Under the pieces are notes generated by a model, which made no database searches, was not told the DNA's origin, and saw only the letters and a program-made list of their open reading frames with translations. Shown piece by piece: positions 1 through 64,000 of a stretch of 64,000 nucleotides of DNA. Position 1 is the first letter of the stretch; each line of letters starts with the position of its first letter. The stretch comes from Herbiconiux moechotypicola. Its GTDB lineage: Bacteria; Actinomycetota; Actinomycetes; Actinomycetales; Microbacteriaceae. The stretch is taken from assembly GCF_024979255.1 (NCBI RefSeq), contig NZ_JANLCN010000005.1, positions 62,001 through 126,000 of the forward strand, given 5' to 3'. Position numbers and translations under genes: made by a program.

Positions 1-251
1 GCCTCGTCGACGACGGTGATGTTCACGACGTCTTCGATGACCTGGTTCGACAGCAGCTCGTCGGCGATCTCGCGCACGCTGGCGAGCACCGTCTCGTCGA
101 CCGGGCCGTCGACCGTGAGCTCGAAGCGCTTGCCCACCCGCACGTCGGTGAAGGCGCTCTGGCCGAGGCGCCCGAGGGCTCCTGCCACGGCCTTGCCCTG
201 GGGGTCGAGCAGCTCGGCTTTGGGCATCACGTCGACGACGATCTTCGGCAC
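1..251 (-). CDS. purS: PurS subunit of phosphoribosylformylglycinamidine synthase (3' end outside window)
   Basis: Reading leftward from a GTG at 251 gives VPKIVVDVMPKAELLDPQGK and continues through a segment ending near NITVVDEA at the window edge. This matches the small PurS protein, usually about 80-85 residues, so only the last few codons are missing. PurS is the bridging subunit of the PurSQL complex, which converts FGAR to FGAM using glutamine in the fourth step of cytoplasmic purine synthesis. GTG 251 was chosen because the family start (xPKIVVDVMPK) begins there and GGAG lies just upstream. purQ and purL would be expected leftward, outside the window. Confidence 0.9.
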   Translation of the reverse strand, partial: MPKIVVDVMPKAELLDPQGKAVAGALGRLGQSAFTDVRVGKRFELTVDGPVDETVLASVREIADELLSNQVIEDVVNITVVDE

Positions 252-375
252 GGGGACTCCAGCTTTCGGCGGGGCGGCGGGGAGGACCGCTCAAGTCTAC
301 CCGGCATCAGCCGGGCGCAAGGGGTTGCACGCGGCCCCTCGAGCCCATTAGCCTGATGCCCCCCATAGGGGTGAC

Positions 376-408
376 GTTCATTCAGTTTTATTGAGTTAAC
401 CTGCTGGA
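376..408 (+). promoter_or_regulatory. candidate PhoP (PHO) box upstream of secreted nuclease gene
   Basis: An AT-rich island stands out here. Three consecutive 11-bp units can be read, starting gttcattcagt, tttattgagtt and aacctgctgga. The first resembles the GTTCAYYYRGG-type direct-repeat unit of actinobacterial PhoP sites. The downstream genes release phosphate from nucleic acids and nucleotides, which fits phosphate control. The second and third units match poorly, so this is a suggestion only. Confidence 0.3.
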
Positions 409-446
409 AATGTTTAGTCTTTCTTTCGTTATCGAACCCTCCTAGC

Positions 447-3389
447 ATGGGCCGCATGCAGCTGCCCTCACGGAGACCGCACCTGGCCGTTTCAGCGTCG
501 ATCGCCGGGGGAGTGCTGTTCGCGGCCTGCCTCGGGGCCGTCGCCCCCGCATCCGCCGCCCCTCTGCCGGGCATCGCGCCCGCAGCGGCGGCCGCAGCCC
601 CGGCTGCCGCGGTCGCCGCCGCGGGCGATACCCACACCATCGCCGAGCTGCAGGGCACGGGCGACTCCTCGCCGTTCGCCACCGACGACGAGCCCGAGGT
701 CACCACCTCCGGCATCGTCACCGCCGCCTACCCCACCGGCGGCTTCCGCGGCTACACCCTCCAGACGCCGGGGACGGGCGGCGAACTCGATCTCGCCGCG
801 CACACCGCCTCCGACGGCATCTTCGTCTACTCCTCCGCCACCGTCGGCGAGGTGGAGATCGGCGACTACGTGCAGGTCACGGGCGTCGTCTCCGAGTACT
901 TCGGGCTCACCGAGCTCACCGTCGGCGCGGGTGACGCGGTGGTGCTCGACGAGGAGGCCGAGCCGGTGCTCCCCGCCGAGATCGTGCTGCCCGGCGACGC
1001 CGCCGGCCGCGAGACCCTCGAGAGCATGCTGCTGCTGCCGCAGGGCGACTTCACCGTCTCCAACACCTACAGCACCAACCAGTACGCCGAGATCGGCCTC
1101 GCGGTCGGGGACACCCCGCTCATCACGCCCACCGAGATCGCCCGCCCCGGCACGGCGGCCTACGACGCCGCCGTGGCCGACAACGCCGCCCGCGCGGTCA
1201 CCCTCGACGACGGGTCGAGCATCGACTTCCTCGGCGCCGACGCCAACAAGGACATCCCGCTCCCCTACCTCACCGACGTGCCCACGATCACCGTCGGCTC
1301 CACCGCCACCTTCACCGAGCCGGTCGTGCTCGACTACCGCTTCAGTGCCTGGAAGTTCCAGCCCACCTCCCAGCTCGTGGCCGGTGGCACCCTGCCCGCC
1401 GAGTTCACCGACGTGCGGCCGGCGGCTCCGGGTGAGGTGGGCGGCGACATCCGCATCGCCGGCTTCAACGTGCTGAACTACTTCACCACCACGGGCGACT
1501 CGCTCGAGGGCTGCACCTTCTACACCGACCGCGACGGCGCGAACGTGACCGTCGACGACGGCTGCGACGCCCGCGGTGCGGCGGAGGCCGACGACCTCGA
1601 GCGGCAGCAGGCGAAGATCGTGGCCGCCATCAACGGCCTCGGTGCCGACGTGGTGTCGCTCGAGGAGATCGAGAACTCGGTGAAGTTCGGCGACGACCGC
1701 GACACCTCATTGGCCGCGCTCGTGGACGCGCTCAACGCGGGCCTCGCCGACGGCGAGGACGCCTGGGCCTACGTGGCCTCGCCCGAGGCGTCGGCGCTGC
1801 CCGACGTGGAGGCGCAAGACGTCATCCGCACCGCCTTCATCTACAAGCCGTCCGCGGTGTCGCCGGTGGGCGCATCCCGGGTTCTTCTCGATGAGGCGTT
1901 CGACAACGCACGTCAACCGCTGGCCCAGGAGTTCGAGCCGGCGGGCGGCGGCGATGCCTTCCTCGCGATCGTGAACCATTTCAAGTCGAAGAGCTCGGGC
2001 GAGGGTGCCGACGCCGACCAGGGCGACGGCCAGGGCGGATCCAACGCCTCGCGGGTGGCGCAGGCGAACGCCCTGCTCGCCTTCTCCGACGGGCTGCAGA
2101 CCGAGCTCGGCACCACCGACGTCTTCCTCATCGGCGACTTCAACGCCTACACGATGGAGGACCCGGCGGTGGCGATCACCGACGCCGGCTACACCGACCT
2201 CGGTGCGGGCACGGGGGATGACGGCGCCGCGGAGTACAGCTACTCGTTCAGCGGCCAGAGCGGCTCGCTCGACCACGTCTACGCCTCGCCGACCGCGGCC
2301 GAGAAGGTGACCGGTGTCGACATCTGGAACATCAACTCGGGCGAGTCGATCGCCAAGGAGTACAGCCGCTACAACTACAACGCCACCGACTTCTACGACG
2401 AGAGCGTCTACCGCTCGAGCGACCACGACCCCGTGGTGGTGGGCTACGAGCTCACCGGCACCGGGCCGGAGGAGCCCGGTGAGCCGGTGACCGACCGCCT
2501 CTCGGGTGCCGACCGCTACGAGAGCGCGGTCGCGGCTTCGCTCGCGGGCTGGCCCGAGGGTGCCGACACGGTCTACGTGGTGTCGGGCGAGGTGTTCCCG
2601 GATGCGCTCTCCGCGGCTCCGGCCGCCGCCGCGGCGGGTGCACCCGTGCTGCTCGTGCCGCAGGGCGGCGTGCCCGCCGCGGTGCAGGCCGAGCTCGCCC
2701 GCCTCGAACCGTCGTCGATCGTGGTGGTGGGCGGAGCGAGCTCGGTGTCGCCCGCGGTGGCCGACAGCCTCGGGCTGGTGGCGCCGGTCACCCGCCTCGA
2801 GGGCGCCGACCGCTACGCCACCTCCCGCGCCGTGGCCGAGGCGGCCTTCGGTGCCGACGGGGCCGGGGTCGCCGTGCTGGCGGCGGGCGCCAACTTCGCC
2901 GACGCTCTCTCGGCGGGTGCCGCGGTCGGCTCGGCCGGCCCCGTGCTGCTGGTCGACGGAGCCGCCGGCGGGCTCGACGACGCCACGGTCGAGCTGCTCG
3001 CCGCGCTCGGTGCCGACGAGATCGACATCGCGGGCGGTCCTGCCTCGGTCTCCGACGGCATCCTCGCCGAGGCGGGAGTCATCGCCCCGGCCGAGCGGCT
3101 CGGCGGCGCAGACCGCTACGACTCGTCACGCGTCATCACGGCCCACTTCTTCGACGCGGCCGACCGGGTGCTGCTCGCGACCGGGCTGTCGTTCCCGGAT
3201 GCGCTGGCCGGCTCGGCGCTGGCGGCCCACCTGGGCTCTCCGCTGCTGACGGTGCCCGGCGACTGCGTGCCGCTCGAGACCCTCGACCTGATCGCCGAGC
3301 TGGGCGCCGGCCAGGTGACGCTGCTCGGAGGCGAGTCGACGCTCACGCCGGCCGTCGCCGAGCTCGACGCCTGCGGCGCCGTCGGCTGA
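447..3389 (+). CDS. Secreted ExeM/NucH-type endonuclease with three cell-wall-binding (CWB2) repeats
   Basis: A 980-residue protein with a signal peptide ending near residue 38 (hydrophobic stretch, then ASAAPLPG). The middle carries an endonuclease/exonuclease/phosphatase fold from about residue 333 to 670: IAGFNVLNYF, the GDFNAY motif near 565 and SSDHDPVVV near 656, typical of ExeM/NucH extracellular nucleases. An OB-like segment precedes it. From about 680 to the end are three CWB2 repeats (TDRLSGADRYESAV, TRLEGADRYATSRAV, ERLGGADRYDSSRVI), which bind the cell wall non-covalently. It probably degrades extracellular DNA at the cell surface. A second ATG at 456 could also start it; neither has a clear ribosome site. 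It is followed closely by a wall-bound 5'-nucleotidase. Confidence 0.87.
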   Translation: MGRMQLPSRRPHLAVSASIAGGVLFAACLGAVAPASAAPLPGIAPAAAAAAPAAAVAAAGDTHTIAELQGTGDSSPFATDDEPEVTTSGIVTAAYPTGGFRGYTLQTPGTGGELDLAAHTASDGIFVYSSATVGEVEIGDYVQVTGVVSEYFGLTELTVGAGDAVVLDEEAEPVLPAEIVLPGDAAGRETLESMLLLPQGDFTVSNTYSTNQYAEIGLAVGDTPLITPTEIARPGTAAYDAAVADNAARAVTLDDGSSIDFLGADANKDIPLPYLTDVPTITVGSTATFTEPVVLDYRFSAWKFQPTSQLVAGGTLPAEFTDVRPAAPGEVGGDIRIAGFNVLNYFTTTGDSLEGCTFYTDRDGANVTVDDGCDARGAAEADDLERQQAKIVAAINGLGADVVSLEEIENSVKFGDDRDTSLAALVDALNAGLADGEDAWAYVASPEASALPDVEAQDVIRTAFIYKPSAVSPVGASRVLLDEAFDNARQPLAQEFEPAGGGDAFLAIVNHFKSKSSGEGADADQGDGQGGSNASRVAQANALLAFSDGLQTELGTTDVFLIGDFNAYTMEDPAVAITDAGYTDLGAGTGDDGAAEYSYSFSGQSGSLDHVYASPTAAEKVTGVDIWNINSGESIAKEYSRYNYNATDFYDESVYRSSDHDPVVVGYELTGTGPEEPGEPVTDRLSGADRYESAVAASLAGWPEGADTVYVVSGEVFPDALSAAPAAAAAGAPVLLVPQGGVPAAVQAELARLEPSSIVVVGGASSVSPAVADSLGLVAPVTRLEGADRYATSRAVAEAAFGADGAGVAVLAAGANFADALSAGAAVGSAGPVLLVDGAAGGLDDATVELLAALGADEIDIAGGPASVSDGILAEAGVIAPAERLGGADRYDSSRVITAHFFDAADRVLLATGLSFPDALAGSALAAHLGSPLLTVPGDCVPLETLDLIAELGAGQVTLLGGESTLTPAVAELDACGAVG

Positions 3390-3454
3390 GCATCCCGACC
3401 CACCCGACCACTGACTCACCCGGACCACTGCACGAGAAAGCGATGAGGAGACAC

Positions 3455-6358
3455 ATGTCACAGCCACCCACGAGGCCGCTCAAGGCGGCGCTCGCGACCT
3501 TCCTCGGAGGTGCGCTGCTCGCCGCGCCCCTCGTCGGGTTCGCCTCGTCCGCATCCGCGGCGCCGGCCGAGGGAACGGTCGAGCTCAACCTGATCGACAT
3601 CAACGACTTCCACGGGCGCATCGACGCCAACACCGTGAAGTTCGCCGGTACCATCGAGCAGCTGCGCGAGCAGGGCGGCGAGGAGAACTCGCTGTTCATC
3701 TCCACCGGTGACAACGTGGGCGCCTCGCTGTTCGCCTCGGCGTCGGCCGAGGACCAGCCCACCATCGACGTGCTCAACGAGCTCGAGCTCTCGGCCAGCG
3801 CCGTGGGCAACCACGAGTTCGACCGCGGCTTCGCCGACCTCACCGACCGCATCGTGGGCGACGGCCCCAACGCCGAGTGGGACTACCTGGGCGCGAACGT
3901 CTACCTCGCCGGCACCGAGACCCCGGCCCTGCCGGAGTTCGCGCTCGAGCAGGTCGACGGCCTGACCGTGGCGATCGTGGGCGCCGTCACCGAGGAGACT
4001 CCGACGCTGGTGTCGCCCGGCGGCATCTCCACCCTCTCGTTCGGCGACCCGGTCGCGGCCGTGAACCGCGTCACCGACCAGCTCACCGACGGCGACGAGT
4101 CCAACGGCGAGGCCGACGTCATCATCGCCGCCTACCACGAGGGCGCCGGAGCGGGCACCCCCGACGGCGCGACCCTCGAGGAGGAGGTCGCCGCGGGCGG
4201 CGCCTTCGCCTCCATCGTCACCGAGACCTCGGCCAAGGTGGCCGCGATCTTCACCGGCCACACCCACAAGCAGTACGCCTGGGACGCTCCCCTGCCCGGC
4301 GAGACCGGCGTCACCCGCCCCGTGCTGCAGACCGGCAGCTACGGCGAGAACATCGGCAACGTGGTGCTCACCCTCGACGCCGAGACCGGCACGCTGGAGA
4401 GCTACACGGCGCAGAACGTCGCCCGCACCACGGTCGACGACGCCGCCCTCGTGGCCGAGTACCCGCGCGTGGCCGAGGTGAAGGCCACGGTCGACGCGGC
4501 GCTCGCCGCGGCCGAGGTGATCGGCAGCCAGCCCAAGGGCTCGGTCACGGCCGACATCACCACCGCGTTCGGCGGCGGATCGTACGTCGACGGCGTGTGG
4601 ACCGGCGGCACCCGTGACGACCGCGCCTCCGAGTCGACCCTCGGCAACCTCGTGGCGAACTCGCTCGTGTCGAGCCTCGGCTCGGCCGACCGCGGCGGCG
4701 CCCAGATCGGCGTCGTGAACCCCGGTGGTCTCCGCGCCGAGCTCTTCGAGGGCGAGGACGGCGTCATCACCTACGCCGAGGCCAACGCGGTGCTGCCCTT
4801 CGTGAACAACCTCTGGACCACGAGCCTCACCGGCGCCCAGTTCAAGACCGTTCTCGAGCAGCAGTGGCAGACCAACGCCGACGGCACCATCCCGTCGCGC
4901 CCCTACCTGCAGCTCGGCCTCTCCGACAACGTGAGCTACACCTACGACGCCGCCGCGGCGCAGGGCTCGCACATCACGGGCATCTGGATCGACGGCGAGC
5001 CGATCGACCCCGCCGCCTCCTACCGGATCGGGTCGTTCAACTTCCTGCTCCAGGGCGGCGACAACTTCCGTGAGTTCACGGCCGGCACCGACACCCGCGA
5101 CTCCGGTCTCATCGACCGCGACGCGTGGATCGCCTACCTCGAGGCCAACCCGGGCCTGGCGCCCGACTTCGCCCGCCACGCGGTGGGGCTGACGGATGCG
5201 ACCGAGTCGGCCTCGATCGGCGAAGACGTCTCCGCCACGGTGTCGGGTCTCGACCTCACCTCGCTCGGCAGCCCCCAGAACACCTCGCTCGAGGTGAGCT
5301 GGGAGGGCTCGGCCGCCACCTTCGCCGACGTGCCCGTCACCGACGGTGCGGCCACGGTCACCGCCGAGGTGCCCGCCGACGCCACCATCGCGAGCGAGCT
5401 CGTGCTCACCGCGCAGCCGAGCGGAACCGTCGTCCGGGTCGCGGTCACGGTGCCCGACGGTCTCCCGTCGACCGACCGCCTCGCGGGCGCCGACCGCTAC
5501 GACACGGCGGTCGCCGCCTCGCAGTCCGGTTGGCCCACGGGCGCATCCACCGTCTACGTCGTCGCGGGTGAGACCTTCCCCGACGCCCTCTCGGCGTCGC
5601 CGGCCGCGGCCGGTGCGGATGCGCCCATCCTGCTCACGACGGCGGGCTCGCTGCCGGGCACGGTCGCCGACGAGATCGCGCGCCTCGACCCCGAGAGCAT
5701 CGTGGTCGTCGGAGGGGCGAACTCGGTGTCGGCCGGTGTCGAGACGGCGCTCTCGGCGATCGCGCCGGTGACCCGCATCCAGGGTGCCGACCGGTTCGAG
5801 ACCTCGCGCCTCGTGGCGGAGTCCGCGTTCGGCGAGGGAGCCCCCGAGGCCGTCGTGGCCGCCGGAGCGAACTTCGCCGACGCACTCTCGGCCGGCGCGG
5901 CGATCGACGGCGCCGGTCCCGTGGTGCTCGTGAACGGCACCGCCTCGACCCTCGACGCGGCGACCACCGCCCTGCTCGAGGGCCTGGGCGCCGACGAGAT
6001 CGCCGTCGTCGGCGGCGAGACCTCGGTCTCGGCCGGCGTCTTCGACGACGTCTCCGACATCGCCGACGCCGTGCGCCTCGGCGGGGTCGACCGCTACGAG
6101 TCGTCGCGGCTCATCAACGCCCACTTCTTCGACAGCGCCGACCAGGTGCTGCTGGCGACGGGCGTGAACTTCCCCGACGCGCTCTCGGGCTCGGGCCTGG
6201 CCCCGAAGTGGGACGCCCCGCTGTTCACGGTGCCCGGCACGTGCATCCCGGCCGACACCCTGGCGCAGATCACCGCGCTGGGTGCCACGGGCGTGACGCT
6301 GCTCGGTGGCGAGAACACCCTGTCGCCGGCCGTGGAGGAGCTCGCGGTCTGCGACTGA
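3455..6358 (+). CDS. Cell-wall-bound bifunctional metallophosphatase/5'-nucleotidase with CWB2 repeats
   Basis: A 967-residue secreted protein of the UshA/5'-nucleotidase family. After a signal peptide (to about residue 34) comes the metallophosphatase domain, with DINDFHGRID near 47, GNHEFDRG near 118 and GHTHKQYAWD near 267 supplying metal ligands. The 5'-nucleotidase C-terminal substrate domain spans about 360-570. Three CWB2 repeats fill about 672-967. It removes phosphate from nucleotides outside the cell. I chose ATG 3455 because GAGGAG sits just upstream; ATG 3443 lies in frame but overlaps that site. Only 65 bases separate it from the nuclease gene, so the two are probably co-transcribed and act in sequence on extracellular DNA. 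Confidence 0.88.
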   Translation: MSQPPTRPLKAALATFLGGALLAAPLVGFASSASAAPAEGTVELNLIDINDFHGRIDANTVKFAGTIEQLREQGGEENSLFISTGDNVGASLFASASAEDQPTIDVLNELELSASAVGNHEFDRGFADLTDRIVGDGPNAEWDYLGANVYLAGTETPALPEFALEQVDGLTVAIVGAVTEETPTLVSPGGISTLSFGDPVAAVNRVTDQLTDGDESNGEADVIIAAYHEGAGAGTPDGATLEEEVAAGGAFASIVTETSAKVAAIFTGHTHKQYAWDAPLPGETGVTRPVLQTGSYGENIGNVVLTLDAETGTLESYTAQNVARTTVDDAALVAEYPRVAEVKATVDAALAAAEVIGSQPKGSVTADITTAFGGGSYVDGVWTGGTRDDRASESTLGNLVANSLVSSLGSADRGGAQIGVVNPGGLRAELFEGEDGVITYAEANAVLPFVNNLWTTSLTGAQFKTVLEQQWQTNADGTIPSRPYLQLGLSDNVSYTYDAAAAQGSHITGIWIDGEPIDPAASYRIGSFNFLLQGGDNFREFTAGTDTRDSGLIDRDAWIAYLEANPGLAPDFARHAVGLTDATESASIGEDVSATVSGLDLTSLGSPQNTSLEVSWEGSAATFADVPVTDGAATVTAEVPADATIASELVLTAQPSGTVVRVAVTVPDGLPSTDRLAGADRYDTAVAASQSGWPTGASTVYVVAGETFPDALSASPAAAGADAPILLTTAGSLPGTVADEIARLDPESIVVVGGANSVSAGVETALSAIAPVTRIQGADRFETSRLVAESAFGEGAPEAVVAAGANFADALSAGAAIDGAGPVVLVNGTASTLDAATTALLEGLGADEIAVVGGETSVSAGVFDDVSDIADAVRLGGVDRYESSRLINAHFFDSADQVLLATGVNFPDALSGSGLAPKWDAPLFTVPGTCIPADTLAQITALGATGVTLLGGENTLSPAVEELAVCD

Positions 6359-6377
6359 CCCGCTGACCGCCTCTCGA

Positions 6378-6418
6378 CGAGAACCTCCCGGTACCCGCTC
6401 GGTGCCGGGAGGTTCTCG
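6378..6418 (+). terminator. strong intergenic hairpin after 5'-nucleotidase gene
   Basis: An 18-bp stem with one G-U pair: left arm 6378-6395 (cgagaacctcccggtacc), loop cgctc, right arm 6401-6418. It lies 20 bases after the stop codon and has no T-run, as is usual for high-GC terminators. Confidence 0.8.
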
Positions 6419-6451
6419 CGTTCACGAGCTCCGGATGCGAGAGAATGCCGT

Positions 6452-7999
6452 GTGAGGATCGCACAGCTCGTGAGGGAGAGCGGGTTCGACCTCACTGTGC
6501 TCGCCGGCACCGAGGAGGCGCTTCAGCGCGAAGCCGAGGGAGCGTTCCTCACCGACCTGACCGACCCCGGCCGCTTTCTGGGTCACGGGGTCGTGGTGTT
6601 CAGCAACGGCCAGTGGGCGCGGAGCCCCGAGGGGGTCGAGCGTTTCACGACGGCTCTCGCCGCCGCCGGGGCGACGGCGCTCGTCATCGGGCTGCTCGAG
6701 ATCGGGAGCGTGCCCGACGCGGTGATCGCCCGCTGCCGCGCCCTGGACATCCCGCTGATCGTGACCGGCGACGACGTGGCGTACAGCGAGGTCGCCGCGT
6801 ACATCCTGGAGTCGCTGGAGTCCGACGTGGCGCGCACCATCGCCCAGGAGTTCGGATTCGTGCGGCGGCTCGCGGTGCAGCCCCTCGGTGCGGATCGTCT
6901 CGACAGCGTGCTCCGCCAGTTCGCGGCCGAGTTCGAGGTGGACTGCTGGCTGATGGATGCGGCGGGTGCCGTGATCGGCTCGGCAGGAGCGCCCCTGGCC
7001 GCCGACGATGCCGTCGCTGCCTGGCACGCGGCACGGCGTTCGCCGTCGCACGCTGTCGATCTCGCGCTCGGCGGCGACGCCACGCGGGTGTGGACGCTCG
7101 CCTCGCGAGACACCACGGCGGCCGCTCACTTCGGTGTGAGGCACCGTGACCCCGAGCGGCTGCCCCAGCCCGACTCCGTGCTGGTGCTCTCGTTGCGCAA
7201 CGTGCTCGAGGCGGCCCTGGCCGAGCTGCAGTTCGAACAGACCCGCGCGCGGGAGGGGGTGCGCCGGCTGGTGCAACGGTTCGGGCAGGAGGGCGTGACC
7301 GCGATCGACCTCTTCGCGCACTACCGAAGCGAGGGCGCCAACCCCTCGCGTCCCTCCTGCGTGGTGGTGGCGGCCGCGGGCGATGCCACCCTCCCCGCCG
7401 AGGCCGTGCTGGCGATGGTGACTGCGGCGTTCGACGGCCCCGGCGTCACCCTGGGCACGACGGTCGACCGTCGTGCGATCGTGTTCGTCAACGGTCCCGA
7501 ACGCCTCGGCGCGGAGGAACTCGACCGGGCGGCCGCACGTCTCGGCGACGCGCGGGGGCTCCTCGGCGGGTCGCGGTTGCGCGTCGGCGTGAGCGACGTG
7601 GTGCGCAACGTCGGCGAACTGCCCGAGGCCCTCGCGCAAGCGGGCGACCGGTTGCGGGGGATCGTCGACGACGGGCAGATCGTGCTCGGGGTGGACGCGA
7701 CGGCGCAGACCCACCGATCCCTGCTCGGGCTGATCGACGCCGATCGGGTGAGCAGTTTCCACGCGGCGCTCCTCGGTGTGCTCGAGGAGTACGACCGCCG
7801 GCACGGGAGCGCCCTGATCGAGTCGCTCCGCACGTTCCTCTCCACCAACGGCGTGTGGCTCACGGCCGCCGAGGCGCTCCACATCCACCCGAACACCCTG
7901 CGCTACCGCATGAGGAGGGTGGAGGAGCTGACCGGGCGGAGGCTCGATTCGCCCGAGGACCGTCTGGACTTCGCGCTCGCGCTCTCCGTGCACGGCTGA
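6452..7999 (+). CDS. PucR-type helix-turn-helix transcriptional regulator
   Basis: A 515-residue cytoplasmic regulator. The N-terminal third resembles the PucR N-terminal (purine catabolism regulator-like) domain (IAQLVRESGFDLTVLAG, with IPLIVTGDDVAYSEVAAYI later). The C-terminus has the PucR helix-turn-helix (SALIESLRTFLSTNGVW, then LHIHPNTLRYRMRRVEEL near residues 470-490). GTG 6452 starts the domain exactly. It precedes an ABC importer and amidase operon in the same direction, so it probably controls that operon in response to its substrate. The ligand cannot be read from sequence. Confidence 0.85.
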   Translation: MRIAQLVRESGFDLTVLAGTEEALQREAEGAFLTDLTDPGRFLGHGVVVFSNGQWARSPEGVERFTTALAAAGATALVIGLLEIGSVPDAVIARCRALDIPLIVTGDDVAYSEVAAYILESLESDVARTIAQEFGFVRRLAVQPLGADRLDSVLRQFAAEFEVDCWLMDAAGAVIGSAGAPLAADDAVAAWHAARRSPSHAVDLALGGDATRVWTLASRDTTAAAHFGVRHRDPERLPQPDSVLVLSLRNVLEAALAELQFEQTRAREGVRRLVQRFGQEGVTAIDLFAHYRSEGANPSRPSCVVVAAAGDATLPAEAVLAMVTAAFDGPGVTLGTTVDRRAIVFVNGPERLGAEELDRAAARLGDARGLLGGSRLRVGVSDVVRNVGELPEALAQAGDRLRGIVDDGQIVLGVDATAQTHRSLLGLIDADRVSSFHAALLGVLEEYDRRHGSALIESLRTFLSTNGVWLTAAEALHIHPNTLRYRMRRVEELTGRRLDSPEDRLDFALALSVHG

Positions 8000-8090
8000 G
8001 ACTCGCGCGCACATCGGCAACAGAGACGAAACACGGGCGAAACCCCATGCGCAGAATTCACAAACGGATGCTCGCCCACACGCTCTGATT

Positions 8091-8110
8091 CCGTCGCGGT
8101 GCCGTGACGG
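8091..8110 (+). terminator. possible weak hairpin between regulator and ABC operon
   Basis: ccgtcgcg and cgtgacgg can pair around a very short loop. It lies 92 bases after the regulator stop codon. It may simply be chance in GC-rich DNA. Confidence 0.25.
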
Positions 8111-8192
8111 CAGGGCGTGCGGGTTTGTTCGGATAGAGGAGTCCTGCACCTCACCCTCCCGGCTTCGACCGGATCGCACAGGAAGACCCTCC

Positions 8193-9227
8193 ATGAGACT
8201 CACCCGCACACCCGTCCTCGCGCTCGCCGCCGCCGCAGCGCTCAGCCTCACCGGATGCGCCTCGGCCGCCACGTCGGAACCCGCCGGGGACGACACCCTC
8301 GGCTCCGTGACGATGCAGCTGGGCTGGATCGACAACAACCAGTTCGCCGGGGAGTACATGGGCCTCGAGCAGGGCTACTTCGAGCAGGCCGGTCTCGGCG
8401 AGGTCACCCTCACGCCCGGCGGATCCTCGGCCACGGCGGCCGAGGCGGCGGTCACGAGCGGCAGCGCCCTTCTCGGCATCGGCGACGTGTTCAAGACCGC
8501 GGCCGCCATCGAGCAGGGCGGGGACCTCGTCGTCATCGGCGCGACCTACCAGAAGAACCCGTTCGCGCTGATCTCGATGTCGTCGAACCCGATCGACACC
8601 CCCGCCGACCTGGTCGGCAAGACCATCGCGCTGCCCGACACCGACACCCTCCAGTGGCAGGAGTTCCTGCGCGCGAACGGCATCGACGAGTCGACCGTCA
8701 GCACCGTGCCCTACACCTTCGACTCCTCCATCCTCACCTCGGGCCAGGTCGACGGCCTGCTCACGTACACGACTGTCGGTTCGAGCCTGCTCAACTCGCT
8801 CGGCTTCCAGACCCAGGAGTTCCTGCTCGCAAACAACGGGCTGCCGCTCTACGGCGACCCGATCGTGACCACCCGCACCCTGCTCGAGACCCATCGTGCC
8901 GAACTGAAGGCCTTCCTCACCGGCACCATCGAGGGCTGGTACTGGGCGCTCGCCCACCCGGAGGAGGCCAACTCGATCACGAACAGCGTGTACGCGGCCG
9001 AGCAGAACTACGACGACGCCTCGCAGATGCTCGCCATGAACGCCCAGATCCCGCTCATCGAGACCCCCGAGACCGCCGCGGCGGGCATCCTCTCCCTCAC
9101 CCCCGAGCTCACCGCCGCCAACGCCGCACTCATCCAGGAGGCGGGTCTCGACGTCACCGCGGAGCAGCTGTTCGACGGATCGTTGATCGCCGAGATCTAC
9201 GCCGAGAACCCCGACCTTCTCGGTTGA
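8193..9227 (+). CDS. ABC importer substrate-binding lipoprotein, NMT1/SsuA family
   Basis: A 344-residue lipoprotein: the signal peptide ends in LSLTGC, so Cys is lipidated near residue 22. The mature part has the NMT1/THI5/SsuA-type fold ([30 protein letters not shown], shown here as two adjoining short blocks: [17 protein letters not shown] and [13 protein letters not shown]). Family members bind small organic molecules such as sulfonates, nitrate, or thiamine and pyrimidine precursors. ATG 8193 follows GGAAGA. It is the first gene of a five-gene unit with an ATPase, two permeases and an amidase. The substrate is unknown; a neighbouring amidase suggests an amide-bearing compound. Confidence 0.87.
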
Positions 9228-9231
9228 GACC

Positions 9232-10086
9232 ATGAGCACCGCCATGACCACACCGTCGGTTGCCTCGAGCACGCCGACCGCCACCTCGCCGGGCGCGATG
9301 CCGGGCATCCTGCTCGACGCGGTGTCGAAATCGTATCGGGTGCGGCGCGACACCGTCGTCGCCGTGGAGGGCGTCTCCCTGGAGGCGCCCTCCGGGGCCT
9401 TCATCTCGCTGATCGGGCCCTCCGGATGCGGCAAGTCGACGATCCTGCGCATGCTCGCGGGTCTCGACACCCCCACCTCCGGCCGTCTCGCGGTGAACGG
9501 CGAGGCGATCACCGCCGCCTGGCGGCGACAGCACCTCGGGATCGCGTTCCAGGACTCGGCGCTGCTGCCCTGGCGCGACGTCACCTCGAACATCCGCCTG
9601 CCGCTCGAGGTGGCCGGGATGAAGGCCGACCCCGCCCGCATCCAGCACCTGATCGACCTGGTGGGCCTCGGCGGCTTCGAGCACGCCAAGCCGGCTCAGC
9701 TCTCCGGCGGCATGCGGCAGCGGGTGTCGATCGCGCGGTCGCTGGTGTCGGAGCCGTCGATCCTCCTCCTCGACGAGCCGTTCGGCGCACTCGACGACAT
9801 GACGCGCCAGCGGCTGAACCTGGAGCTCCAGCGCATCTGGATGGAACGCCGCATCACCACGCTCATGGTCACCCACGGCATCGGCGAGGCCATCCTGCTC
9901 TCCGACCGGGTGGCGATCATGTCGGCCAGGCCCGGCCGCATCGTCGAGATCGTCGACGTCGACCTGCCGCGGCCTCGGACGCTCGAGACGATGCGCAGCC
10001 CCGAGTTCCACGAGCTGTTCGACCGTCTGTCCGAACTCCTCTTCGCCGGACGATCGGGCGAGCCCGGTGCGGCGGGCGCCGCATGA
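9232..10086 (+). CDS. ABC importer ATPase, SsuB/TauB type
   Basis: A 284-residue nucleotide-binding subunit. Walker A is GPSGCGKST near residue 65, the signature is [15 protein letters not shown] near 158, and Walker B is [13 protein letters not shown] near 176. These features place it in the nitrate/sulfonate/taurine ATPase group, matching the NMT1-type binding protein four bases upstream. The first 23 residues are a low-complexity T/S/P extension; ATG 9244 or 9298 are possible alternative starts. The stop overlaps the next ATG (ATGA), implying translational coupling. Confidence 0.9.
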
Positions 10087-10847
10087 CGGCGACCGCCACG
10101 CGCCTCGCGCTCCCGCTGGCCGTCGCCGTCGTCGCGGCGGGTGCCTGGTGGGCCGTCGCCGACCTCTTCGGCGTCACCGCGCTAGCCTCTCCGCCGCGCC
10201 TGGCCGAGCAGTTCGTCGCCGACGGCCCCGGTTTCTACGCCCTGCACGCGGCGGCGACCTTCGGCCGGGCGGCTCTGGGCTTCGTCGTGGGGAACGGGGT
10301 GGCCCTCCTGACCGCGTTCCTCGTGCTCGTCATCCCCGGCATCGAGCACCACGTGCTGCAGATCGCCGTGATCGCGCAGTGCCTTCCCCTGGTCGCGATC
10401 GGTCCGCTCGTCATGATCATCTTCGGGGGCGAGGCCTCGGCCGTCTTCCTCTCGGCTCTCCTGGTCTCCTACCCCACGCTCATCTCCGTGATCGCGGGGG
10501 CGAAGTCGGCGTCGCCGGCCTCGATCGACCTGGTGCGCGCCTACGGCGGTGGGCGGCTGTCGCAGCTCAGGATCGTCAGGGCGATGACCGCGCTGCCGTC
10601 GATGCTGTCGGCCCTCAGGATCGCCGTACCCGCCGCCGTCCTCGGCGCCGTGATCGGCGAGTACCTCGGGGGCATCAGCACCGGGCTCGGGGTCGCCATG
10701 AGCTCCGCGCAGTACCAGATGGGTGTGGCGCGGCTGTGGAACCTGGCCCTCGTCACGGTCGCCGTCACCCTGCTCGCCTACCTGGTCGCCGCAGTGGCCG
10801 AACGGATGCTCACCCCGTGGGCAGGGTACGCCCGGGTCCGGGCATGA
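10083..10847 (+). CDS. ABC importer permease 1, SsuC type
   Basis: A 254-residue inner-membrane protein with about six hydrophobic segments and the permease EAA-like loop ([18 protein letters not shown]) that contacts the ATPase. ATG 10083 overlaps the ATPase stop codon, which fixes the start. It forms the transport channel together with the second permease encoded directly downstream, so this is a heteromeric channel rather than the homodimer usual for SsuC. Confidence 0.87.
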
Positions 10848-11638
10848 GCCGGGGTGTCGCCGCCGCTCTGCGCCAGCTCCTCCTCATCGCGGTGTCGGCC
10901 GTCGCGGCGACGGGCCTCTGGATCGCCGTGCTGGAATCGTTCCGGGTGAGCCCGCTGCTCGGGGCACGGCCCTGGGCCGTCTGGGCCTACCTGTCCGACG
11001 GCGCCGAAGGAGCCGGCAGGCGGGCCGTGCTGCTCGGGCAACTGGGCGAGACCCTCGCCCACGCGTCGGTGGGTCTGCTGGCCGCAATGGTCTCGGCCTT
11101 CCTGCTCGCGGCGGCGTTCGCGATGGTGCAGCTGCTCGAGACGGCCCTCACGCCGCTGCTCCTGGTGCTCCGTACCGTCCCCGTCGTCGTGCTCACGCCC
11201 GTGATCACCATCGTGGTGGGCAATGGCCTCGGGGCGGTCGTGGTCATCGTCTTCCTGGCCGTGTTCTTCCCCTGCGTCTTCCTCATGCTGCAGGGCATGC
11301 GGAGTGCCCGGAGGGAGCAGCTGGATCTGCTCGAGGCCTACGGCAGCGGGTCGTGGGGCCTGCTGGTCAGGCTCCGTCTCCCCGCCGCGGTTCCCTCGAT
11401 CTCGGCCTCGTTCCGGGTCGCGATCCCGATCGCCGTCACCGGCGCGATGCTCGCCGAGTGGCTCGCCACCGGAGACGGCCTGGGCGGCGCGATCTCCCGG
11501 GCGTCGGGCAGTTTCGACTACACGCTCATGTGGTCGGCCATGGTGCTCATCACCGTGGTGACCGCCGTGGCGTACGCGTCGGCGACCGTGCTCGACGAGG
11601 TGCTCCGGGCTCGATTCGGGCAGCTGGGCGACGGATGA
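10844..11638 (+). CDS. ABC importer permease 2, SsuC type
   Basis: A 264-residue membrane protein, paralogous to the preceding permease, with the cytoplasmic coupling loop LDLLEAYGSGSWGLLVRLRL. ATG 10844 overlaps the previous stop (ATGA), and its own stop overlaps the amidase ATG. The tight overlaps argue that all five proteins are made together. Confidence 0.87.
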   Translation: MSRGVAAALRQLLLIAVSAVAATGLWIAVLESFRVSPLLGARPWAVWAYLSDGAEGAGRRAVLLGQLGETLAHASVGLLAAMVSAFLLAAAFAMVQLLETALTPLLLVLRTVPVVVLTPVITIVVGNGLGAVVVIVFLAVFFPCVFLMLQGMRSARREQLDLLEAYGSGSWGLLVRLRLPAAVPSISASFRVAIPIAVTGAMLAEWLATGDGLGGAISRASGSFDYTLMWSAMVLITVVTAVAYASATVLDEVLRARFGQLGDG

Positions 11639-13074
11639 GCCGGGTCGTCGGCGACACGGGTGCCGCACGTGGCTCCCGGGTCGCGGTGGAGGAGCTGCCC
11701 GCCGGCTTCGAGATCACGGCAGCGCTGCGGCGCGGCGACCTCTCCGCGGTGGAGGTCGTGACGGAGCGCATCTCCCGGATCGACTCGCTCGACCCTCTGC
11801 TGGGAGCGCTGACCGATCGCGACCTCGACTCCGCCGTGCGAGCGGCGGAGCGGCTCGACCGCGACCGCGCCCGCGGGGTGCCTCAGAGCCCGCTCGCCGG
11901 CTGGCCCGTCACCGTCAAGGACTCCTTCGACGTCGCCGGGTTCCGCACCACGGTCGGCCGCGCCTCCGACGCCCGGATGCCGGAGCACGATGCACCCGTG
12001 GTCCGTCGTCTCCGCGACAGCGGAGCGATCATCCTCGGCAAGACGAACGTGCCCGTGATGCTCGACGACTACCAGTCGAGCAATGCCGACTTCGGGGTGA
12101 CCCGCAATCCGTGGGACCCTTCACGATCCCCTGGAGGTTCGTCTGGCGGGGCCGCGGTCGCGGTGAGTTCGGGCATGTCCGTCGCCGATCTGGGCAGCGA
12201 TCTCTACGGGTCGATCCGCATGCCCGCGGCCTGGTGCGGCATCTACGGTCATCGACCCACGAACGGGTTGATCTCGAAGCTCGGTCACATGCCGGGCAGA
12301 CCGGATGCGCGACTGGAGCCGTCGCTGTCGACCGTGGGGCCGATGGCCGACCACCCGCGTGACCTGCTCCTGCTGTTCCAGGCACTGGTGGGGCTCGAGA
12401 CGCCGGTGCCGGCTGGTCGGTCGCTCGTGCTGCCGGCCGCCCGGCACCGGAGCCTGAGGGGCATCAGGATCGGTCTCTGGATCGAGGAGCCGTCCGCCCC
12501 GATCGACGAGGAGACCGGGGCCGCCTTCGCCGCCCTGGCCGGGGCGCTCCGCGACGCCGGGTGCGTGGTGACCGAGCTGCGCGGCACCCCGCTCAGCTCC
12601 GCGGCGACCCTCGAGCTGCTCGACGTGCTGAAAGACATCGAGCTGGCGCACAATCTGGAGCCCGCGGCAGGGCGCGGCCGGCTCGACGTCGCGGCGGTGT
12701 GGGCGGCCTGGGAGCAGCAGCAGCGGCTGAGCGAGAGATGGACCGGTCTCTTCGACACCCTCGATTTCGTGGTGGCGCCCGCCACGTTCGGCGCGGCGCC
12801 GCCCCTGTCGGAGCAGCCGGAGGACGAGCGCTGGGTCGAGTTCCACGGCACGCGCACCAGGGCCATGGACTTCCACGCGGCGTGGAGCAAGCTCACCAAT
12901 GTGCCGAGGGCTCCGGCGACCGTGGTGCCGATCGGTCTCGGCCGGGAGAGCCGGCTCCCGATCGGTGCCCAGATCATGGGACCGTACCTGGCCGATCTGA
13001 GCACTCTGCAGCTCGCCGTCCTGCTCGAGGAGGAGGGCGTCGTCGGTGCCCGGCAGCTGACCAGGCAGTGGTGA
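11635..13074 (+). CDS. Amidase signature family hydrolase
   Basis: A 479-residue cytoplasmic amidase. The Ser-cisSer-Lys triad is visible: Lys in GWPVTVKDSFDVAG near residue 90, cis-Ser in SPGGSSGGAAVAV near 170, and the nucleophile Ser in YGSIRMPA near 197. The segment before the nucleophile reads GSDLYGSIR where most relatives have GSDTGGSIR; this suggests a divergent acyl pocket. The length fits the family. The start overlaps the permease stop codon, so the enzyme probably cleaves the amide imported by the upstream transporter. The substrate is not identifiable here. Confidence 0.87.
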   Translation: MSRVVGDTGAARGSRVAVEELPAGFEITAALRRGDLSAVEVVTERISRIDSLDPLLGALTDRDLDSAVRAAERLDRDRARGVPQSPLAGWPVTVKDSFDVAGFRTTVGRASDARMPEHDAPVVRRLRDSGAIILGKTNVPVMLDDYQSSNADFGVTRNPWDPSRSPGGSSGGAAVAVSSGMSVADLGSDLYGSIRMPAAWCGIYGHRPTNGLISKLGHMPGRPDARLEPSLSTVGPMADHPRDLLLLFQALVGLETPVPAGRSLVLPAARHRSLRGIRIGLWIEEPSAPIDEETGAAFAALAGALRDAGCVVTELRGTPLSSAATLELLDVLKDIELAHNLEPAAGRGRLDVAAVWAAWEQQQRLSERWTGLFDTLDFVVAPATFGAAPPLSEQPEDERWVEFHGTRTRAMDFHAAWSKLTNVPRAPATVVPIGLGRESRLPIGAQIMGPYLADLSTLQLAVLLEEEGVVGARQLTRQW

Positions 13075-13097
13075 ACCCTTCCTGAGCGATACCTCCT

Positions 13098-13118
13098 AAT
13101 TATGAATCATTCATAATT
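13098..13118 (+). promoter_or_regulatory. perfect 21-bp palindrome, likely Fur-family autoregulatory operator
   Basis: Arms aattatgaat and attcataatt are exact inverted repeats around a single central c at 13108. AT-rich palindromes of this form are the classic binding site of Fur/PerR-type repressors. It ends 18 bases before the ATG of the Fur-family gene and probably covers its promoter, so the regulator likely controls itself and katA. Confidence 0.8.
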
Positions 13119-13136
13119 GGGGGTATCGTCGTTCTC

Positions 13137-13583
13137 ATGACCACCGAGCTCGAGACGCGCATCCGGAATGCCGGCCTCAAGGTCACCGGTCAGCGACTGG
13201 CGGTGCTCGGCGCGCTCGAGGGCATGCCGCACTCCGACGCCGACACCGTGCACCGCCGGGTGCAGCAGCAGCTGCCCGGCATCTCGCTGCAGGCCACCTA
13301 CGTGGTGCTGGGCGCGCTCACCGAGGCCGGGCTGATCCGCCGCATCGAACCCGCAGGCTCGCCCGCGCTCTACGAGCGGCGTATCGGCGACAACCACCAC
13401 CACGTGGTGTGCACCGGATGCGGGGCGGTCGGCGACATCGACTGCGTGCACGGTGCCGCGCCCTGCCTCGCGCCCTCGTCGACCGGCGGGTTCGCCATCG
13501 ACACCGCCGAGATCACCTTCTGGGGGCTGTGCCCCGAGTGCCAGTCGCAGAAGTCCGCCACCACCGAATCACCCGAACGATGA
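13137..13583 (+). CDS. Fur-family metal/peroxide-sensing repressor
   Basis: A 148-residue repressor with the Fur winged helix ([18 protein letters not shown] near residue 13, then [18 protein letters not shown]). The metal-binding half includes [19 protein letters not shown] and a second CPEC pair near residue 135, a structural zinc site. The gene is 19 bases upstream of a catalase gene, an arrangement typical of peroxide-responsive FurA/PerR regulators. Peroxide sensing is inferred from context; iron or zinc sensing is not excluded by sequence. Confidence 0.88.
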
Positions 13584-13602
13584 CATACGGAACCGAGGAA
13601 CG

Positions 13603-15078
13603 ATGACCGACCACAACGTCACCACCACCAACTCCGGAGCCCCCGTCGCGAGCGACGACCACTCCCACAGCGTCGGGGCCGACGGCCCCGTCGTGCTGCA
13701 CGACCACTACCTGGTCGAGAAGCTCGCGCAGTTCAACCGCGAGCGGGTGCCGGAGCGGGTCGTGCACGCGAAGGGCGGCGGCGCGTTCGGCACCTTCGTG
13801 ACCACCGGCGACGTGAGCGCCTACACCCGTGCCTCGCTGTTCCAGCCCGGCGCGAAGGTCGACATGCTGGCCCGTTTCTCCACCGTCGCCGGCGAACAGG
13901 GCTCTCCCGACACCTGGCGCGACCCGCGCGGCTTCGCGCTGAAGTTCTACACCGAGGAGGGCAACTACGACCTCGTCGGCAACAACACCCCCGTGTTCTT
14001 CATCCGCGATGGCATCAAGTTCCCCGACTTCATCCACTCGCAGAAGCGCCTGCCCGGCACCAACCTCCGCGACCACGACATGCAGTGGGACTTCTGGACA
14101 CTCTCGCCCGAGTCGGCCCACCAGGTCACCTGGTTGATGGGCGACCGCGGACTGCCCGCATCCTGGCGCCACATGGACGGCTTCGGGTCGCACACCTACC
14201 AGTGGATCAACGCCGCCGGCGCGAAGTTCTGGGTGAAGTACCACTTCAAGACCAACCAGGGCATCGAGATCCTGTCGCAGGCCGCCGCCGACCAGATCGC
14301 CGGAGAGGACGCCGACTTCCACATCCGCGACCTCTCCGAGGCCATCGCGCGGGGCGAGTTCCCCACCTGGACCCTCTCGGTGCAGGTCATGCCCTATGCC
14401 GATGCGGCGAGCTACCGCTTCAACCCGTTCGACCTCACCAAGGTGTGGCCGCACGCCGACTACCCGCTCATCGAGGTGGGCACCATGACGCTCGACCGCA
14501 ACCCCGAGAACTACTTCGCGCAGATCGAGCAGGCCACCTTCGCGCCCTCGAACTTCGTGCCCGGCATCGCGGCCAGCCCCGACAAGATGCTGCTGGCGCG
14601 CATCTTCAGCTACGCGGATGCGCACCGCTACCGGGTGGGCACCAACCACGCCCAGCTGCCCGTGAACGCGCCCCTGCACTCGAACTCGTACTCGAAGGAC
14701 GGCGCGATGCGGTTCGGCTTCCGGGACGCCTCGGCGCCCGTGTACGCCCCGAACTCGTTCGGCGGCCCGCACGCGTCGCCCGCGGCGCACGGCGACGACT
14801 CGGGCTGGGAGTCCGACGGCGAGCTCGTGCGCTCGGCGGCGACGCTGCACCCCGAGGACGACGACTTCGGCCAGGCGGGCACCCTGGTGCGCGAGGTGCT
14901 CGACGACGCCGCCCGCGAGCGGCTCGCGAACAACATCGCCGGGCACGTGTCGAAGGTCACCATCCCCGAGCTCCGGGTGCGGGTGCTGGAGTACTGGGCG
15001 AACGTCGACGCCGACCTCTCGGCCCGCGTGGCCTCGCTGCTGACGCCGCTGGCGCACGTGGCGCCGCTGCCCGCCTGA
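13603..15078 (+). CDS. katA: Monofunctional heme catalase
   Basis: A 491-residue typical small-subunit catalase that turns hydrogen peroxide into water and oxygen in the cytoplasm. The catalytic His lies in [14 protein letters not shown] near residue 52, the Asn in [12 protein letters not shown] near 125, and the proximal heme Tyr in [14 protein letters not shown] near 335. ATG 13603 follows GGAA. It forms an operon with the Fur-family repressor and is followed by a strong hairpin. The assignment is secure; the allele name katA follows common usage for this type. Confidence 0.95.
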
Positions 15079-15090
15079 GGCGGGCTGCAT

Positions 15091-15123
15091 CCGGGCCCTG
15101 GCGGGGTCACCGTCAGGGCCCGG
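15091..15123 (+). terminator. hairpin terminator after katA
   Basis: Arms ccgggccctggcgg (15091-15104) and ccgtcagggcccgg (15110-15123) form a 14-bp stem with one G-U pair and a five-base loop, 12 bases after the katA stop codon. Confidence 0.8.
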
Positions 15124-15240
15124 AAACCCGGTGTGCCGAGCGCGTCCGAGGGCTAGCGTGGAGGTGGTCCCGCGGGCTGCGGGACACCACCACCCGCCGG
15201 CCGCGCTCAGCCCGGTCGGCATGACGACGCGGAGCGAGAC

Positions 15241-16077
15241 ATGCCCTTCATCACCACCGACGACGGCGCGGAGATCTTCTACAAGGACTGGGGCCCCCGC
15301 GACGCCCAGCCCATCATGTTCCACCACGGCTGGCCCCTGTCGTCGGACGACTGGGACGCCCAGATGCTGTACTTCCTCGGCAAGGGCTTCCGCGTGGTCG
15401 CCAGCGACCGCCGCGGCCACGGCCGCTCGTCGCAGATCGGCACCGGTCACGACATGGACCACTACGCGTCCGACGCCGACGCCGTGGTGCAGCACCTCGA
15501 CCTCACCAACGCCGTGCACATCGGCCACTCGACCGGTGGCGGCCAGGTGGCCCGCTACGTCGCCCGCTACGGCGAGCCCCAGGGCCGCGTGGCGAAGGCC
15601 GTGCTCGTGTCGGCCGTGCCGCCGCTCATGGTGAAGACCGACGCCAACCCCGACGGCACCCCGATCGAGGTGTTCGACGGGTTCCGCGCGGCGCTCGCCG
15701 CCAACCGCGCCGAGTTCTTCCAGGCCGTGGCCTCCGGTCCGTTCTACGGGTTCAACCGCGAGGGCGTCACGCTGTCGGAGCCCGTGGTGGCCAACTGGTG
15801 GCGCCAGGGCATGACGGGCAGTGCGCTCGCCCACTACGAGGGCATCAAGGCGTTCTCGGAGACCGACCAGACCGAAGACCTCAAGGCCATCTCGGTGCCC
15901 GTGCTCGTCACTCAGGGTGACGACGACCAGGTCGTGCCCTACAAGGATGCGGCGCTCAAGCAGGCCGAGCTGCTGCAGAACGCCACCCTCAAGATCTACG
16001 AGGGCTACCCGCACGGCATGCTCACCACGCACGCCGAGGTGATCAACCCCGACCTGCTGGCGTTCATCCAGCAGTAG
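15241..16077 (+). CDS. Alpha/beta hydrolase, non-heme chloroperoxidase-like
   Basis: A 278-residue alpha/beta hydrolase. The nucleophile elbow is GHSTGGG near residue 97, the oxyanion segment is HHGWPLSSDDW near 28, the acid Asp lies in VTQGDDDQVVP near 226, and the His lies in YPHGMLTTH near 259. This pattern (GWPLSxDxW with GHSTGGGE/Q) is the bacterial cofactor-free haloperoxidase/perhydrolase group, though many members are simply esterases. It stands alone after the catalase terminator. The upstream 160 bases hold the katA hairpin and no other gene. Confidence 0.85.
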   Translation: MPFITTDDGAEIFYKDWGPRDAQPIMFHHGWPLSSDDWDAQMLYFLGKGFRVVASDRRGHGRSSQIGTGHDMDHYASDADAVVQHLDLTNAVHIGHSTGGGQVARYVARYGEPQGRVAKAVLVSAVPPLMVKTDANPDGTPIEVFDGFRAALAANRAEFFQAVASGPFYGFNREGVTLSEPVVANWWRQGMTGSALAHYEGIKAFSETDQTEDLKAISVPVLVTQGDDDQVVPYKDAALKQAELLQNATLKIYEGYPHGMLTTHAEVINPDLLAFIQQ

Positions 16078-16115
16078 TCGCGCCACCGCACGGCGTAGGT
16101 CGATACGGTGGGGGC

Positions 16116-16388
16116 ATGGAGCCGCTGAAGCGCGTGACCGCCCCCACCCTCGACCTGCTCGGGCTGATGCTCGAGAGCCCGGGCCCGGTGTTCGGTCTCG
16201 AGCTCATGAAGCGTTCGGGCCGCCCCTCGGGCACCGTGTACCCCATCCTGGAGCGCCTCGAACGGCAGGGCTGGATCGTCTCCACCGTCGAGGAGAGCGT
16301 CACCACCCAGCTCCACCGGCGCCGCGTCTACGACTTCACCCCCGAGGGCCGCGCCGCGGCCCGCGAACTCCTCTCCCCCCGCGACTGA
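16116..16388 (+). CDS. PadR-type winged-helix regulator (short)
   Basis: A 90-residue protein consisting almost entirely of a PadR-like winged helix: LDLLGLMLESPGPVFGLEL, then SGTVYPILERLERQGWI and the wing RRVYDFTPEGRAAAREL. It lacks the C-terminal dimerisation domain of larger PadR proteins. It faces the VOC dioxygenase gene, with the two stop codons about 25 bases apart; whether it controls that gene is unknown. Confidence 0.78.
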   Translation: MEPLKRVTAPTLDLLGLMLESPGPVFGLELMKRSGRPSGTVYPILERLERQGWIVSTVEESVTTQLHRRRVYDFTPEGRAAARELLSPRD

Positions 16389-16427
16389 CCTTCCGCCGCC
16401 GGGCCGGCCGGGGTCAGGCGGCGAAGG
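16389..16427. terminator. hairpin between convergent PadR and VOC genes
   Basis: ccttccgccgcc (16389-16400) pairs with ggcggcgaagg (16417-16427) with one bulged C. It overlaps the last codons of the minus-strand gene and could end both transcripts. Confidence 0.45.
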
Positions 16428-17286
16428 CGGGGCGGAGGAGGATGGTGTTGTCCCAGGGGTCGCTCACGGTCACGCTGCGGCCGTCGTCGGCGGTCTGGAG
16501 GCCGTGGTGGCGCAGGCGCTCGTCGGTGGCGGCCACCTCGTCGGCCGTGGGCAGCACGATCTCCACCTGACCGAGACCGAGTGTCTGCTGGCGCCGCCCC
16601 GCGCCGAGCGAGTTCCACACGTTCATGGCCATGTGGTGGTGGTAGCCGCCGGCCGACACGAACAGCGCCTGCGGGCCATAGGTCGTGGTGACCTCGAAGC
16701 CGAGCTTGTCGACGTAGAAGTCGCGGGCCTGCGGCACGTCGCCCACCGAGAGGTGCACGTGGCCGATGCTCGCGCCGCCCACCCGGGGGTTCGCGACGAT
16801 CTCGTCGGTGAGGTGCTCCTGCAGGAAGGCGTTCGGGTCGAGGTAGAGGGTCGACATCTCGATCTGCCCGTGGGCCCAGCTCCACTGGGTGCGGTCGCGG
16901 TCCCAGTACAGCTCCACGCCGTTGTTCTCGGGGTCGCTGAAGTAGAACGCCTTCGACACCAGGTGGTCGGAGGAGCCCGTGAACGAGTTCGGGAACCGCG
17001 TCGCCACCGAGTAGACGGCCGCGGCGAGAGCCGCCTCCGACTCGAACAGCACCGCGGTGTGGAACAGCCCGGCCGAGCGCGGCTCGGGGTTCTTCAGCTC
17101 GGGCGCGTGCTGCAGCACCAGGGCAGGCACACCGCCCCGGCCGAGCACGGCGGTGTCGCCCTCCTGGGCGATCACGTCGAGGGTGACGGCATCGCGGTAG
17201 TACGCGATCATGCGGTCGAGGTCGCCCACCCTGAGGGTGACGGCGCCCATCGTGGTGTCGGGGGCGAGGAGGTCTGCTGCGGTCAT
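16414..17286 (-). CDS. VOC-superfamily ring-cleaving dioxygenase-like protein (CatE type)
   Basis: A 290-residue protein with two vicinal-oxygen-chelate modules: MGAVTLRVGDLDRMIAYYRD near residue 12 and IGHVHLSVGDVPQARDFYVD near 165. GYHHHMAMNVWNS near 215 and GVELYWDRDR near 127 supply likely metal ligands. The layout matches CatE-type catechol 2,3-dioxygenases, often induced by quinones or catechols. ATG 17286 is the start that places the first VOC module at the N-terminus. An ACAAGT/ACTTGT inverted repeat lies a few bases upstream, arguing for repressor control. Confidence 0.82.
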   Translation of the reverse strand: MTAADLLAPDTTMGAVTLRVGDLDRMIAYYRDAVTLDVIAQEGDTAVLGRGGVPALVLQHAPELKNPEPRSAGLFHTAVLFESEAALAAAVYSVATRFPNSFTGSSDHLVSKAFYFSDPENNGVELYWDRDRTQWSWAHGQIEMSTLYLDPNAFLQEHLTDEIVANPRVGGASIGHVHLSVGDVPQARDFYVDKLGFEVTTTYGPQALFVSAGGYHHHMAMNVWNSLGAGRRQQTLGLGQVEIVLPTADEVAATDERLRHHGLQTADDGRSVTVSDPWDNTILLRPAFAA

Positions 17287-17290
17287 GGTG

Positions 17291-17307
17291 ACAAGTAAAA
17301 CACTTGT
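17291..17307 (-). promoter_or_regulatory. inverted-repeat operator candidate upstream of VOC dioxygenase
   Basis: acaagt (17291-17296) and acttgt (17302-17307) are exact inverted repeats with spacer aaaac, ending five bases from the start codon at 17286. Such spacing suits a MarR- or HxlR-type dimeric repressor. No such regulator is adjacent apart from the short PadR protein. Confidence 0.55.
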
Positions 17308-17366
17308 AGCCACAACTAATTCCCGCACACGCGCGTGCACCGGGTGGAAGGCGCTAGCCTTCGGAC

Positions 17367-18914
17367 ATGCCCAGCGCCTTCAAGCTCATCCCCGACACCT
17401 TCGATCCCGTCCCGTCGAGGCGGGCCGTGCCCTCCGTCGACGTGGTCACCGCGTTCTCGCCCGACCTCGGCGCCGTGGGCCACGTGGTCCCCGGCACCGC
17501 TGACGGGGTCGCCGAGGGGGCCGTGCCCGTCGCGCTCGGGCTCGACGCCGCCGCGCTCGCCCGCGCCGGCTTCACCGGCAAGCGCGGCCAGACCCTGGTG
17601 CTCCCGCAGGCCGAGGGGCCGGTGCTCGTGGCGATCGGTGCGGGCGTCCCCGACGACAGCGAGTCCCCGGCGGCCGCCACCACGCGCATCCGCGATCTCG
17701 CTGCGGCGCTCGCCCGCGCCACGACCTCGTTCGGCTCCGTCGGCCTGGTGCTCGACGTTGCCGAGCTCACCACGCCCGAGCTCGTCGGCCAGGCCGTCGC
17801 CGAGGGCCTCGCGCTCGCCCGCTACCGCTACGCCGGCCTCAAGGCGAAGCCGAAGGGCGAGCCGCTCGAGCGCGCCGAACTGCTGCTGACCGCCGACGAG
17901 CCCGCCCGCGAAGCCGCGACCGCCGGCATCGCACGCGGCCTCGTGCTAGCGGCAGCCGAGAACCTCGCCCGCGACCTGGCGAACACCCCGCCCGGTCACC
18001 TCACCGCCACCGACCTCGCCGACACGGTGGCCGCCCTCGGCCCCGGCCACGGCCTCGAGGTGGAGGTGTTCGACAAGGCGGCGCTCATCGAACTCGGCGC
18101 CGGCGGCCTGCTCGGGGTGAACGCCGGCAGCGTGGAGGAGCCGCGGATGGTGGTCATCCGCTACACGCCGGCCGAGGCATCCGCTCACCTCGCCCTGGTG
18201 GGCAAGGGCATCACCTACGACTCCGGCGGCATCTCGCTGAAGCCCTCCAACCCGATGCACGCCCTCATGAAGATGGACATGGCGGGAGCCGCGGCCGTGG
18301 TCGGCACCATGACCGCGCTCCAGGCGCTCGGCAGCACGACGGCGGTCACCGCCTACCTCATGTGCACCGACAACATGCCCTCCGGCTCGGCCACCAAACT
18401 CGGCGACGTGCTCACCATCCGCGGCGGAAAGACGGTCGAGGTGAAGAACACGGATGCGGAGGGCCGGCTCGTGATGAGCGACGCCCTGGCGCTCGCGGCC
18501 GAGCAGAAGCCGGATGCGATCGTCGACATCGCCACCCTCACCGGCAGCGCGATGATGACGCTCGGCACCGCGACCGCGGCCGTGTTCGCCAACGATCAGG
18601 CGCTGGCCGAGCAGGTCAAGGCCGCGGCCGCCGCCGTCGACGAGCCGGTGTGGCAGCTGCCGCTCGAGCGCAAGTACCGCCCCCAGCTCGACTCCGACGT
18701 GGCCGACCTCTCCAACATGGGAGGCCCGTACGCCGGGGCCACGATCGCCGCGCTCTTCCTCGACGAGTTCGTCGACGGGCTGCCCTGGGCGCACCTCGAC
18801 ATCGCGGGCACCATGAACTCCGATAAAGACGACTCCTGGCGGCCCAAGGGCGCCACCGGGTTCGGCACCCGCCTCCTGGCCGAGCTCGCGCTCACCTTCG
18901 AGAAGGTGCGCTGA
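17367..18914 (+). CDS. pepA: Leucyl aminopeptidase (M17 cytosol aminopeptidase)
   Basis: A 515-residue M17 metallopeptidase that removes N-terminal residues from peptides in the cytoplasm. The two-metal active site is clear: GKGITYDSGGISLKPSNPM near residue 280 (Lys and Asp ligands), KMDMAGAAAV near 305, and the family signature NTDAEGRLVMSDAL near 365. The N-terminal macro-like domain is less conserved, as usual. Divergent from the VOC gene. The stop is directly followed by the ATG of a membrane protein gene. Confidence 0.93.
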   Translation: MPSAFKLIPDTFDPVPSRRAVPSVDVVTAFSPDLGAVGHVVPGTADGVAEGAVPVALGLDAAALARAGFTGKRGQTLVLPQAEGPVLVAIGAGVPDDSESPAAATTRIRDLAAALARATTSFGSVGLVLDVAELTTPELVGQAVAEGLALARYRYAGLKAKPKGEPLERAELLLTADEPAREAATAGIARGLVLAAAENLARDLANTPPGHLTATDLADTVAALGPGHGLEVEVFDKAALIELGAGGLLGVNAGSVEEPRMVVIRYTPAEASAHLALVGKGITYDSGGISLKPSNPMHALMKMDMAGAAAVVGTMTALQALGSTTAVTAYLMCTDNMPSGSATKLGDVLTIRGGKTVEVKNTDAEGRLVMSDALALAAEQKPDAIVDIATLTGSAMMTLGTATAAVFANDQALAEQVKAAAAAVDEPVWQLPLERKYRPQLDSDVADLSNMGGPYAGATIAALFLDEFVDGLPWAHLDIAGTMNSDKDDSWRPKGATGFGTRLLAELALTFEKVR

Positions 18915-18915
18915 C

Positions 18916-19971
18916 ATGCAGATGCCGCGACTCCTTCAGGCCGGACCCTTCCGCTTCGGCTTCGTCGCCACCCTCGGCGTGCTGCTCGCCCTGCTGCTCG
19001 GGCTCGCGGTGTCGTCGCTGGCGACCGCGCTCACCCTCATCTTCGTGGCGCTGTTCGTGTGCCTCGGGCTCTACCCCGTGGTGCAGTGGCTCGAACGGCG
19101 GCACTTCTCCCGGGCGATGGCGGTGCTCACCGTGATGGCGGGGTTCGTGGTGGTGGTGCTCCTGCTGCTGTGGCTCATCATCCCGGTCGTCGTCGATCAG
19201 CTCACCGAGCTCTTCACCTATTTACCGGCCGGGTTCAACGACATCTCCGAGCAGGACTGGTTCGTGAGCCTCAACGAGCAGTTCGGCGGTGCTCTCGTGC
19301 CCGCTCTCGACTGGCTGAAGACGACGGTCGCCGACCCCAACACGTGGGTCACCGTCGGCGGGGGAGCGCTGCGCGTCGGCGTGAACATCCTCAACGGCAC
19401 CTTCAACGTCATCTTCGTGATCGTGCTCACGCTCTACTTCGTGGCGAGCCTGGAGTCGATCAAGGCCTCGGTCTACACGCTGGTGCCGGCGTCGAAGCGC
19501 GCGGGGTTCGTCGAGATCTCGGAGGAGATCACGAAGTCGGTGGGGTCTTACCTCAGCGGCATGGTGATCTTGGCGGCCATGAACGCGGTCTTCACGTTCA
19601 TCCTGCTCACCGTGTGCGGCGTGCGGTACGCGGGCATCCTGGCCGCGCTCGCGTTCCCCATCACGCTCATCCCGCTCGTCGGAAGCGTGATCAACCTCGC
19701 CATCGTCACGACCGTGTCGCTGTTCACCTCGCCCACGGCGGCGCTCGTCGTCGGGATCGTCATGCTCGTCTACGTGCAGGTGGAGGCCTACGTGCTGACG
19801 CCGCGCATCGTGGGCAAGGCCATCAGCATCCCGGGGTCGCTCGTGCTGATCGGGGCGATGGTGGGGGGCACGCTGCTGGGGCTGCTGGGGGCGCTCATCG
19901 CGTGCCCGGTGACCGCGTCGATCCTGCTCATCATCAAGAAGGTCGTCGTGCCGCGGCAGAACCTGGCATGA
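18916..19971 (+). CDS. AI-2E family (PerM-like) membrane protein
   Basis: A 351-residue polytopic membrane protein, with about eight hydrophobic segments. Family hallmarks include the paired N-terminal helices, the amphipathic middle region (LTELFTYLPAGFNDISEQDW, residues about 95-115) and the C-terminal YVQVEAYVLTPRIVGKAI near 295. Members include AI-2 exporters and sodium/proton antiporters; which applies here cannot be told. It starts one base after the pepA stop and ends 13 bases before cls, so the three genes may form one transcript. Confidence 0.88.
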   Translation: MQMPRLLQAGPFRFGFVATLGVLLALLLGLAVSSLATALTLIFVALFVCLGLYPVVQWLERRHFSRAMAVLTVMAGFVVVVLLLLWLIIPVVVDQLTELFTYLPAGFNDISEQDWFVSLNEQFGGALVPALDWLKTTVADPNTWVTVGGGALRVGVNILNGTFNVIFVIVLTLYFVASLESIKASVYTLVPASKRAGFVEISEEITKSVGSYLSGMVILAAMNAVFTFILLTVCGVRYAGILAALAFPITLIPLVGSVINLAIVTTVSLFTSPTAALVVGIVMLVYVQVEAYVLTPRIVGKAISIPGSLVLIGAMVGGTLLGLLGALIACPVTASILLIIKKVVVPRQNLA

Positions 19972-19984
19972 GAGTGGCGGGCGA

Positions 19985-21475
19985 GTGACCGGGCTCGAGC
20001 TGGGCGAGACGATCGCGCTCGCCGCGATCGCGCTGCACGTGGTGCTCGGGTTCGTGGCGACCGTGCTGGTGTCGGCGAACCGGCGCCCCTCCGCGGCGAT
20101 CGCGTGGGTGCTCACGATCGTGTTCATCCCGTTCCTCGGCGCGCTCGCGTTCCTGCTCGTGGGGCGCTCCCGGCTGCCGGCGGCGCGTCGCGCGGCCCAG
20201 CGCGAGATGAACGAGCGGCTGGCGGCGCGGGTTCCGGATGCGGCGGTGCGGCCGGCCGACGACGCCTGGCCGTCATGGCTCGCGCCGGTGGTGCACTTGA
20301 ACTCCGCTCTCGGTGCACTGCCGATGACCGCGGGCAACCGGGTGACGCTCACCGACGACTACGACGGGTCGCTCGCCGACATGACCGCCGCGATCGACGG
20401 AGCGCGGTCGTTCGTGCACGTGGAGTTCTACATCCTCGTGCTCGACGACACCACGCGGCCGTTCTTCGAGGCGATGGCGCGGGCGGTGCAGCGCGGGGTG
20501 ACCGTGCGGGTGCTCTCCGACCACCTCGCCGGGTTCCTCTCACCGCGGCGCACGGAGACGCTCGCGTTCCTGGCCGCGGCGGGGATCGCGTGGCGGGCCA
20601 TGCTGCCGCTCCGGCCGCTGCGCGGGCAGTGGCGGCGGCCCGACCTGCGCAACCACCGCAAGATCGTGGTGGTCGACGGGGCGGTCGGGTTCACCGGGTC
20701 GCAGAACCTCATCGACGCCTCGTACCTCAAGAAGAAGAACGTGGCCAGGGGGCTGCGCTGGCACGAGGTGATGATGCGGGTGGAGGGCCCCGCGGTGCGG
20801 GAGCTCGACGCGGTGTTCGTGACCGACTGGTTCTCGGAGACCGGCGACCTGCTGCCTCTGGAGGTGTCGGCGCCCGCGGGCGGGCCGCGAGCATCCGGGG
20901 GCTTGGATGCTGCGGGTGCCGTCGTGGTCGACGCCCAGGTGCTGCCGAGCGGGCCGGGCTTCGACAACGACAACAACCTCAAGCTATTCGCGGCGCTCAT
21001 CCACAGCGCGCAGCGGCGGGTGAGCATCACGAGCCCGTACTTCGTGCCCGACGAGTCGGTGCTGCTCGCGATCGTGACGGCGGCCTCGCGCGGGCTCGAC
21101 GTGGAACTGTTCGTGTCGGAGGAGGGCGACCAGGTGCTCGTACATCACGCGCAGCGCTCCTACTACGAGGCGCTGCTGCGGGCCGGGGTGGCGATCTGGC
21201 TCTACCCTCCGCCGACCGTGCTGCACTCCAAGCACTTCTCGGTCGACGAGTCGGTGGCGGTGGTGGGGTCGAGCAACATGGACATCCGCTCGTTCAGCCT
21301 CAACCTCGAGGTGTCGGTGCTCGTGCACGGCGCCGCCTTCGTGGAGAGGATGCGCGCCATCGAGGACTCCTACCGCGCCGCCTCCCGCCCACTCACGCTC
21401 GACGAGTGGCTCGCCCGCCCCGTCGGCGGCAAGGTCGTCGACTCCCTCTCCCGCCTCACCTCGTCGCTGCAGTAG
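19985..21475 (+). CDS. cls: Cardiolipin synthase (phospholipase D family)
   Basis: A 496-residue membrane enzyme that joins phosphatidylglycerols to form cardiolipin. Two N-terminal transmembrane helices (about residues 10-60) precede two phospholipase D HKD motifs: NHRKIVVVDGAVGFTGSQN near 222 and LHSKHFSVDESVAVVGSSN near 412. The length and architecture match ClsA-type enzymes. GTG 19985 is chosen because the first helix starts directly after it. Confidence 0.93.
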   Translation: MTGLELGETIALAAIALHVVLGFVATVLVSANRRPSAAIAWVLTIVFIPFLGALAFLLVGRSRLPAARRAAQREMNERLAARVPDAAVRPADDAWPSWLAPVVHLNSALGALPMTAGNRVTLTDDYDGSLADMTAAIDGARSFVHVEFYILVLDDTTRPFFEAMARAVQRGVTVRVLSDHLAGFLSPRRTETLAFLAAAGIAWRAMLPLRPLRGQWRRPDLRNHRKIVVVDGAVGFTGSQNLIDASYLKKKNVARGLRWHEVMMRVEGPAVRELDAVFVTDWFSETGDLLPLEVSAPAGGPRASGGLDAAGAVVVDAQVLPSGPGFDNDNNLKLFAALIHSAQRRVSITSPYFVPDESVLLAIVTAASRGLDVELFVSEEGDQVLVHHAQRSYYEALLRAGVAIWLYPPPTVLHSKHFSVDESVAVVGSSNMDIRSFSLNLEVSVLVHGAAFVERMRAIEDSYRAASRPLTLDEWLARPVGGKVVDSLSRLTSSLQ

Positions 21476-21496
21476 CGGAGCCCGGCGCGGCTCGGC

Positions 21497-23230
21497 TCAC
21501 TCGACGAGCTTGCCGGTGGTGGAGACCTCGCGCATGAGGGCGGAGATGTCGGCGGGGATGGGCGGGATCGACTCGCGCACGACGCCGGTGGAGGGAGACC
21601 AGACGAGGTTCACCTGCAGCGCGGGGTCGAGCTCGGGGTAGTCGCTGCGGTTGTGGCAGCCACGGGTCTCGCGGCGCTCGAGGGCGGCGAGGAGCGTGGC
21701 GCGGGCGGCCAGCGCCGACGACTTGAGGTCGAAGGCGTGCGCCAGGTCTTGGTAGCCGGCGATGTCGGGATGCACGCCCACCTCGCCGATGCGCGCCTCG
21801 ATGGCGTCGAGCTCGGCGAGGCCCGCCCGCAGACCGGCCTCGTCGCGCACCACGCCGGCGTGCTCGGTCATGGTGTTGCGGATGGCGCGCTGGAGGGCGC
21901 GCACGTTCTCGGGCCCGTCGGCCGCGAGCAGCGCCGCGATCTCGTCACGCGCCGTCGCCACCGCGGCGGGCGACCGCTTCTGCGCGGGCAGCGACGCGGA
22001 GTACTCGGCGGCCGCCTGCCCCACGATGCGGCCGAACACGAGCAGCTCGATGAGCGAGTTGCCGCCGAGCCGGTTCGCCCCGTGCAGGCCCGACGACGCC
22101 TCGCCGATGGCGTAGAGCCCGGGCACGTCGGTGGAGTGGTCTTCGGGCCGCACCCACACGCCGCCCATCGAGTAGTGCGCGGTGGGCGCGATCTCGATCG
22201 GCTCCTTCGTGATGTCGAGCATCTGGAGTTCGAGCATCGTCTGGTACACCCGCGGCAGCCGGGTCATGATGGTCTCGCGTGGCAGGTGCGACACGTCGAG
22301 CCACACACCGCCGTTGGGGGTGCCGCGCCCCTCCTTGATCTCGGTGTAGCAGGCGAGCGCCACGCGGTCGCGGGTGGAGAGCTCCTGCCGCTCGGGGTCG
22401 TACTTGTGCATGAAGCGCTCGGCCAGGCCGTTGCGCAGGATGCCGCCCTCGCCGCGCGCCGCTTCGGAGATGAGCGTGCCGGCCGCGCTCTCGGGCTCGA
22501 TGATGCCGCTCGGGTGGAACTGCACGAGCTCGGGGTCACGCAGCCGTCCGCCTGCCTCGACGGCGAGGCGGAACGAGTCGCCCGTGTTCTCGTCGCGTCG
22601 CGAGGAGGTGCGCCGCCAGATGCGGTTGTGTCCGCCGGCGGCGAGGATGACGGCGTCGGCGTGGATGAGGAACCGCGTGCCGTCTTCGAGGTCGAATCCG
22701 TAGGCGCCGAACACGGCACCGTCGTCGTTGACCAGGATGCGCGTGATGTACACCCGGTCGAGGATCGGGATGTCGAGCAGCGCGGCCCGGTTCACCAGGG
22801 TGCGCTGGATCTCGAGCCCGGTGTAGTCGCCCGCGAATGCTGTGCGCCGGTAGGTGTGAGCGCCGAAGAACCGCTGCGAGATGCGGCCGTCCTCCTCGCG
22901 GGCGAAGGGCATGCCGTAGCGCTCGAGGTCGTCGATGCACTGCGCCGCGCCCTCGGTGACGATCTGCACGGTATGGGGGTTGGCGAGCAGGTAGCTCTCG
23001 GTGAGGGTGTCGGCGGCGTGCTGCTGCCAGCTGTCGTCGGGGTCCATAGTGGCGAGGGCGGCGTTGATGCCGCCGGCCGCGAGGGAGGTGTGCGCGTCGG
23101 CCTTGGGGCGCTTGCCCACGGTGAGCACGTCGACCCCTGCCTCGGCGAGCTCGATGGCGGCGCGCAGGCCCGAGCCGCCGGTGCCGATGACGAGGACGGT
23201 GGTGGAGATCTGGCGTTCGCGAGAGGTCAT
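21497..23230 (-). CDS. SdhA/FrdA-like FAD-dependent oxidoreductase
   Basis: A 577-residue flavoprotein. VLVIGTGGSGLRAAIELAEA near residue 12 is the FAD-binding Rossmann motif; TSLAAGGINAAL near 47 holds the usual FAD-attachment neighbourhood; FHPSGIIEPESAAGTLISEA near 245 and STRDRVAL near 295 carry active-site residues; APTAHYSMGGV near 350 and the HGANRLGGNSLIEL box near 387 complete the succinate dehydrogenase/fumarate reductase/aspartate oxidase family. It resembles SdhA/FrdA more than NadB, but no iron-sulfur or membrane-anchor subunit gene is next to it. It is divergent from a LysR regulator. ATG 23230 was preferred to one 66 bases upstream because the Rossmann domain begins there. Confidence 0.82.
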   Translation of the reverse strand: MTSRERQISTTVLVIGTGGSGLRAAIELAEAGVDVLTVGKRPKADAHTSLAAGGINAALATMDPDDSWQQHAADTLTESYLLANPHTVQIVTEGAAQCIDDLERYGMPFAREEDGRISQRFFGAHTYRRTAFAGDYTGLEIQRTLVNRAALLDIPILDRVYITRILVNDDGAVFGAYGFDLEDGTRFLIHADAVILAAGGHNRIWRRTSSRRDENTGDSFRLAVEAGGRLRDPELVQFHPSGIIEPESAAGTLISEAARGEGGILRNGLAERFMHKYDPERQELSTRDRVALACYTEIKEGRGTPNGGVWLDVSHLPRETIMTRLPRVYQTMLELQMLDITKEPIEIAPTAHYSMGGVWVRPEDHSTDVPGLYAIGEASSGLHGANRLGGNSLIELLVFGRIVGQAAAEYSASLPAQKRSPAAVATARDEIAALLAADGPENVRALQRAIRNTMTEHAGVVRDEAGLRAGLAELDAIEARIGEVGVHPDIAGYQDLAHAFDLKSSALAARATLLAALERRETRGCHNRSDYPELDPALQVNLVWSPSTGVVRESIPPIPADISALMREVSTTGKLVE

Positions 23231-23250
23231 GCCCTGCACGCTACGCAGCC

Positions 23251-23270
23251 GCGTTGGATTACTCCAATGC
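23251..23270. promoter_or_regulatory. LysR-type operator candidate in divergent promoter
   Basis: gcgttgga and tccaatgc form an inverted repeat (7 of 8 positions) around ttac, containing the exact core ttgga-ttac-tccaa. It lies between the divergent flavoprotein and LysR genes, the expected site for autoregulation and target activation. Confidence 0.6.
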
Positions 23271-23308
23271 ATATATTTCGTCACCGCGATGCGCATAGGC
23301 TATCGAAC

Positions 23309-24259
23309 GTGAACCTCGACCAGCTCCGCTCCTTCGCCGAGGTGGCGCGGCTCGGCAACTTCACCCGCGCATCCGAATCGCTGCACCTGGCCCAGCCGTC
23401 GTTGAGCCGGCAGATCGCCGCTCTCGAACACGATCTCGGCGCCGAGCTGTTCCACCGGTCTCGTGCCGGCAGCAGTCTCACCACGGCGGGGGAGTCGCTG
23501 CTGCCGTGGGCGCGCCGCATGCTGGCCGATGCGGAGTCGGTGCGGCGCGAGCTCGCCGAACTGGCCGGCCTCGAGCGCGGGCGGGTGCGACTGGGCGCCA
23601 CGCCCACGCTCTGCATCAGCCTCGTGACCGAGGTGCTGAGTGCCTTCCATGCCGCGCATCCGGCCATCGAGCTGCACCTCTCCGAGCACGGCTCGCGACG
23701 GCTGCTCGCCGAACTGGCGGGAGGCGAACTCGACCTCGCGCTCATCACCACGAGCGACGAGAGCTCGGCCGACCGCTTCACGGTGGCGCCGCTGCTCGTG
23801 GAGGAGCTCGTGGTGGTGTCGTCGGCCGGGGCGCCTGCGCTGTCGGAGGGCGGGGCGCTCTCCATCGCCGACGTCGCCGCGCTGCCGCAGATCGTGTTCA
23901 GCCGCAGCTACGACCTGCGCGGGGCCACCGACGCGGCCTTCGAGGCGGCGGGGCTGGTGCCCGAGGTGGTGCTCGAGGGGGCCGAGATGGATGCGGTGCT
24001 GCGGTTCGTCGAACGAGGGCTCGGGGTGGCGGTGGTGCCGGCAATGGTGCTGATCGACCGGCCGGGGCTCCGCGCCGTACGGTTGACCGACCGGGGCGCA
24101 CCGGCGCTGACGCGAACGATCAGTCTGGCCCGGCCCGACGGCGTGGCGCCCACGGCGGCCGTGAGCGTGATGCAGCGCACGATCGCGGCGACGGCCACGG
24201 CGTTCGCCGCCCGGGCCGGCGACACCATGCGCGTTGCCCGGGATGCACATTTGAACTAA
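23309..24259 (+). CDS. LysR-family transcriptional regulator
   Basis: A 316-residue regulator. The N-terminal winged helix reads NLDQLRSFAEVARLGNFTRA then QPSLSRQIAALEHDLGAELF, followed by a periplasmic-binding-like effector domain (GRVRLGATPTLCISLVTEVL near residue 90). GTG 23309 gives the standard MNLDQLRSF start. Divergent transcription from the SdhA-like flavoprotein gene with an inverted repeat between them suggests it controls that gene. The effector is unknown. Confidence 0.9.
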   Translation: MNLDQLRSFAEVARLGNFTRASESLHLAQPSLSRQIAALEHDLGAELFHRSRAGSSLTTAGESLLPWARRMLADAESVRRELAELAGLERGRVRLGATPTLCISLVTEVLSAFHAAHPAIELHLSEHGSRRLLAELAGGELDLALITTSDESSADRFTVAPLLVEELVVVSSAGAPALSEGGALSIADVAALPQIVFSRSYDLRGATDAAFEAAGLVPEVVLEGAEMDAVLRFVERGLGVAVVPAMVLIDRPGLRAVRLTDRGAPALTRTISLARPDGVAPTAAVSVMQRTIAATATAFAARAGDTMRVARDAHLN

Positions 24260-24265
24260 GTTAAA
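24251..24265 (+). promoter_or_regulatory. possible TetR operator at the LysR/TetR junction
   Basis: ttgaac and gttaaa form an imperfect inverted repeat around taa, eight bases before the TetR ATG and overlapping the LysR stop codon. It is a local AT-rich spot in very GC-rich DNA; the match is short. Confidence 0.35.
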
Positions 24266-24272
24266 CAGCGTC

Positions 24273-24965
24273 ATGGCTCCGAGGATCACGAAGGCGGCGA
24301 TCGTCGACGCGGCGCTCGCCGTGCTCGACGACGGGGGTGCGAGCGCGGTCACCGTGCGCGCCGTGGCTGCACGGCTCGACGTGCAGGCGCCGGCGCTGTA
24401 CTACCACGTCGGGAGCAAGCAGCACCTGCTCGACGAGATGGGCACCGAGATCCTGCGCCGGGTGGTCGCGACGCTGGCCGAGAGGGAGGCGGATGTCGAC
24501 AGGGTGGCGTCCGGCGGCGGTGTGGGCGGCTGGCTCGGCGACCTCGCCGCCTACGCCCGAGCCCTGCGCGACGAGTACCTCGTGCATCGTGACGGTGCCC
24601 GCACCTTCAGCGGCACGCTGGTCACCGACCGTGCGGTGCTCACAGCGCAGGAGCCCTGGCTGCGGCGCTGGGTCGCCTCCGGGGTGAGCGCGGAGGCGGC
24701 GTTCGACGCCCTCGACGTCGTCACCGCCTTCGTCACCGGCTCGGTGATCGAGGAGCAGGAGCGCCGCCGCTCGGCGGATGACCCGGCGCGCTACGAGCCG
24801 GGCCGGCGCGAGCTGCGACTCGGGCAGGAGTCCCCGCTGGTGGTCGAGGCGGGATACGCCCGTGCCGACTCCGATCACGACGGGCGGTTCGAGCGGCAGC
24901 TGGCGGTGGTGCTCTCGGGGGTCGATCGCTCCAGCGACGGTGCCGTGGGGCGGGTCGCGCCATGA
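24273..24965 (+). CDS. TetR-family transcriptional regulator
   Basis: A 230-residue repressor with a TetR helix-turn-helix at the N-terminus (IVDAALAVLDDGGASAVTVR then VQAPALYYHVGSKQHLLDEM, residues about 9-57). The C-terminal part resembles the TetR_C tetracycline-repressor-like ligand domain. Its stop codon overlaps the ATG of a small membrane protein (ATGA), so that membrane protein is the likely co-regulated partner. Confidence 0.88.
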   Translation: MAPRITKAAIVDAALAVLDDGGASAVTVRAVAARLDVQAPALYYHVGSKQHLLDEMGTEILRRVVATLAEREADVDRVASGGGVGGWLGDLAAYARALRDEYLVHRDGARTFSGTLVTDRAVLTAQEPWLRRWVASGVSAEAAFDALDVVTAFVTGSVIEEQERRRSADDPARYEPGRRELRLGQESPLVVEAGYARADSDHDGRFERQLAVVLSGVDRSSDGAVGRVAP

Positions 24966-25516
24966 TCCTCGAACTGCTCGAGGTCACCGGTCGCCTGCAA
25001 GAGCTCGGCGCGATCCTCTACGTGATCTACTCCGTCTCTGAAGAGCTGAGGTGGAGGCCGCTCCGGCAGGGCGGTGAATGGGGAGCCCCCACGATCCTGG
25101 GCGTCATCGGAGCCGTCAGCCTTCTCAACACGGGTCTGCTCGGCGCCACGGCCGTCGAGTGGATGCTCGTGGTCGCGGCCGTCCTGGTCGCTCTGGCGTG
25201 CGGTGCCCTGGCCGGGCGGGCCGCGCGGTTCCGGCCGCTCTCGGAGACGGCCGGTGAAGAACTCCGTCGCCGCGGAGCTCGACGACGGAGGAAGCCCCGT
25301 CCCCTTCCGGTCGTGGAGCTCCGCACCGGATGGATCGGGGCGTTGCTCTGGGCCGTGACCCTCGCCTCGCGCTACGGCGCGGAATTCCTGGGGGAACGAC
25401 TCGACGCACCGCTGGCGACCACCGTGGGCCTCGCGCTGCTGCTTGTGGCGGTGAACGAGGCGGCGCGGGTCGCCGTCATCGAGTGGCGCTCCCGGAGCGC
25501 CGGGCACGCCACTTAG
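24962..25516 (+). CDS. Small polytopic membrane protein of unknown function
   Basis: A 184-residue protein, not recognised. It has hydrophobic segments near residues 12-25, 42-62, 65-85, 120-138 and 148-168, with an Arg-rich cytoplasmic stretch (LRRRGARRRRKPRP) in the middle. The ATG overlaps the TetR stop codon, implying translational coupling to the repressor. The 3' end overlaps the stop codon of the convergent siderophore-interacting gene by four bases. Confidence 0.7.
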   Translation: MILELLEVTGRLQELGAILYVIYSVSEELRWRPLRQGGEWGAPTILGVIGAVSLLNTGLLGATAVEWMLVVAAVLVALACGALAGRAARFRPLSETAGEELRRRGARRRRKPRPLPVVELRTGWIGALLWAVTLASRYGAEFLGERLDAPLATTVGLALLLVAVNEAARVAVIEWRSRSAGHAT

Positions 25517-25929
25517 CGGTCGTCGGAGGCGCCGCTGGAGAGCTTCGAAGCGAGCTCGCGGTAGAGGGTGCCGACGCGGGGGCTGGCGGTGCAGCCGACC
25601 CAGAGGTGGATGCGGTCGCCGCCCTCGGCGGGCGCTTCGGGCATCCACTCGGAGACCCAGGCGCTGACCGCCGAGCGGATGAGTTCGCCGCGGGGGGCGA
25701 TCTCGCGGAGCCCGTGCGGCACGAGGTCGCGCCGCAGCCAGGTGAGGCTCACGCCCTCGGGGCGGTCGATGGGCCGGATCTGGATGGGCGAGACGATCTC
25801 GAGGTACACCTGCCCGTAGGCGTCGTCGGGCAACTCGTCGAGGATGCGGCGGATGGACGGCAGGTCACCGGTGTCGCCGGCCAGCAGCACGTGAGCGGAC
25901 TCGCCGTCACGGAGCGAAAAGGTCTCCAT
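25513..25929 (-). CDS. Short siderophore-interacting protein (SIP) domain protein
   Basis: A 138-residue protein matching only the C-terminal NAD(P)H-binding half of siderophore-interacting flavoreductases: VLLAGDTGDLPSIRRILDEL near residue 13, VSLTWLRRDLVPHG near 60, and HLWVGCTASPRVGTLYREL near 108. Full-length relatives (about 270 residues) also have an FAD-binding barrel, absent here. It may be a stand-alone variant that helps release iron from siderophores. A DtxR/IdeR box ends ten bases before the ATG, so iron starvation should induce it. No ribosome site is visible, so it may be translated leaderless. Confidence 0.85.
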   Translation of the reverse strand: METFSLRDGESAHVLLAGDTGDLPSIRRILDELPDDAYGQVYLEIVSPIQIRPIDRPEGVSLTWLRRDLVPHGLREIAPRGELIRSAVSAWVSEWMPEAPAEGGDRIHLWVGCTASPRVGTLYRELASKLSSGASDDR

Positions 25930-25938
25930 GCAGCTAAT

Positions 25939-25957
25939 TTAGGTAAGCCTTACCTTA
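25939..25957 (-). promoter_or_regulatory. DtxR/IdeR iron box upstream of SIP gene
   Basis: ttaggtaagccttacctta matches the DtxR/IdeR consensus (TTAGGTTAGCCTAACCTAA) at 16 of 19 positions and contains an exact AGGTAAG-c-CTTACCT palindrome. It sits at the promoter of the iron-related gene ending at 25929. Confidence 0.88.
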
Positions 25958-26002
25958 AGCGCAAGTGCCAGAGCGGCGATGTCGGTGGCATGGTGTTGAC
26001 TG

Positions 26003-27445
26003 ATGCTCATGGATGACCGGATGTTTCGCCTTGATGAGATCCTCGATGAGCTCGTCGAGGTGGAGGCTGAGTTGGCGCGGTGTGCGGCGCGGCGGGTGCG
26101 GTTGCTGGCCGAGGCCACGGCGGTGCGGTTGGCGCAGGCGGTGCGGGGGTCGGAGGGGCTGGCGATGCGGTCGTTGGTGGCCGAGATCGGATGCGCGACG
26201 CGGGTGTCGGAGGGGACGGTCGCGCGGTTGGTGAATGAGGCCGAGGTTCTGGTGGGGTCGTTGCCGGGAACGCTGGAGGCGTTGTCGTCGGGCCAGGTGT
26301 CGTATCGGCATGCGCAGGTGGTGGTGCGGCACGCCGTGAGTGTTCCGGTCGAGGCGCGCGCCGCGTTCGAGCGGGTGGTGCTGCCGGAGGCGGGGGTGGT
26401 GACGGCGTCTCGGTTCGAGCGGGTGGTGCGGCGGGTGCGGGAGCGGGTGCATCCGGAGTCGATCGAGGAGCGGACGGTGGCCGCGCGGGCGGAGCGGTGT
26501 GTGCGGTTCGAGGCGGATGTGGATGGGATGGCGTGGTTGGTGTGTCATCTGCCGGCGGTGGTGGCTGTGGCGGTGGATGACCGGCTGGACCGTCTCGCGC
26601 GGGCGGCACGCTCGGGTGACGAGGTGCGTACGCATGCGCAGTTGCGGGCGGATGCGTTGGGTGATCTGTTGCTCCGCACTGCCGACGGCACTGGTACCGG
26701 TGCCGAGATTGGCGCGGTGGGTGACGGATGGGATCGTGTCGTGCCGACGGTGGTGCTCACGGTGCCTGCGTTGTCGTTGTTGGGGCATGATGCGGGTCAG
26801 GCGCGGTTGGAGGGGTATGGGCCGATCGATCTGCCGACCGCACGCCGTCTCGCGGCGAGGGCTCCGAGTTTCGTGCGCATCCTGACTCATCCGGAGACGG
26901 GTGAGACGGTCTCGGTGGGGCGGATGCGGTACCGCCCTCCGGCTGATCTGCGGCTCGCGTTGGAGCTCGCCGACGAGTTCTGCCGCTTCCCCGGGTGTGC
27001 CCGGAGGGCGTCGCAGTGTGAGCTCGACCACACGGAGGATTGGGCGAGCGGGGGTGAGACGTCAAGGGTCAATCTGCATCATCTGTGTGTGCGGCATCAC
27101 CACATGAAGCACGATGGGACGGGGTGGCGTGTGACCGCGGGTCGTGATCGCACCCTGCGCTGGACCTCGCCGACGGGTCGCCGCTACGAGACCCGACCCT
27201 CGAGTCCGCCTGCATCCCCGTGGCCCCGTCCCGCGCCCCGGGCGCCGTCGCGCTCTTCATCACTGGCGGGTCGCTCGTGCGCGAGGCTGGTCGCAGAGAG
27301 CCGAAGACCCGTCTTTCGTGACATCGGTGGCCACGACCACCCGCCATCGCCGCCGCCGCGCAAGCGAGATTTCATCGTCGCGGCGTCGGGGGTGGGTGGT
27401 GCGACCGGGCATGAGCCGCGTCGCGATGATCCGCCACCGTTCTGA
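26003..27445 (+). CDS. DUF222 / HNH endonuclease domain protein
   Basis: A 480-residue protein with an N-terminal DUF222 region (about 10-310) and a C-terminal HNH nuclease motif: CRFPGCARRASQCELDHTED near residue 326 and NLHHLCVRHHHMKH near 356, with zinc-binding cysteines and the catalytic His. These proteins are abundant, often multicopy, in actinobacteria; their role is unclear, possibly linked to mobile elements or DNA turnover. Codon use differs from the neighbours: many TTG Leu and GAT Asp codons, so recent transfer is possible. ATG 26009 is an alternative start. Confidence 0.85.
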   Translation: MLMDDRMFRLDEILDELVEVEAELARCAARRVRLLAEATAVRLAQAVRGSEGLAMRSLVAEIGCATRVSEGTVARLVNEAEVLVGSLPGTLEALSSGQVSYRHAQVVVRHAVSVPVEARAAFERVVLPEAGVVTASRFERVVRRVRERVHPESIEERTVAARAERCVRFEADVDGMAWLVCHLPAVVAVAVDDRLDRLARAARSGDEVRTHAQLRADALGDLLLRTADGTGTGAEIGAVGDGWDRVVPTVVLTVPALSLLGHDAGQARLEGYGPIDLPTARRLAARAPSFVRILTHPETGETVSVGRMRYRPPADLRLALELADEFCRFPGCARRASQCELDHTEDWASGGETSRVNLHHLCVRHHHMKHDGTGWRVTAGRDRTLRWTSPTGRRYETRPSSPPASPWPRPAPRAPSRSSSLAGRSCARLVAESRRPVFRDIGGHDHPPSPPPRKRDFIVAASGVGGATGHEPRRDDPPPF

Positions 27446-27450
27446 CGCAA

Positions 27451-27491
27451 TCGCCTGCCGGGTGCCGAGGGGTTCGATGGCGGGCAGGCGA
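27451..27491. terminator. hairpin between convergent DUF222 and ABM genes
   Basis: tcgcctgcc (27451-27459) pairs exactly with ggcaggcga (27483-27491), with a 23-base loop that can fold further. It lies between two stop codons and could serve both strands. Confidence 0.5.
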
Positions 27492-27510
27492 CGGCCCAGG
27501 CGGGAGTGGC

Positions 27511-27819
27511 TCAGGCCGGGACCGAGAAGAGCAGCTCCGTGTGATACACCCGCGGGGGCTCGGCGTAGAGGGGCGTGACGCGGTCGACGAACACGGTGAA
27601 GCCCTCGCTCGCGGTGAAGATCTCGGTGTGGTGCGCCACAGTCTCCCACTCGATGCGCAGCAGGAACGTGGAGTCCTTGTCGACGGCGCGGTCGAGGGTG
27701 AGGGAGTGGAAGCCCTCGGCTGCCTCGAAGATGGGCAGCGACAGCTCGACGAGCTCGGCGAACTTCTCCTCCGACCCCGGTGTCACGACGAATTCGGCGA
27801 TCTCCCACTTGGTGCTCAT
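27511..27819 (-). CDS. Antibiotic biosynthesis monooxygenase (ABM) domain protein
   Basis: A 102-residue single-domain protein with the dimeric alpha/beta-barrel ABM fold: WEIAEFVVTPGSEEKFAELV at the N-terminus, SLTLDRAVDKDSTFLLRIEW near residue 42 and VAHHTEIFTASEGF near 64. Relatives include small cofactor-free monooxygenases and heme or quinone-handling enzymes. ATG 27819 follows GAGAGGA; an upstream in-frame ATG has no such site. It is divergent from the TPP-dependent enzyme gene and has a TTGACA promoter that shares a motif with two monooxygenase promoters, tying it to that gene cluster. Confidence 0.82.
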   Translation of the reverse strand: MSTKWEIAEFVVTPGSEEKFAELVELSLPIFEAAEGFHSLTLDRAVDKDSTFLLRIEWETVAHHTEIFTASEGFTVFVDRVTPLYAEPPRVYHTELLFSVPA

Positions 27820-27854
27820 GGCGGTCCTCTCTAGGCGTGGTCTCACGTGAACTT

Positions 27855-27883
27855 TACAGACAGCCACGTTTCAAGCTTGTCAA
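27855..27883 (-). promoter_or_regulatory. promoter of ABM gene with shared cluster motif
   Basis: Reading leftward: -35 TTGACA (27883-27878), a 17-base spacer, then TCTGTA (27860-27855). The spacer contains gcttgaaacgtgg (27876-27864), nearly repeated at 29550-29563 and 37844-37856 upstream of two monooxygenase genes. This looks like a regulator site laid over the promoter. Confidence 0.55.
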
Positions 27884-27910
27884 TTGGTGAGATTGACGCC
27901 CGAGAGCCCG

Positions 27911-27920
27911 GTAACTTTGC
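27911..27920 (-). promoter_or_regulatory. second copy of cluster motif at start of TPP enzyme gene
   Basis: gtaactttgc on the plus strand is gcaaagttac on the minus strand, close to the gcaaaagttac seen at 29537-29547. It lies five bases before the GTG of the TPP-dependent enzyme, so it may act as an operator for that gene. Confidence 0.45.
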
Positions 27921-27925
27921 GTCTC

Positions 27926-29518
27926 GTGAACGATGAGCGCAGAACCACCGGTACCGCCATGATCCAGGCCCTCGAGCGCAACGGGGTCGAGCTCGTGCTC
28001 GGGATCCCCGGCACCCACAACATCGAGCTCTATCGCGGGCTGGAGCGGTCGACCACCATCCGTCACGTGCTCACGAAGCACGAGCAGGGCGCCGCCTATG
28101 CGGCCGACGGCTATGCGCGCGCCACCGGCCGGCCCGGTGTGGTGGTCACGACTTCGGGTCCGGGGCTCACCAACGCCCTCACCGGGATGGCCAACGCGTA
28201 CGCCGACTCCGTGCCCATGCTCGTGATCTCGCCCGCGATCCCCACCGGTCAGGAGCGCTCCGACATCGGCTGGCTGCACGAAATGAAGGACCAGCGGGCG
28301 GCGGTCGACAACATCGCCACCCGCAGCGTACGCGCCGGCACGCCGGCCGCCGCGGTCGACGCCGTGCACGAAGCCTTCGCGCGGTGGGCGGTGGAACGCC
28401 CCCGCCCCGTGCACATCGAGGTTCCGCTCGACGTGCTCGAGGCGGAGTGGGACCCTTCGCAAGACGCCCTCCTCGCCCCGTGGAGGACCCCGTCGCCAGC
28501 GGCCCCGGCTCCCGAGGCCGTCGCCCGCACTGCGGAGCTCGTCGAGGCCTCTCCACTGGTCGTGATCGTGGCCGGCGGCGGTGCCGTCGGCGCCTCCGAG
28601 TCGCTCACCCTCCTCGCCGAACGGCTGGCCGCGCCCGTGGTCACCACCACGCTCGGCAAGGGCGTGCTCGACGAGCGGCATCCGCTCTGCGTGGGCGAGT
28701 TCGCCACCAACACCGCCGTCTCCTCCCTTCTCGAGCGCGCCGACCTGGTGCTCGCGATCGGCACTGAGATCGCCGTGCCCGAGGTGTGGGGCGGGGTCAC
28801 CACACCGCGTGTGCGTGTCGACATCGATCCCGCCCAGCTGCACAAGAACATCCGCGCCGACGTGGCCGTGCACGCCGACGCCGACCTGTTCGCGAGGGCC
28901 CTGCTCGGCGCCGTCGAGGCGCGCGAGCACACCGGCCGGGTGGAGCTCGTCGCGGAGGTGCGCGCCGAGATCCTCGAGGGGATGGAGGCGGCCATCGGCC
29001 GCTGGCGGGCGATTCAAGACGAGCTCTCCGCCGCGCTGCCCGCCGACACCATCGTGACGGGCGACAGCTCCCAGGTCTCCTATCTCGGCACCGGTCCGTT
29101 CTGGCGCTTCGCGGAGCCGCGTCACTACCTCGTCACCACGGGCTTCTCGACCCTCGGCTACTCCCTGCCCGCGGCGATCGGCGCCAAGCTCGCCTTTCCC
29201 GAGGCCCCGGTCGTGTGCCTGGTCGGCGACGGAGCGTTCCTGTTCAGTGCGCAGGAGGTGCTCACGGCGCGCGAGCTCGGGCTGCCCCTCCCGATCGTCG
29301 TGGTCGACAACGCCGGCTTCGCCGAGATCCGCCAGAACATGACGGATGCGGGCATGCCGCCGCTGGCCGTCGACTACGCACCGCTCGGCATGGAGGCCTT
29401 CGCACACGCCGTCGGAGTCGCCTTCCGGAGCGTGGACGGGGTGGGAGAACTTGCGGCTGCCGTGGCCGACGCACTCACTGCGCCGGGGCCGACTCTCCTC
29501 CATTTGCAAATTACGTGA
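27926..29518 (+). CDS. TPP-dependent 2-oxoacid decarboxylase/acetolactate-synthase-like enzyme
   Basis: A 530-residue thiamine-diphosphate enzyme with the three standard domains. The catalytic Glu is in LTKHEQGAAYAADGYARATG near residue 50; the central domain spans about 190-330; the cofactor motif GDGAFLFSAQEV to VVVDN runs near 433-460. The N-terminus (GIPGTHNIELYRGL) resembles 5-guanidino-2-oxopentanoate decarboxylase (AruI)-type proteins, but substrate cannot be assigned. GTG 27926 is favoured: GDGA and Glu positions give a normal length, and a possible -10 (TAACTT, 27912-27917) would make the mRNA leaderless. ATG 27959 is the alternative. It heads the flavin monooxygenase cluster. Confidence 0.83.
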   Translation: MNDERRTTGTAMIQALERNGVELVLGIPGTHNIELYRGLERSTTIRHVLTKHEQGAAYAADGYARATGRPGVVVTTSGPGLTNALTGMANAYADSVPMLVISPAIPTGQERSDIGWLHEMKDQRAAVDNIATRSVRAGTPAAAVDAVHEAFARWAVERPRPVHIEVPLDVLEAEWDPSQDALLAPWRTPSPAAPAPEAVARTAELVEASPLVVIVAGGGAVGASESLTLLAERLAAPVVTTTLGKGVLDERHPLCVGEFATNTAVSSLLERADLVLAIGTEIAVPEVWGGVTTPRVRVDIDPAQLHKNIRADVAVHADADLFARALLGAVEAREHTGRVELVAEVRAEILEGMEAAIGRWRAIQDELSAALPADTIVTGDSSQVSYLGTGPFWRFAEPRHYLVTTGFSTLGYSLPAAIGAKLAFPEAPVVCLVGDGAFLFSAQEVLTARELGLPLPIVVVDNAGFAEIRQNMTDAGMPPLAVDYAPLGMEAFAHAVGVAFRSVDGVGELAAAVADALTAPGPTLLHLQIT

Positions 29519-29571
29519 GCCAAAGGAACGCCAGATGCAAAAGTTACATGCTTGAACACGTGGCGTAGCAA
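29505..29571 (+). promoter_or_regulatory. promoter/operator region of first NtaA-type monooxygenase
   Basis: Two related elements 31 bases apart: tgcaaattacgtgagc (29505-29520, overlapping the previous stop codon) and tgcaaaagttacatgcttg (29536-29554), the latter running into aacacgtgg. GTTACA (29543-29548), a 17-base gap and TAGCAA (29566-29571) could be the -35 and -10. The second element matches the one at 37830-37856 almost exactly. Confidence 0.6.
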
Positions 29572-29646
29572 ACTCGAAACATTCGCGAGAGAGGCTGGGG
29601 GTATCGCCCGGGATCCGGGGGAGCAACAGAAGGGTTTCGATCAGGC

Positions 29647-30966
29647 ATGAGCGCAGCGCGTTTCCACCTCGGCTGGTTCTTCGAGGGAGCGAGCCCCCAG
29701 GCGTGGGGCAAGCCCTTCACCGGCGCGATCGGCCGTGACTGGATGCGCCCCGACTTCTCCGAAGACGTCGCCCGCACGCTCGAGCGGGCGCGTTTCGACT
29801 ACGTGCTCATCGAGGACTCGTCGTACGTGGCCGACGTCTGGGGCGGCTCGATGAAGATCTACCTCGAGAACGCCATCGCCACCCCCCGGCAAGACCCGGC
29901 CGTGGTGGCCAACCTCATGCTGCAGGCCACGTCGCGCATCGGCATCGTGCCGACGCTCGCCACCTTCGCCTACCCGCCCTACATCCTCGCCCGCCTGGTC
30001 GGCACGCTCGACCAGGTCTCGAACGGCCGGGCCGGCTGGAACATGGTGACCGGCAGCTCCACCCGCGCGGCCCAGAACTTCGGCCTCGCCGACCAGGCCG
30101 AGCACGACAAGCGCTACGACATGGCCGACGAGTACATGCAGGTCGTCAACGGTCTCTGGGACTCCTGGTCGCCCTCGTCGATCAGGGCCGACCTCGAGAC
30201 CGGCATCTTCGCCGACGCCGACGAGGTGCACACGATCGACTTCGAGGGCGAGTACTACAGCGTGCGCGGCCCCCTCAACTCGGGCCCGCTGCCGCAGGGG
30301 CGGCCCGCCATCGCCCAGGCGGGCGGCTCGCCTCGCGGGCGTCAGTTCGCCGCGCAGTACGCCAACACGATCGTGACGGATGCGAAGGGCATCGACGCGA
30401 TGAAGGCCTACCGCGACGACGTGCGGGCCAGGATGGCCTCGCTCGGCCGCAACCCCGACGACTGCAAGGTGCTCTTTCTGGTCAACCCGGTCATCGGCCG
30501 CACCGAGCGGGATGCGCAGGAGCGCCTCGCCGAGCGCGAGGCCGCGGCGGTGGACGAGGCCGAGATCGTGCTCGCCCACTTCTCCAAGGTGACCAACATC
30601 GACTTCTCGGTGCTGGGCCTGGACGCCGTGCTCGGCGAGCAGGAGCTCACCACGAACGGCCACCAACAGAGCCTCGACCAGTTCATCTCCGCCAACCGCG
30701 GCAAGACGCTCCGCGAGGCGGCCGTCGGCAGTCTCGGTGCGAACGGTGCGGTGCCCTTCGTCGGCACGCCCGAGACCATCGCGGCGCAGATGGACGAGGT
30801 GATGCAGGAGGTGGGCGGCGACGGCTTCCTCTTCTACAGCGGCGAGCTCAACCGCAAGACGCTCGCCGAGGTGGCCGATGGGCTGGTGCCGGCGCTCCAG
30901 CGCCGTGGCCTCACCCGCACCGAGTACTCGCACGAGCGGTTCACCGACAACCTCCTCGACTTCTGA
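29647..30966 (+). CDS. NtaA/DszA-type flavin-dependent monooxygenase (first of three paralogs)
   Basis: A 439-residue luciferase-like TIM-barrel monooxygenase of the NtaA/SnaA/DszA group: ARFHLGWFFEG at the start, FDYVLIEDSSYVADVWGGS near residue 50, RAGWNMVTGSSTRAAQNFG near 122 and the FEGEYYSVRGPL substrate-loop segment near 200. These enzymes use reduced FMN and oxygen to attack C-N or C-S bonds in compounds such as nitrilotriacetate, EDTA or sulfones. They need a flavin reductase, and none is encoded nearby. It is followed by an ABC importer and two further paralogs downstream. Confidence 0.88.
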   Translation: MSAARFHLGWFFEGASPQAWGKPFTGAIGRDWMRPDFSEDVARTLERARFDYVLIEDSSYVADVWGGSMKIYLENAIATPRQDPAVVANLMLQATSRIGIVPTLATFAYPPYILARLVGTLDQVSNGRAGWNMVTGSSTRAAQNFGLADQAEHDKRYDMADEYMQVVNGLWDSWSPSSIRADLETGIFADADEVHTIDFEGEYYSVRGPLNSGPLPQGRPAIAQAGGSPRGRQFAAQYANTIVTDAKGIDAMKAYRDDVRARMASLGRNPDDCKVLFLVNPVIGRTERDAQERLAEREAAAVDEAEIVLAHFSKVTNIDFSVLGLDAVLGEQELTTNGHQQSLDQFISANRGKTLREAAVGSLGANGAVPFVGTPETIAAQMDEVMQEVGGDGFLFYSGELNRKTLAEVADGLVPALQRRGLTRTEYSHERFTDNLLDF

Positions 30967-31087
30967 CCCACGGCTCGCGCATCCCGACCCGCGCATCCGC
31001 ACGCCGACCCGACTTCCCGACCGCACCACCCCGCACCACACGCACCTCCCCCCACACCGGAGCACCACCTCACGAGAGGAACACCCC

Positions 31088-32167
31088 ATGAAGAAGAGGC
31101 ACGCGATCGCCGCGCTGACCTCGGTCGCCGCCCTGCTCGCGCTCAGCGCCTGCAGTTCGTCGAGCGAGGCCGGCACCTCCACCGCAGCCGCCGACGGCGA
31201 GCTCAGCGGTTCCGTCACCTTCGCCGGCTACGGCGGCACGGGCGAGGAGGCCGCCCGCGCGGCCTGGTTCGACCCCTTCACCGCCGAGACCGGGGTCGAG
31301 GTGCTGAACGACAGCCCCGTCACCTGGGCGCGCGTGCAGGAGATGGTCGCGGCCGACAACGTGGTGTGGGACGTCGCCCAGGGCGGCATCACCCAGGGTG
31401 TCGAAGACAACCCCGACCTCGAGATGATCGACTGCGACGTGGTCGACTGCGCCGCCTTCGACGACGCGGCCTTCCCCATCTACCCGCAGGCGGTGCCGCT
31501 GTTCACCTTCTCGCAGGTGGTGGCCTACAACACCGACACCTTCGGTGACGACGCGCCCTCCGGCTACGCCGACTTCTTCGACCCCTCGGTCGAGGGTCTG
31601 CGCCTCATGCCGAGCATCGGCGGCAACGCCTGGGCCGGCCAGCTCGAGGCCGCGCTGCTCTACGACGGCGTCGCCCGCGAAGACCTCTACCCCCTCGACG
31701 TCGACCGGGCGCTATCGGTGATCGACGGCATCAAGGACCAGATGGTCATCATGACCGACGACGGCCAGTGCATCAGCCAGGTCGCCTCGGGTGAGGCCGC
31801 CATGGGCATCTGCTACAACGGCCGCGTCGGCCTCGCCGCCGACGAGGGCCAGCCGGTCGCGGCGGCCTGGGGCCAGCAGACCATGCTCGCCGACTACATC
31901 TACATTCCCAAGGGCACCCCGAACCTCGCCAACGCGCAGGCTCTGGTCGCCTATATCGTCGAGAACCAGGGCGCCATCGCCAGCCAGATCGCCTACGGCC
32001 CGATCAACCCGAACGCACCGGTGGACACCGATTCCCCGTGGCTGTCGTACGTTCCCACCGAGAACGCCGAGGAGGGCGACCAGGCCCCGATCGTGCCCGA
32101 CCAGACCTGGTGGACCGAGAACTTCGACTCGGTCGTCGAGCAGCTCACCGCCTGGGCCGCTTCCTGA
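31088..32167 (+). CDS. ABC importer substrate-binding lipoprotein, polyamine (PotD) type
   Basis: A 359-residue lipoprotein: lipobox LLALSAC places the lipidated Cys near residue 22. The mature domain is an extracellular solute-binding protein of the spermidine/putrescine group (SVTFAGYGGTGEEAARAAWF, then DVAQGGITQGVEDN near 97). ATG 31088 follows AGGAA. The preceding 120 bases are C-rich and nearly free of G. Permeases and ATPase follow. Polyamine-type importers also carry opines, aminophosphonates and other cationic or zwitterionic compounds, so the ligand is open; it probably feeds the flanking monooxygenases and M20 hydrolase. Confidence 0.87.
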   Translation: MKKRHAIAALTSVAALLALSACSSSSEAGTSTAAADGELSGSVTFAGYGGTGEEAARAAWFDPFTAETGVEVLNDSPVTWARVQEMVAADNVVWDVAQGGITQGVEDNPDLEMIDCDVVDCAAFDDAAFPIYPQAVPLFTFSQVVAYNTDTFGDDAPSGYADFFDPSVEGLRLMPSIGGNAWAGQLEAALLYDGVAREDLYPLDVDRALSVIDGIKDQMVIMTDDGQCISQVASGEAAMGICYNGRVGLAADEGQPVAAAWGQQTMLADYIYIPKGTPNLANAQALVAYIVENQGAIASQIAYGPINPNAPVDTDSPWLSYVPTENAEEGDQAPIVPDQTWWTENFDSVVEQLTAWAAS

Positions 32168-32174
32168 TCCGCCC

Positions 32175-32207
32175 GGCGAGGCGGGGCCCCGGTGGCCCCG
32201 CCTCGCC
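32175..32207 (+). terminator. strong intercistronic hairpin after the binding-protein gene
   Basis: ggcgaggcggggcc (32175-32188) and ggccccgcctcgcc (32194-32207) form a perfect 14-bp stem around ccggt. Lying between the binding-protein and permease genes, it probably stabilises or partly terminates the mRNA, so that binding protein is made in excess. Confidence 0.75.
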
Positions 32208-32238
32208 ACCCTTTCCCGAACCCCTCCCGAGGAGCGCC

Positions 32239-33102
32239 ATGACGACTCCCCCCGCACCGCGCCGGCGTTTCGGCGTCGACTTCGCGACCGTGCTCGCCTC
32301 GCCCGCCGTGCTCTTCGGTGTGGCGGTGTTCCTCGTGCCGGTCATCGTGATCCTCGTGCGCAGCCTCACCGACCCGTCGCCCGCCACCTACGCCGACGCC
32401 GTCACGAGCGACATCTTCCTTCGCTCGATCTGGACGACGTTCCGCATGGCCGTCTGCGTCACCGCGGTGTGCCTGCTGGTGAGCTACCCCTACGCCTGGG
32501 CGCTCGCCCGTGGCCCGAAGGCGGTGCGCATCGTGCTGCTCGGCGCGGTGCTGCTGTCGTTCTGGACCAGCACGCTCGTGCGCACCTACGCCTGGCAGAT
32601 CCTGCTCAACAACACCGGCGTCATCAACAGCTTCCTGATCGACTCGGGGCTCATCTCCGACCCCCTCCCGCTCATCCGCACCGACTTCGCGGTCTACGTG
32701 GGCATGGCGCACATCCTGGCGCCCTTCACCATCCTCACCCTCTACACGCAGCTCACCTCGATCAAGCCCGAGGTCGAGCAGGCCGCGGCCAGCCTCGGCG
32801 CGAGCCCCACCTCCGTGTTCTGGCGCATCACGCTTCCGCTCTCGCTGCCCGGCGCCGCCGCGGGCGGGGTGCTCGTGTTCATCCTGTCGCTCGGCTTCTA
32901 CATCACGCCGGAGGTGCTCGGGAACTCGCGCGAGCTCTACCTCGGGTCGGTGATCGTGCAGCAGATCCAGGTGCTGCTGAACTCCGGAACGGGGGCCGCC
33001 ATGTCGATCGTGCTGCTCGTGATGGTGGTCGCGGTGCTGCTGCTGGTGGGCCGTTTCGTCGGCCTCGGCCGCATCCTCGGCATCAGGAGGGGAGACCGAT
33101 GA
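32239..33102 (+). CDS. ABC importer permease 1, PotB type
   Basis: A 287-residue membrane protein with about six transmembrane helices and the EAA coupling loop (EQAAASLGASPTSVFWRITL near residue 180) of PotB-type permeases. ATG 32239 follows GAGGAGC. Its stop overlaps the next gene's ATG. Confidence 0.9.
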   Translation: MTTPPAPRRRFGVDFATVLASPAVLFGVAVFLVPVIVILVRSLTDPSPATYADAVTSDIFLRSIWTTFRMAVCVTAVCLLVSYPYAWALARGPKAVRIVLLGAVLLSFWTSTLVRTYAWQILLNNTGVINSFLIDSGLISDPLPLIRTDFAVYVGMAHILAPFTILTLYTQLTSIKPEVEQAAASLGASPTSVFWRITLPLSLPGAAAGGVLVFILSLGFYITPEVLGNSRELYLGSVIVQQIQVLLNSGTGAAMSIVLLVMVVAVLLLVGRFVGLGRILGIRRGDR

Positions 33103-33947
33103 GGGCTCGCTGGTTCTCGATCACCGTCGCGGTCGTGATGGCCGTCGTCTTCATCGCGCCCACGATCGTGGTGGTCGGCTCGTCGTTCTCCGACTCGAGC
33201 TTCATCTCCTTCCCGCCCGAGGGCTTCTCGCTGCGCTGGTACGACGACGTGTTCGGCGACCCGCAGTGGATGCGCGCGTTCGGCAACAGCGTGGCCGTCG
33301 GCCTCCTCGCGGCGGCGCTGGCGATCGTGGTGGGCACGCTGCTCGCCATGGGAGCCGCCCGCAGCCGCATCCTGCCCTCGGCCGCGGTGACGGGACTCGC
33401 CGTCATCCCGATCGTGGTGCCGAGCGTGGTGCTCGGCGTGGGCTTCTACATCGTGGCGGTGAACCTCGGGTTCACCGGCAGTGTGGTGGGACTTGCGCTC
33501 GCGCACGCGGCGCTCGGCGCCCCGTATGTGTTCGTGGGGGTGCTCGCCGCGCTCACCTCGGTCGACCGCAGCACCGAGGAGGCCGCCCGGGTGAGCGGGG
33601 CCACGCAGCTCGGCGCGTTCCTCCGGGTGACCGTGCCGGCCATCGCGCCCGCGGCGCTCGTGGGCGGGCTGCTCGCCTTCATCACCTCGTGGGATGAGGT
33701 CATCGTCGCCGGGTTCATGACCTCGCCCAGCTTCCGCACCCTTCCCGTGCTCATCTTCGCGCAGGTGCGCACTGGGGCCGACCCCTCCACCTCTGCCGTC
33801 GCGACCGTGGTGACGGTGTTCTCGCTGCTGCTCATGCTCGTGGTGGGCGGGGTCTCGGCCCTGCTCGCCCGCCGTCGTCGCCTGGCCGCCACCAAGGCCA
33901 GGGCCGACGACACCGCAACCTCCGCCCCCGAGAAAGGCTCCCGATGA
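33099..33947 (+). CDS. ABC importer permease 2, PotC type
   Basis: A 282-residue membrane protein with six hydrophobic helices and the PotC-type loop EEAARVSGATQLGAFLRVTV near residue 163. The start (ATG 33099, with AGGAGGGGA upstream) overlaps the previous stop, and its own stop overlaps the ATPase ATG. It forms a heterodimeric channel with the preceding permease. Confidence 0.9.
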   Translation: MRARWFSITVAVVMAVVFIAPTIVVVGSSFSDSSFISFPPEGFSLRWYDDVFGDPQWMRAFGNSVAVGLLAAALAIVVGTLLAMGAARSRILPSAAVTGLAVIPIVVPSVVLGVGFYIVAVNLGFTGSVVGLALAHAALGAPYVFVGVLAALTSVDRSTEEAARVSGATQLGAFLRVTVPAIAPAALVGGLLAFITSWDEVIVAGFMTSPSFRTLPVLIFAQVRTGADPSTSAVATVVTVFSLLLMLVVGGVSALLARRRRLAATKARADDTATSAPEKGSR

Positions 33948-35068
33948 CCGCCCTGCAGCACGATGTCGCCGACCTCACGACGGCCGGCGCCGCGGTGTCG
34001 ATCCGCGGCGTGAGCAAGTACTACGGCTCCTTCGCCGCCGTCGACGACGTGTCGCTCGAGATCGAACCGGGCTCGTTCGTCACCCTGCTGGGTGCCTCCG
34101 GGTCGGGCAAGACCACGCTCCTGCGCATCCTCGCCGGCTTCCTCGACGCCTCGTCGGGGGCGATCGAGCTCGACGGCCGCGACCTCACCCGGGTGCCCGT
34201 GCACAAGCGGGAGATCGGCATGGTGTTCCAGAACTACGCCCTCTTCCCGCACATGACGGTGCAGAAGAACGTGGAGTTCCCGCTCGCGAGGCGCCGGGTG
34301 CCGCGCGCCGACCGGCCGCGGCTGATCGCCGAGGCGCTCGAGGCGGTGGAGCTCACCGGCTTCGAGCGGCGCATGCCCACCGAGCTCTCGGGCGGGCAGC
34401 AGCAGCGCGTGGCGCTCGCCCGCGCCATCGTGGCCAAGCCCCGCCTGCTGCTCATGGACGAGCCGCTCGGTGCGCTCGACCGCCGGCTGCGCGAGGCGCT
34501 GCAGGTGCAGATCCGACAGCTCAGCCACGAGCTCGGCCTCACTGTCATCAACGTGACGCACGACCAGGAGGAGGCGCTCACCATGAGCGACCGCATCGCC
34601 CTCCTGGCGGGCGGGCGGCTGGTGCAGTACGGCACGCCGTACGAGCTCTACGCCCGGCCCGGCAGCGAGGTGGCGGCACGGTTCCTCGGCGAGTCGAACA
34701 TCTTCAGCGGGGTGCCCCGGCAGCGCGCCGGGCTCTGGGAGATCGACGTGGCGGGGGAGTCGGTGCGACTGCCCGACAGTTCCACCGACCCGGTGCCGGG
34801 AGAGCAGGCCTCCGTGTTCATCCGCCCGCACCGGATGCACGTGGCGCCGGCCGGGTCGGCCCCGGCGGGCGAGGACCGCTGCACCGTGACCGGACGCGTC
34901 GCCGCGGCCATCTACGCGGGGGACTCCTGCAAGCTCCACGTCGAGCTGGAGCAGGGCGATCCCGTCGTCGTACGCGCCGACTCCGAGCTGCTGCAGACCG
35001 TCGCCACCGGCGACCGCGTCGAGGTGTCGTGGCGGCGCACCGACGCGCTGCTGCTCGCGCGGTCCTGA
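33944..35068 (+). CDS. ABC importer ATPase, PotA type with TOBE domain
   Basis: A 374-residue ATPase. Walker A is GASGSGKTT near residue 48, the signature is LSGGQQQRVALARAI near 148, and Walker B is LLLMDEPLGALDRRL near 169. A C-terminal TOBE-like regulatory domain occupies about 280-374 (VFIRPHRMHVAPAG). The ATG overlaps the permease stop codon. It powers the polyamine-type importer encoded upstream. A 15-bp tandem repeat begins two bases after its stop. Confidence 0.91.
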   Translation: MTALQHDVADLTTAGAAVSIRGVSKYYGSFAAVDDVSLEIEPGSFVTLLGASGSGKTTLLRILAGFLDASSGAIELDGRDLTRVPVHKREIGMVFQNYALFPHMTVQKNVEFPLARRRVPRADRPRLIAEALEAVELTGFERRMPTELSGGQQQRVALARAIVAKPRLLLMDEPLGALDRRLREALQVQIRQLSHELGLTVINVTHDQEEALTMSDRIALLAGGRLVQYGTPYELYARPGSEVAARFLGESNIFSGVPRQRAGLWEIDVAGESVRLPDSSTDPVPGEQASVFIRPHRMHVAPAGSAPAGEDRCTVTGRVAAAIYAGDSCKLHVELEQGDPVVVRADSELLQTVATGDRVEVSWRRTDALLLARS

Positions 35069-35070
35069 GC

Positions 35071-35137
35071 GCATCCGTACCATCCGCATCCGTACCATCC
35101 GCATCCGTACCACCCGCATCCGTACCACCCGCATCCG
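35071..35137 (+). repeat. 15-bp tandem repeat between ATPase and M20 genes
   Basis: Four copies of gcatccgtaccaycc (35071, 35086, 35101, 35116; y is t in the first two and c in the last two) plus a partial fifth (gcatccg). Each copy, read with the preceding c, contains CGCATCC, the reverse complement of the heptamer GGATGCG that is common throughout the window. Confidence 0.95.
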
Positions 35138-35165
35138 CACCCCCATCCAGACACGAGGAACCACC

Positions 35166-36743
35166 ATGGACTTCACCGAGCGTCAGCTCGAGGCGATCGG
35201 CATCGTCGACGATCTCCTGCCCGACTACTCCGCCTTCCACCGCGAGATCTGGGGCTACGCCGAGCCGGCCTGGCGCGAGTACCGCTCGGTGGCCGCCTAC
35301 GTGGCGAAGCTGCGCGAGGAGGGCTTCGAGGTGGAGGAGGGCTCCGGCGACATGCCGACCGCGTTCCACGCCACCTGGGGCTCGGGCGGGCCGAGCATCG
35401 GGCTCTACGCCGAGTACGACGCCTCGCCGGGCGCCTCGCAGGAGACCGTGCCCTACCGGCAGCCCCGTGAGGGCCTGCATCCGTGGGCGCCGGGCTTCAC
35501 GGATGCGCACAGCGCCCTCGGGGTCGGCGCGCTCGCCGGGGCGGTGGCGCTCAAGCGCACGCTGGAGCGCGCGGGCGGCGGCGCCACCATCCACTTCTTC
35601 GGCGAACCCGCCGAGAAGGTGTGCGGCTCGAAGTCGGTGCACGCGGCCAAGGGCTACTACGACCCGCTCGACGCGGCCATCTCGTTCCACCCGCTCTCCG
35701 ACAACACCGTCGTGGGTGAGCTCGGCGGCTGCCTCTACTGGAGTGCCGTGTTCACCTTCGAGTGCACCGACGACGAGCCGTGGCTGACCGTCGACCGCTT
35801 CGACTCGGCCGAGGCGAGCCAGCACAACTCGGTGCGCTCACCCGGCGCCGTCGATGCGCTCGCGCTCATGATCTCCACCACGAAGGCCACGCGCGAGAAC
35901 ATGTTCCCGCGCACGGGCCTGTGGTCGCTGAACGAGGTGGTGCTCGGTGGCGCGAACGCCACGGCCGACAACCAGGCGCCGCGCATCTCGCAGATCCAGT
36001 TCTCGTGGCGTTCGCCGCTGGTGGGCATCCAGGAGCAGATCTACGACGTGCTCGCCCGCTGCGCGAAGCACGTCGCCGGCATCACCAACACGGTGGCGTC
36101 GGTGCGCTGGGTCACCAAGATCCGGCCCGCCCTGCCCAACCTCGAGCTCGCCAGGGCGACCGAGGAGATCATGACCTCGCTCGGCCCGCCCGCCCGCGAC
36201 GAGAGCGTGGCCGAGTTCGGACGCGACCTCGAGCGCGCGCTCGGGCTGCCGGTGAGCGAGCAGCCCTTCCTCGGGGTGCTCGACACCATCACCCCGATCG
36301 AGGTGCGCGACGCGCGCATCCGCGAGACCATCCCGCCGTGGCAGGACTGCACCGGAGCCGACGACTACTCGGAGTACAGCTGGCACGCGCCGACGGTGCG
36401 GTTCTTCACCGCGAAGCCCCTGCTGAAGCAGGTGCCCGAGCTCAGCCACTGGTCGAACAACGCGATGAACGGGCTGGCCGAGGCGATCGACCCCACCTGG
36501 GTCTACGGCGCGAAGATCATCGCCGCCACGGCACTGCGGCTCATCGACGACCCCGCCCTGCTGGCCGCCGCCACCGAGGAGTACGCGACCCGCTTCGGTG
36601 CGGCGCCCGAGGAGTACCGCGCGCCGATGCTGCCGGCCGACTTCGCGCCGCCGGTCGACCTGCCGTGGCCCGAATACGTGACCACCGCGCGGGGATACGA
36701 GTGGGTGCTGCCGACGACCGGCGATCTGGGCGAACGGCTCTGA
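35166..36743 (+). CDS. M20-family amidohydrolase, AbgB-like
   Basis: A 525-residue metallohydrolase similar to AbgB (p-aminobenzoyl-glutamate hydrolase subunit) and to auxin-conjugate or peptide amidohydrolases. Metal-site blocks are visible: GLYAEYDASPG near residue 80, TDAHSALGVGALAG near 117 (where most M20D enzymes have a Cys-Gly-His), HFFGEPAEKVCGSKSVH near 142, AISFHPLSDN near 172 and YSWHAPTVRFF near 404. It should split an amide bond in the cytoplasm. It lies 97 bases after the importer ATPase in the same direction, and probably acts on the imported compound or a monooxygenase product. Confidence 0.83.
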   Translation: MDFTERQLEAIGIVDDLLPDYSAFHREIWGYAEPAWREYRSVAAYVAKLREEGFEVEEGSGDMPTAFHATWGSGGPSIGLYAEYDASPGASQETVPYRQPREGLHPWAPGFTDAHSALGVGALAGAVALKRTLERAGGGATIHFFGEPAEKVCGSKSVHAAKGYYDPLDAAISFHPLSDNTVVGELGGCLYWSAVFTFECTDDEPWLTVDRFDSAEASQHNSVRSPGAVDALALMISTTKATRENMFPRTGLWSLNEVVLGGANATADNQAPRISQIQFSWRSPLVGIQEQIYDVLARCAKHVAGITNTVASVRWVTKIRPALPNLELARATEEIMTSLGPPARDESVAEFGRDLERALGLPVSEQPFLGVLDTITPIEVRDARIRETIPPWQDCTGADDYSEYSWHAPTVRFFTAKPLLKQVPELSHWSNNAMNGLAEAIDPTWVYGAKIIAATALRLIDDPALLAAATEEYATRFGAAPEEYRAPMLPADFAPPVDLPWPEYVTTARGYEWVLPTTGDLGERL

Positions 36744-36758
36744 GGGACCGGAGTGCTG

Positions 36759-37706
36759 TCAGCGGGTGACGGAGTCCTCGAGCAGCCACGGGGTGGCCGC
36801 GATGTGCGTGCGCACGTAGGGCCACACCTGCACCTCGGTGACGCTCGGGATGGAGGCGATGGCGCGGCTGAGCCGCCCCACGTCCTCCTGGCTGCGGCAG
36901 GCGAACTCGGCGAGCGTGTTGAACATGCCGGTCTGCCACGACACGATGTTCACCTCGTCCATGTCGGCGATGGTGCGGAGCGCGGAGTCCACGTCGCCCG
37001 CGAGGCGGATGCCCATGTTGCCCACCACGGCGCGCCCCGTCGCGGTGCGGTCGAGCATCGCGGTGGGTCGGATGGTGTGCGTGGAGAACAGCTGCTGCAC
37101 GCGGCGGCGCACGTTCCAGTACGACTCGTCGACCTCGGCGGCGAGTTCGCGGTAGCTCGCCCTGGGGTTCTGCACGAGCACCCGGAGCAGCCGGATGTCG
37201 GACTCCGAGAGCTGGTCGTGGGGGATGGCCGAGCTCGAGTCGGGCCCGGGCTCGTCGGGCCGGCCCTGACTGTGCCACTTGTGGTACTCGAGCGTGCGCC
37301 ACACGTCGCGCACACGGATGTCGGGGTTGAGGTCGGTGATCTCCTGCAGCGTGCGGGCCAGCTCGTCGTCGTCGTGCCCGGCGATCTCCAGCAGCACGTT
37401 GTAGGGGCCGAGCACCTCGGTCATGTAGGTGATGTTGGGCATCCGCTGCAGCCGGAGCGCCAGTTCGGAGACCCGGCCGGGGTAGCTCAGCCAGGCGGTG
37501 CCGATGGCGAAGTAGCCCAGGGTGCTCGGATGCACGGCGCCGATGATGCGCAGCACCCCGTCGCTCACGAGCCGGCCCACGCGCGTGCGCACCGCGTCGG
37601 CGGAGAGCCCGACGGCCATGCCGATGTCGGCGAACGCCATGCGCCCGTCGTCGCGCAGCAGGGCCTGGATCTTCAGATCGGTGTCGTCGACCAGATAGCG
37701 CTCCAC
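36759..37706 (-). CDS. Two-domain Lrp/AsnC-family regulator
   Basis: A 315-residue protein, about twice the normal Lrp length, made of two tandem Lrp units. The first helix-turn-helix is DDTDLKIQALLRDDGRMAF near residue 6, the second SESDIRLLRVLVQNPRASYR near 158; each is followed by a ligand-sensing AsnC-type domain (ITYMTEVLGPYNVLLEIAGH near 97). GTG 37706 is chosen because GAGGGG precedes it; an in-frame ATG at 37745 lacks a ribosome site and lies only one base from a TACACT -10. Its position between the M20 and monooxygenase genes makes it the likely regulator of the whole cluster. Confidence 0.85.
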   Translation of the reverse strand: MERYLVDDTDLKIQALLRDDGRMAFADIGMAVGLSADAVRTRVGRLVSDGVLRIIGAVHPSTLGYFAIGTAWLSYPGRVSELALRLQRMPNITYMTEVLGPYNVLLEIAGHDDDELARTLQEITDLNPDIRVRDVWRTLEYHKWHSQGRPDEPGPDSSSAIPHDQLSESDIRLLRVLVQNPRASYRELAAEVDESYWNVRRRVQQLFSTHTIRPTAMLDRTATGRAVVGNMGIRLAGDVDSALRTIADMDEVNIVSWQTGMFNTLAEFACRSQEDVGRLSRAIASIPSVTEVQVWPYVRTHIAATPWLLEDSVTR

Positions 37707-37815
37707 GGCACCCCTCGCAGCGGGCGCGCCCAGCGGCGCGCGCATCAGTGTAGCGGCGATCTTAGCAACCTTCCTTCGCCTCGACGATAGCCCATCGCCC
37801 GGAAGTGTCGGCTTC

Positions 37816-37865
37816 AGTTACGGCACATGTGCAAAAGTAACGCGCTGGAAACATCGATTATGTAA
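37816..37865 (+). promoter_or_regulatory. promoter/operator region of second monooxygenase gene
   Basis: tgcaaaagtaacgcgctgg (37830-37848) continues as aaacatcg and matches the element at 29536-29563 at most positions. A further agttac lies 20 bases upstream of its agtaac (37816 and 37836). TATGTA (37859-37864) is a likely -10, 16 bases after GTAACG. It also lies upstream of the divergent Lrp-family gene. Confidence 0.6.
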
Positions 37866-37896
37866 ATTCATCTCGACTGATCGGGAAAGGGTGTCA

Positions 37897-39201
37897 ATGT
37901 TCCACCTCGCATGGTTCCTCAACGGGTACTCCGTGTCGCACTGGCACGGTCACTACGCCGGCATCAACAAGACCGAGTGGGCGAAACCCGACCTCTATGT
38001 CGACCTCACCCGCTCGCTCGAGCGCGCCGGCTTCGACGCCCTGTTCATCGAGGACACCACGATGATCGACGACACCTACGGCGGCAGCATGGAGGCCGCA
38101 CTCAAGTACGGCATCATGGCGCCGAAGAACGACCCCATGCCCTTGGTGCCGTTGCTGGCGCACCAGTCCAAGCACATCGGGCTCGTCTCCACCGTCTCGA
38201 CCATCCAGTACCACCCCTTCCTCGCCGCCCGTCTCGGCGCCACACTCGACCACCTCACCGAGGGTCGGTTCGGCTTCAACGTGGTGACCTCGGTGAGTCA
38301 CCGGGTGGCCCAGAACTTCGGATTCGACGAGCACCTGCCGCACGCCGAGCGCTACGCGATGGCCGAGGAGTGGCTCGACGCGGTGGGGGCGCTCTGGAAC
38401 TCGTGGGAGCCCGACGCCCTCGTGCTCGATGAGGAGACCCCGATGTTCGCCGACCACACGAAGGTGCACACGGTCGACTTCGAGGGCACGTACTTCCGCA
38501 CCCGCGGCCCCCTGAGCACGGTGCCGGGACCGCAGCACCGCCCGGTGGTGGCGCAGGCCGGCAACTCAGGCCCGGGGCGCGACCTCGCCGCCCGCAACGC
38601 CGACATGATGCTCGCGCTCGCCAACACCCCCGAGGGCATGAAGGAGATCCGCGAGGACATGCACCGGCGGCTGCGCAGCTACGGGCGCAACCCCGACGAC
38701 TTCAAGATCTTCTTCATGTGCCAGGTCTACCTCGGCGAGACAGACGACGACGCCCGTCGCACCCACGCCGCCGAAGAGGCCGTGCGCTTCTCGGAGGAGG
38801 GGATCGTGCGTCAGCTCTGGACCATGAGCTACGCCAGCGGCGGCGTGGTCGACTACTCCACACTCGACCTCGACGCGCCGCTGCCCGACACCCTCGGCAA
38901 TGGCGAGACCACCACCATGAAGGCGCTGCTCGAGGGCGCGGGCACCGTCACGCTCCGCGACCGGGTGATGGGCCCGAACAAGTACGGGTACGACTTCATC
39001 GGCTCCTCCGACTCCGTCGCGGCGCAGATGGACGAGGTGATGCAGGAGATGGGCGGCGACGGCTACCTCATCTTCGGGTCGACCCGGCGCACGAAGATCG
39101 CCGAGATCACCGACGGGCTGGCGCCCGCGCTCCGCCGCCGGGGGCTCATCCGTGAGTCGTACGACGAGCCCACCTTCCGCCAGAACCTGCTCGCGTTCTG
39201 A
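37897..39201 (+). CDS. NtaA/DszA-type flavin-dependent monooxygenase (second paralog)
   Basis: A 434-residue member of the same flavin-dependent family as the genes at 29647 and 39268: FHLAWFLNGYSVSHWHGHY at the start, FDALFIEDTTMIDDTYGGS near residue 46, RFGFNVVTSVSHRVAQNFGF near 124 and FEGTYFRTRGPL near 195. It lacks obvious defects. ATG 37897 is preferred to GTG 37891 because GGGAAAGGG gives better spacing. The next paralog follows after 66 bases, so the two are likely co-transcribed and may attack successive bonds or related substrates. Confidence 0.88.
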   Translation: MFHLAWFLNGYSVSHWHGHYAGINKTEWAKPDLYVDLTRSLERAGFDALFIEDTTMIDDTYGGSMEAALKYGIMAPKNDPMPLVPLLAHQSKHIGLVSTVSTIQYHPFLAARLGATLDHLTEGRFGFNVVTSVSHRVAQNFGFDEHLPHAERYAMAEEWLDAVGALWNSWEPDALVLDEETPMFADHTKVHTVDFEGTYFRTRGPLSTVPGPQHRPVVAQAGNSGPGRDLAARNADMMLALANTPEGMKEIREDMHRRLRSYGRNPDDFKIFFMCQVYLGETDDDARRTHAAEEAVRFSEEGIVRQLWTMSYASGGVVDYSTLDLDAPLPDTLGNGETTTMKALLEGAGTVTLRDRVMGPNKYGYDFIGSSDSVAAQMDEVMQEMGGDGYLIFGSTRRTKIAEITDGLAPALRRRGLIRESYDEPTFRQNLLAF

Positions 39202-39267
39202 GCCGCGCGTACCGCCCGCACCGCGCGCCCCGCGCATCCGCTCGACCCCTCTGAAAGGACCTCACCC

Positions 39268-40575
39268 ATGAGCGACAAGTTCCACCTCGGCTGGTTCGTC
39301 GACGGCTTCCGCGTTCCGGCCTGGAACCGCGACTGGTCGGGCACCTCCACCCAGGACTGGGTGAGCGGGCGCTTCTACGTCGACATGGCGCGCGACCTCG
39401 AGCGCGGCTGCTTCGACTACATCATGCTCGAAGACTCCAACTACGTGCCCGACGTCTACGGCGGCAGCACCGAGGTCTACCTCAAGTACGGGCAGCGGGC
39501 GCCGAAGCACGACCCCGCCGTGCTGGCCACGCTCATCGCGGCCGCCACCTCGAACCTCGGCATCATCACCACCCTCGCCACCACCGAGATCTCGCCGTTC
39601 CGCCTGGCGCGGCTCATGCAGACCCTCGACGGGGTGTCGGGCGGGCGCATCGGCTGGAACGTGGTGACGGGCAGCAACGACCGCGCCGCGCAGAACTTCG
39701 GCTTCGAGGCGCAGCCGCCGCACGACCAGCGCTACGACATGGCCGACGAGTTCATCCAGGCGGTGCGGGCGCTCTGGGACTCGTGGGAGGACGGCGCCGT
39801 CATCGCCGACGTGGAGTCGAACGTGTACGTCGACGCCTCGAAGGTCTCCGACGTCGACTTCGAGGGCACCTACTACCGCACCCGCGGGCCGCTCAACACC
39901 ATCCCGGGGCCACAGAAGCACCCCATCCTGGTGCAGGCGGGGGTGTCGCCGCGCGGGCAGAAGTTCGCGGCGCGGCACGCCGACTCGGTGATCGCCACCG
40001 GGTCGAGCATCGACGGGATGCGCGAGCTGCGCGCCAGCATCAAGCAGCACGCCGCCGACGCGGGGCGGAACCCCGACGACGTGAAGGTGCTCTTCCTGGT
40101 CGAGCCGATCCTCGGTGAGACCGACGAGGATGCGCGGGCCAGGCAGCAGCGCGTGGCGGCCGAGCGCGACCGGCTGCTCGACTTCGGGCTCAGCTCGCTC
40201 GCGAGCGTGACGGCCACCGACTTCTCCACCTTCGACCCCGACGAGCCGCTGCCGCTCGGGCTCACCACCAACGGGCACCAGGGCCAGCTGGCCGACATGG
40301 TGCGCTCGCGCCGGCCGCTGCGCGAGCTCGCGGTGGGGGCGTGGGCGGGCTCCGACGAGGCCGACCTCGTGGGCACCCCCGCCACGGTGGCCGCCAAGAT
40401 GGCAGGGCTCATGGACGAGGTGGGCGGCGACGGATTCCTGCTCACCTCGCTCAACCCCACCCGCCGTTACGTCACAGAGGTGGTCGACGGGCTCGTGCCC
40501 GAGCTGCAGCGCCTCGGCCGCGTGCGCACCGAGTACGCCCAGCCGACGGTGCGCGGCACGCTCACCGAGTTCTGA
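39268..40575 (+). CDS. NtaA/DszA-type flavin-dependent monooxygenase (third paralog)
   Basis: A 435-residue flavin-dependent monooxygenase: DKFHLGWFVDGFRVPAWN, FDYIMLEDSNYVPDVYGGS near residue 50, RIGWNVVTGSNDRAAQNFGF near 127, and FEGTYYRTRGPL near 200. It is closer to the first paralog (29647) than to the second in these blocks. ATG 39268 follows GAAAGGA. It closes the catabolic cluster. Like its paralogs it needs a flavin reductase, and none is seen in the window. Confidence 0.88.
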   Translation: MSDKFHLGWFVDGFRVPAWNRDWSGTSTQDWVSGRFYVDMARDLERGCFDYIMLEDSNYVPDVYGGSTEVYLKYGQRAPKHDPAVLATLIAAATSNLGIITTLATTEISPFRLARLMQTLDGVSGGRIGWNVVTGSNDRAAQNFGFEAQPPHDQRYDMADEFIQAVRALWDSWEDGAVIADVESNVYVDASKVSDVDFEGTYYRTRGPLNTIPGPQKHPILVQAGVSPRGQKFAARHADSVIATGSSIDGMRELRASIKQHAADAGRNPDDVKVLFLVEPILGETDEDARARQQRVAAERDRLLDFGLSSLASVTATDFSTFDPDEPLPLGLTTNGHQGQLADMVRSRRPLRELAVGAWAGSDEADLVGTPATVAAKMAGLMDEVGGDGFLLTSLNPTRRYVTEVVDGLVPELQRLGRVRTEYAQPTVRGTLTEF

Positions 40576-40643
40576 CCCGCGCCCGCCCGCCGGTGGCCGC
40601 GCATCCCGCCCGTCGCGGGTAGCATCTGGGCGAGGGGGTGCGG

Positions 40644-41945
40644 ATGCGCGGTGAGGGCGGGCCCGCGGGCGACGGAGGCGCCGCGGACGAACTGATCGTG
40701 GCGGCGGTGACCGCCCTGCACCTGAACGGGGCGGGTGCGGATCGCACGGCGCTGCGCGTCGGCAGGCTCGCCGCCGCGCTCGGCCGCGAGGTGCGCCTCG
40801 ATCTCGGCTGGGGGCGGTCGATCGTGGGTGTGAGGTCGTCGGCCGGCGGTGACGGTGGCGGCGGTGATGGTGGCGGCGTGGGCCGGTGGGCCGAGTTCGT
40901 GGTGCGCGGCGTGCCCGCGGCGATCGGGATGAACCGGGTGCATGCCGTCGACCGTGCGGTGGCAGGGGTGGTGCGGGGCACTCTCGACCTCGCCGCGGCG
41001 CGAGCCGCTCTGCGGGCTGCGGCGGCGCTCCCGCCGGTGCGGCTGTGGCTGTTCGTGCTGGCCTGCGCGGTGGGGGCGACGTCGCTGGCCGTCATCTTCG
41101 GAGCCGACGACCCGCTCGAGCTCGCGCTCGTCGCGCTGGCGGCGGGCGCCGGGGCTCTGCTGCGTCGCGGTGTCGGCCGACTCGGCGGATCGGTGTTCGC
41201 GCAGGTGGCGCTCGCCGCCCTCGTGGCCGGCCTCGTCGGCGCCGTGTCGCTCGGGCTCGGCCTGCACTCCGCCCTCGTTCTCGCCGCCGTGTGCCCCTGC
41301 ATGGTGCTGGTGCCCGGCCCGCAGCTGCTCAACGGGTCGTTCGACCTGGCCGCCCTGCGCATCCCGCTGGGCCTCGCCCGCCTCGCGTTCGCGGGCGTGG
41401 TGCTCTTCTCGGTCGGCGCCGGACTCGTGGTGGGGCTCGCCCTCGGTGGCGCGAGCCTGCCGGTCGACCCGCCGGCCGAGGCTGCGCCGCTCTGGCTCGA
41501 CGCGCTGTGCGCGGGCCTCGCCGCGGTCTGTTACGGGGTGTTCTACAGCGCGCCGCTGCGCATCCTGTACTGGCCGTTCGTCGTGGGGGCGGGCGTGCAC
41601 GCGCTGCACTGGATCGCGGTCGAGCTCGGGCATGTCCCGCCCGCGCTCTCGGCCGGTGTGGCGTGCCTCGTGGCCGCGTCGGTGCTGCTGCCCGTCGCGG
41701 AGCGTTTCGACCTGCCGTTCTCGGCCATCGGCTTCGCCTCGGTGGTGGCGCTCATGCCGGGCGTGCTGGTGTTCCGGGCGCTGAGCGCTCTCACCCAGCT
41801 GCCCTCCGCCGCGCCCGCCGAGGCGCCTCTGCTGCTCGTGGGTGCCGTCGACGATGCCACCCAGGCCGTGCTCACCGTGTTCGCCATGGCGCTCGGCTTC
41901 GTGGTGGCGAACGCCGCGTTTCGGCGGCTGCACCGGGTGCCGTGA
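40644..41945 (+). CDS. Threonine/serine exporter (ThrE) family membrane protein
   Basis: A 433-residue protein with the ThrE architecture: a soluble N-terminal portion of about 135 residues ([20 protein letters not shown] near 103) and then about ten hydrophobic segments, including CPCMVLVPGPQLLNGSFDL near residue 220. ThrE proteins export threonine and serine, or small peptides, across the membrane. ATG 40644 follows GAGGGG with proper spacing; GTG 40638 overlaps that site. It is followed by a strong hairpin and is apparently unrelated to the flanking clusters. Confidence 0.82.
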   Translation: MRGEGGPAGDGGAADELIVAAVTALHLNGAGADRTALRVGRLAAALGREVRLDLGWGRSIVGVRSSAGGDGGGGDGGGVGRWAEFVVRGVPAAIGMNRVHAVDRAVAGVVRGTLDLAAARAALRAAAALPPVRLWLFVLACAVGATSLAVIFGADDPLELALVALAAGAGALLRRGVGRLGGSVFAQVALAALVAGLVGAVSLGLGLHSALVLAAVCPCMVLVPGPQLLNGSFDLAALRIPLGLARLAFAGVVLFSVGAGLVVGLALGGASLPVDPPAEAAPLWLDALCAGLAAVCYGVFYSAPLRILYWPFVVGAGVHALHWIAVELGHVPPALSAGVACLVAASVLLPVAERFDLPFSAIGFASVVALMPGVLVFRALSALTQLPSAAPAEAPLLLVGAVDDATQAVLTVFAMALGFVVANAAFRRLHRVP

Positions 41946-41951
41946 TGACGA

Positions 41952-41984
41952 GGGCCCGGATGCGCGCGGTGCGCATCCGGGCCC
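41952..41984. terminator. perfect 14-bp hairpin between convergent genes
   Basis: gggcccggatgcgc (41952-41965) and gcgcatccgggccc (41971-41984) pair exactly around gcggt. It stands between the ThrE-family stop and the stop of the large surface-protein gene, and should end transcription from both sides. The stem contains GGATGCG paired with CGCATCC. Confidence 0.88.
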
Positions 41985-42009
41985 CTTCAGGTTGCGGGGT
42001 GCTGGGCGA

Positions 42010-45000
42010 TCAGCCCCGGCGTGCCCGGCGGCTCGTGGCGAGGGTGACGCCCGCGCCGGCGAGGAGCAGGAGCAGAGCGCCGGCCAGCCAGCCGCCGAGC
42101 TCGTAGCCCGTGTTCGGCAGAGCGGCGACCGAGGTGCCGTCCGTGCCGTCGGCCGTGCCCGTGCCGGTGTCGGTGCCGCCCGTGCTGCCGCCGTCCGACG
42201 GAGCCGGGGTGACACCGCCGTCGGTCGCGGCGACCTCCACGGCCACCCAGCCGATCACCGATCCGTCGACCGCGCGCACCACGAGGTGGTGGGTGTCCGC
42301 GGCGAGCCCGGTCGGCAGCGTGACGGTGACGGTGCCGGAGGCGCTCACCTGCTGCCAGCCGAGGAAGGCCGGATCGGAGTGCACCTCGGCGCCCACGAAC
42401 CTGCCCGCCAGCTCGGCGGCCCGGTCCTCGTCGCCGAGCGACACGGTCACGACCGAGCCGTCCACCGAGAGCACCGTCGCGTCGCCCGCCGCGGCCGCGG
42501 CGAGCTCCTCGTCGGTGAGCGGGGTGAGCGCGTCCACCGGGGCGACGACCGTGAGCACCGCCTCGTCGGAGGTGACCGAGCCGAGGCCGTTGGTCACCAC
42601 CGCACGCACCACGGCGCCGGAGTCCGACTCGTCGAACGGCAGCCGGAGCGTGGACTCCGTCGCGCCGTCGAGGGCGGCCCACTCGCCGTCGCTGCCCTGG
42701 CGCTCCCACTGCACGGTGGGCGTGGGCGAGCCCGTCGCCTGGACCGTGAACGAGGCGGTCGGGGTGCCCGCGGCCATCGGCGCCGAGAGGTCGGCCGGCT
42801 GGCCGGAGAGCGCTGGGGCGCTCTCGTCGAGTGTCACCGGCGTGGCCGTCTCGTAGGGCGCGTACACCACACCGCCACCGGCGTAGGTGTAGACGCCGTA
42901 CTCGCCGGCCTTGTCGTAGGCGCCTCCGGCCACCGTGAGGGTGGCGGTGAAGGTGCCGTCGGGCTCCAGCTCGATGGCACCGCGCTCGGCACCGCCGATC
43001 GTGGCCATGTCGGCGGCGTTCACGGCCCACACGGTCGACAGACCCGAACGCGCCGACGACGCGGCGCCCTCGCTCGGCTTCCAGGTGGAGTCGAAACGGC
43101 CGAACACCACGTAGACGCCGCCGAAGGACCCGGCCAGCGGCGGTCGCACCGCCGTGGTGGCCGCCCCGTCGGGCAGGAACCCGGAGCCGGTGACGGTGAT
43201 CGTCTCACCGTCGGCGTCGAGGCCCTCGGTCTTCGAGACCGTGACCGTCGGCTGGAGCGCCGACACCGTGAGAGCGGCCTCGGCGGAGACGACCGAGCCG
43301 AGCCCGTTCGACACCACGACCCGGTAGAGCGAGCCGGAGGCGGCCGAGCTCGCGGTGACCTCGTAGCTCGCCGAGGTGGCGCCCTCGAGGTCGGCCCACT
43401 CGCCGCCCGCGGGCTGCGACTGCCACTGGTAGGCCACCTCGGGGCTGCCCGAGGCGCTCACCGTGAACGTCGCGGTGCCGCCGACCGAGGTCGAGACCGC
43501 CGCCGGCTGGGCGTCGATCACGGGCGCGCTGCCGAGCGCGATCGGGGCGAACCCGTCGAACTCGCGCAGCTCGCGGCCGCCGTCGGTGGGGCTCCACAGC
43601 CAGGCGAAGCCGTACTGCTTCGACGGGTCGAGCGTGCCGGCGGGCACGGTGACGGTGTCGCGGCGGAACGACCAGTCGCCCGCACCCCACCGGTTGACGG
43701 TGCCCGCGACGAAGTCGTCGGCCGTCACGGAGTCCTCACCCGGCTGCCAGACCGAGGCGTCGACGAGTCCGCTGAGGAACACGCCCGGCTCGCTCCACGA
43801 GATCTCGGGCTGCTGCCCGAGGGTCCAGGTGATGGCGTTGTCCACCGAGGGGTCGATCAGGCCGGGCATGGCGTAGATCGGGCCCTCGGAGGCGGGGACG
43901 ACGTGGATCGTCGCGACGTCGGAGACCACGCGGCCGCCTTCGTTCTCGACCACGGCGCGGTACTGCACGCCGTCGAGCTCCGCGGTCGCAGTGAACTCGA
44001 AGATCTCGCCGGTGTACTCCGACTCGCTCCAGGTGGCCCCGCCGTCGGTGCTGGTCTCCCAGACGACCGTCGGGTAGGGAGCACCCTCGACGCCCACGAG
44101 CAGGTAGCTCGAGGCTCCCTCGAACACGGGCACGTCGCTCGGCTGGTAGTTGATGCCGGCCGGTTGCGTGACCACCGTGAGGGTCACCTCGTCGGAGTAC
44201 GCGACGCCGTAGTCGTTCTCGGCCACGGCGCGGAACACCGAGCCCGAGTCGCCGAGCGTCGCCGGCGGGGTGGCGTAGCCGTAGACCGACTGGCTGCTCT
44301 CGGCCCACGAGTTCGAGTCGCCGGGTGCCGGCGACCAGCTGCCGTCGGCGCCCTTGATCTCCCAGCGCATCGTCGGCAGCGGGTAGCCGCTGGCGATCGC
44401 CGAGAAGTAGGAGCCCTGCTCGACCAGCGCCTCGTAGTCGGTGGGCTGCTGGGTGAACACGGGGGCGGCCGACGCGGTGACCGTGAGGGTCGCCTCGGCC
44501 GACACCACGCTGTTCACCGACGAGCCGGCCACGAACCGCACCGCGGCGCCGTTCCACTCGGCCGCGAGCACCGAGGTGAGCACGAGCGAGCTGTCGGTCG
44601 CGCCCTCGATGTCGGCCCAGTCGCCGCCGGCCTTCTTCGCCTGCCACTGGAACGACACGTCACCGGATGCGGCGGTCGCCCCACCGGTGAAGGTCACGTC
44701 CTGGCCCTCCACGATGGAGGCGGAGGCGGGCTGGCTGGAGATGAGCACGTCGTACTCGGGCGCGGAGCCCGAGAACGCCACGTCGATCGCCATCGGCGGC
44801 TTCAGCGGGTCTGCGGAGAGCCCGCTGGTGTGCCAGTAGCTCGACAGCCCGGTGGCGTACTGGAAGTCGACGAACGACTCCGGCCACGAACCCCAGTCCG
44901 GGTTGGCGTCCTTGGCCGCCTGCGGCACCGCCGAGACGCTCTTGCGCTCCGAATCGGGGTTCAGCGGGTCGGTGAGCGGGAAGTAGTCCACACCCGCCCA

Positions 45001-47286
45001 GACCGGGTCGATCTCGATCCGGCCGTCGACCACCTGCGCACCCTGCACATCCGCGATCACCACGTCTTCGCGCGGGTCGAGCGGCACCTTGACGGTGGGG
45101 TCCTCCATCGAGCTGCCGAAGCCGCCCACGCGGGCGGTGATCTGCCCGTCGCCGTTCTCGTCGAGCACGAGCTCGGGGTTCTCGAAGTACCAGCTCACGA
45201 GACCGCCGTAGGCGTTGACCGTTCCGGCCCCGGTCCACTGGATGGTGGTTCCCTCCTCGGTCGAGCTGCCCTCGCCCGCGGTGAACAGGAAGCGCTGGTT
45301 GATGGAGTCGGAGGAGCCTTCCGCCGGGGTGCAGCGGCTCGCGACGTCGACGACCTGTGAGGTGCCGTCGCTGTGCTTCTTGATGACGTAGACGTCACCG
45401 TCGACCGACTGGTAGTCGTCGCCGAGACCGGTCACGGCTCCCGCCACGAAGTAGTTGCAGCCGCCGGCGGGCGAGGCGCCCTGGTGCACGGCGTTGAAGC
45501 CGAACTCGATCGTGGCCGCGGTGATCTCGCCCTCGACGTCGCTCTGCCCCTCGATCGGCACCAGCAGGCGCGAGTCGTAGGAGCGGTCGGTGAGGTCGGT
45601 GGAGTAGGTCACGAGGTAGTAGCGCTGGCTCGCGTCGAGCTGGGCCCAGGGCTGCACCAGCTGGTTCGGCTGGTGACCGTTCGAGGGGCCGAGGTTCGAG
45701 GCGTAGAGCGTCTCGTACCAGACGGCGTCGGCCTTGTCGGGCGTGTTCGTGCCCTCGAGGGCGCTCTCGGGAACCAGCACGGCCTGGATGTCGGTGGTGG
45801 AGCCCTCGGGCACGGTGAAGCCGGCGAACGATGCGCGCAGGTTGACGTTCCAGTCGGCGATCTGCTGCTCGGTGACGGGTGTGCCCTCGACCCACATGGT
45901 GCTCGGGCCGCTGTAGGCGACCACGGTCAGCTCCTGGGGGTCGCTCGTGACGTCGTCGCCGACGCCGTTGCTGAACACGGTGCGCGCGAGCAGGCCGTCG
46001 TCGCTCAGCGAGGGGACGAGGGCGAACTGCTCGGAGACGCCGACGGGCTCGCCGCTGGCCACCCAGGTCGCACCGCCGTCACGGCTGAGCTGCCACTGCT
46101 TGGTGGGCTCGGGCACGCCGCTGGCGTAAGTGCCGAACGCGACGTAGGAGCCCTCGTAGGCCACGGTGTCCTGCCCGCTGTAGAGCAGGGCGGGAGCCTC
46201 GGAGCGCACGGAGAGGGTGACCTCGTCGGAGGCCAGCTCGCCGTTGAGGAGGGCGCGGATCTTCACGCCGTCGTCGGAGGGGACGGTCGGCAGCTGCAGG
46301 CGCGAGTCGGTCGCACCCGCGATGTCGGTCCAGGTGCTGCCGTCGGTGCTGCGCTGCCACTGGTAGGCGAGCGGGTTGCCGGTGGCGGTGACGGAGAAGC
46401 TCGCGGTCTGGCCGGCGTCGACCGAGGCGCCGACGGGCTGCGTGACGAACGCGGCGTCGATCTCGCCGAGCGAGACGGTCACGTTCACCGGGGGCTTCAT
46501 GAGGTTGAGACCCGAGCACGAGGTGGAGTAGTAGTGCGCGCGCACCGAGCTCGGCAGGAAGTCGATCCACGCCTGCGGCCAGGAGCCGCCCGCGCCGTCG
46601 CAGGCCGCCCAGGGGCTGCCGGTGGTGGTGTCGGAGACGACGTATTCGCGGCCCGCGTACTCGGGCACGGCGGTGATGACACCGTCGTCGAGCGAGACCT
46701 CGGAGAAGGTGGCGAGCGTGATGCGGTCGGGGCCCGCGGCCGGTGCCGGGTTGCCCGACATGTCGAGGCCCTCGGGGATGAACACCTCGAAGCTCAGCTC
46801 GCCGGTGCCGTCGTCGTCGATGGTGAGGATCGGGTCGCGGAGTGTCTCGTCGGGGGCGCCGTACTGGCCGTTGTAGGCGTTCAGCACCCAGTCGCCGGTG
46901 TCGGCCCAGGTGACGGTACCCGCGCCGGTGACGGCGTCGAGCTCGCCGGTGCCACCCTCGAAGCGGCCGACGTTGAACTCCTTCGCGGCGTCGGCGTCGA
47001 GGCCCGTGACGGTCTGGCCGTTCACGGTGCCGGTGGAGACGCGGTCGCCGGAGGCGGTCATCGACCAGGCGCCGAACACGCCGTACTGCGCGTAGCGGCT
47101 GTAGGCCCATTCGAGCTGGGCGCCGTCGACGGCCACGGTGTCGGAGGTGGTGTCCGTGGTGGTGACTGCGGGTGTCTGTGCCGGGGCGGCCGTCGCGGGG
47201 GCGGCCACCAGGCACGAGAAGGCGAGGGCCGACGCGAGTCCGGCCCCGAGAGCGGCCCCGAGGCGCGCTCGATGTCTCTGTGTCAC
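42010..47286 (-). CDS. Giant LPXTG-anchored surface protein with two HtaA heme-binding-type domains and Ig-like repeats
   Basis: A 1758-residue surface protein. Signal peptide to about residue 34. An HtaA-type domain spans about 50-270 (QLEWAYSRYAQYGVFGAWSM to SWPQAWIDFLPSSVRAHYY). Ig-like domains follow, then a second HtaA-type domain at about 590-838 (ATIEFGFNAVHQG, GGCNYFVAG, WGSWPESFVDFQYATGLSSY). More Ig-like domains run to about 1345 (FQWQAKKAGG, YQWQSQPAGG type strands). A module shared with two neighbours lies at 1347-1482, then another Ig domain and a Thr/Gly/Asp linker. The C-terminus is LPNTG, a hydrophobic helix and RRARRG, a sortase signal. GTG 47286 has AGGAG upstream. It probably presents heme-binding domains outside the wall and passes heme toward HmuT. 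Confidence 0.86.
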   Translation of the reverse strand: MTQRHRARLGAALGAGLASALAFSCLVAAPATAAPAQTPAVTTTDTTSDTVAVDGAQLEWAYSRYAQYGVFGAWSMTASGDRVSTGTVNGQTVTGLDADAAKEFNVGRFEGGTGELDAVTGAGTVTWADTGDWVLNAYNGQYGAPDETLRDPILTIDDDGTGELSFEVFIPEGLDMSGNPAPAAGPDRITLATFSEVSLDDGVITAVPEYAGREYVVSDTTTGSPWAACDGAGGSWPQAWIDFLPSSVRAHYYSTSCSGLNLMKPPVNVTVSLGEIDAAFVTQPVGASVDAGQTASFSVTATGNPLAYQWQRSTDGSTWTDIAGATDSRLQLPTVPSDDGVKIRALLNGELASDEVTLSVRSEAPALLYSGQDTVAYEGSYVAFGTYASGVPEPTKQWQLSRDGGATWVASGEPVGVSEQFALVPSLSDDGLLARTVFSNGVGDDVTSDPQELTVVAYSGPSTMWVEGTPVTEQQIADWNVNLRASFAGFTVPEGSTTDIQAVLVPESALEGTNTPDKADAVWYETLYASNLGPSNGHQPNQLVQPWAQLDASQRYYLVTYSTDLTDRSYDSRLLVPIEGQSDVEGEITAATIEFGFNAVHQGASPAGGCNYFVAGAVTGLGDDYQSVDGDVYVIKKHSDGTSQVVDVASRCTPAEGSSDSINQRFLFTAGEGSSTEEGTTIQWTGAGTVNAYGGLVSWYFENPELVLDENGDGQITARVGGFGSSMEDPTVKVPLDPREDVVIADVQGAQVVDGRIEIDPVWAGVDYFPLTDPLNPDSERKSVSAVPQAAKDANPDWGSWPESFVDFQYATGLSSYWHTSGLSADPLKPPMAIDVAFSGSAPEYDVLISSQPASASIVEGQDVTFTGGATAASGDVSFQWQAKKAGGDWADIEGATDSSLVLTSVLAAEWNGAAVRFVAGSSVNSVVSAEATLTVTASAAPVFTQQPTDYEALVEQGSYFSAIASGYPLPTMRWEIKGADGSWSPAPGDSNSWAESSQSVYGYATPPATLGDSGSVFRAVAENDYGVAYSDEVTLTVVTQPAGINYQPSDVPVFEGASSYLLVGVEGAPYPTVVWETSTDGGATWSESEYTGEIFEFTATAELDGVQYRAVVENEGGRVVSDVATIHVVPASEGPIYAMPGLIDPSVDNAITWTLGQQPEISWSEPGVFLSGLVDASVWQPGEDSVTADDFVAGTVNRWGAGDWSFRRDTVTVPAGTLDPSKQYGFAWLWSPTDGGRELREFDGFAPIALGSAPVIDAQPAAVSTSVGGTATFTVSASGSPEVAYQWQSQPAGGEWADLEGATSASYEVTASSAASGSLYRVVVSNGLGSVVSAEAALTVSALQPTVTVSKTEGLDADGETITVTGSGFLPDGAATTAVRPPLAGSFGGVYVVFGRFDSTWKPSEGAASSARSGLSTVWAVNAADMATIGGAERGAIELEPDGTFTATLTVAGGAYDKAGEYGVYTYAGGGVVYAPYETATPVTLDESAPALSGQPADLSAPMAAGTPTASFTVQATGSPTPTVQWERQGSDGEWAALDGATESTLRLPFDESDSGAVVRAVVTNGLGSVTSDEAVLTVVAPVDALTPLTDEELAAAAAGDATVLSVDGSVVTVSLGDEDRAAELAGRFVGAEVHSDPAFLGWQQVSASGTVTVTLPTGLAADTHHLVVRAVDGSVIGWVAVEVAATDGGVTPAPSDGGSTGGTDTGTGTADGTDGTSVAALPNTGYELGGWLAGALLLLLAGAGVTLATSRRARRG

Positions 47287-47320
47287 AGATGCTCCTGAGT
47301 GATGGTGCGGATGGAGAAGT

Positions 47321-47346
47321 GTGGGCCGCCCTTCCGGGCGGCCCAC
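47321..47346 (-). terminator. hairpin between the two surface-protein genes
   Basis: gtgggccgccc (47321-47331) and gggcggcccac (47336-47346) pair exactly around ttcc, just after the stop of the HtaA-CWB2 gene. It may stop part of the transcription before the giant downstream gene. Confidence 0.7.
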
Positions 47347-47365
47347 GAGGTGGTGCGGGGTGCTG

Positions 47366-49633
47366 CTAGAACGAGCAGGCGGTGAGACTCTCGACCGCCG
47401 CGCTCAGCGAGTTCGGCCCGCCCAGGAGGGTGACCGTCCCCGCGCCGAGCGTGTCGATGGCGCTCAGCACGCCGGTCGGCACGCAGTCTCCGGGCACCAC
47501 GTAGAGCGGGGCGCCCCGCAGGCCGGCGAGGGCCGCGCCGGCGAGGGCGTCGGGGTAGTTGAGGCCCGTGGCGAGGTAGACCTCGGCCGCACGGTCGAAG
47601 GCGTCGTTGTTGATGGCGATCGACGCGGCGAAGCGGTCGGCTCCGGCGAGACGCTCGACGGCGGTGACGCCCGAGACCGTGCCGAGCGAGGTCTGGATGC
47701 CCGTGGAGACCGAGTTCGGCCCGCCGGCGATCAGCACCTCCTCCACACCCAGATCGCTGAGCAGGCTCGAGGTGGCCTTGTTCACGGTGTTCTCCGAACC
47801 GGCCACGAGCACGACCGGGCGGCCGTACGCGCCGCCGGCGGCGCTCGCCGACAGGGCGTCGGGGAAGTTCGCGCCGGTGGCGACGTAGGCGCTGGTGGCA
47901 CCCTCCTCACCGAAGGCGTAGTCGGCGACCGCGAGCGAGGTGGCGTAGCGGTCGGCGCCCGTGACGCGGGTCACGTTGTCGGCGAGGTCTTCGAGGCTCG
48001 ACTGCACCGCGGTGCTCACCGAGTTCGGGCCGCCCACGATGACGATCGTCGACGCGCCGAGGCGCTCGATCTCGTCGCCGACCGAGGCCGGCAGCGAGTC
48101 GGGCGTGGTGAGCAGCAGCGGAGCCGACTCGCTCACCGCGGCCGGAGCGGCGGAGAGGGCGTCGGCGAAGGTGTAGCCCGAGACGACGTAGGCCACGTCG
48201 GTGCCCTCGGGGTAGGCCTCCTGCGAGACGGCCACGGCGCCCGCCACCCGGTCGGCGCCGGCGAGGCGGTCGACGTTGGTGGTGAACTCGATCGGCGTGT
48301 AGGTCTCGAAGGGGGCGTACACCGCGCCGCCGGCGGCGTAGGTGTAGATGCCGTAGTTGCCGTCGGCGAGCGAGCCCGCGAAGTTCTTCGACACGGTGAT
48401 GGTGGTGCTGAAGCTGCCGTCGGCGCTCAGCTCGATGCCCGCGCCCGATCCCGAGGGGTCGATGACGGGGAGCTGCTCGGCCAGCACGGCCCACTTGGTG
48501 GCCGAGCGGTCGGTGGCCCGAGCGCTGCCGGGAGCACCGTCAGACGGCTTCCAGGTGTCGAGGAACGAGCCGAAGGTCACGTAGGCCCCGGTGAACTGGC
48601 CCGCCAGCGGCGGGTACACGCCCGTGGTGGCGGGAGGGCTCGGGAGGAAGCCCGTGCCCGTGATGGTGATGGTCTCGCCGTCGGGGTTCAGTCCCTCGGT
48701 CTTCGAGACCGTCACGGTCGGGGTGGTGGCCACGGTGTAGCTCACGCCGATCGGTTCGGCGACCTTGGCTGCGTCGGTCTGGCCCCCGCTGGAGTACCAG
48801 TACGACGACTGCCCGGTGAGGAGCTGGTAGTCGACGAAGCTCTGAGGGAACGAGCCCCAGGTGTCGCCGGAGGTGACCTGCGCCGTGGCGCCGGCCGGAA
48901 GGTCGACGCTCACGCCGAGGTACTCGGGGTCGACGGTGAAGCCGGTGGCGGTGACGTCGACGCCGCTGAGGGTCGCGAGCGTGACCTCGGTGTCGGGGAG
49001 CACCACGAACGCCTCGGGGTCGTCCATCTCGGTTCCGTACCCGCTGAGTGTGGCGGTCACGGTACCCTCGCCGTCCTCGACGACGAGGTGCGGGTCGCTC
49101 ACGGAGTACTGGGTGAGGCCGCTGTAGAGCGCGACGGTGAAATCGCCGGTCCACGTGATGTCGGCGCTCTCGTTGTCGGGGTCGACCGTGCCGCTCCCGG
49201 CCGCGATCGAGACCCGGTTGCCGCTCGGGGTGCCGACCTTGGTGCCGCTCAGCGGTGACCCGTCGGGTGTCGTCAACAGACCGGCCCAGGTGCCGGTCGC
49301 GTAGCTGCCGTCAGCCTGCTCCTTCTGGATCGTGACGTCACCGTCGGTGGCCATCCAGTCCGCCTCGGTGATCGAGTCGGAGGCGCTGGTCTTCGCGACC
49401 TTGCCGGCGCTCAGCATGTTCACGGTGCCGGGGGCGAACGCCTTGGCGTTGGCCTCGTCGGTGAGGCTCCAGGTGAACACCGCGCCGGTGATCGAGGAGC
49501 CTTCGGCGGCGGCCGCCGCGGGAACGGTGGCCGCGGAGGCGGGGGCGGCCGCGAGGGCCGAGAGGGCGAGCGCGGCCGTCAGGCCGCCCGCCAGCGCGGC
49601 GCAGCTGCGCGCACGAGAGCGTTTTTGTATCAC
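47366..49633 (-). CDS. HtaA-domain heme-binding-type protein anchored by CWB2 repeats
   Basis: A 755-residue secreted protein. Signal peptide to about residue 35; one HtaA-type domain at about 45-305 (ITGAVFTWSLTDEANAKAF to WGSFPQSFVDYQLLTGQSSY); the shared module at about 310-460 (VTVSKTEGLNPDGETITITG to YTYAAGGAVYAPFETYTP); and three CWB2 repeats at about 465-755 (VDRLAGADRVAGAVAV, TRVTGADRYATSLAV, ERLAGADRFAASIAI). The HtaA fold binds heme in Corynebacterium. The combination with non-covalent wall anchoring is unusual. GTG 49633 has GGAG upstream. Two tandem iron boxes precede it, so it should be induced by iron starvation. Confidence 0.87.
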   Translation of the reverse strand: MIQKRSRARSCAALAGGLTAALALSALAAAPASAATVPAAAAAEGSSITGAVFTWSLTDEANAKAFAPGTVNMLSAGKVAKTSASDSITEADWMATDGDVTIQKEQADGSYATGTWAGLLTTPDGSPLSGTKVGTPSGNRVSIAAGSGTVDPDNESADITWTGDFTVALYSGLTQYSVSDPHLVVEDGEGTVTATLSGYGTEMDDPEAFVVLPDTEVTLATLSGVDVTATGFTVDPEYLGVSVDLPAGATAQVTSGDTWGSFPQSFVDYQLLTGQSSYWYSSGGQTDAAKVAEPIGVSYTVATTPTVTVSKTEGLNPDGETITITGTGFLPSPPATTGVYPPLAGQFTGAYVTFGSFLDTWKPSDGAPGSARATDRSATKWAVLAEQLPVIDPSGSGAGIELSADGSFSTTITVSKNFAGSLADGNYGIYTYAAGGAVYAPFETYTPIEFTTNVDRLAGADRVAGAVAVSQEAYPEGTDVAYVVSGYTFADALSAAPAAVSESAPLLLTTPDSLPASVGDEIERLGASTIVIVGGPNSVSTAVQSSLEDLADNVTRVTGADRYATSLAVADYAFGEEGATSAYVATGANFPDALSASAAGGAYGRPVVLVAGSENTVNKATSSLLSDLGVEEVLIAGGPNSVSTGIQTSLGTVSGVTAVERLAGADRFAASIAINNDAFDRAAEVYLATGLNYPDALAGAALAGLRGAPLYVVPGDCVPTGVLSAIDTLGAGTVTLLGGPNSLSAAVESLTACSF

Positions 49634-49662
49634 GGGAAACTCCGAATCACGTCAGAAAGGGA

Positions 49663-49681
49663 TAAGGTCAGCCTATCCTTA
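49663..49681 (-). promoter_or_regulatory. DtxR/IdeR iron box, proximal copy
   Basis: taaggtcagcctatcctta matches the 19-base DtxR/IdeR consensus at 15 positions. It lies 30 bases upstream of the GTG at 49633, and a second box follows immediately. Confidence 0.75.
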
Positions 49682-49682
49682 T

Positions 49683-49701
49683 TAAGGTAAGCAGAACCTA
49701 A
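49683..49701 (-). promoter_or_regulatory. DtxR/IdeR iron box, distal copy
   Basis: taaggtaagcagaacctaa matches the consensus at 15 of 19 positions. Its centre is 20 bases from the first box, two helical turns, so two repressor dimers could bind on the same face of the DNA. Confidence 0.8.
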
Positions 49702-49734
49702 CTATTTCTGCGCGGTCCGATCGGATGCGGTCCG

Positions 49735-52638
49735 TCAGCGCCCCGGGTTCCTGCGTTCCAGCAGCACCACGGCGCCTCCACCGGCGCCCACCACCACGAC
49801 GATCAGGCCCAGCGCCGCGATGAGCGCGAGCAGCAGAACGAGCTCCGTCTCGCCGAGGGCGCTCGCCGAGGCCGACTCCACGATCACCACCGACGCTCCC
49901 GCCGTCGCCGCTCCGCTCGCCAGCGCCGTCGCCGCGGTCACGGGTGCCACGACCACCGGAACGCGCGCGGGAGGCAGCTTCGCCGAGGGCACACGGGCCC
50001 CGGCCTGCTCGGTGGCCGCGGGGGTCTCGGCCGCCGGGGCCGTGAAGGTGGCCGCGTCGTAACCGACCACGAACGGGGTGGCCGGCTTGGCCGCATCCGC
50101 CTGTCCCCCGCTGGAGTACCAGTAGGCCGCCTGGCCGGTGGCGCGCTGGAAGTCGACGAACGACTGGGGGAACGACCCCCAGTCGGCACCGGTGCGCGAC
50201 TGCGGGGTGGCGTCGGCCGGGAGGGAGACCGCCACGCCGCGGTAGTCGGGGGTGACCGTGAAGCCGTCGGCACCCACCTGCACACCCGAGAAGGTGGCGA
50301 GGGTGATGGTGCGGGGCGCGATGGGCTGCCACTTGGTCTGGTCGTCCATGTCGGTGCCGAAGCCGCTGCCCGTGGCCGTGAGGGTGCCGACGCCGTTCTC
50401 CACGGTCAGCACCGGGTCGCTGAGGTACCAGAAGGTGAGGCCGCCGTAGTACACCACGGTCACGTCGCCGTCCCAGCGGATGCTCGCCGAACCGGTGGCG
50501 CGGTCGACCTCGCCGGTGCCGCCGGTCATGACGAACTGGTTGCCGCCGTAGGGGGTCGAGGTGCCCGAGCTGAGAGGTGTGCCTGTGCGGTCGAGGCACT
50601 TGGTGTCCCAGGATGCGGGCACGTACGCGCCGCTCGCATCCGGCTTCTCGATGCTCACGGTGCCGCTCTTGGCCGAGTACTGCGCCGGAGCGAACAGCGC
50701 CGAGCCACCCGGGTCGGGGGTGAGGCCCGCCGAGAGGAAGTTGCAGCCACCGAAGTAGGCGCCGTTGTTGCTCTCGTCGTTGAGGCCCCAGCGCAGCACC
50801 GCGTTCTCGAGCTGCAGCGTGCTGTTCGCGGGGGCGGTGACCTCGACCCGCACCACGACCGGGGGCGCCCCGGTGGGCGCGGCGCGGCCGTCGAGCTCGT
50901 CGTCGCTCACGAGCAGCAGCCACTGGGTGCCGACCGCGAGTGCCGAGGTGTCGACCTCGACGGAGGTGGTGCCGGATACGGGGGTGGTCACCGTGCGCGC
51001 GAAGACGGCGTCGCCGTACCACCAGGCCTCGCCCGACTGCGCACCGGTCCAAGGGACGTCGACCGCGAGCGCGGTGCCCTTCTGCACGGTGACGGACGCG
51101 GCCTCCTGCAGCGACCCGTCGCCCACAGCGGCGGCGACCGCCGCGCGGTCGGCGTAGGCCGGCGGTCGGCTCCCAGGGTCGGAGGCGGTCGGTGTCGTGA
51201 CGGTGGCGCTGAAGTCGGAGAGCTCGCCGACGCCGTCGGCGTTCACCGCGGCGACCCGCACCGAGTAGCGGGCACCCGGCTGCAGGCCCCGGAACACGGT
51301 TGCCGGCGCCTCGGCGGCGTCGGTCACGGTCACGGTCTGGCTCGTCACGAGGCCGGTGCCGGCGGCGTGCAGCTCGACCACGTAGCCGGTCACGGGCGAG
51401 CCCCCGGTGTAACGCCCGGTTGTGGCCGTGCCGCTCCAGGAGACCACGCGCGCCGAGGTGGCCTCGGGCGTCGCGGGCCGGTTCGAGAACTCCGTCAGCG
51501 GTGCCCGCGAGCCGAGTGTCTGCGCCAGGTAGTCGGCGGCCCACGACGGCGGGGGCGTGCTGGTGGCGGAGCTGCCGCGGAAGCGCAGCACGCCGTCGAC
51601 CACGTCGTAGGGCACGACCGCCACCAGGTAGCGGCTCGAGCCTTCGAGGCCCGTGAGCTCGGCTGAGAGCGTGCCGTCGCCGCCCGTGACGGGGGTGCCG
51701 ACGTCGTAGGTGCCGACCAGGTACGAGTTCGCGCTCGTGGCCAGCTGGTCGTGGCGGCGTTCCAGCACGCGCAGGGCGTAGCCGGCGGGAGCGGGGGAGG
51801 CGCTGTCGTCGGCAGCGTTCCAGGTGACGGTGAGGCCGTCCGCGGTCGGCCCGGAGAGGGTGGGCGCGTCGACGCCGACGGAGGAGAGCACCCCCGTGCT
51901 CGACGGGGGAAGGGTGAGGGGTGTGCTCACGAGGCGGTCGCCCACGGCGGCGGCGCCGTCGAGCACGGTGACCCGGGCGACGACCGTGGCGGAGCCGAAG
52001 GCGACGCCCTCCACGCGGTACCTCAGGGTGTCGGCATCCACCTCGACCCGGGAGATGAGGGTGTTCGCGTTGTCGGGGTTGCGGCCCGAGAAGAGCTCGA
52101 CGCGGTAGCCGACGGCCTCCGAGGACTGCTCGGCGGAGGGAGCCCAGGCGATGTCGACGCCGTAGTCGATGCCCGCGGGGTCGCTCTGCAGGAGCACGGT
52201 GCCCGCGGTCGGGGCGGTGGTGGCCTGCCAGGTGGAGGCGGGCAGCGGGGTGGGGTCGATCGCGGGCAGCGCAGGGTTTTCGCCGGGGGCGGGGGAGGCC
52301 GAGGGGATGGGCTCCGGAGTCGCCGTGGGTGCGGGAGTCGCCGTCGGGTCGGGCGTGGAGACCGGCTCCGAGGGGGCGGTGGATTCGGGCTCCGGCTCGG
52401 ATCCCTCCGGCTCGGATCCCTCCGGCTCGGATCCCTCCGGCGAGACGGGTTCGGCGGATGCGGACGGCTCAGGGGTCGAGGCGGGCTCCGAGGTGGCGGT
52501 GGGCTCCGGCGTGATCTCGCCGGCGGCCGCGAGCGCCGGAGCGGCCGGGAGCAGAAGCGCACCGGCGAGCACGGCCGCGGCGATCACCGTCGCCGCCCCG
52601 CGCATCCGGGGTCGCCTCGTTCTGAGCGGGCTCGTCAC
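49735..52638 (-). CDS. Membrane-anchored HtaA-domain protein with fibronectin-like repeats
   Basis: A 967-residue surface protein. Signal peptide, then a Pro/Glu/Thr/Ser-rich spacer (about 45-125, including three perfect GSEPE repeats), then fibronectin-type strands (about 140-590), one HtaA-type domain at about 608-860 (LQLENAVLRWGLNDESNNGA, GGCNFLSAG, WGSFPQSFVDFQRATGQAAY), and a C-terminal membrane helix followed by LLERRNPGR. It probably stands at the membrane, reaching through the wall, and hands heme to HmuT. GTG 52638 starts one base after the preceding stop codon, so translation is coupled to the hmu operon. Conserved Cys pairs replace part of the classic HtaA ligand motif. Confidence 0.84.
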   Translation of the reverse strand: MTSPLRTRRPRMRGAATVIAAAVLAGALLLPAAPALAAAGEITPEPTATSEPASTPEPSASAEPVSPEGSEPEGSEPEGSEPEPESTAPSEPVSTPDPTATPAPTATPEPIPSASPAPGENPALPAIDPTPLPASTWQATTAPTAGTVLLQSDPAGIDYGVDIAWAPSAEQSSEAVGYRVELFSGRNPDNANTLISRVEVDADTLRYRVEGVAFGSATVVARVTVLDGAAAVGDRLVSTPLTLPPSSTGVLSSVGVDAPTLSGPTADGLTVTWNAADDSASPAPAGYALRVLERRHDQLATSANSYLVGTYDVGTPVTGGDGTLSAELTGLEGSSRYLVAVVPYDVVDGVLRFRGSSATSTPPPSWAADYLAQTLGSRAPLTEFSNRPATPEATSARVVSWSGTATTGRYTGGSPVTGYVVELHAAGTGLVTSQTVTVTDAAEAPATVFRGLQPGARYSVRVAAVNADGVGELSDFSATVTTPTASDPGSRPPAYADRAAVAAAVGDGSLQEAASVTVQKGTALAVDVPWTGAQSGEAWWYGDAVFARTVTTPVSGTTSVEVDTSALAVGTQWLLLVSDDELDGRAAPTGAPPVVVRVEVTAPANSTLQLENAVLRWGLNDESNNGAYFGGCNFLSAGLTPDPGGSALFAPAQYSAKSGTVSIEKPDASGAYVPASWDTKCLDRTGTPLSSGTSTPYGGNQFVMTGGTGEVDRATGSASIRWDGDVTVVYYGGLTFWYLSDPVLTVENGVGTLTATGSGFGTDMDDQTKWQPIAPRTITLATFSGVQVGADGFTVTPDYRGVAVSLPADATPQSRTGADWGSFPQSFVDFQRATGQAAYWYSSGGQADAAKPATPFVVGYDAATFTAPAAETPAATEQAGARVPSAKLPPARVPVVVAPVTAATALASGAATAGASVVIVESASASALGETELVLLLALIAALGLIVVVVGAGGGAVVLLERRNPGR
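52391..52435 (-). repeat. three perfect 15-bp in-frame repeats in the HtaA-FN3 gene
   Basis: tccggctcggatccc occurs three times without change (52391, 52406, 52421), encoding GSEPE on the minus strand. Identical synonymous positions point to recent slippage-type expansion of the wall-spanning spacer. Confidence 0.93.
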
Positions 52639-52639
52639 G

Positions 52640-53611
52640 TCAGGCCTTCGGCTCGGCCGGAGGTGCGGTGGCGGCGGCGGGCCCGGTAGCGGGCGCTGCA
52701 GCGGCCAGGGCTCGCTTGCGCGAGCTGAGCACGGCCCACACGAGGAAGGCGATCGCGGCGATCGCCAGCACGCCCACACCGGCCACCGCGCCCAGCAGGA
52801 TGGGCACCAGGTTCGTGTCGTCGGGCGAAGCGGCCGGCGCGGCGATGACGGTGGTGGTGACCGGGGCGGGAACGTCGGCGGCGGCCGCATCCGCTGCGGC
52901 CTGCGCGTCGGCGGCCGCCTGCGCGTCGGCCGCGGCCTGGGCGGCGGCTGCGGCCTGCGCGGCGGCGTCGTCGGAGTAGAGGCTCTGGAAGCTGATCGGC
53001 GTGAAGGTCTCGTTGCTCGGGTTCACCACGCCGTGCGCGCCGATGGTGATGATGCCGCACTGGCTCACCAGGCAGTCGACGGTGGTGACGTTGCCCTCGC
53101 GGTCGTACGACTCGAACACGGCGCCCGGGATGCGCATGGTCGCCGACCAGGTGCCGTCGGCCGCCACCTCGCCGCCGTTCGCGGCGTACTCGGTCGAGCT
53201 TCCCGGGAACGACACGAACAGCTGGTACCCCACGGGGTTGGTCTCGTCGTCGGAGACGTAGCGGTAGGTCGAGCCGGTGGCGCCGCCCTGGCTCGGCGCC
53301 CAGCCGTCGCCCGACACCCAGCCGAAGAACACGTAGATGCCGCCGAACCCGCTCGGGATCGACTGGAACCCCGTGCCCGTCACGGTGACCTCGGTGAGGT
53401 AGTCGGGGTCGGCCACGCCGACGAGCTCCGGCTGGTCCTTCACGGTCACCGACACGCTCCCCGCGGCGTGCGCGGCCGGGGCCGGCGCTGCCACGAGCGA
53501 CACGGCCGCCGCGGCGAGGGCGACCGAGGCCGCCAGAACGAGACGTAGTGCGCGGCGGCCCGAGCGGCGTGCGAAGCGGGCGGGGGCGGTGGCGGATGCG
53601 GTGGCGGTCAT
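52640..53611 (-). CDS. Secreted, membrane-anchored protein with heme-locus module
   Basis: A 323-residue protein of unknown function in the hmu operon. Signal peptide to about residue 48; a module at about 50-200 (VTVTGTGFQSIPSGFGGIYV, CGIITIGAHGVVNPSNETFT) that recurs in the HtaA-CWB2 and LPXTG proteins; an Ala-rich helical stretch of AAADAQ-type repeats at about 205-245; and a C-terminal membrane helix (LVPILLGAVAGVGVLAIAAI) with a short basic tail. No HtaA domain is seen. The ATG overlaps the hmuV stop codon (ATGA) and its stop abuts the HtaA-FN3 gene, so it belongs to the transport operon. It may be a heme-relay or scaffold component by context. Confidence 0.77.
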   Translation of the reverse strand: MTATASATAPARFARRSGRRALRLVLAASVALAAAAVSLVAAPAPAAHAAGSVSVTVKDQPELVGVADPDYLTEVTVTGTGFQSIPSGFGGIYVFFGWVSGDGWAPSQGGATGSTYRYVSDDETNPVGYQLFVSFPGSSTEYAANGGEVAADGTWSATMRIPGAVFESYDREGNVTTVDCLVSQCGIITIGAHGVVNPSNETFTPISFQSLYSDDAAAQAAAAAQAAADAQAAADAQAAADAAAADVPAPVTTTVIAAPAASPDDTNLVPILLGAVAGVGVLAIAAIAFLVWAVLSSRKRALAAAAPATGPAAATAPPAEPKA

Positions 53612-54459
53612 GCGGTCTCCCGGGGTGGAACGGATGCGGACACGGTGGGGGCGGGCGCGCCGACCGCGTCGGGCGCGGCGCGCAGCGGCAGCACGATGGC
53701 GGTACCCGTCACGGGGTGCCGCATCACCTCCACCGGCAGTTCGTAGACGTGGCTCAGCAGCGGCGCGGTGAGCACCGCATCCGGTGGCCCGTCGGCCACG
53801 ACGGAACCCCCGTCGATGAGCACGATGCGGTCGGCGTAGGCCGCCGCGAGCGAGAGGTCGTGCAGCACCACCACGACGCAGTCGCCCGCGCGGGCGCGGT
53901 CGCGGCTGATGCGCAGCACGTCCTCCTGGTGCCGGAGGTCGAGGGCGGCGGTGGGCTCGTCGAGCAGCAGGATGCCGGTCTCCTGGGCCAGGATGCGCGC
54001 CAGCGACGCCCGCGCGCGCTCGCCGCCCGAGAGGGAGGGCACGGCACGGTCGCGGAACCGCGTCATCTCGGTGAGCTCGATCGACTCCTCCACCACCCGG
54101 TCGTCGTCGAGGTCGCGGGGCGTGCCCTGCCACGGCGCCCGGCCCATCTCGACGACCTCGCGCACGGTGAAGGGGAAGAACACCCCGGTCTGCTGCAGCA
54201 GCACCGCCCGGCGGCGGCCGAGCTCCTTGAGGCTCCAGTCGCCGAGGGCGCGGCCCGCGATCTCCACCGACCCGGTGGAGGCCTGGTCGCCGGTGACCAC
54301 CGAGAGCAGCGTCGACTTGCCCGCCCCGTTGGGGCCGATGAGCGCCACCACCTCGCCGGCGTGGGCCGAGAACGACACGTCGGTGAGGATGCGGGTGCCG
54401 TCGATCTCGACGCCCGCCGCGCTCACCCGTAGCGCGGGAGCGGTGCCGGCCCCGCTCAT
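53608..54459 (-). CDS. hmuV: Hemin ABC importer ATPase
   Basis: A 283-residue FecE/HmuV-type ATPase. Walker A is GPNGAGKST near residue 40, the signature is LSGGERARASLARIL near 140, and Walker B is ILLLDEPTAALDL near 160, followed by the switch His in VVVLHDLSLAAAYADRI. It energises heme import with HmuU and HmuT. ATG 54459 overlaps the hmuU stop codon; its own stop overlaps the next gene. Heme rather than siderophore is inferred from the HtaA proteins in the same operon. Confidence 0.87.
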   Translation of the reverse strand: MSGAGTAPALRVSAAGVEIDGTRILTDVSFSAHAGEVVALIGPNGAGKSTLLSVVTGDQASTGSVEIAGRALGDWSLKELGRRRAVLLQQTGVFFPFTVREVVEMGRAPWQGTPRDLDDDRVVEESIELTEMTRFRDRAVPSLSGGERARASLARILAQETGILLLDEPTAALDLRHQEDVLRISRDRARAGDCVVVVLHDLSLAAAYADRIVLIDGGSVVADGPPDAVLTAPLLSHVYELPVEVMRHPVTGTAIVLPLRAAPDAVGAPAPTVSASVPPRETA

Positions 54460-55571
54460 CCCCAGCCCCCCGCCCGCTTGCGGGTGCGGCGCAGCAGCCA
54501 GAAGAAGAACGGCCCGCCGATGAGCGAGGTGAGCATGCCGATGGGGAGGTCGGCCATGGGCACGGCGGTGCGGGCCACCAGGTCGGCCGAGACCAGCAGC
54601 AGGGCGCCGCCGAGGGTGGAGGCGATGAGCAGGGGCAGGTGCGCCGGCCCGATGATCATGCGCATGAGGTGCGGGATGACGAGCCCGACGAACGCGATGA
54701 TGCCGCAGAACGCCACCGCCGCGCCGGTGAGCAGCGCGACCAGCACGATGGAGCCGATGCGGAGCGCCTCCACGTTCACGCCGAGGTGCCTGGCCGACTT
54801 CTCGCCGAGCGACAGCAGGTCGTAGCGGCGCGACAGCAGCAGCGCCGCGGTCACGCCCACGGCCACCACGGGCAGCACCACGAACACGTCGGGCCAGCGG
54901 GCGCCGTTGAGGCTGCCGAGCTGCCAGAACACGATCGCCTCGCGCGACTGCGTGTCGGCGAGGAACATGAACAGCGCGAGCCCCGCGCCCGCGAAGGCGT
55001 TGACCGCGATGCCCGTGAGCACCAGCGTCACCACCTCGGTCTTGCCGTTGGCCCGCGACACCCCGTAGACGAGCAGGGTCGCCAGGAGGCCCGCGCCGAA
55101 CGCGGCGACCGCGATGCTCCAGTCGCCGAGGAAGTTCGCGCCGAACACGATGGCGGCCGAGGCGCCGAGAGCCGCCCCCGAGCTCACCCCCACCACGCCG
55201 GGCTCGGCGAGCGGGTTGCCGAAGATCGCCTGCATGATCATGCCCGCCGCCGCGAGCGCAGCTCCGACCAGGATGGCGAGGGCGACGCGGGGGAACCGGA
55301 TGGTCCACAGCGCGCTGTCGCCGTTCGGGTGCGAGGGCATCGGCCAGAGGGTGATGCCCAAGCGGTTCATGATCGAGCCGAGCACCTCGTCGGGAGCTAC
55401 GCCGAGTTGACCGGTGCCGGCCGCCACGAGGGCCGCGACCACCAGCAGCGCGCCGAGCACGGTGAAGAGAACGGCGCGGCGCACGCGCATCCGGCTCTTC
55501 GCCGTGGCCTTCCGGGGCTCGCTGCTCGCGCCCCCGGTGCCCGGCTCGGCCTTCCGTTCGGTGAGGGTCAC
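54456..55571 (-). CDS. hmuU: Hemin ABC importer permease (FecCD family)
   Basis: A 371-residue permease with about ten transmembrane helices. FecCD signature blocks are present: GAALAAAGMIMQAIFGNPLA near residue 105, GVVGVSSGAALGASAAI near 130, GEKSARHLGVNVEALR near 235 and CGIIAFVGLVIPHLMRMIIG near 288. A hydrophilic N-terminal extension of about 30 residues precedes the first helix. GTG 55571 overlaps the hmuT stop codon. Forms the membrane channel of the heme importer. Confidence 0.88.
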   Translation of the reverse strand: MTLTERKAEPGTGGASSEPRKATAKSRMRVRRAVLFTVLGALLVVAALVAAGTGQLGVAPDEVLGSIMNRLGITLWPMPSHPNGDSALWTIRFPRVALAILVGAALAAAGMIMQAIFGNPLAEPGVVGVSSGAALGASAAIVFGANFLGDWSIAVAAFGAGLLATLLVYGVSRANGKTEVVTLVLTGIAVNAFAGAGLALFMFLADTQSREAIVFWQLGSLNGARWPDVFVVLPVVAVGVTAALLLSRRYDLLSLGEKSARHLGVNVEALRIGSIVLVALLTGAAVAFCGIIAFVGLVIPHLMRMIIGPAHLPLLIASTLGGALLLVSADLVARTAVPMADLPIGMLTSLIGGPFFFWLLRRTRKRAGGWG

Positions 55572-56740
55572 GGGGAGACCGCGTCCTCGGTGGTGACCGG
55601 GCCCGACGCATCCGGGGCGTAGATGGCGCGGGCGAGCGCATCGAGCACCGCGGCGGTGCGCGGGCCGAAGCTCATGATCTCGTAGTCGCTCATGTCGACG
55701 ATGCGGCGGTTCTGGCCGGCCGGCGTCTCGGCGACCGCCGGGATGCGCTCCAGCAGACCGTCGACGCCGCCCACCGACTCGAGGCCCTTGGTCATCATGA
55801 GCAGGATGTCGGGCTGCGCCTTCACGAGGGCCTCGGCCGTCATCGGGCGCATGCCCATCCAGCCGATCTCGCCCGCCACGTCGACGCCGCCGAGCGCCTC
55901 GATGAGGGTATCGGCCCCCGACTCCTCGCCGAAGATGTAGTACACCCCGGCGTTGCCGCGCACGTAGAGGAAGAGGATGCGCGGCCGGTCGGCGGGATCG
56001 ACCGGCGTGACGGCGGCGATCTCGGTCATCTCGGCCGTGATCTCGGCGTTCACCCGCTCGGTGAGCGCGGCGCCCCGCTCGGGCACGCCGAGGGCCGCCG
56101 CGACGAGGTTCGCGATGTCGCCGAAGTTGTCGAGGTTGCGCTCGGGGGTGGTGACCACCACCGGGATGCCGGCGTCGCGCAGCTGCAGCACCACGTCCCA
56201 CGGGCCGATCGAGGAGTCGGTGAACACCACGGTGGGGGCCAGCTCGAGGATGGCCTCGCCGTTCAGCTCGTGGCCGTTCTGGGTGACCAGCGGCAGGTCC
56301 TCCGCACCCTCGAAGCTGGTGGAGGTGTCGCGGCCGACGACCTGGTCGCCGAGGCCGAGGCCGAACACGGTGGCGGCGAGGGAGCCGTAGATGTCGAGGG
56401 CGAGGATGCGGCTGGTGTCGGTGACGGTCACCTCGGTGCCCTGGTTGTCGACCACCGTGGCGGGGAGGACCGGCGCGGCGTCGCCTCCCTCGACCTCGTC
56501 GGCCGAGACCGCCTCGATACCGGTGTCTTCGAGGCAGGCCGTCGACTCGCCCACGTGGGTTCGGGGGTCGGGTGCCAGGTCGAGCTCGGCCAGCGGTACG
56601 TCGCTCGAGGTGCACTGCAGCTCGGCGCTCGCGTGCCCGGCGCCCGGGGTGCACGCGGCCAGGGTGGCGGCCACGGCGAGGGCGAGGGCGGCGGCGAGTG
56701 CGCGGCGGAGACGGGGTGTGGGTCGGGTGTGCGAGGTCAT
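55568..56740 (-). CDS. hmuT: Heme-binding lipoprotein of the ABC importer
   Basis: A 390-residue lipoprotein: lipobox LAAC places the lipidated Cys at residue 30. The periplasmic-binding (helical backbone) fold runs from about 95 on (DIYGSLAATVFGLGLGDQVV). His157 in NGHELNGEAIL and Tyr259 in LFLYVRGNAGVYY fall where Corynebacterium HmuT has its His and Tyr heme ligands, by my reading; this supports heme over siderophore. About 60 residues at the mature N-terminus, with three cysteines, are unusual. It is the first gene of the operon, with an IdeR box about 50 bases upstream. Confidence 0.86.
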   Translation of the reverse strand: MTSHTRPTPRLRRALAAALALAVAATLAACTPGAGHASAELQCTSSDVPLAELDLAPDPRTHVGESTACLEDTGIEAVSADEVEGGDAAPVLPATVVDNQGTEVTVTDTSRILALDIYGSLAATVFGLGLGDQVVGRDTSTSFEGAEDLPLVTQNGHELNGEAILELAPTVVFTDSSIGPWDVVLQLRDAGIPVVVTTPERNLDNFGDIANLVAAALGVPERGAALTERVNAEITAEMTEIAAVTPVDPADRPRILFLYVRGNAGVYYIFGEESGADTLIEALGGVDVAGEIGWMGMRPMTAEALVKAQPDILLMMTKGLESVGGVDGLLERIPAVAETPAGQNRRIVDMSDYEIMSFGPRTAAVLDALARAIYAPDASGPVTTEDAVSP

Positions 56741-56792
56741 GGGTCCGAACGGTCGAGCGGTACGGGCTCGGGCAGAGCCTCTTCGAGCTTAT

Positions 56793-56811
56793 TTAGGTAA
56801 GGCTTACCTAG
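56793..56811 (-). promoter_or_regulatory. DtxR/IdeR iron box upstream of hmuT
   Basis: ttaggtaaggcttacctag contains an exact taggtaag-g-cttaccta palindrome and is a clear DtxR/IdeR site. It lies about 50 bases before the hmuT start and on the far side of the LuxR gene promoter, so it could affect both. Confidence 0.9.
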
Positions 56812-56851
56812 TCAAACGTGGCATTCCTCATCCGGCTCACAGGGCCAGCGC

Positions 56852-56857
56852 TACACT
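56852..56857 (+). promoter_or_regulatory. -10 element suggesting a leaderless LuxR-type mRNA
   Basis: tacact ends six bases before the GTG at 56864, so transcription would begin at or next to the start codon. No ribosome-binding site is visible. Confidence 0.5.
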
Positions 56858-56863
56858 CGTCGC

Positions 56864-58462
56864 GTGGACGCGAGCGGGGGAGGCGGTGCCGGACCCGCCG
56901 AGAGCCTTCACGCGGCTGTGTCGGCGGCCCCGGAGTCGGGTGGGTGGGCCGAGGTCGAACGTCTCATCGAGCGCCACTGGTCGGCACTCATCCTCGACGC
57001 CCCCGACGCGTTGCTCTCCGCCGTGATGGCGCTGCCCGAAGAGGTGGTGCTCGCCCGGCCGCGCTGGGTGTCGGCGCGCAACTACCTCGCCTACCTCCCG
57101 GTCGACGGTGCGCTCCGGCCGCTGCGCTATCGTGACAGCGCGCCGCCCGCGCTCGGGGGAGGACTGCTCGACGTGCTGGTGCAGCACACCAGCCGGGCTG
57201 CGGCGCTGCGCGACGCGGGTGAGACCGAGCGCGCCGTCGTGTGGGTGTCGGATGCGCGCCGGCTCCTGGGCGAGGCCACCGAGGAGGCCCTGGTCGAGCT
57301 GCAGCCGAACCTGCCCGACCTGCACTGCCAGTGGGCGAAGGCCCGGGAGTTCGCCGGCGACTCGCCCGCGGCCTTCCGGGAGTACCTCGACGCCTACGAC
57401 CTCGCGGTCGTCACGGGCAACGAGCTCATCGCGCGCAACGCCGCCGGTGGGATCGCCTGGCTGCACACGCTCGCCGGGCGATCGGGAGAGGCGCTGGAGT
57501 GGCTCGCCCGGGTGCCGCGGGCGGCGGGCGGAGAGGGCTGGGCGCACACCCGATACGGGATGGCGGCGCACCTCAGCCGCGTCGTCGGCCACCTCGACCG
57601 GCTCGAGTTCGACGCGGCGGCGGAACTCGCCGACCGCGTGCTCGACGTCAAGCTGGCCCCGGAGTACTGGGCCGCCATCCTCCTCGTGCGTGCGCGACTC
57701 GCCCGCCACCGCGGCGACGCGCGGGAGGTGCTCACCGAGCTCGACGCCACCGTGCAGAGCCGCACCGAGGCGGCGAGCCGGCAGGGGGCGAACGCCTACT
57801 ACCTGGCCCTGGCACGCGCCGAACTGGCGATCGAGCTGAACCAGACCGCCCGAGCGGTCACCGCCCTGTCGGAGGTGCCCGACATCCCGATCGCGGCGAG
57901 CTACCGTGACCTCGCGCGAGCCGTCGTCGCCTCCCTCTCGGCAGACGCGGCAGGGGCGGCGCGATCGCTCGACGCACTGCTCGCCGCTCAGCCCTCGCCG
58001 CCTCCCCGTGTCGTGAGCGAGGCGCTCGTGCTGCGGGCCGCGGTGCGCATCCGGCTGGGGGAGGCCGCTGAAGCCGCCGAAGACTTCCGGCAGGCGGCCG
58101 GGGTGATGAGGGCGGAGGGGCTGCTGGGAGCCTTCCGCGTGCTCACCCGGGCCGACTTCGATGCTCTGGTCGCCGCGAACCGGGATCGCCCCGAGGCGGA
58201 CTGGGCGCGCGAGGTCGTCGGCGACCGGCCGCTGTTCCTGCCCGAGCCGGTCGGCGTCGCGCCTCTCGCTGCGCTCACACCGCGGGAGCGGTCGGTGCTC
58301 GCCGAGCTCGCCTCCGGCGACTCGCTCGGGGCCATCGCCGCGCGCCTGTTCGTGAGCCAGAACACCGTCAAGTCGCAGCTGCGCAGCGCCTACCGCAAGC
58401 TCGGGGTGTCGAACCGCCTCGAGGCGGAGTCGGCGGTGGCGCGTCTCGGGCTGAGGGGCTGA
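56864..58462 (+). CDS. LuxR-type transcriptional regulator with helical repeat region
   Basis: A 532-residue regulator. The last 65 residues form a LuxR helix-turn-helix (LTPRERSVLAELASGDSLGA, then LFVSQNTVKSQLRSAYRKLG). The first 450 residues are helical and repeat-like (many Ala/Glu/Leu pairs such as LEWLARVPRAAG and LAELSEVPD-type segments), similar to the tetratricopeptide part of MalT/LAL regulators, but without the ATP-binding domain those usually carry. Divergent from hmuT with an iron box between, so a link to heme uptake is possible but unproven. GTG 56864 appears leaderless. Confidence 0.8.
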   Translation: MDASGGGGAGPAESLHAAVSAAPESGGWAEVERLIERHWSALILDAPDALLSAVMALPEEVVLARPRWVSARNYLAYLPVDGALRPLRYRDSAPPALGGGLLDVLVQHTSRAAALRDAGETERAVVWVSDARRLLGEATEEALVELQPNLPDLHCQWAKAREFAGDSPAAFREYLDAYDLAVVTGNELIARNAAGGIAWLHTLAGRSGEALEWLARVPRAAGGEGWAHTRYGMAAHLSRVVGHLDRLEFDAAAELADRVLDVKLAPEYWAAILLVRARLARHRGDAREVLTELDATVQSRTEAASRQGANAYYLALARAELAIELNQTARAVTALSEVPDIPIAASYRDLARAVVASLSADAAGAARSLDALLAAQPSPPPRVVSEALVLRAAVRIRLGEAAEAAEDFRQAAGVMRAEGLLGAFRVLTRADFDALVAANRDRPEADWAREVVGDRPLFLPEPVGVAPLAALTPRERSVLAELASGDSLGAIAARLFVSQNTVKSQLRSAYRKLGVSNRLEAESAVARLGLRG

Positions 58463-58578
58463 GCTGTCGGGCGGCTGGGCTGTCGGGCGGCTGGGCTGTC
58501 GGGCGGCTGGGTCGTCGGGCGGCTGGGTCGTCGGGTCGCTGGGCTGTCGGGTCGCTGGGCCGTCGGGTCGCTGGGCCG
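58463..58578 (+). repeat. 16-bp G-rich minisatellite (about seven copies), G-quadruplex-prone
   Basis: Beginning at the LuxR-type gene's stop codon, a 16-base unit (tgtcgggcggctgggc with small changes) repeats at 58465, 58481, 58497, 58513, 58529, 58545 and 58561. Each unit carries two GGG runs five bases apart, and all are conserved while the bases between them vary between c and t. Fourteen GGG runs in a row give strong G-quadruplex potential on the plus strand. No spacers, so not CRISPR. Confidence 0.93.
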
Positions 58579-58632
58579 CCGTGGCCCGCATCCGGGTCTT
58601 CCCTATGCTGGAGGCCGGCGAAAGGGGTGCGG

Positions 58633-59646
58633 ATGAGCAGGCCGGCGACGGTGGAGACAGAAGCGGGCGGGGTGTCGGGCGGGCTGTCGCGCGCACTGCG
58701 GAGGCCCGCATGGTACGTGGTGTACGGCGTCGTGCTCGCGGCCTCCCTGGTGACGGCCGTGGTGCTGTGGATGTTCGAGGGCCTCTCGTCGGGGCACATG
58801 GCGGGGCTCGTGTTCTCGGGGGTCGTGTACCTGGTGCTGGGTGCGGCGTTCGTCGTGGTGCCGCTGCTCGGCAGAGTGCGCGGTGCCGAGCTCGCCGGGC
58901 TCACGGTGCCGGGTGGCGGCAGCACGGGCGTGCTCGCGCTCTGGATGGTGCGCTTCGTGCTCACGCTCGGACTCGTGGCGGCGGCCTTCCCCGTGCTCGC
59001 GATCGCGGCGCTCGCCGGTGGGGTGTCGATCGGCACCTTCGTCGTGGCGCTCGGGGTCGTCGTGCTCGAGCTGGCCGTCCTCACGGCGCTCGTGGTGGGT
59101 CTCGCGGTGCTCGCCGCGCGCACGGCTCTCGGCGTGCTGCTCGGCTACGCCGCCGTCGCGGTGCTCGCCGTGGTGACACTGGTGGCCGCGCCCCTGGTGG
59201 GAACGGTGAAAGACGTCACCGAGACCGTCACCACCATCCCCTCGGAATACGACGAGGAGAGCGAGACCGTGGTGTGCCTCGACCCGGTCGTGACCACCGA
59301 GGTCACCGCCACGGCGCTGCCGAACTGGGTGGTGCTCGTGCTCAACCCCTTCGTGGTGGTGGGAGACGCCGCGGCGGGCGACGTCGACGAGTACGGGCAG
59401 CCGCGGGACTGGTTCGGCACTGTCGCCACCGACCTGCGTCAGGCGCACACGCCGGTGCCGATCGAGCGACTCGACGATGAGTGCGGCGAGAACGCCACGG
59501 GGCCGCTGCCCGAGCATCCGGTGGCGCAGCTCGGGGCGCCGCTCTGGTACGTGGGGCTCGCGGTGCACGTGGTGCTCGGCGCGGGGGTGCTGGCCGCGGC
59601 GGTGCTCGTGCAGCGGCGGCGGGCGGGGGCTACTCGCTCGGCGTGA
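58633..59646 (+). CDS. Uncharacterised multi-pass membrane protein
   Basis: A 337-residue protein, not recognised. Hydrophobic helices lie near residues 30-55, 60-82, 100-130, 135-165 and 170-195; a loop of about 100 residues outside the membrane contains two cysteines (VVCLDPVV and LDDECGEN) that may form a disulfide; a final helix lies near 305-325 with a basic tail. ATG 58633 follows AAAGGGG. Its 3' end overlaps the convergent DsbA-like gene by 17 bases. Confidence 0.72.
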   Translation: MSRPATVETEAGGVSGGLSRALRRPAWYVVYGVVLAASLVTAVVLWMFEGLSSGHMAGLVFSGVVYLVLGAAFVVVPLLGRVRGAELAGLTVPGGGSTGVLALWMVRFVLTLGLVAAAFPVLAIAALAGGVSIGTFVVALGVVVLELAVLTALVVGLAVLAARTALGVLLGYAAVAVLAVVTLVAAPLVGTVKDVTETVTTIPSEYDEESETVVCLDPVVTTEVTATALPNWVVLVLNPFVVVGDAAAGDVDEYGQPRDWFGTVATDLRQAHTPVPIERLDDECGENATGPLPEHPVAQLGAPLWYVGLAVHVVLGAGVLAAAVLVQRRRAGATRSA

Positions 59647-60586
59647 CCTCGGTGCCGTCGGTGGTGGTGCCGTCGGTCGTGCCGGTGCCGTCGGTGGAGG
59701 TGCCGTCGTCGGTGGCCCCGGTCGCCGCGCTGAACACCTCGGTGATGAAGGCGTTCAGGGCGTCGGTGTCGTCGAGCGCGCCGGTGTACGCCGTGCCGTC
59801 CATGATGATGAGGGGCGTCGTCGTGAGCGCCGTCACGTCGGAGTTCGGGATGCCCGCCTCGGCGCGATCGGTGGCCGCGGTCACCCAGTCGGAGAACTCG
59901 TGGCCGCGGATGCACGACGCGATGGTCTCGTCGGTGACCCCCGCATCCTGGACCAGGGTCACCAGAGCCTCGTCGTCGAGGCCGCCCTCGGGCAGGTCGG
60001 GCTGCGCTGCGACCAGGGCGTTGTGCACCACGAGTGCGGCGTCGGGCAGGGTGTTCGCCACGCACGCCAGGGCGTTGGCTGCCCGGGCGCCGTAGCTCCC
60101 CTCACCGCCCTGCGCCACCGGGTGCAACTCGATGCTCGCGTAGCCCGCCGTCACATATCCCTGCAGGGCGGCGCCGTTCGCGGTCTCGAAGGTGGAGAGG
60201 TCGTCGTTGGAGTAGTCGACGTACTCGGTGATGCGCAGCACGGTCGACTCGTCGAGCTCGCTCGCGATCGGGGTGCCGCCCGGCTCGATCGCGGCGGTCG
60301 TCATCGCCGTGGTGGTGGAGCCGTCGCCCGTGAACACGATGCCGTCGCTCAGCATGTTGAGGGGCCCGGTGTAGGTGGCGCGGATGCCGCTGTAGACCGC
60401 CCAGCCCACGCCACCCAGCGCGGCGACGCCGACCACAACCACGCTGACGATCGCGATGGCGCGGTTGCGGCGGCGACGGCGCTGCTCCTCTTCGCGGCGG
60501 ATGCGCGCCAGCTCGCGCGAGAGCGCCTGGCGGTCTTTCTTGCTGAGACCGTCGTAGAGGCTCTTGTCGGACTGGGCGGGAGTCAT
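59630..60586 (-). CDS. Membrane-anchored DsbA-like protein without catalytic cysteines
   Basis: A 318-residue protein: a charged N-terminus (IRREEEQRRRRRNR), one membrane helix (about 43-65), then a DsbA/thioredoxin_4-type domain outside the cell and a low-complexity Thr/Gly/Asp tail. The usual DFxCPYC active site aligns with EYVDYSNDDLSTF near residue 120, so both catalytic cysteines are replaced. The cis-Pro segment TTTPLIIMDG is retained near 255. Two other cysteines (ALACVANTLP, ETIASCIRGH) remain. It is therefore unlikely to be an oxidase and may act as a binding or chaperone-like protein. Confidence 0.8.
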   Translation of the reverse strand: MTPAQSDKSLYDGLSKKDRQALSRELARIRREEEQRRRRRNRAIAIVSVVVVGVAALGGVGWAVYSGIRATYTGPLNMLSDGIVFTGDGSTTTAMTTAAIEPGGTPIASELDESTVLRITEYVDYSNDDLSTFETANGAALQGYVTAGYASIELHPVAQGGEGSYGARAANALACVANTLPDAALVVHNALVAAQPDLPEGGLDDEALVTLVQDAGVTDETIASCIRGHEFSDWVTAATDRAEAGIPNSDVTALTTTPLIIMDGTAYTGALDDTDALNAFITEVFSAATGATDDGTSTDGTGTTDGTTTDGTEVTPSE

Positions 60587-60685
60587 GGGGTCGAGGGTAT
60601 CCGGCCGAGCCTATGAGCGCGCTCAGAACGCGGCGGCGCGCCGGACGGCCCGGCCCTCGGACGGCCCCCGCTCCCTGCCCTCTGC

Positions 60686-61627
60686 TCAGGCGACGGGGAT
60701 CTGCTCGAGCGCCCCGCGCATCCGGATCAGCTCCTCGGCGTGGGCGTCGAGCCTCCGGTCTTCGTCGGAGAGCAGTTCGAGCGGACGCACGGGGCGGGCC
60801 CGGCCGTCGTCGCCCGGCTCGACGAAGATGCTCATGCACTGCGTGGTGACCTCGAGCTCGTGCGGGGTGCGGGGAGAGCCCGAGCGCACGTGAATCGCCA
60901 CGTGCATGCTGCGCTCGCCGGTGTGGATGAGGCGCGCGTCCACCTCGACGATGTGGCCGATGCGGATGGGGCGGAAGAAGTGGATGCCGCCCGAGTACAC
61001 CGCCACCGCGGCCTCCGAGCTCCAGCGGGCGGCGCAGGCGAAGGCGGTCTCGTCGATCCAGCGCAGCACCGTGCCGCCGTGCGCGTTGCCGCCGTAGTTC
61101 GCGTCGGCCGGTGCGGCGAGGAAGCGGAACACCGTGCGCGGGGTGGTGCCCTCGGCGGTGTAGGACTGGGCGAGCATGGCGTCGCGGATGGCCCGGCGCG
61201 GGGCGAGGCGTTCCTCGGCGCGCTCGTGCAGCATCCGTTCGGTGTCGGAGAGCGGGATCCACGGGGGCACCTCGCGCGGGCGGCCGTCGGCGTCGACGGC
61301 GACGAACACCAGGATGCAGTGGGTCGCGGGCGCGAAGCGACGGCTGCGCACGTCGGAGGTGGAGACGGTCACGAGCACCTGCATGCTGGTGCGGCCGGTC
61401 TGGATGATGCGGGCGTGCGCCTCGATCATGTCGCCCGCGGCGATCGGGCCGGTGAAGTGCACGTTGCCCACGTAGGCGGTGACGCAGTAGCTCGCGCTCC
61501 AGCCGACGGCGCAGGCGTAGCCGGCCTTGTCGATCCACTCGAGCACGCGCCCGGCGGCGACGGTGGTGCCGCCCGCCGAGGTGTCTTGCGGGGCGGCGAG
61601 GAAGCGGAGGGTGACGCTGTCGTCCAT
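60686..61627 (-). CDS. Double-hotdog acyl-CoA thioesterase
   Basis: A 313-residue protein formed of two similar hotdog domains: TTVAAGRVLEWIDKAGYACA near residue 21 and NAHGGTVLRWIDETAFACAA near 182, each with the HF-x-P-I strand (NVHFTGPIAAGDMIEAHARI and GIHFFRPIRIGHIVEVDARL). This is the BFIT/ACOT tandem architecture that hydrolyses acyl-CoA to free CoA and acid. Start ATG 61627 fits the domain start. Substrate chain length cannot be read from sequence. Confidence 0.88.
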   Translation of the reverse strand: MDDSVTLRFLAAPQDTSAGGTTVAAGRVLEWIDKAGYACAVGWSASYCVTAYVGNVHFTGPIAAGDMIEAHARIIQTGRTSMQVLVTVSTSDVRSRRFAPATHCILVFVAVDADGRPREVPPWIPLSDTERMLHERAEERLAPRRAIRDAMLAQSYTAEGTTPRTVFRFLAAPADANYGGNAHGGTVLRWIDETAFACAARWSSEAAVAVYSGGIHFFRPIRIGHIVEVDARLIHTGERSMHVAIHVRSGSPRTPHELEVTTQCMSIFVEPGDDGRARPVRPLELLSDEDRRLDAHAEELIRMRGALEQIPVA

Positions 61628-61683
61628 GCGGTCAGGATGGCAGGTTCTCGGGTCTTTCGGGTGGTGTTTCACGGATGTGCGGT

Positions 61684-61705
61684 GGCAAGATCGGCGGATC
61701 TTGCC
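61684..61705 (-). terminator. hairpin downstream of the methyltransferase gene
   Basis: ggcaagatc (61684-61692) and gatcttgcc (61697-61705) pair exactly around ggcg, six bases past the methyltransferase stop codon at 61712. It could instead be an operator for the thioesterase gene, which begins 57 bases further on. Confidence 0.55.
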
Positions 61706-61711
61706 CGATGG

Positions 61712-62539
61712 TCAATTCGTCTCGGCCGGGCGGCGCAGCTCGAGCAGCACGCGCTCGCTGGAGCACACGAACGAGCCGTTCTCTTCGATGTGGGCGTGCA
61801 GTGCGCGCAGGCGTTCGCGGTAGCGCTCGACGGTGAAGTCGGGCACGGTCCACAGCACCTTGCGCAGGAAATGCACGACGGCGGCGACGTCGAAGAACTC
61901 GACGGCGGTCGACTCGTGGCGCAGGTCGAGCACCTCGAGCCCCGCGGCCCGCGCGCCGGCGGCGAGGTTGGCGTCGCTGCGGGCGTCGTTCTCGCCCACG
62001 GGGTGCGGGCCCATCAAGAACTCGTAGAGGCCCCGGTTCGACCCCGCGCCGACCTGCTGCGACAGCGAGCGGCCGCCGGGGCGCAGCACGCGGGCGATCT
62101 CGGCCCAGTCGTTGTAGGCGGGGTGGCGGGAGAGCGCGAGGTCGACGCTCGCGTCGGGGTGGGGGAGCGGGATGCCCGGGGCTGCTTCGACGAGGGCTAC
62201 CTCGGCGCCGAAGGGGGCGAGGCGGCGTGTGGCGAGGGCGTGGTTGGGGGGCCAGCCCTCGGTCGCGAGCGCGGTGAGGGGGGCCGGTGCGGGGTGGCTC
62301 CCGCGCAACAGGGTCGCGCGCTCCAGCACCTCGGCGTAGACCTCTCCGCCCCCGGTCTGGAGGTCGAGGACCACGGCGACGCCGGGGTCGGCCACACGGG
62401 CCGCCGCCAGCCGCGCGTATCCCCAGCTCGGCCGCTGCTCCGTGGCACGACCGTCGAACCAGGCGAAGTCCCAGCCGTCGACGGGCACCGACCCACCCTC
62501 GGCGAGCAGCACCTCGAACGAGCGGTCATCCCCAGCCAC
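61712..62539 (-). CDS. Class I SAM-dependent methyltransferase
   Basis: A 275-residue protein with a Rossmann methyltransferase core: VAVVLDLQTGGGEVYAEVLE near residue 53 (SAM-binding glycine motif), AEVALVEAAPGIPLPHPDAS near 110 (acidic loop and motif II), and IARVLRPGGRSLSQQVG near 145. It resembles small-molecule methyltransferases of the UbiE-like type. The acceptor is unknown. The gene stands alone. Confidence 0.8.
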   Translation of the reverse strand: MAGDDRSFEVLLAEGGSVPVDGWDFAWFDGRATEQRPSWGYARLAAARVADPGVAVVLDLQTGGGEVYAEVLERATLLRGSHPAPAPLTALATEGWPPNHALATRRLAPFGAEVALVEAAPGIPLPHPDASVDLALSRHPAYNDWAEIARVLRPGGRSLSQQVGAGSNRGLYEFLMGPHPVGENDARSDANLAAGARAAGLEVLDLRHESTAVEFFDVAAVVHFLRKVLWTVPDFTVERYRERLRALHAHIEENGSFVCSSERVLLELRRPAETN

Positions 62540-62865
62540 GACTCGACGGTAGCATCGTGCGGGGAACCTGACGTAAGCTCACCGAATGCTCCACCGTCGT
62601 CTCCGCCGTCCGCTCCGCCGCCACCTCCCGCTCCTCCTCGTCGCCCTCCTCGCCCTCGTCACCGCAGCCCTCGTGGTCGCCGCGGTCGTCGTCACGTCCT
62701 CCCGGGCCGCGCACGCCCCCGCCACGCACTCCCGGTCCGTGACCGCGTCGGTTCACCCGCACAGCTCATGACTGTCGTCGTGCCGGTCGGCCGACGGGGC
62801 TTTCGCGTGCGGCGCACAGCTGCGGTGTCGTGCGGCGCCGACTGGCCGGAGACCTTCGTCAGGGG
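62540..62865. other. 326-base gap with one possible small membrane-peptide gene
   Basis: No recognised gene. ATG 62586 opens a 61-codon frame to 62771 encoding an Arg-rich start (LHRRLRRPLRRH), one hydrophobic helix (LLLVALLALVTAALVVAAVV) and a Ser/His tail. It lacks a clear ribosome site, so it may or may not be translated. The remaining 94 bases to the next gene show nothing else. Confidence 0.4.
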
Positions 62866-63633
62866 TCAGGGGGTGGGGGTGTGGTCGGGTGAGTGGAGCC
62901 AGGCGTCGAAGGTGAGGGTGCCGGTGGTGTGCGGGGTGCCGGCCGTGCCGCGGAGGGCGCCCGAGGCGAGGGCGCGCCAGTAGGTGCCGGGCAGAGCCAG
63001 CTCGAGAACCCGGCGGCGCGCTCCGTCGGCGGCGAGCATCCGTCGCACCAGCTCGGCGAGGCGTTCGTCGCGCGGACCCACGAGGTCGGGCGCGCGCCCG
63101 GCGGGGCCGCCCTCGGCGAGCTCGATGAGCCGGGCACCCACCTCCCTGGCGGCCACGGGGCGGATCAGCGCCTTGGGCACCAGGGAGAGCGACCCGATCG
63201 ACGCCTGGCCGAGCACCTGCTCGGCGAACTCGTGGAACTGTGCGGCGCGCAGCAGCGTCGTGCGCACGGCCAGTGTCGGCCCGAGCATCCGCTCCTGCGC
63301 GAGCTTGCCCGCGTAGTACGAGGCGTCGACGCCGTCGATGCCCACGATCGAGAGCGCCACGTGGTGCGCCACCCCGGCGGCCTCGCCCGCGTCGAGCAGC
63401 GATCCGGTGGCCGACCCGAAGAACCGCACCGCCGCCTTCCCCGAAGTCGTCATCACGCTCGACACGTCGATGACCGCATCCGTCCCCGCGAGTGCCGCGG
63501 CGAGACCCGTCCCCGTGACCACGTCGTGTCCGTCCCGCCGCGAGATCACCACCATCTCGTGCCCGCGCTCCTCGCCGGCGCGCACCACGTGCCTCCCGAC
63601 GGTTCCCCGTCCGCCCGCCACTGCGATCCTCAT
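62866..63633 (-). CDS. NAD(P)-binding Rossmann protein (NmrA/atypical SDR type)
   Basis: A 255-residue protein with a glycine-rich dinucleotide motif at its start (MRIAVAGGRGTVGRHVV). AGTDAVIDVSSVMT near residue 50 and HHVALSIVGIDGVDASYYAGKL near 95 (written as two adjoining blocks, HHVALSIVGID and GVDASYYAGKL) keep the Tyr-x3-Lys pattern of extended and atypical short-chain dehydrogenases. It is likely an NAD(P)-dependent sensor or reductase. ATG 63633 is chosen since the Rossmann motif begins there. Divergent from a VOC gene. Confidence 0.83.
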   Translation of the reverse strand: MRIAVAGGRGTVGRHVVRAGEERGHEMVVISRRDGHDVVTGTGLAAALAGTDAVIDVSSVMTTSGKAAVRFFGSATGSLLDAGEAAGVAHHVALSIVGIDGVDASYYAGKLAQERMLGPTLAVRTTLLRAAQFHEFAEQVLGQASIGSLSLVPKALIRPVAAREVGARLIELAEGGPAGRAPDLVGPRDERLAELVRRMLAADGARRRVLELALPGTYWRALASGALRGTAGTPHTTGTLTFDAWLHSPDHTPTP

Positions 63634-63752
63634 GCCGTCATCCTCTCGCCTGTCCGTCCGGGCGCACACGCGCCGTCGCATCCTCGACGACGCAGCCCCG
63701 CCGGATGTGAGGTGGAGGTGCGCACCCGCGCCACCGGGACGAGACTGGCGGC

Positions 63753-64000
63753 ATGGAGCAGAGAGTCGACTTCCTCACCGTGTCCACCGCCGACCTCGAT
63801 GTGGTGAGGACCTTCTACCGCGACGGTCTCGGCTGGCAGCCGCTGCTCGACGTGCCCGGTGAGATCGTGTTCTTCCAGGTGGGGCACGGCCTCGTGCTGG
63901 GGCTCTTCGACGCGGAGGCGTTCGCTCGCGACCTCGGCGACGACGCGACCGGGGTGGGTAGCGGGCCCCGCGCATCCGCGGCTCGGCCGGCGGGGTTCAC
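63753..64000 (+). CDS. VOC-superfamily protein (5' part; runs off the window)
   Basis: Reading from ATG 63753 gives EQRVDFLTVSTADLDVVRTF, then YRDGLGWQPLLDVPGEIVFF and HGLVLGLFDAEAFARDLG: the first half of a glyoxalase/VOC fold. Eighty-two codons are present and the frame is still open at the window end. Such proteins are metal-dependent dioxygenases, lyases or antibiotic-binding proteins; the half seen here does not say which. Confidence 0.82.
   Translation, partial: MEQRVDFLTVSTADLDVVRTFYRDGLGWQPLLDVPGEIVFFQVGHGLVLGLFDAEAFARDLGDDATGVGSGPRASAARPAGF

What the first reader, a model, noticed from the sequence alone, without database searches (positions are those of the whole stretch)
27511..40575. 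Candidate undescribed catabolic system: three NtaA-type monooxygenases with importer, M20 hydrolase, TPP enzyme and a double Lrp regulator
Seen: within 13 kb, three paralogous flavin-dependent monooxygenases of the NtaA/DszA group, a full polyamine-type ABC importer, an AbgB-like M20 amidohydrolase, a TPP-dependent 2-oxoacid decarboxylase-like enzyme, an ABM protein and a two-domain Lrp regulator. Known: NtaA-type enzymes cleave C-N or C-S bonds, M20D enzymes cleave N-acyl bonds, TPP enzymes decarboxylate 2-oxoacids. Inference: a pathway for an N-acylated or N-substituted cationic compound (opine, amino-acid conjugate or chelator-like), taken up, hydrolysed, oxygenated and decarboxylated. I do not recognise this gene set as a described pathway. 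No flavin reductase is present.
Basis: partly seen in the sequence, partly recalled or inferred. Interest (0 to 1): 0.78.

Follow-up and report, generated by a model that had tools for sequence, protein, structure and literature searches.

The report
Undescribed omega-amino acid catabolic cluster
An actinobacterium carries a gene cluster, shared in part with distant relatives, that probably imports and breaks down an unknown nitrogen-containing acid, and one of its enzymes belongs to a group with an unusual metal site.

Summary
The conserved core is a TPP decarboxylase, a GABA-type ABC importer, an M20 hydrolase and a tandem-Lrp regulator. It recurs in the same order in six genomes of at least two other families, without NtaA genes. 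A second layout (Amidohydro_3 and M20, often with TPP, a 2-hydroxyacid dehydrogenase and a tandem Lrp) occurs in 15 loci of three families. The three NtaA/DszA-type monooxygenases and the ABM gene are absent from all 26 relatives read; this genome has at least 35 NtaA-type genes. They still look recruited: one motif occurs three times in 4.28 Mb, at this cluster's three promoter gaps (a post hoc pattern), and a second TPP paralogue also sits among three NtaA genes of the same clade. The binding protein keeps the GABA-binding Arg and Asp, so a polyamine is unlikely. The M20 enzyme is nearest HmrA/PM20D2, and its clade (27 of 27 read) has an altered metal-site signature (D-x-H, E-K). The substrate is unknown; an omega-amino or guanidino acid derivative is most likely.

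The parts
27511..27834 (-). ABM-domain protein, role unknown
   Evidence: PF03992, 30.3 bits over cut-off 23.1; not found in 26 relatives
27906..27921 (-). motif site 1 (ABM/TPP gap), possible operator
   Evidence: G000:C34:89906-89921
27923..29518 (+). TPP-dependent 2-oxo acid decarboxylase, AruI-like
   Evidence: PRK07524 best, 483.4 bits, cut-off 500; three TPP domains
29536..29551 (+). motif site 2 (before Nta1), possible operator
   Evidence: 56% G+C gap
29647..30966 (+). Nta1, two-component flavin monooxygenase, DszA-like clade
   Evidence: TIGR03860 381.5 bits; best solved relative DszA; tree
31088..32167 (+). GABA-type solute-binding protein
32239..33102 (+). ABC permease A (PotB-like)
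33099..33947 (+). ABC permease B (PotC-like)
33944..35068 (+). ABC ATPase (potA-like)
35166..36743 (+). M20 hydrolase, HmrA/PM20D2-like fold, altered metal-site signature
36759..37745 (-). tandem (two-unit) Lrp/AsnC regulator
   Evidence: two PF13404 stretches
37830..37845 (+). motif site 3 (Lrp/Nta2 gap), possible operator
   Evidence: 52% G+C gap
37891..39201 (+). Nta2, two-component flavin monooxygenase
   Evidence: TIGR03860 371.4 bits; nearest own-genome paralogue C6:28108, 57-58%
39268..40575 (+). Nta3, two-component flavin monooxygenase
   Evidence: PF00296; TIGR03860 388.2 bits

Best explanation
A probably acquired catabolic module for an omega-amino or guanidino acid type of compound. 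The GABA-type importer takes up the substrate. A 2-oxo acid is decarboxylated by the AruI-like TPP enzyme to an aldehyde, which an aldehyde dehydrogenase oxidises (in the operon in three relatives; here the best candidate is unlinked, G000:C3:82486-83874). The M20 hydrolase cuts an amide bond in the substrate or an intermediate. The tandem Lrp protein controls the cluster, perhaps through one motif found at its three promoter gaps. In this genome three monooxygenases of a DszA-like clade were recruited. Their most likely role is oxidative C-N or C-S cleavage next to a carboxyl group, which would release the 2-oxo acid for the TPP enzyme, in place of the aminotransferase found beside three relatives. 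Shown: gene content, conservation, motif, pocket residues, M20 signature. Inferred: every reaction, the order of steps, what Lrp binds, and the substrate.
For: Core order conserved in six of six layout A relatives. TPP best family is 5-guanidino-2-oxopentanoate decarboxylase, by 130 bits over the next. ALDH between TPP and SBP in L001, L057, L058; the two scored pass the aminobutyraldehyde dehydrogenase cut-off. An AruI homologue of S. meliloti prefers 5-amino-oxopentanoate (PMC7268258, passages). Binding protein nearest GABA proteins, with R246, D269, F141 and Y303 kept in 7 of 7 sequences. Motif 3 times in the genome, all here. Second TPP paralogue of the genome also among three NtaA genes, ALDH and an ABC importer; all six TPP-linked NtaA genes fall in one clade of 11 of 35. 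The NtaA-family enzyme YxeK releases a 2-oxo acid, oxaloacetate (PMC9706529, abstract and passages).
Against: TPP is under the AruI cut-off. No aminotransferase or ALDH lies in the window cluster. M20 occurs without a TPP gene in 10 of 26 relatives read, so the two are not obligate partners, and layout B pairs M20 with an Amidohydro_3 enzyme in 15 of 15. No relative has NtaA genes. The motif was defined from its own three sites; the looser search is at control level and layout A relatives lack it. The motif may belong to another regulator. No substrate was tested.
Confidence: 0.42

Rival explanations
1. The monooxygenases replace the aldehyde dehydrogenase: Nta1 stands where ALDH stands in three relatives and, as bacterial luciferase does with its aldehyde (recalled), would oxidise the aldehyde made by the TPP enzyme.
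For: Order TPP-ALDH-SBP in L001, L057, L058 against TPP-Nta1-SBP here.
Against: The second TPP locus has both ALDH and NtaA genes; the genome has a 57% identical ALDH elsewhere; NtaA-family enzymes with known roles cleave C-N or C-S bonds (PMC10863075, abstract and introduction).
Confidence: 0.14
2. An S-substituted cysteine salvage pathway of the yxe/ytm kind: monooxygenase cleaves C-S, M20 enzyme removes an N-acyl group, importer feeds it.
For: Same three family types (NtaA-family monooxygenase, ABC importer, M20); YxeK releases oxaloacetate and YxeP deacetylates.
Confidence: 0.08
3. An opine or aminopolycarboxylate pathway in the strict sense: NtaA-type oxidation of an N-carboxyalkyl amino acid to an amine and a 2-oxo acid (as NTA gives glyoxylate, recalled), then decarboxylation.
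For: Agropine and mannopine binding proteins are among the SBP's solved relatives.
Against: GABA-type proteins score higher (252-257 against 218 bits for agropine permease); relatives of the core have no NtaA gene.
Confidence: 0.12
4. Two unrelated units: the core module, and NtaA genes that landed beside it in a genome rich in them.
For: At least 35 NtaA-type genes in the genome; 10% of the genome lies within 9 kb of one; no relative links them to the core.
Against: Three within 12 kb is found for 1.4% of the genome; Nta1 lies inside the operon; motif shared by the TPP, Nta1 and Nta2 gaps; TPP-NtaA linkage occurs twice.
Confidence: 0.2

Closest known systems
Arginine transaminase (Aru) pathway of Pseudomonas and the rhizobial arginine transamination network
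   Same: AruI-like TPP decarboxylase, aminobutyraldehyde-type dehydrogenase in three relatives, and a GABA/5-aminovalerate-type binding protein near the locus (PMC11113362, PMC7268258)
   Different: No AruH-type transaminase in the window cluster, an M20 hydrolase, tandem Lrp in place of the AruSR two-component system, NtaA genes
yxe/ytm-type cysteine-adduct salvage of Bacillus
   Same: NtaA-family monooxygenase, ABC importer and M20 enzyme together
   Different: TPP decarboxylase, other M20 clade, no acetyltransferase, GABA-type importer
HmrA and human PM20D2 (beta-alanyl-lysine dipeptidase)
   Different: 21% identity; D-x-H for C-G-H and E-K for E-E (HmrA alignment; counts); about 125 residues longer
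GABA-binding protein Pf622 (iGABASnFR)
   Same: Arg205, Asp228, Phe102 and Tyr264 of the GABA site kept
   Different: Trp202 to Tyr, Trp9 to Tyr, Thr13 to Gly in the window protein, so the ligand may differ
DszA (dibenzothiophene sulfone monooxygenase)
   Same: best solved relative of Nta1, 245 bits
   Different: no other dsz-type gene among the eleven

Membership tests
NtaA/DmoA FMN-dependent monooxygenases (TIGR03860) | score over the curated cut-off of 279.7 | tested here: met
   381.5 and 371.4 (Nta1, Nta2), 388.2 (Nta3)
NtaA/DmoA FMN-dependent monooxygenases (TIGR03860) | use of FMNH2 from a separate reductase | not testable with these tools
   four PF01613 genes elsewhere, none linked
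5-guanidino-2-oxopentanoate decarboxylase (AruI, PRK07524) | score over the curated cut-off of 500 | tested here: not met
   483.4 bits; best family of all, next 351.8. Works like it possible, membership not claimed
GABA-type solute-binding proteins | Arg and Asp that hold carboxylate and amine | tested here: met
   R246 and D269 invariant in window and six relatives, aligned to R205 and D228 (mapping by hand)
GABA-type solute-binding proteins | full aromatic wall of the site (W9, F100, F102, W202, Y264) | tested here: inconclusive
   F100, F102 and Y264 kept; W9 and W202 are Tyr in the window protein
M20D amidohydrolases | C-G-H and E-E metal and base signature | tested here: not met
   T-D-x-H and P-A-E-K in 27 of 27 clade members; C-G-H and E-E in 15 of 20 other M20 loci, one with the clade's motifs, four not read
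HmrA/PM20D2-like M20 enzymes | fold | tested here: met
PM20D2 beta-alanyl-lysine dipeptidase | dipeptidase activity on beta-alanyl or GABA dipeptides | not testable with these tools
yxe-type salvage locus | at least three of YxeK, YxeL, YxeMNO, YxeP, YxeQ (definition in PMC9706529) | tested here: inconclusive
   three family-level counterparts (monooxygenase, importer, M20), but orthology was not tested and each has a nearer relative elsewhere
yxe-type salvage locus | N-acetyltransferase (YxeL) | tested here: not met
   none among the eleven genes

The most novel reading that the evidence does not exclude
The M20 clade is a new catalytic type of M20 enzyme: the second metal's carboxylate ligand is replaced by an invariant lysine and the cysteine ligand by aspartate, so it works with one metal and a lysine (or a carboxylated lysine) in the second site. 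It is the hub of an undescribed pathway, found in Actinomycetota, Thermomicrobiota, Alphaproteobacteria and an archaeal bin, which different hosts link to different enzymes that supply a 2-oxo acid, among them NtaA-type monooxygenases here.
Probability: 0.28. Interest if true: 0.65.

Novelty: new variant of a known kind. Interest (0 to 1): 0.5.

Why it matters
It gives a concrete, testable module (regulator, importer, decarboxylase, hydrolase) for which my paper searches found no description, a diagnostic M20 signature that separates a whole clade from ordinary amidohydrolases, and a possible case of flavin monooxygenases recruited to feed a decarboxylase. A genus with up to dozens of NtaA-type enzymes per genome is a good place to find their unknown substrates.

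Full report
What is there. The window is part of a 4.28 Mb genome in 51 contigs (window = C34:62001-126000), 71.6% G+C. Between 27511 and 40575 lie eleven intact genes in the order ABM(-), TPP, Nta1, SBP, PermA, PermB, ATPase, M20, tandem Lrp(-), Nta2, Nta3. Of seven gaps measured, three are low in G+C and look like promoter regions: 27835-27925 (53%), 29519-29646 (56%) and 37746-37890 (52%); the other four are 65-83%. This suggests the units TPP, Nta1-SBP-PermA-PermB-ATPase-M20 and Nta2-Nta3, with ABM and Lrp reading outwards. That is an inference; no promoter-like site was found by the consensus scan.

The conserved core. I searched for relatives of the M20 protein in genome contigs (6 loci) and in whole genomes: 150 of the family, 394 of the class and 396 of the order; these sets overlap. 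I then read the surroundings of 26 relatives at 39% identity or more (L001-L006, L037-L042, L057-L061, L130-L138). Layout A, six loci (L001 Acrocarpospora; L057, L058 of family f24; L059-L061 of family f27): TPP, GABA-type SBP, two permeases, ATPase, M20, a gene like the MFS gene of L001, and the tandem Lrp, in this order in six of six. In L001, L057 and L058 an aldehyde dehydrogenase stands between TPP and SBP; L001's and L057's were scored and both pass the aminobutyraldehyde dehydrogenase cut-off (671.1 and 697.5 bits against 615). Layout B, 15 loci of families f1, f2 and f6 (L037-L042, L130-L138): M20 with an Amidohydro_3 enzyme in 15, TPP in 10, a D-2-hydroxyacid dehydrogenase in 10, an Lrp match in 10 (eight over 260 residues or more, two over only 130-146), an L040-like SBP_bac_3 protein in 6 and an MppQ-like aminotransferase in 3, one of them cut by the stretch's end (families). 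L041 has a transporter of the MFS/Sugar_tr kind in place of the ABC importer. The other five (L002-L006) have M20 with an ABC ATPase (four) or alone (one); L002 and L003 lie near contig ends. In all 26: TPP 16, Lrp 16, NtaA-type 0, ABM 0 at E 1e-6. A miss can also mean that a gene lies outside the stretch. In the other 15 genomes of the genus the SBP search found only 31-37% identical matches, in 7 of 15, so the core was probably acquired.

A possible operator. The three low-G+C gaps share YGCAAAN{0,1}GTWACN{2,4}GC. It occurs three times in the genome, once in each gap, and the backward control gives none. GCAAAAGTWAC with one mismatch allowed gives 2 matches in the window against 0.08 expected. 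The pattern was drawn from these sites, so the count is post hoc, and the looser genome search (7 matches, control 6 and 6) is at control level. A related stretch lies in the Lrp-SBP gap of L037 and twice in that of L040; the pattern found none in L038, L039, L041, L042, L001 or L057-L061. I take it as a likely but unproved operator, and that Lrp binds it is inferred. It matters because two of the three sites stand before monooxygenase genes.

The monooxygenases. PF00296 has 65 matches in this genome; at least 35 genes pass the NtaA/DmoA cut-off (my count of the rows, whose list is cut), and the 16 genomes of the genus have 9 to 59 matches each at E 0.001. In a tree of 35, Nta1, Nta2 and Nta3 fall in one group of 11 (support 100/99), which also holds the three NtaA genes around the genome's second TPP paralogue. 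That locus, C22:1-19500, has TPP (50% identical), ALDH, an ABC importer with an SBP_bac_3 protein, an alcohol dehydrogenase-like gene, two LacI-type regulators and no M20 match. Three NtaA starts within 12 kb is found for 1.4% of the genome. All six TPP-linked NtaA genes belonging to a group of 11 among 35 is unlikely by chance, though the C22 three are each other's nearest kin and so not independent. Nta1's best solved relative is DszA; Nta2 and Nta3 were not searched. No NtaA match was found near seven other TPP relatives fetched (L098-L104).

The binding protein. In a profile search the GABA sensors 9d57 and 6dgv and the entry 4eq7 come first (252-257 bits), agropine permease next (218), the first protein named spermidine/putrescine-binding at 112. 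The GABA site of iGABASnFR2 is W9, T13, F100, Y102 (Phe before mutation), W202, R205, D228 and Y264 (PMC12999171, passages). Mapped by hand through these are Y48, G52, F139, F141, Y243, R246, D269 and Y303 of the window protein; F141, Y243, R246, D269 and Y303 are invariant in the window protein and six relatives.

The TPP enzyme. Its best NCBIfam model is 5-guanidino-2-oxopentanoate decarboxylase (483.4 bits, cut-off 500, next family 351.8), and relatives of layouts A and B behave alike (L059 450.4, L040 449.1). In Sinorhizobium an AruI homologue was seven times more active on 5-amino-oxopentanoate (PMC7268258, passages). In Pseudomonas a binding protein for GABA and 5-aminovalerate, of the same Pfam family SBP_bac_8, is encoded near the regulator of the arginine transaminase pathway (PMC11113362, abstract and passages).

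How it most likely works. The importer takes up an omega-amino or guanidino acid type of compound; a 2-oxo acid is formed, decarboxylated by the TPP enzyme and oxidised by a dehydrogenase; the M20 enzyme cuts an amide. In layout B three loci carry an aminotransferase that could make the 2-oxo acid. Here NtaA-type enzymes could make it by oxidative cleavage, as YxeK releases oxaloacetate (PMC9706529, abstract and passages). The rival in which Nta1 replaces the aldehyde dehydrogenase rests on its position and is not excluded; nor is chance company of the NtaA genes. All reactions are inferred.

Verdict. The gene families are known; the combination and the M20 clade are not described in what I could search (and the listings named under Tried and rejected); the substrate is open.

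Noticed in passing
whole genome G000 and its genus: 65 luciferase-like (PF00296) matches and at least 35 NtaA/DmoA genes in 4.28 Mb; the 16 genomes of the genus have 9-59 NtaA/DmoA matches each at E 0.001.
   Followed up: partly
L091 (G000:C22:1-19500): Second cluster with a TPP paralogue, ALDH, SBP_bac_3 importer and three NtaA genes, no M20.
   Followed up: partly
L074:6509-8845 (G000:C34): One 778-residue open frame that joins a luciferase-like domain to an FAD_binding_4/BBE domain.
   Followed up: no
window 35069-35165: Short tandem repeats of about 12 bases (GCATCCGTACCA-like) in the gap between ATPase and M20.
   Followed up: no
window 42010-47346 (-): 1778-residue secreted-looking protein that ends in LPNTG, a hydrophobic stretch and basic residues, like a sortase-anchored surface protein (motif recalled).
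   Followed up: no
L037-L042, L130-L138: M20 of this clade is paired with an Amidohydro_3 enzyme in 15 of 15 loci, five of them without TPP (L130, L131, L135, L137, L138); this pair may be an older unit than the TPP link.
   Followed up: partly
L062 (G545:C1:3351500-3371000): A genus mate has a related importer with an aldehyde dehydrogenase upstream and two NtaA-type genes downstream, beside an asparaginase-like gene.
   Followed up: no
L015 (G060:C2): A more distant M20 protein (36% identity) with the same TD-x-H and E-K signature.
   Followed up: no
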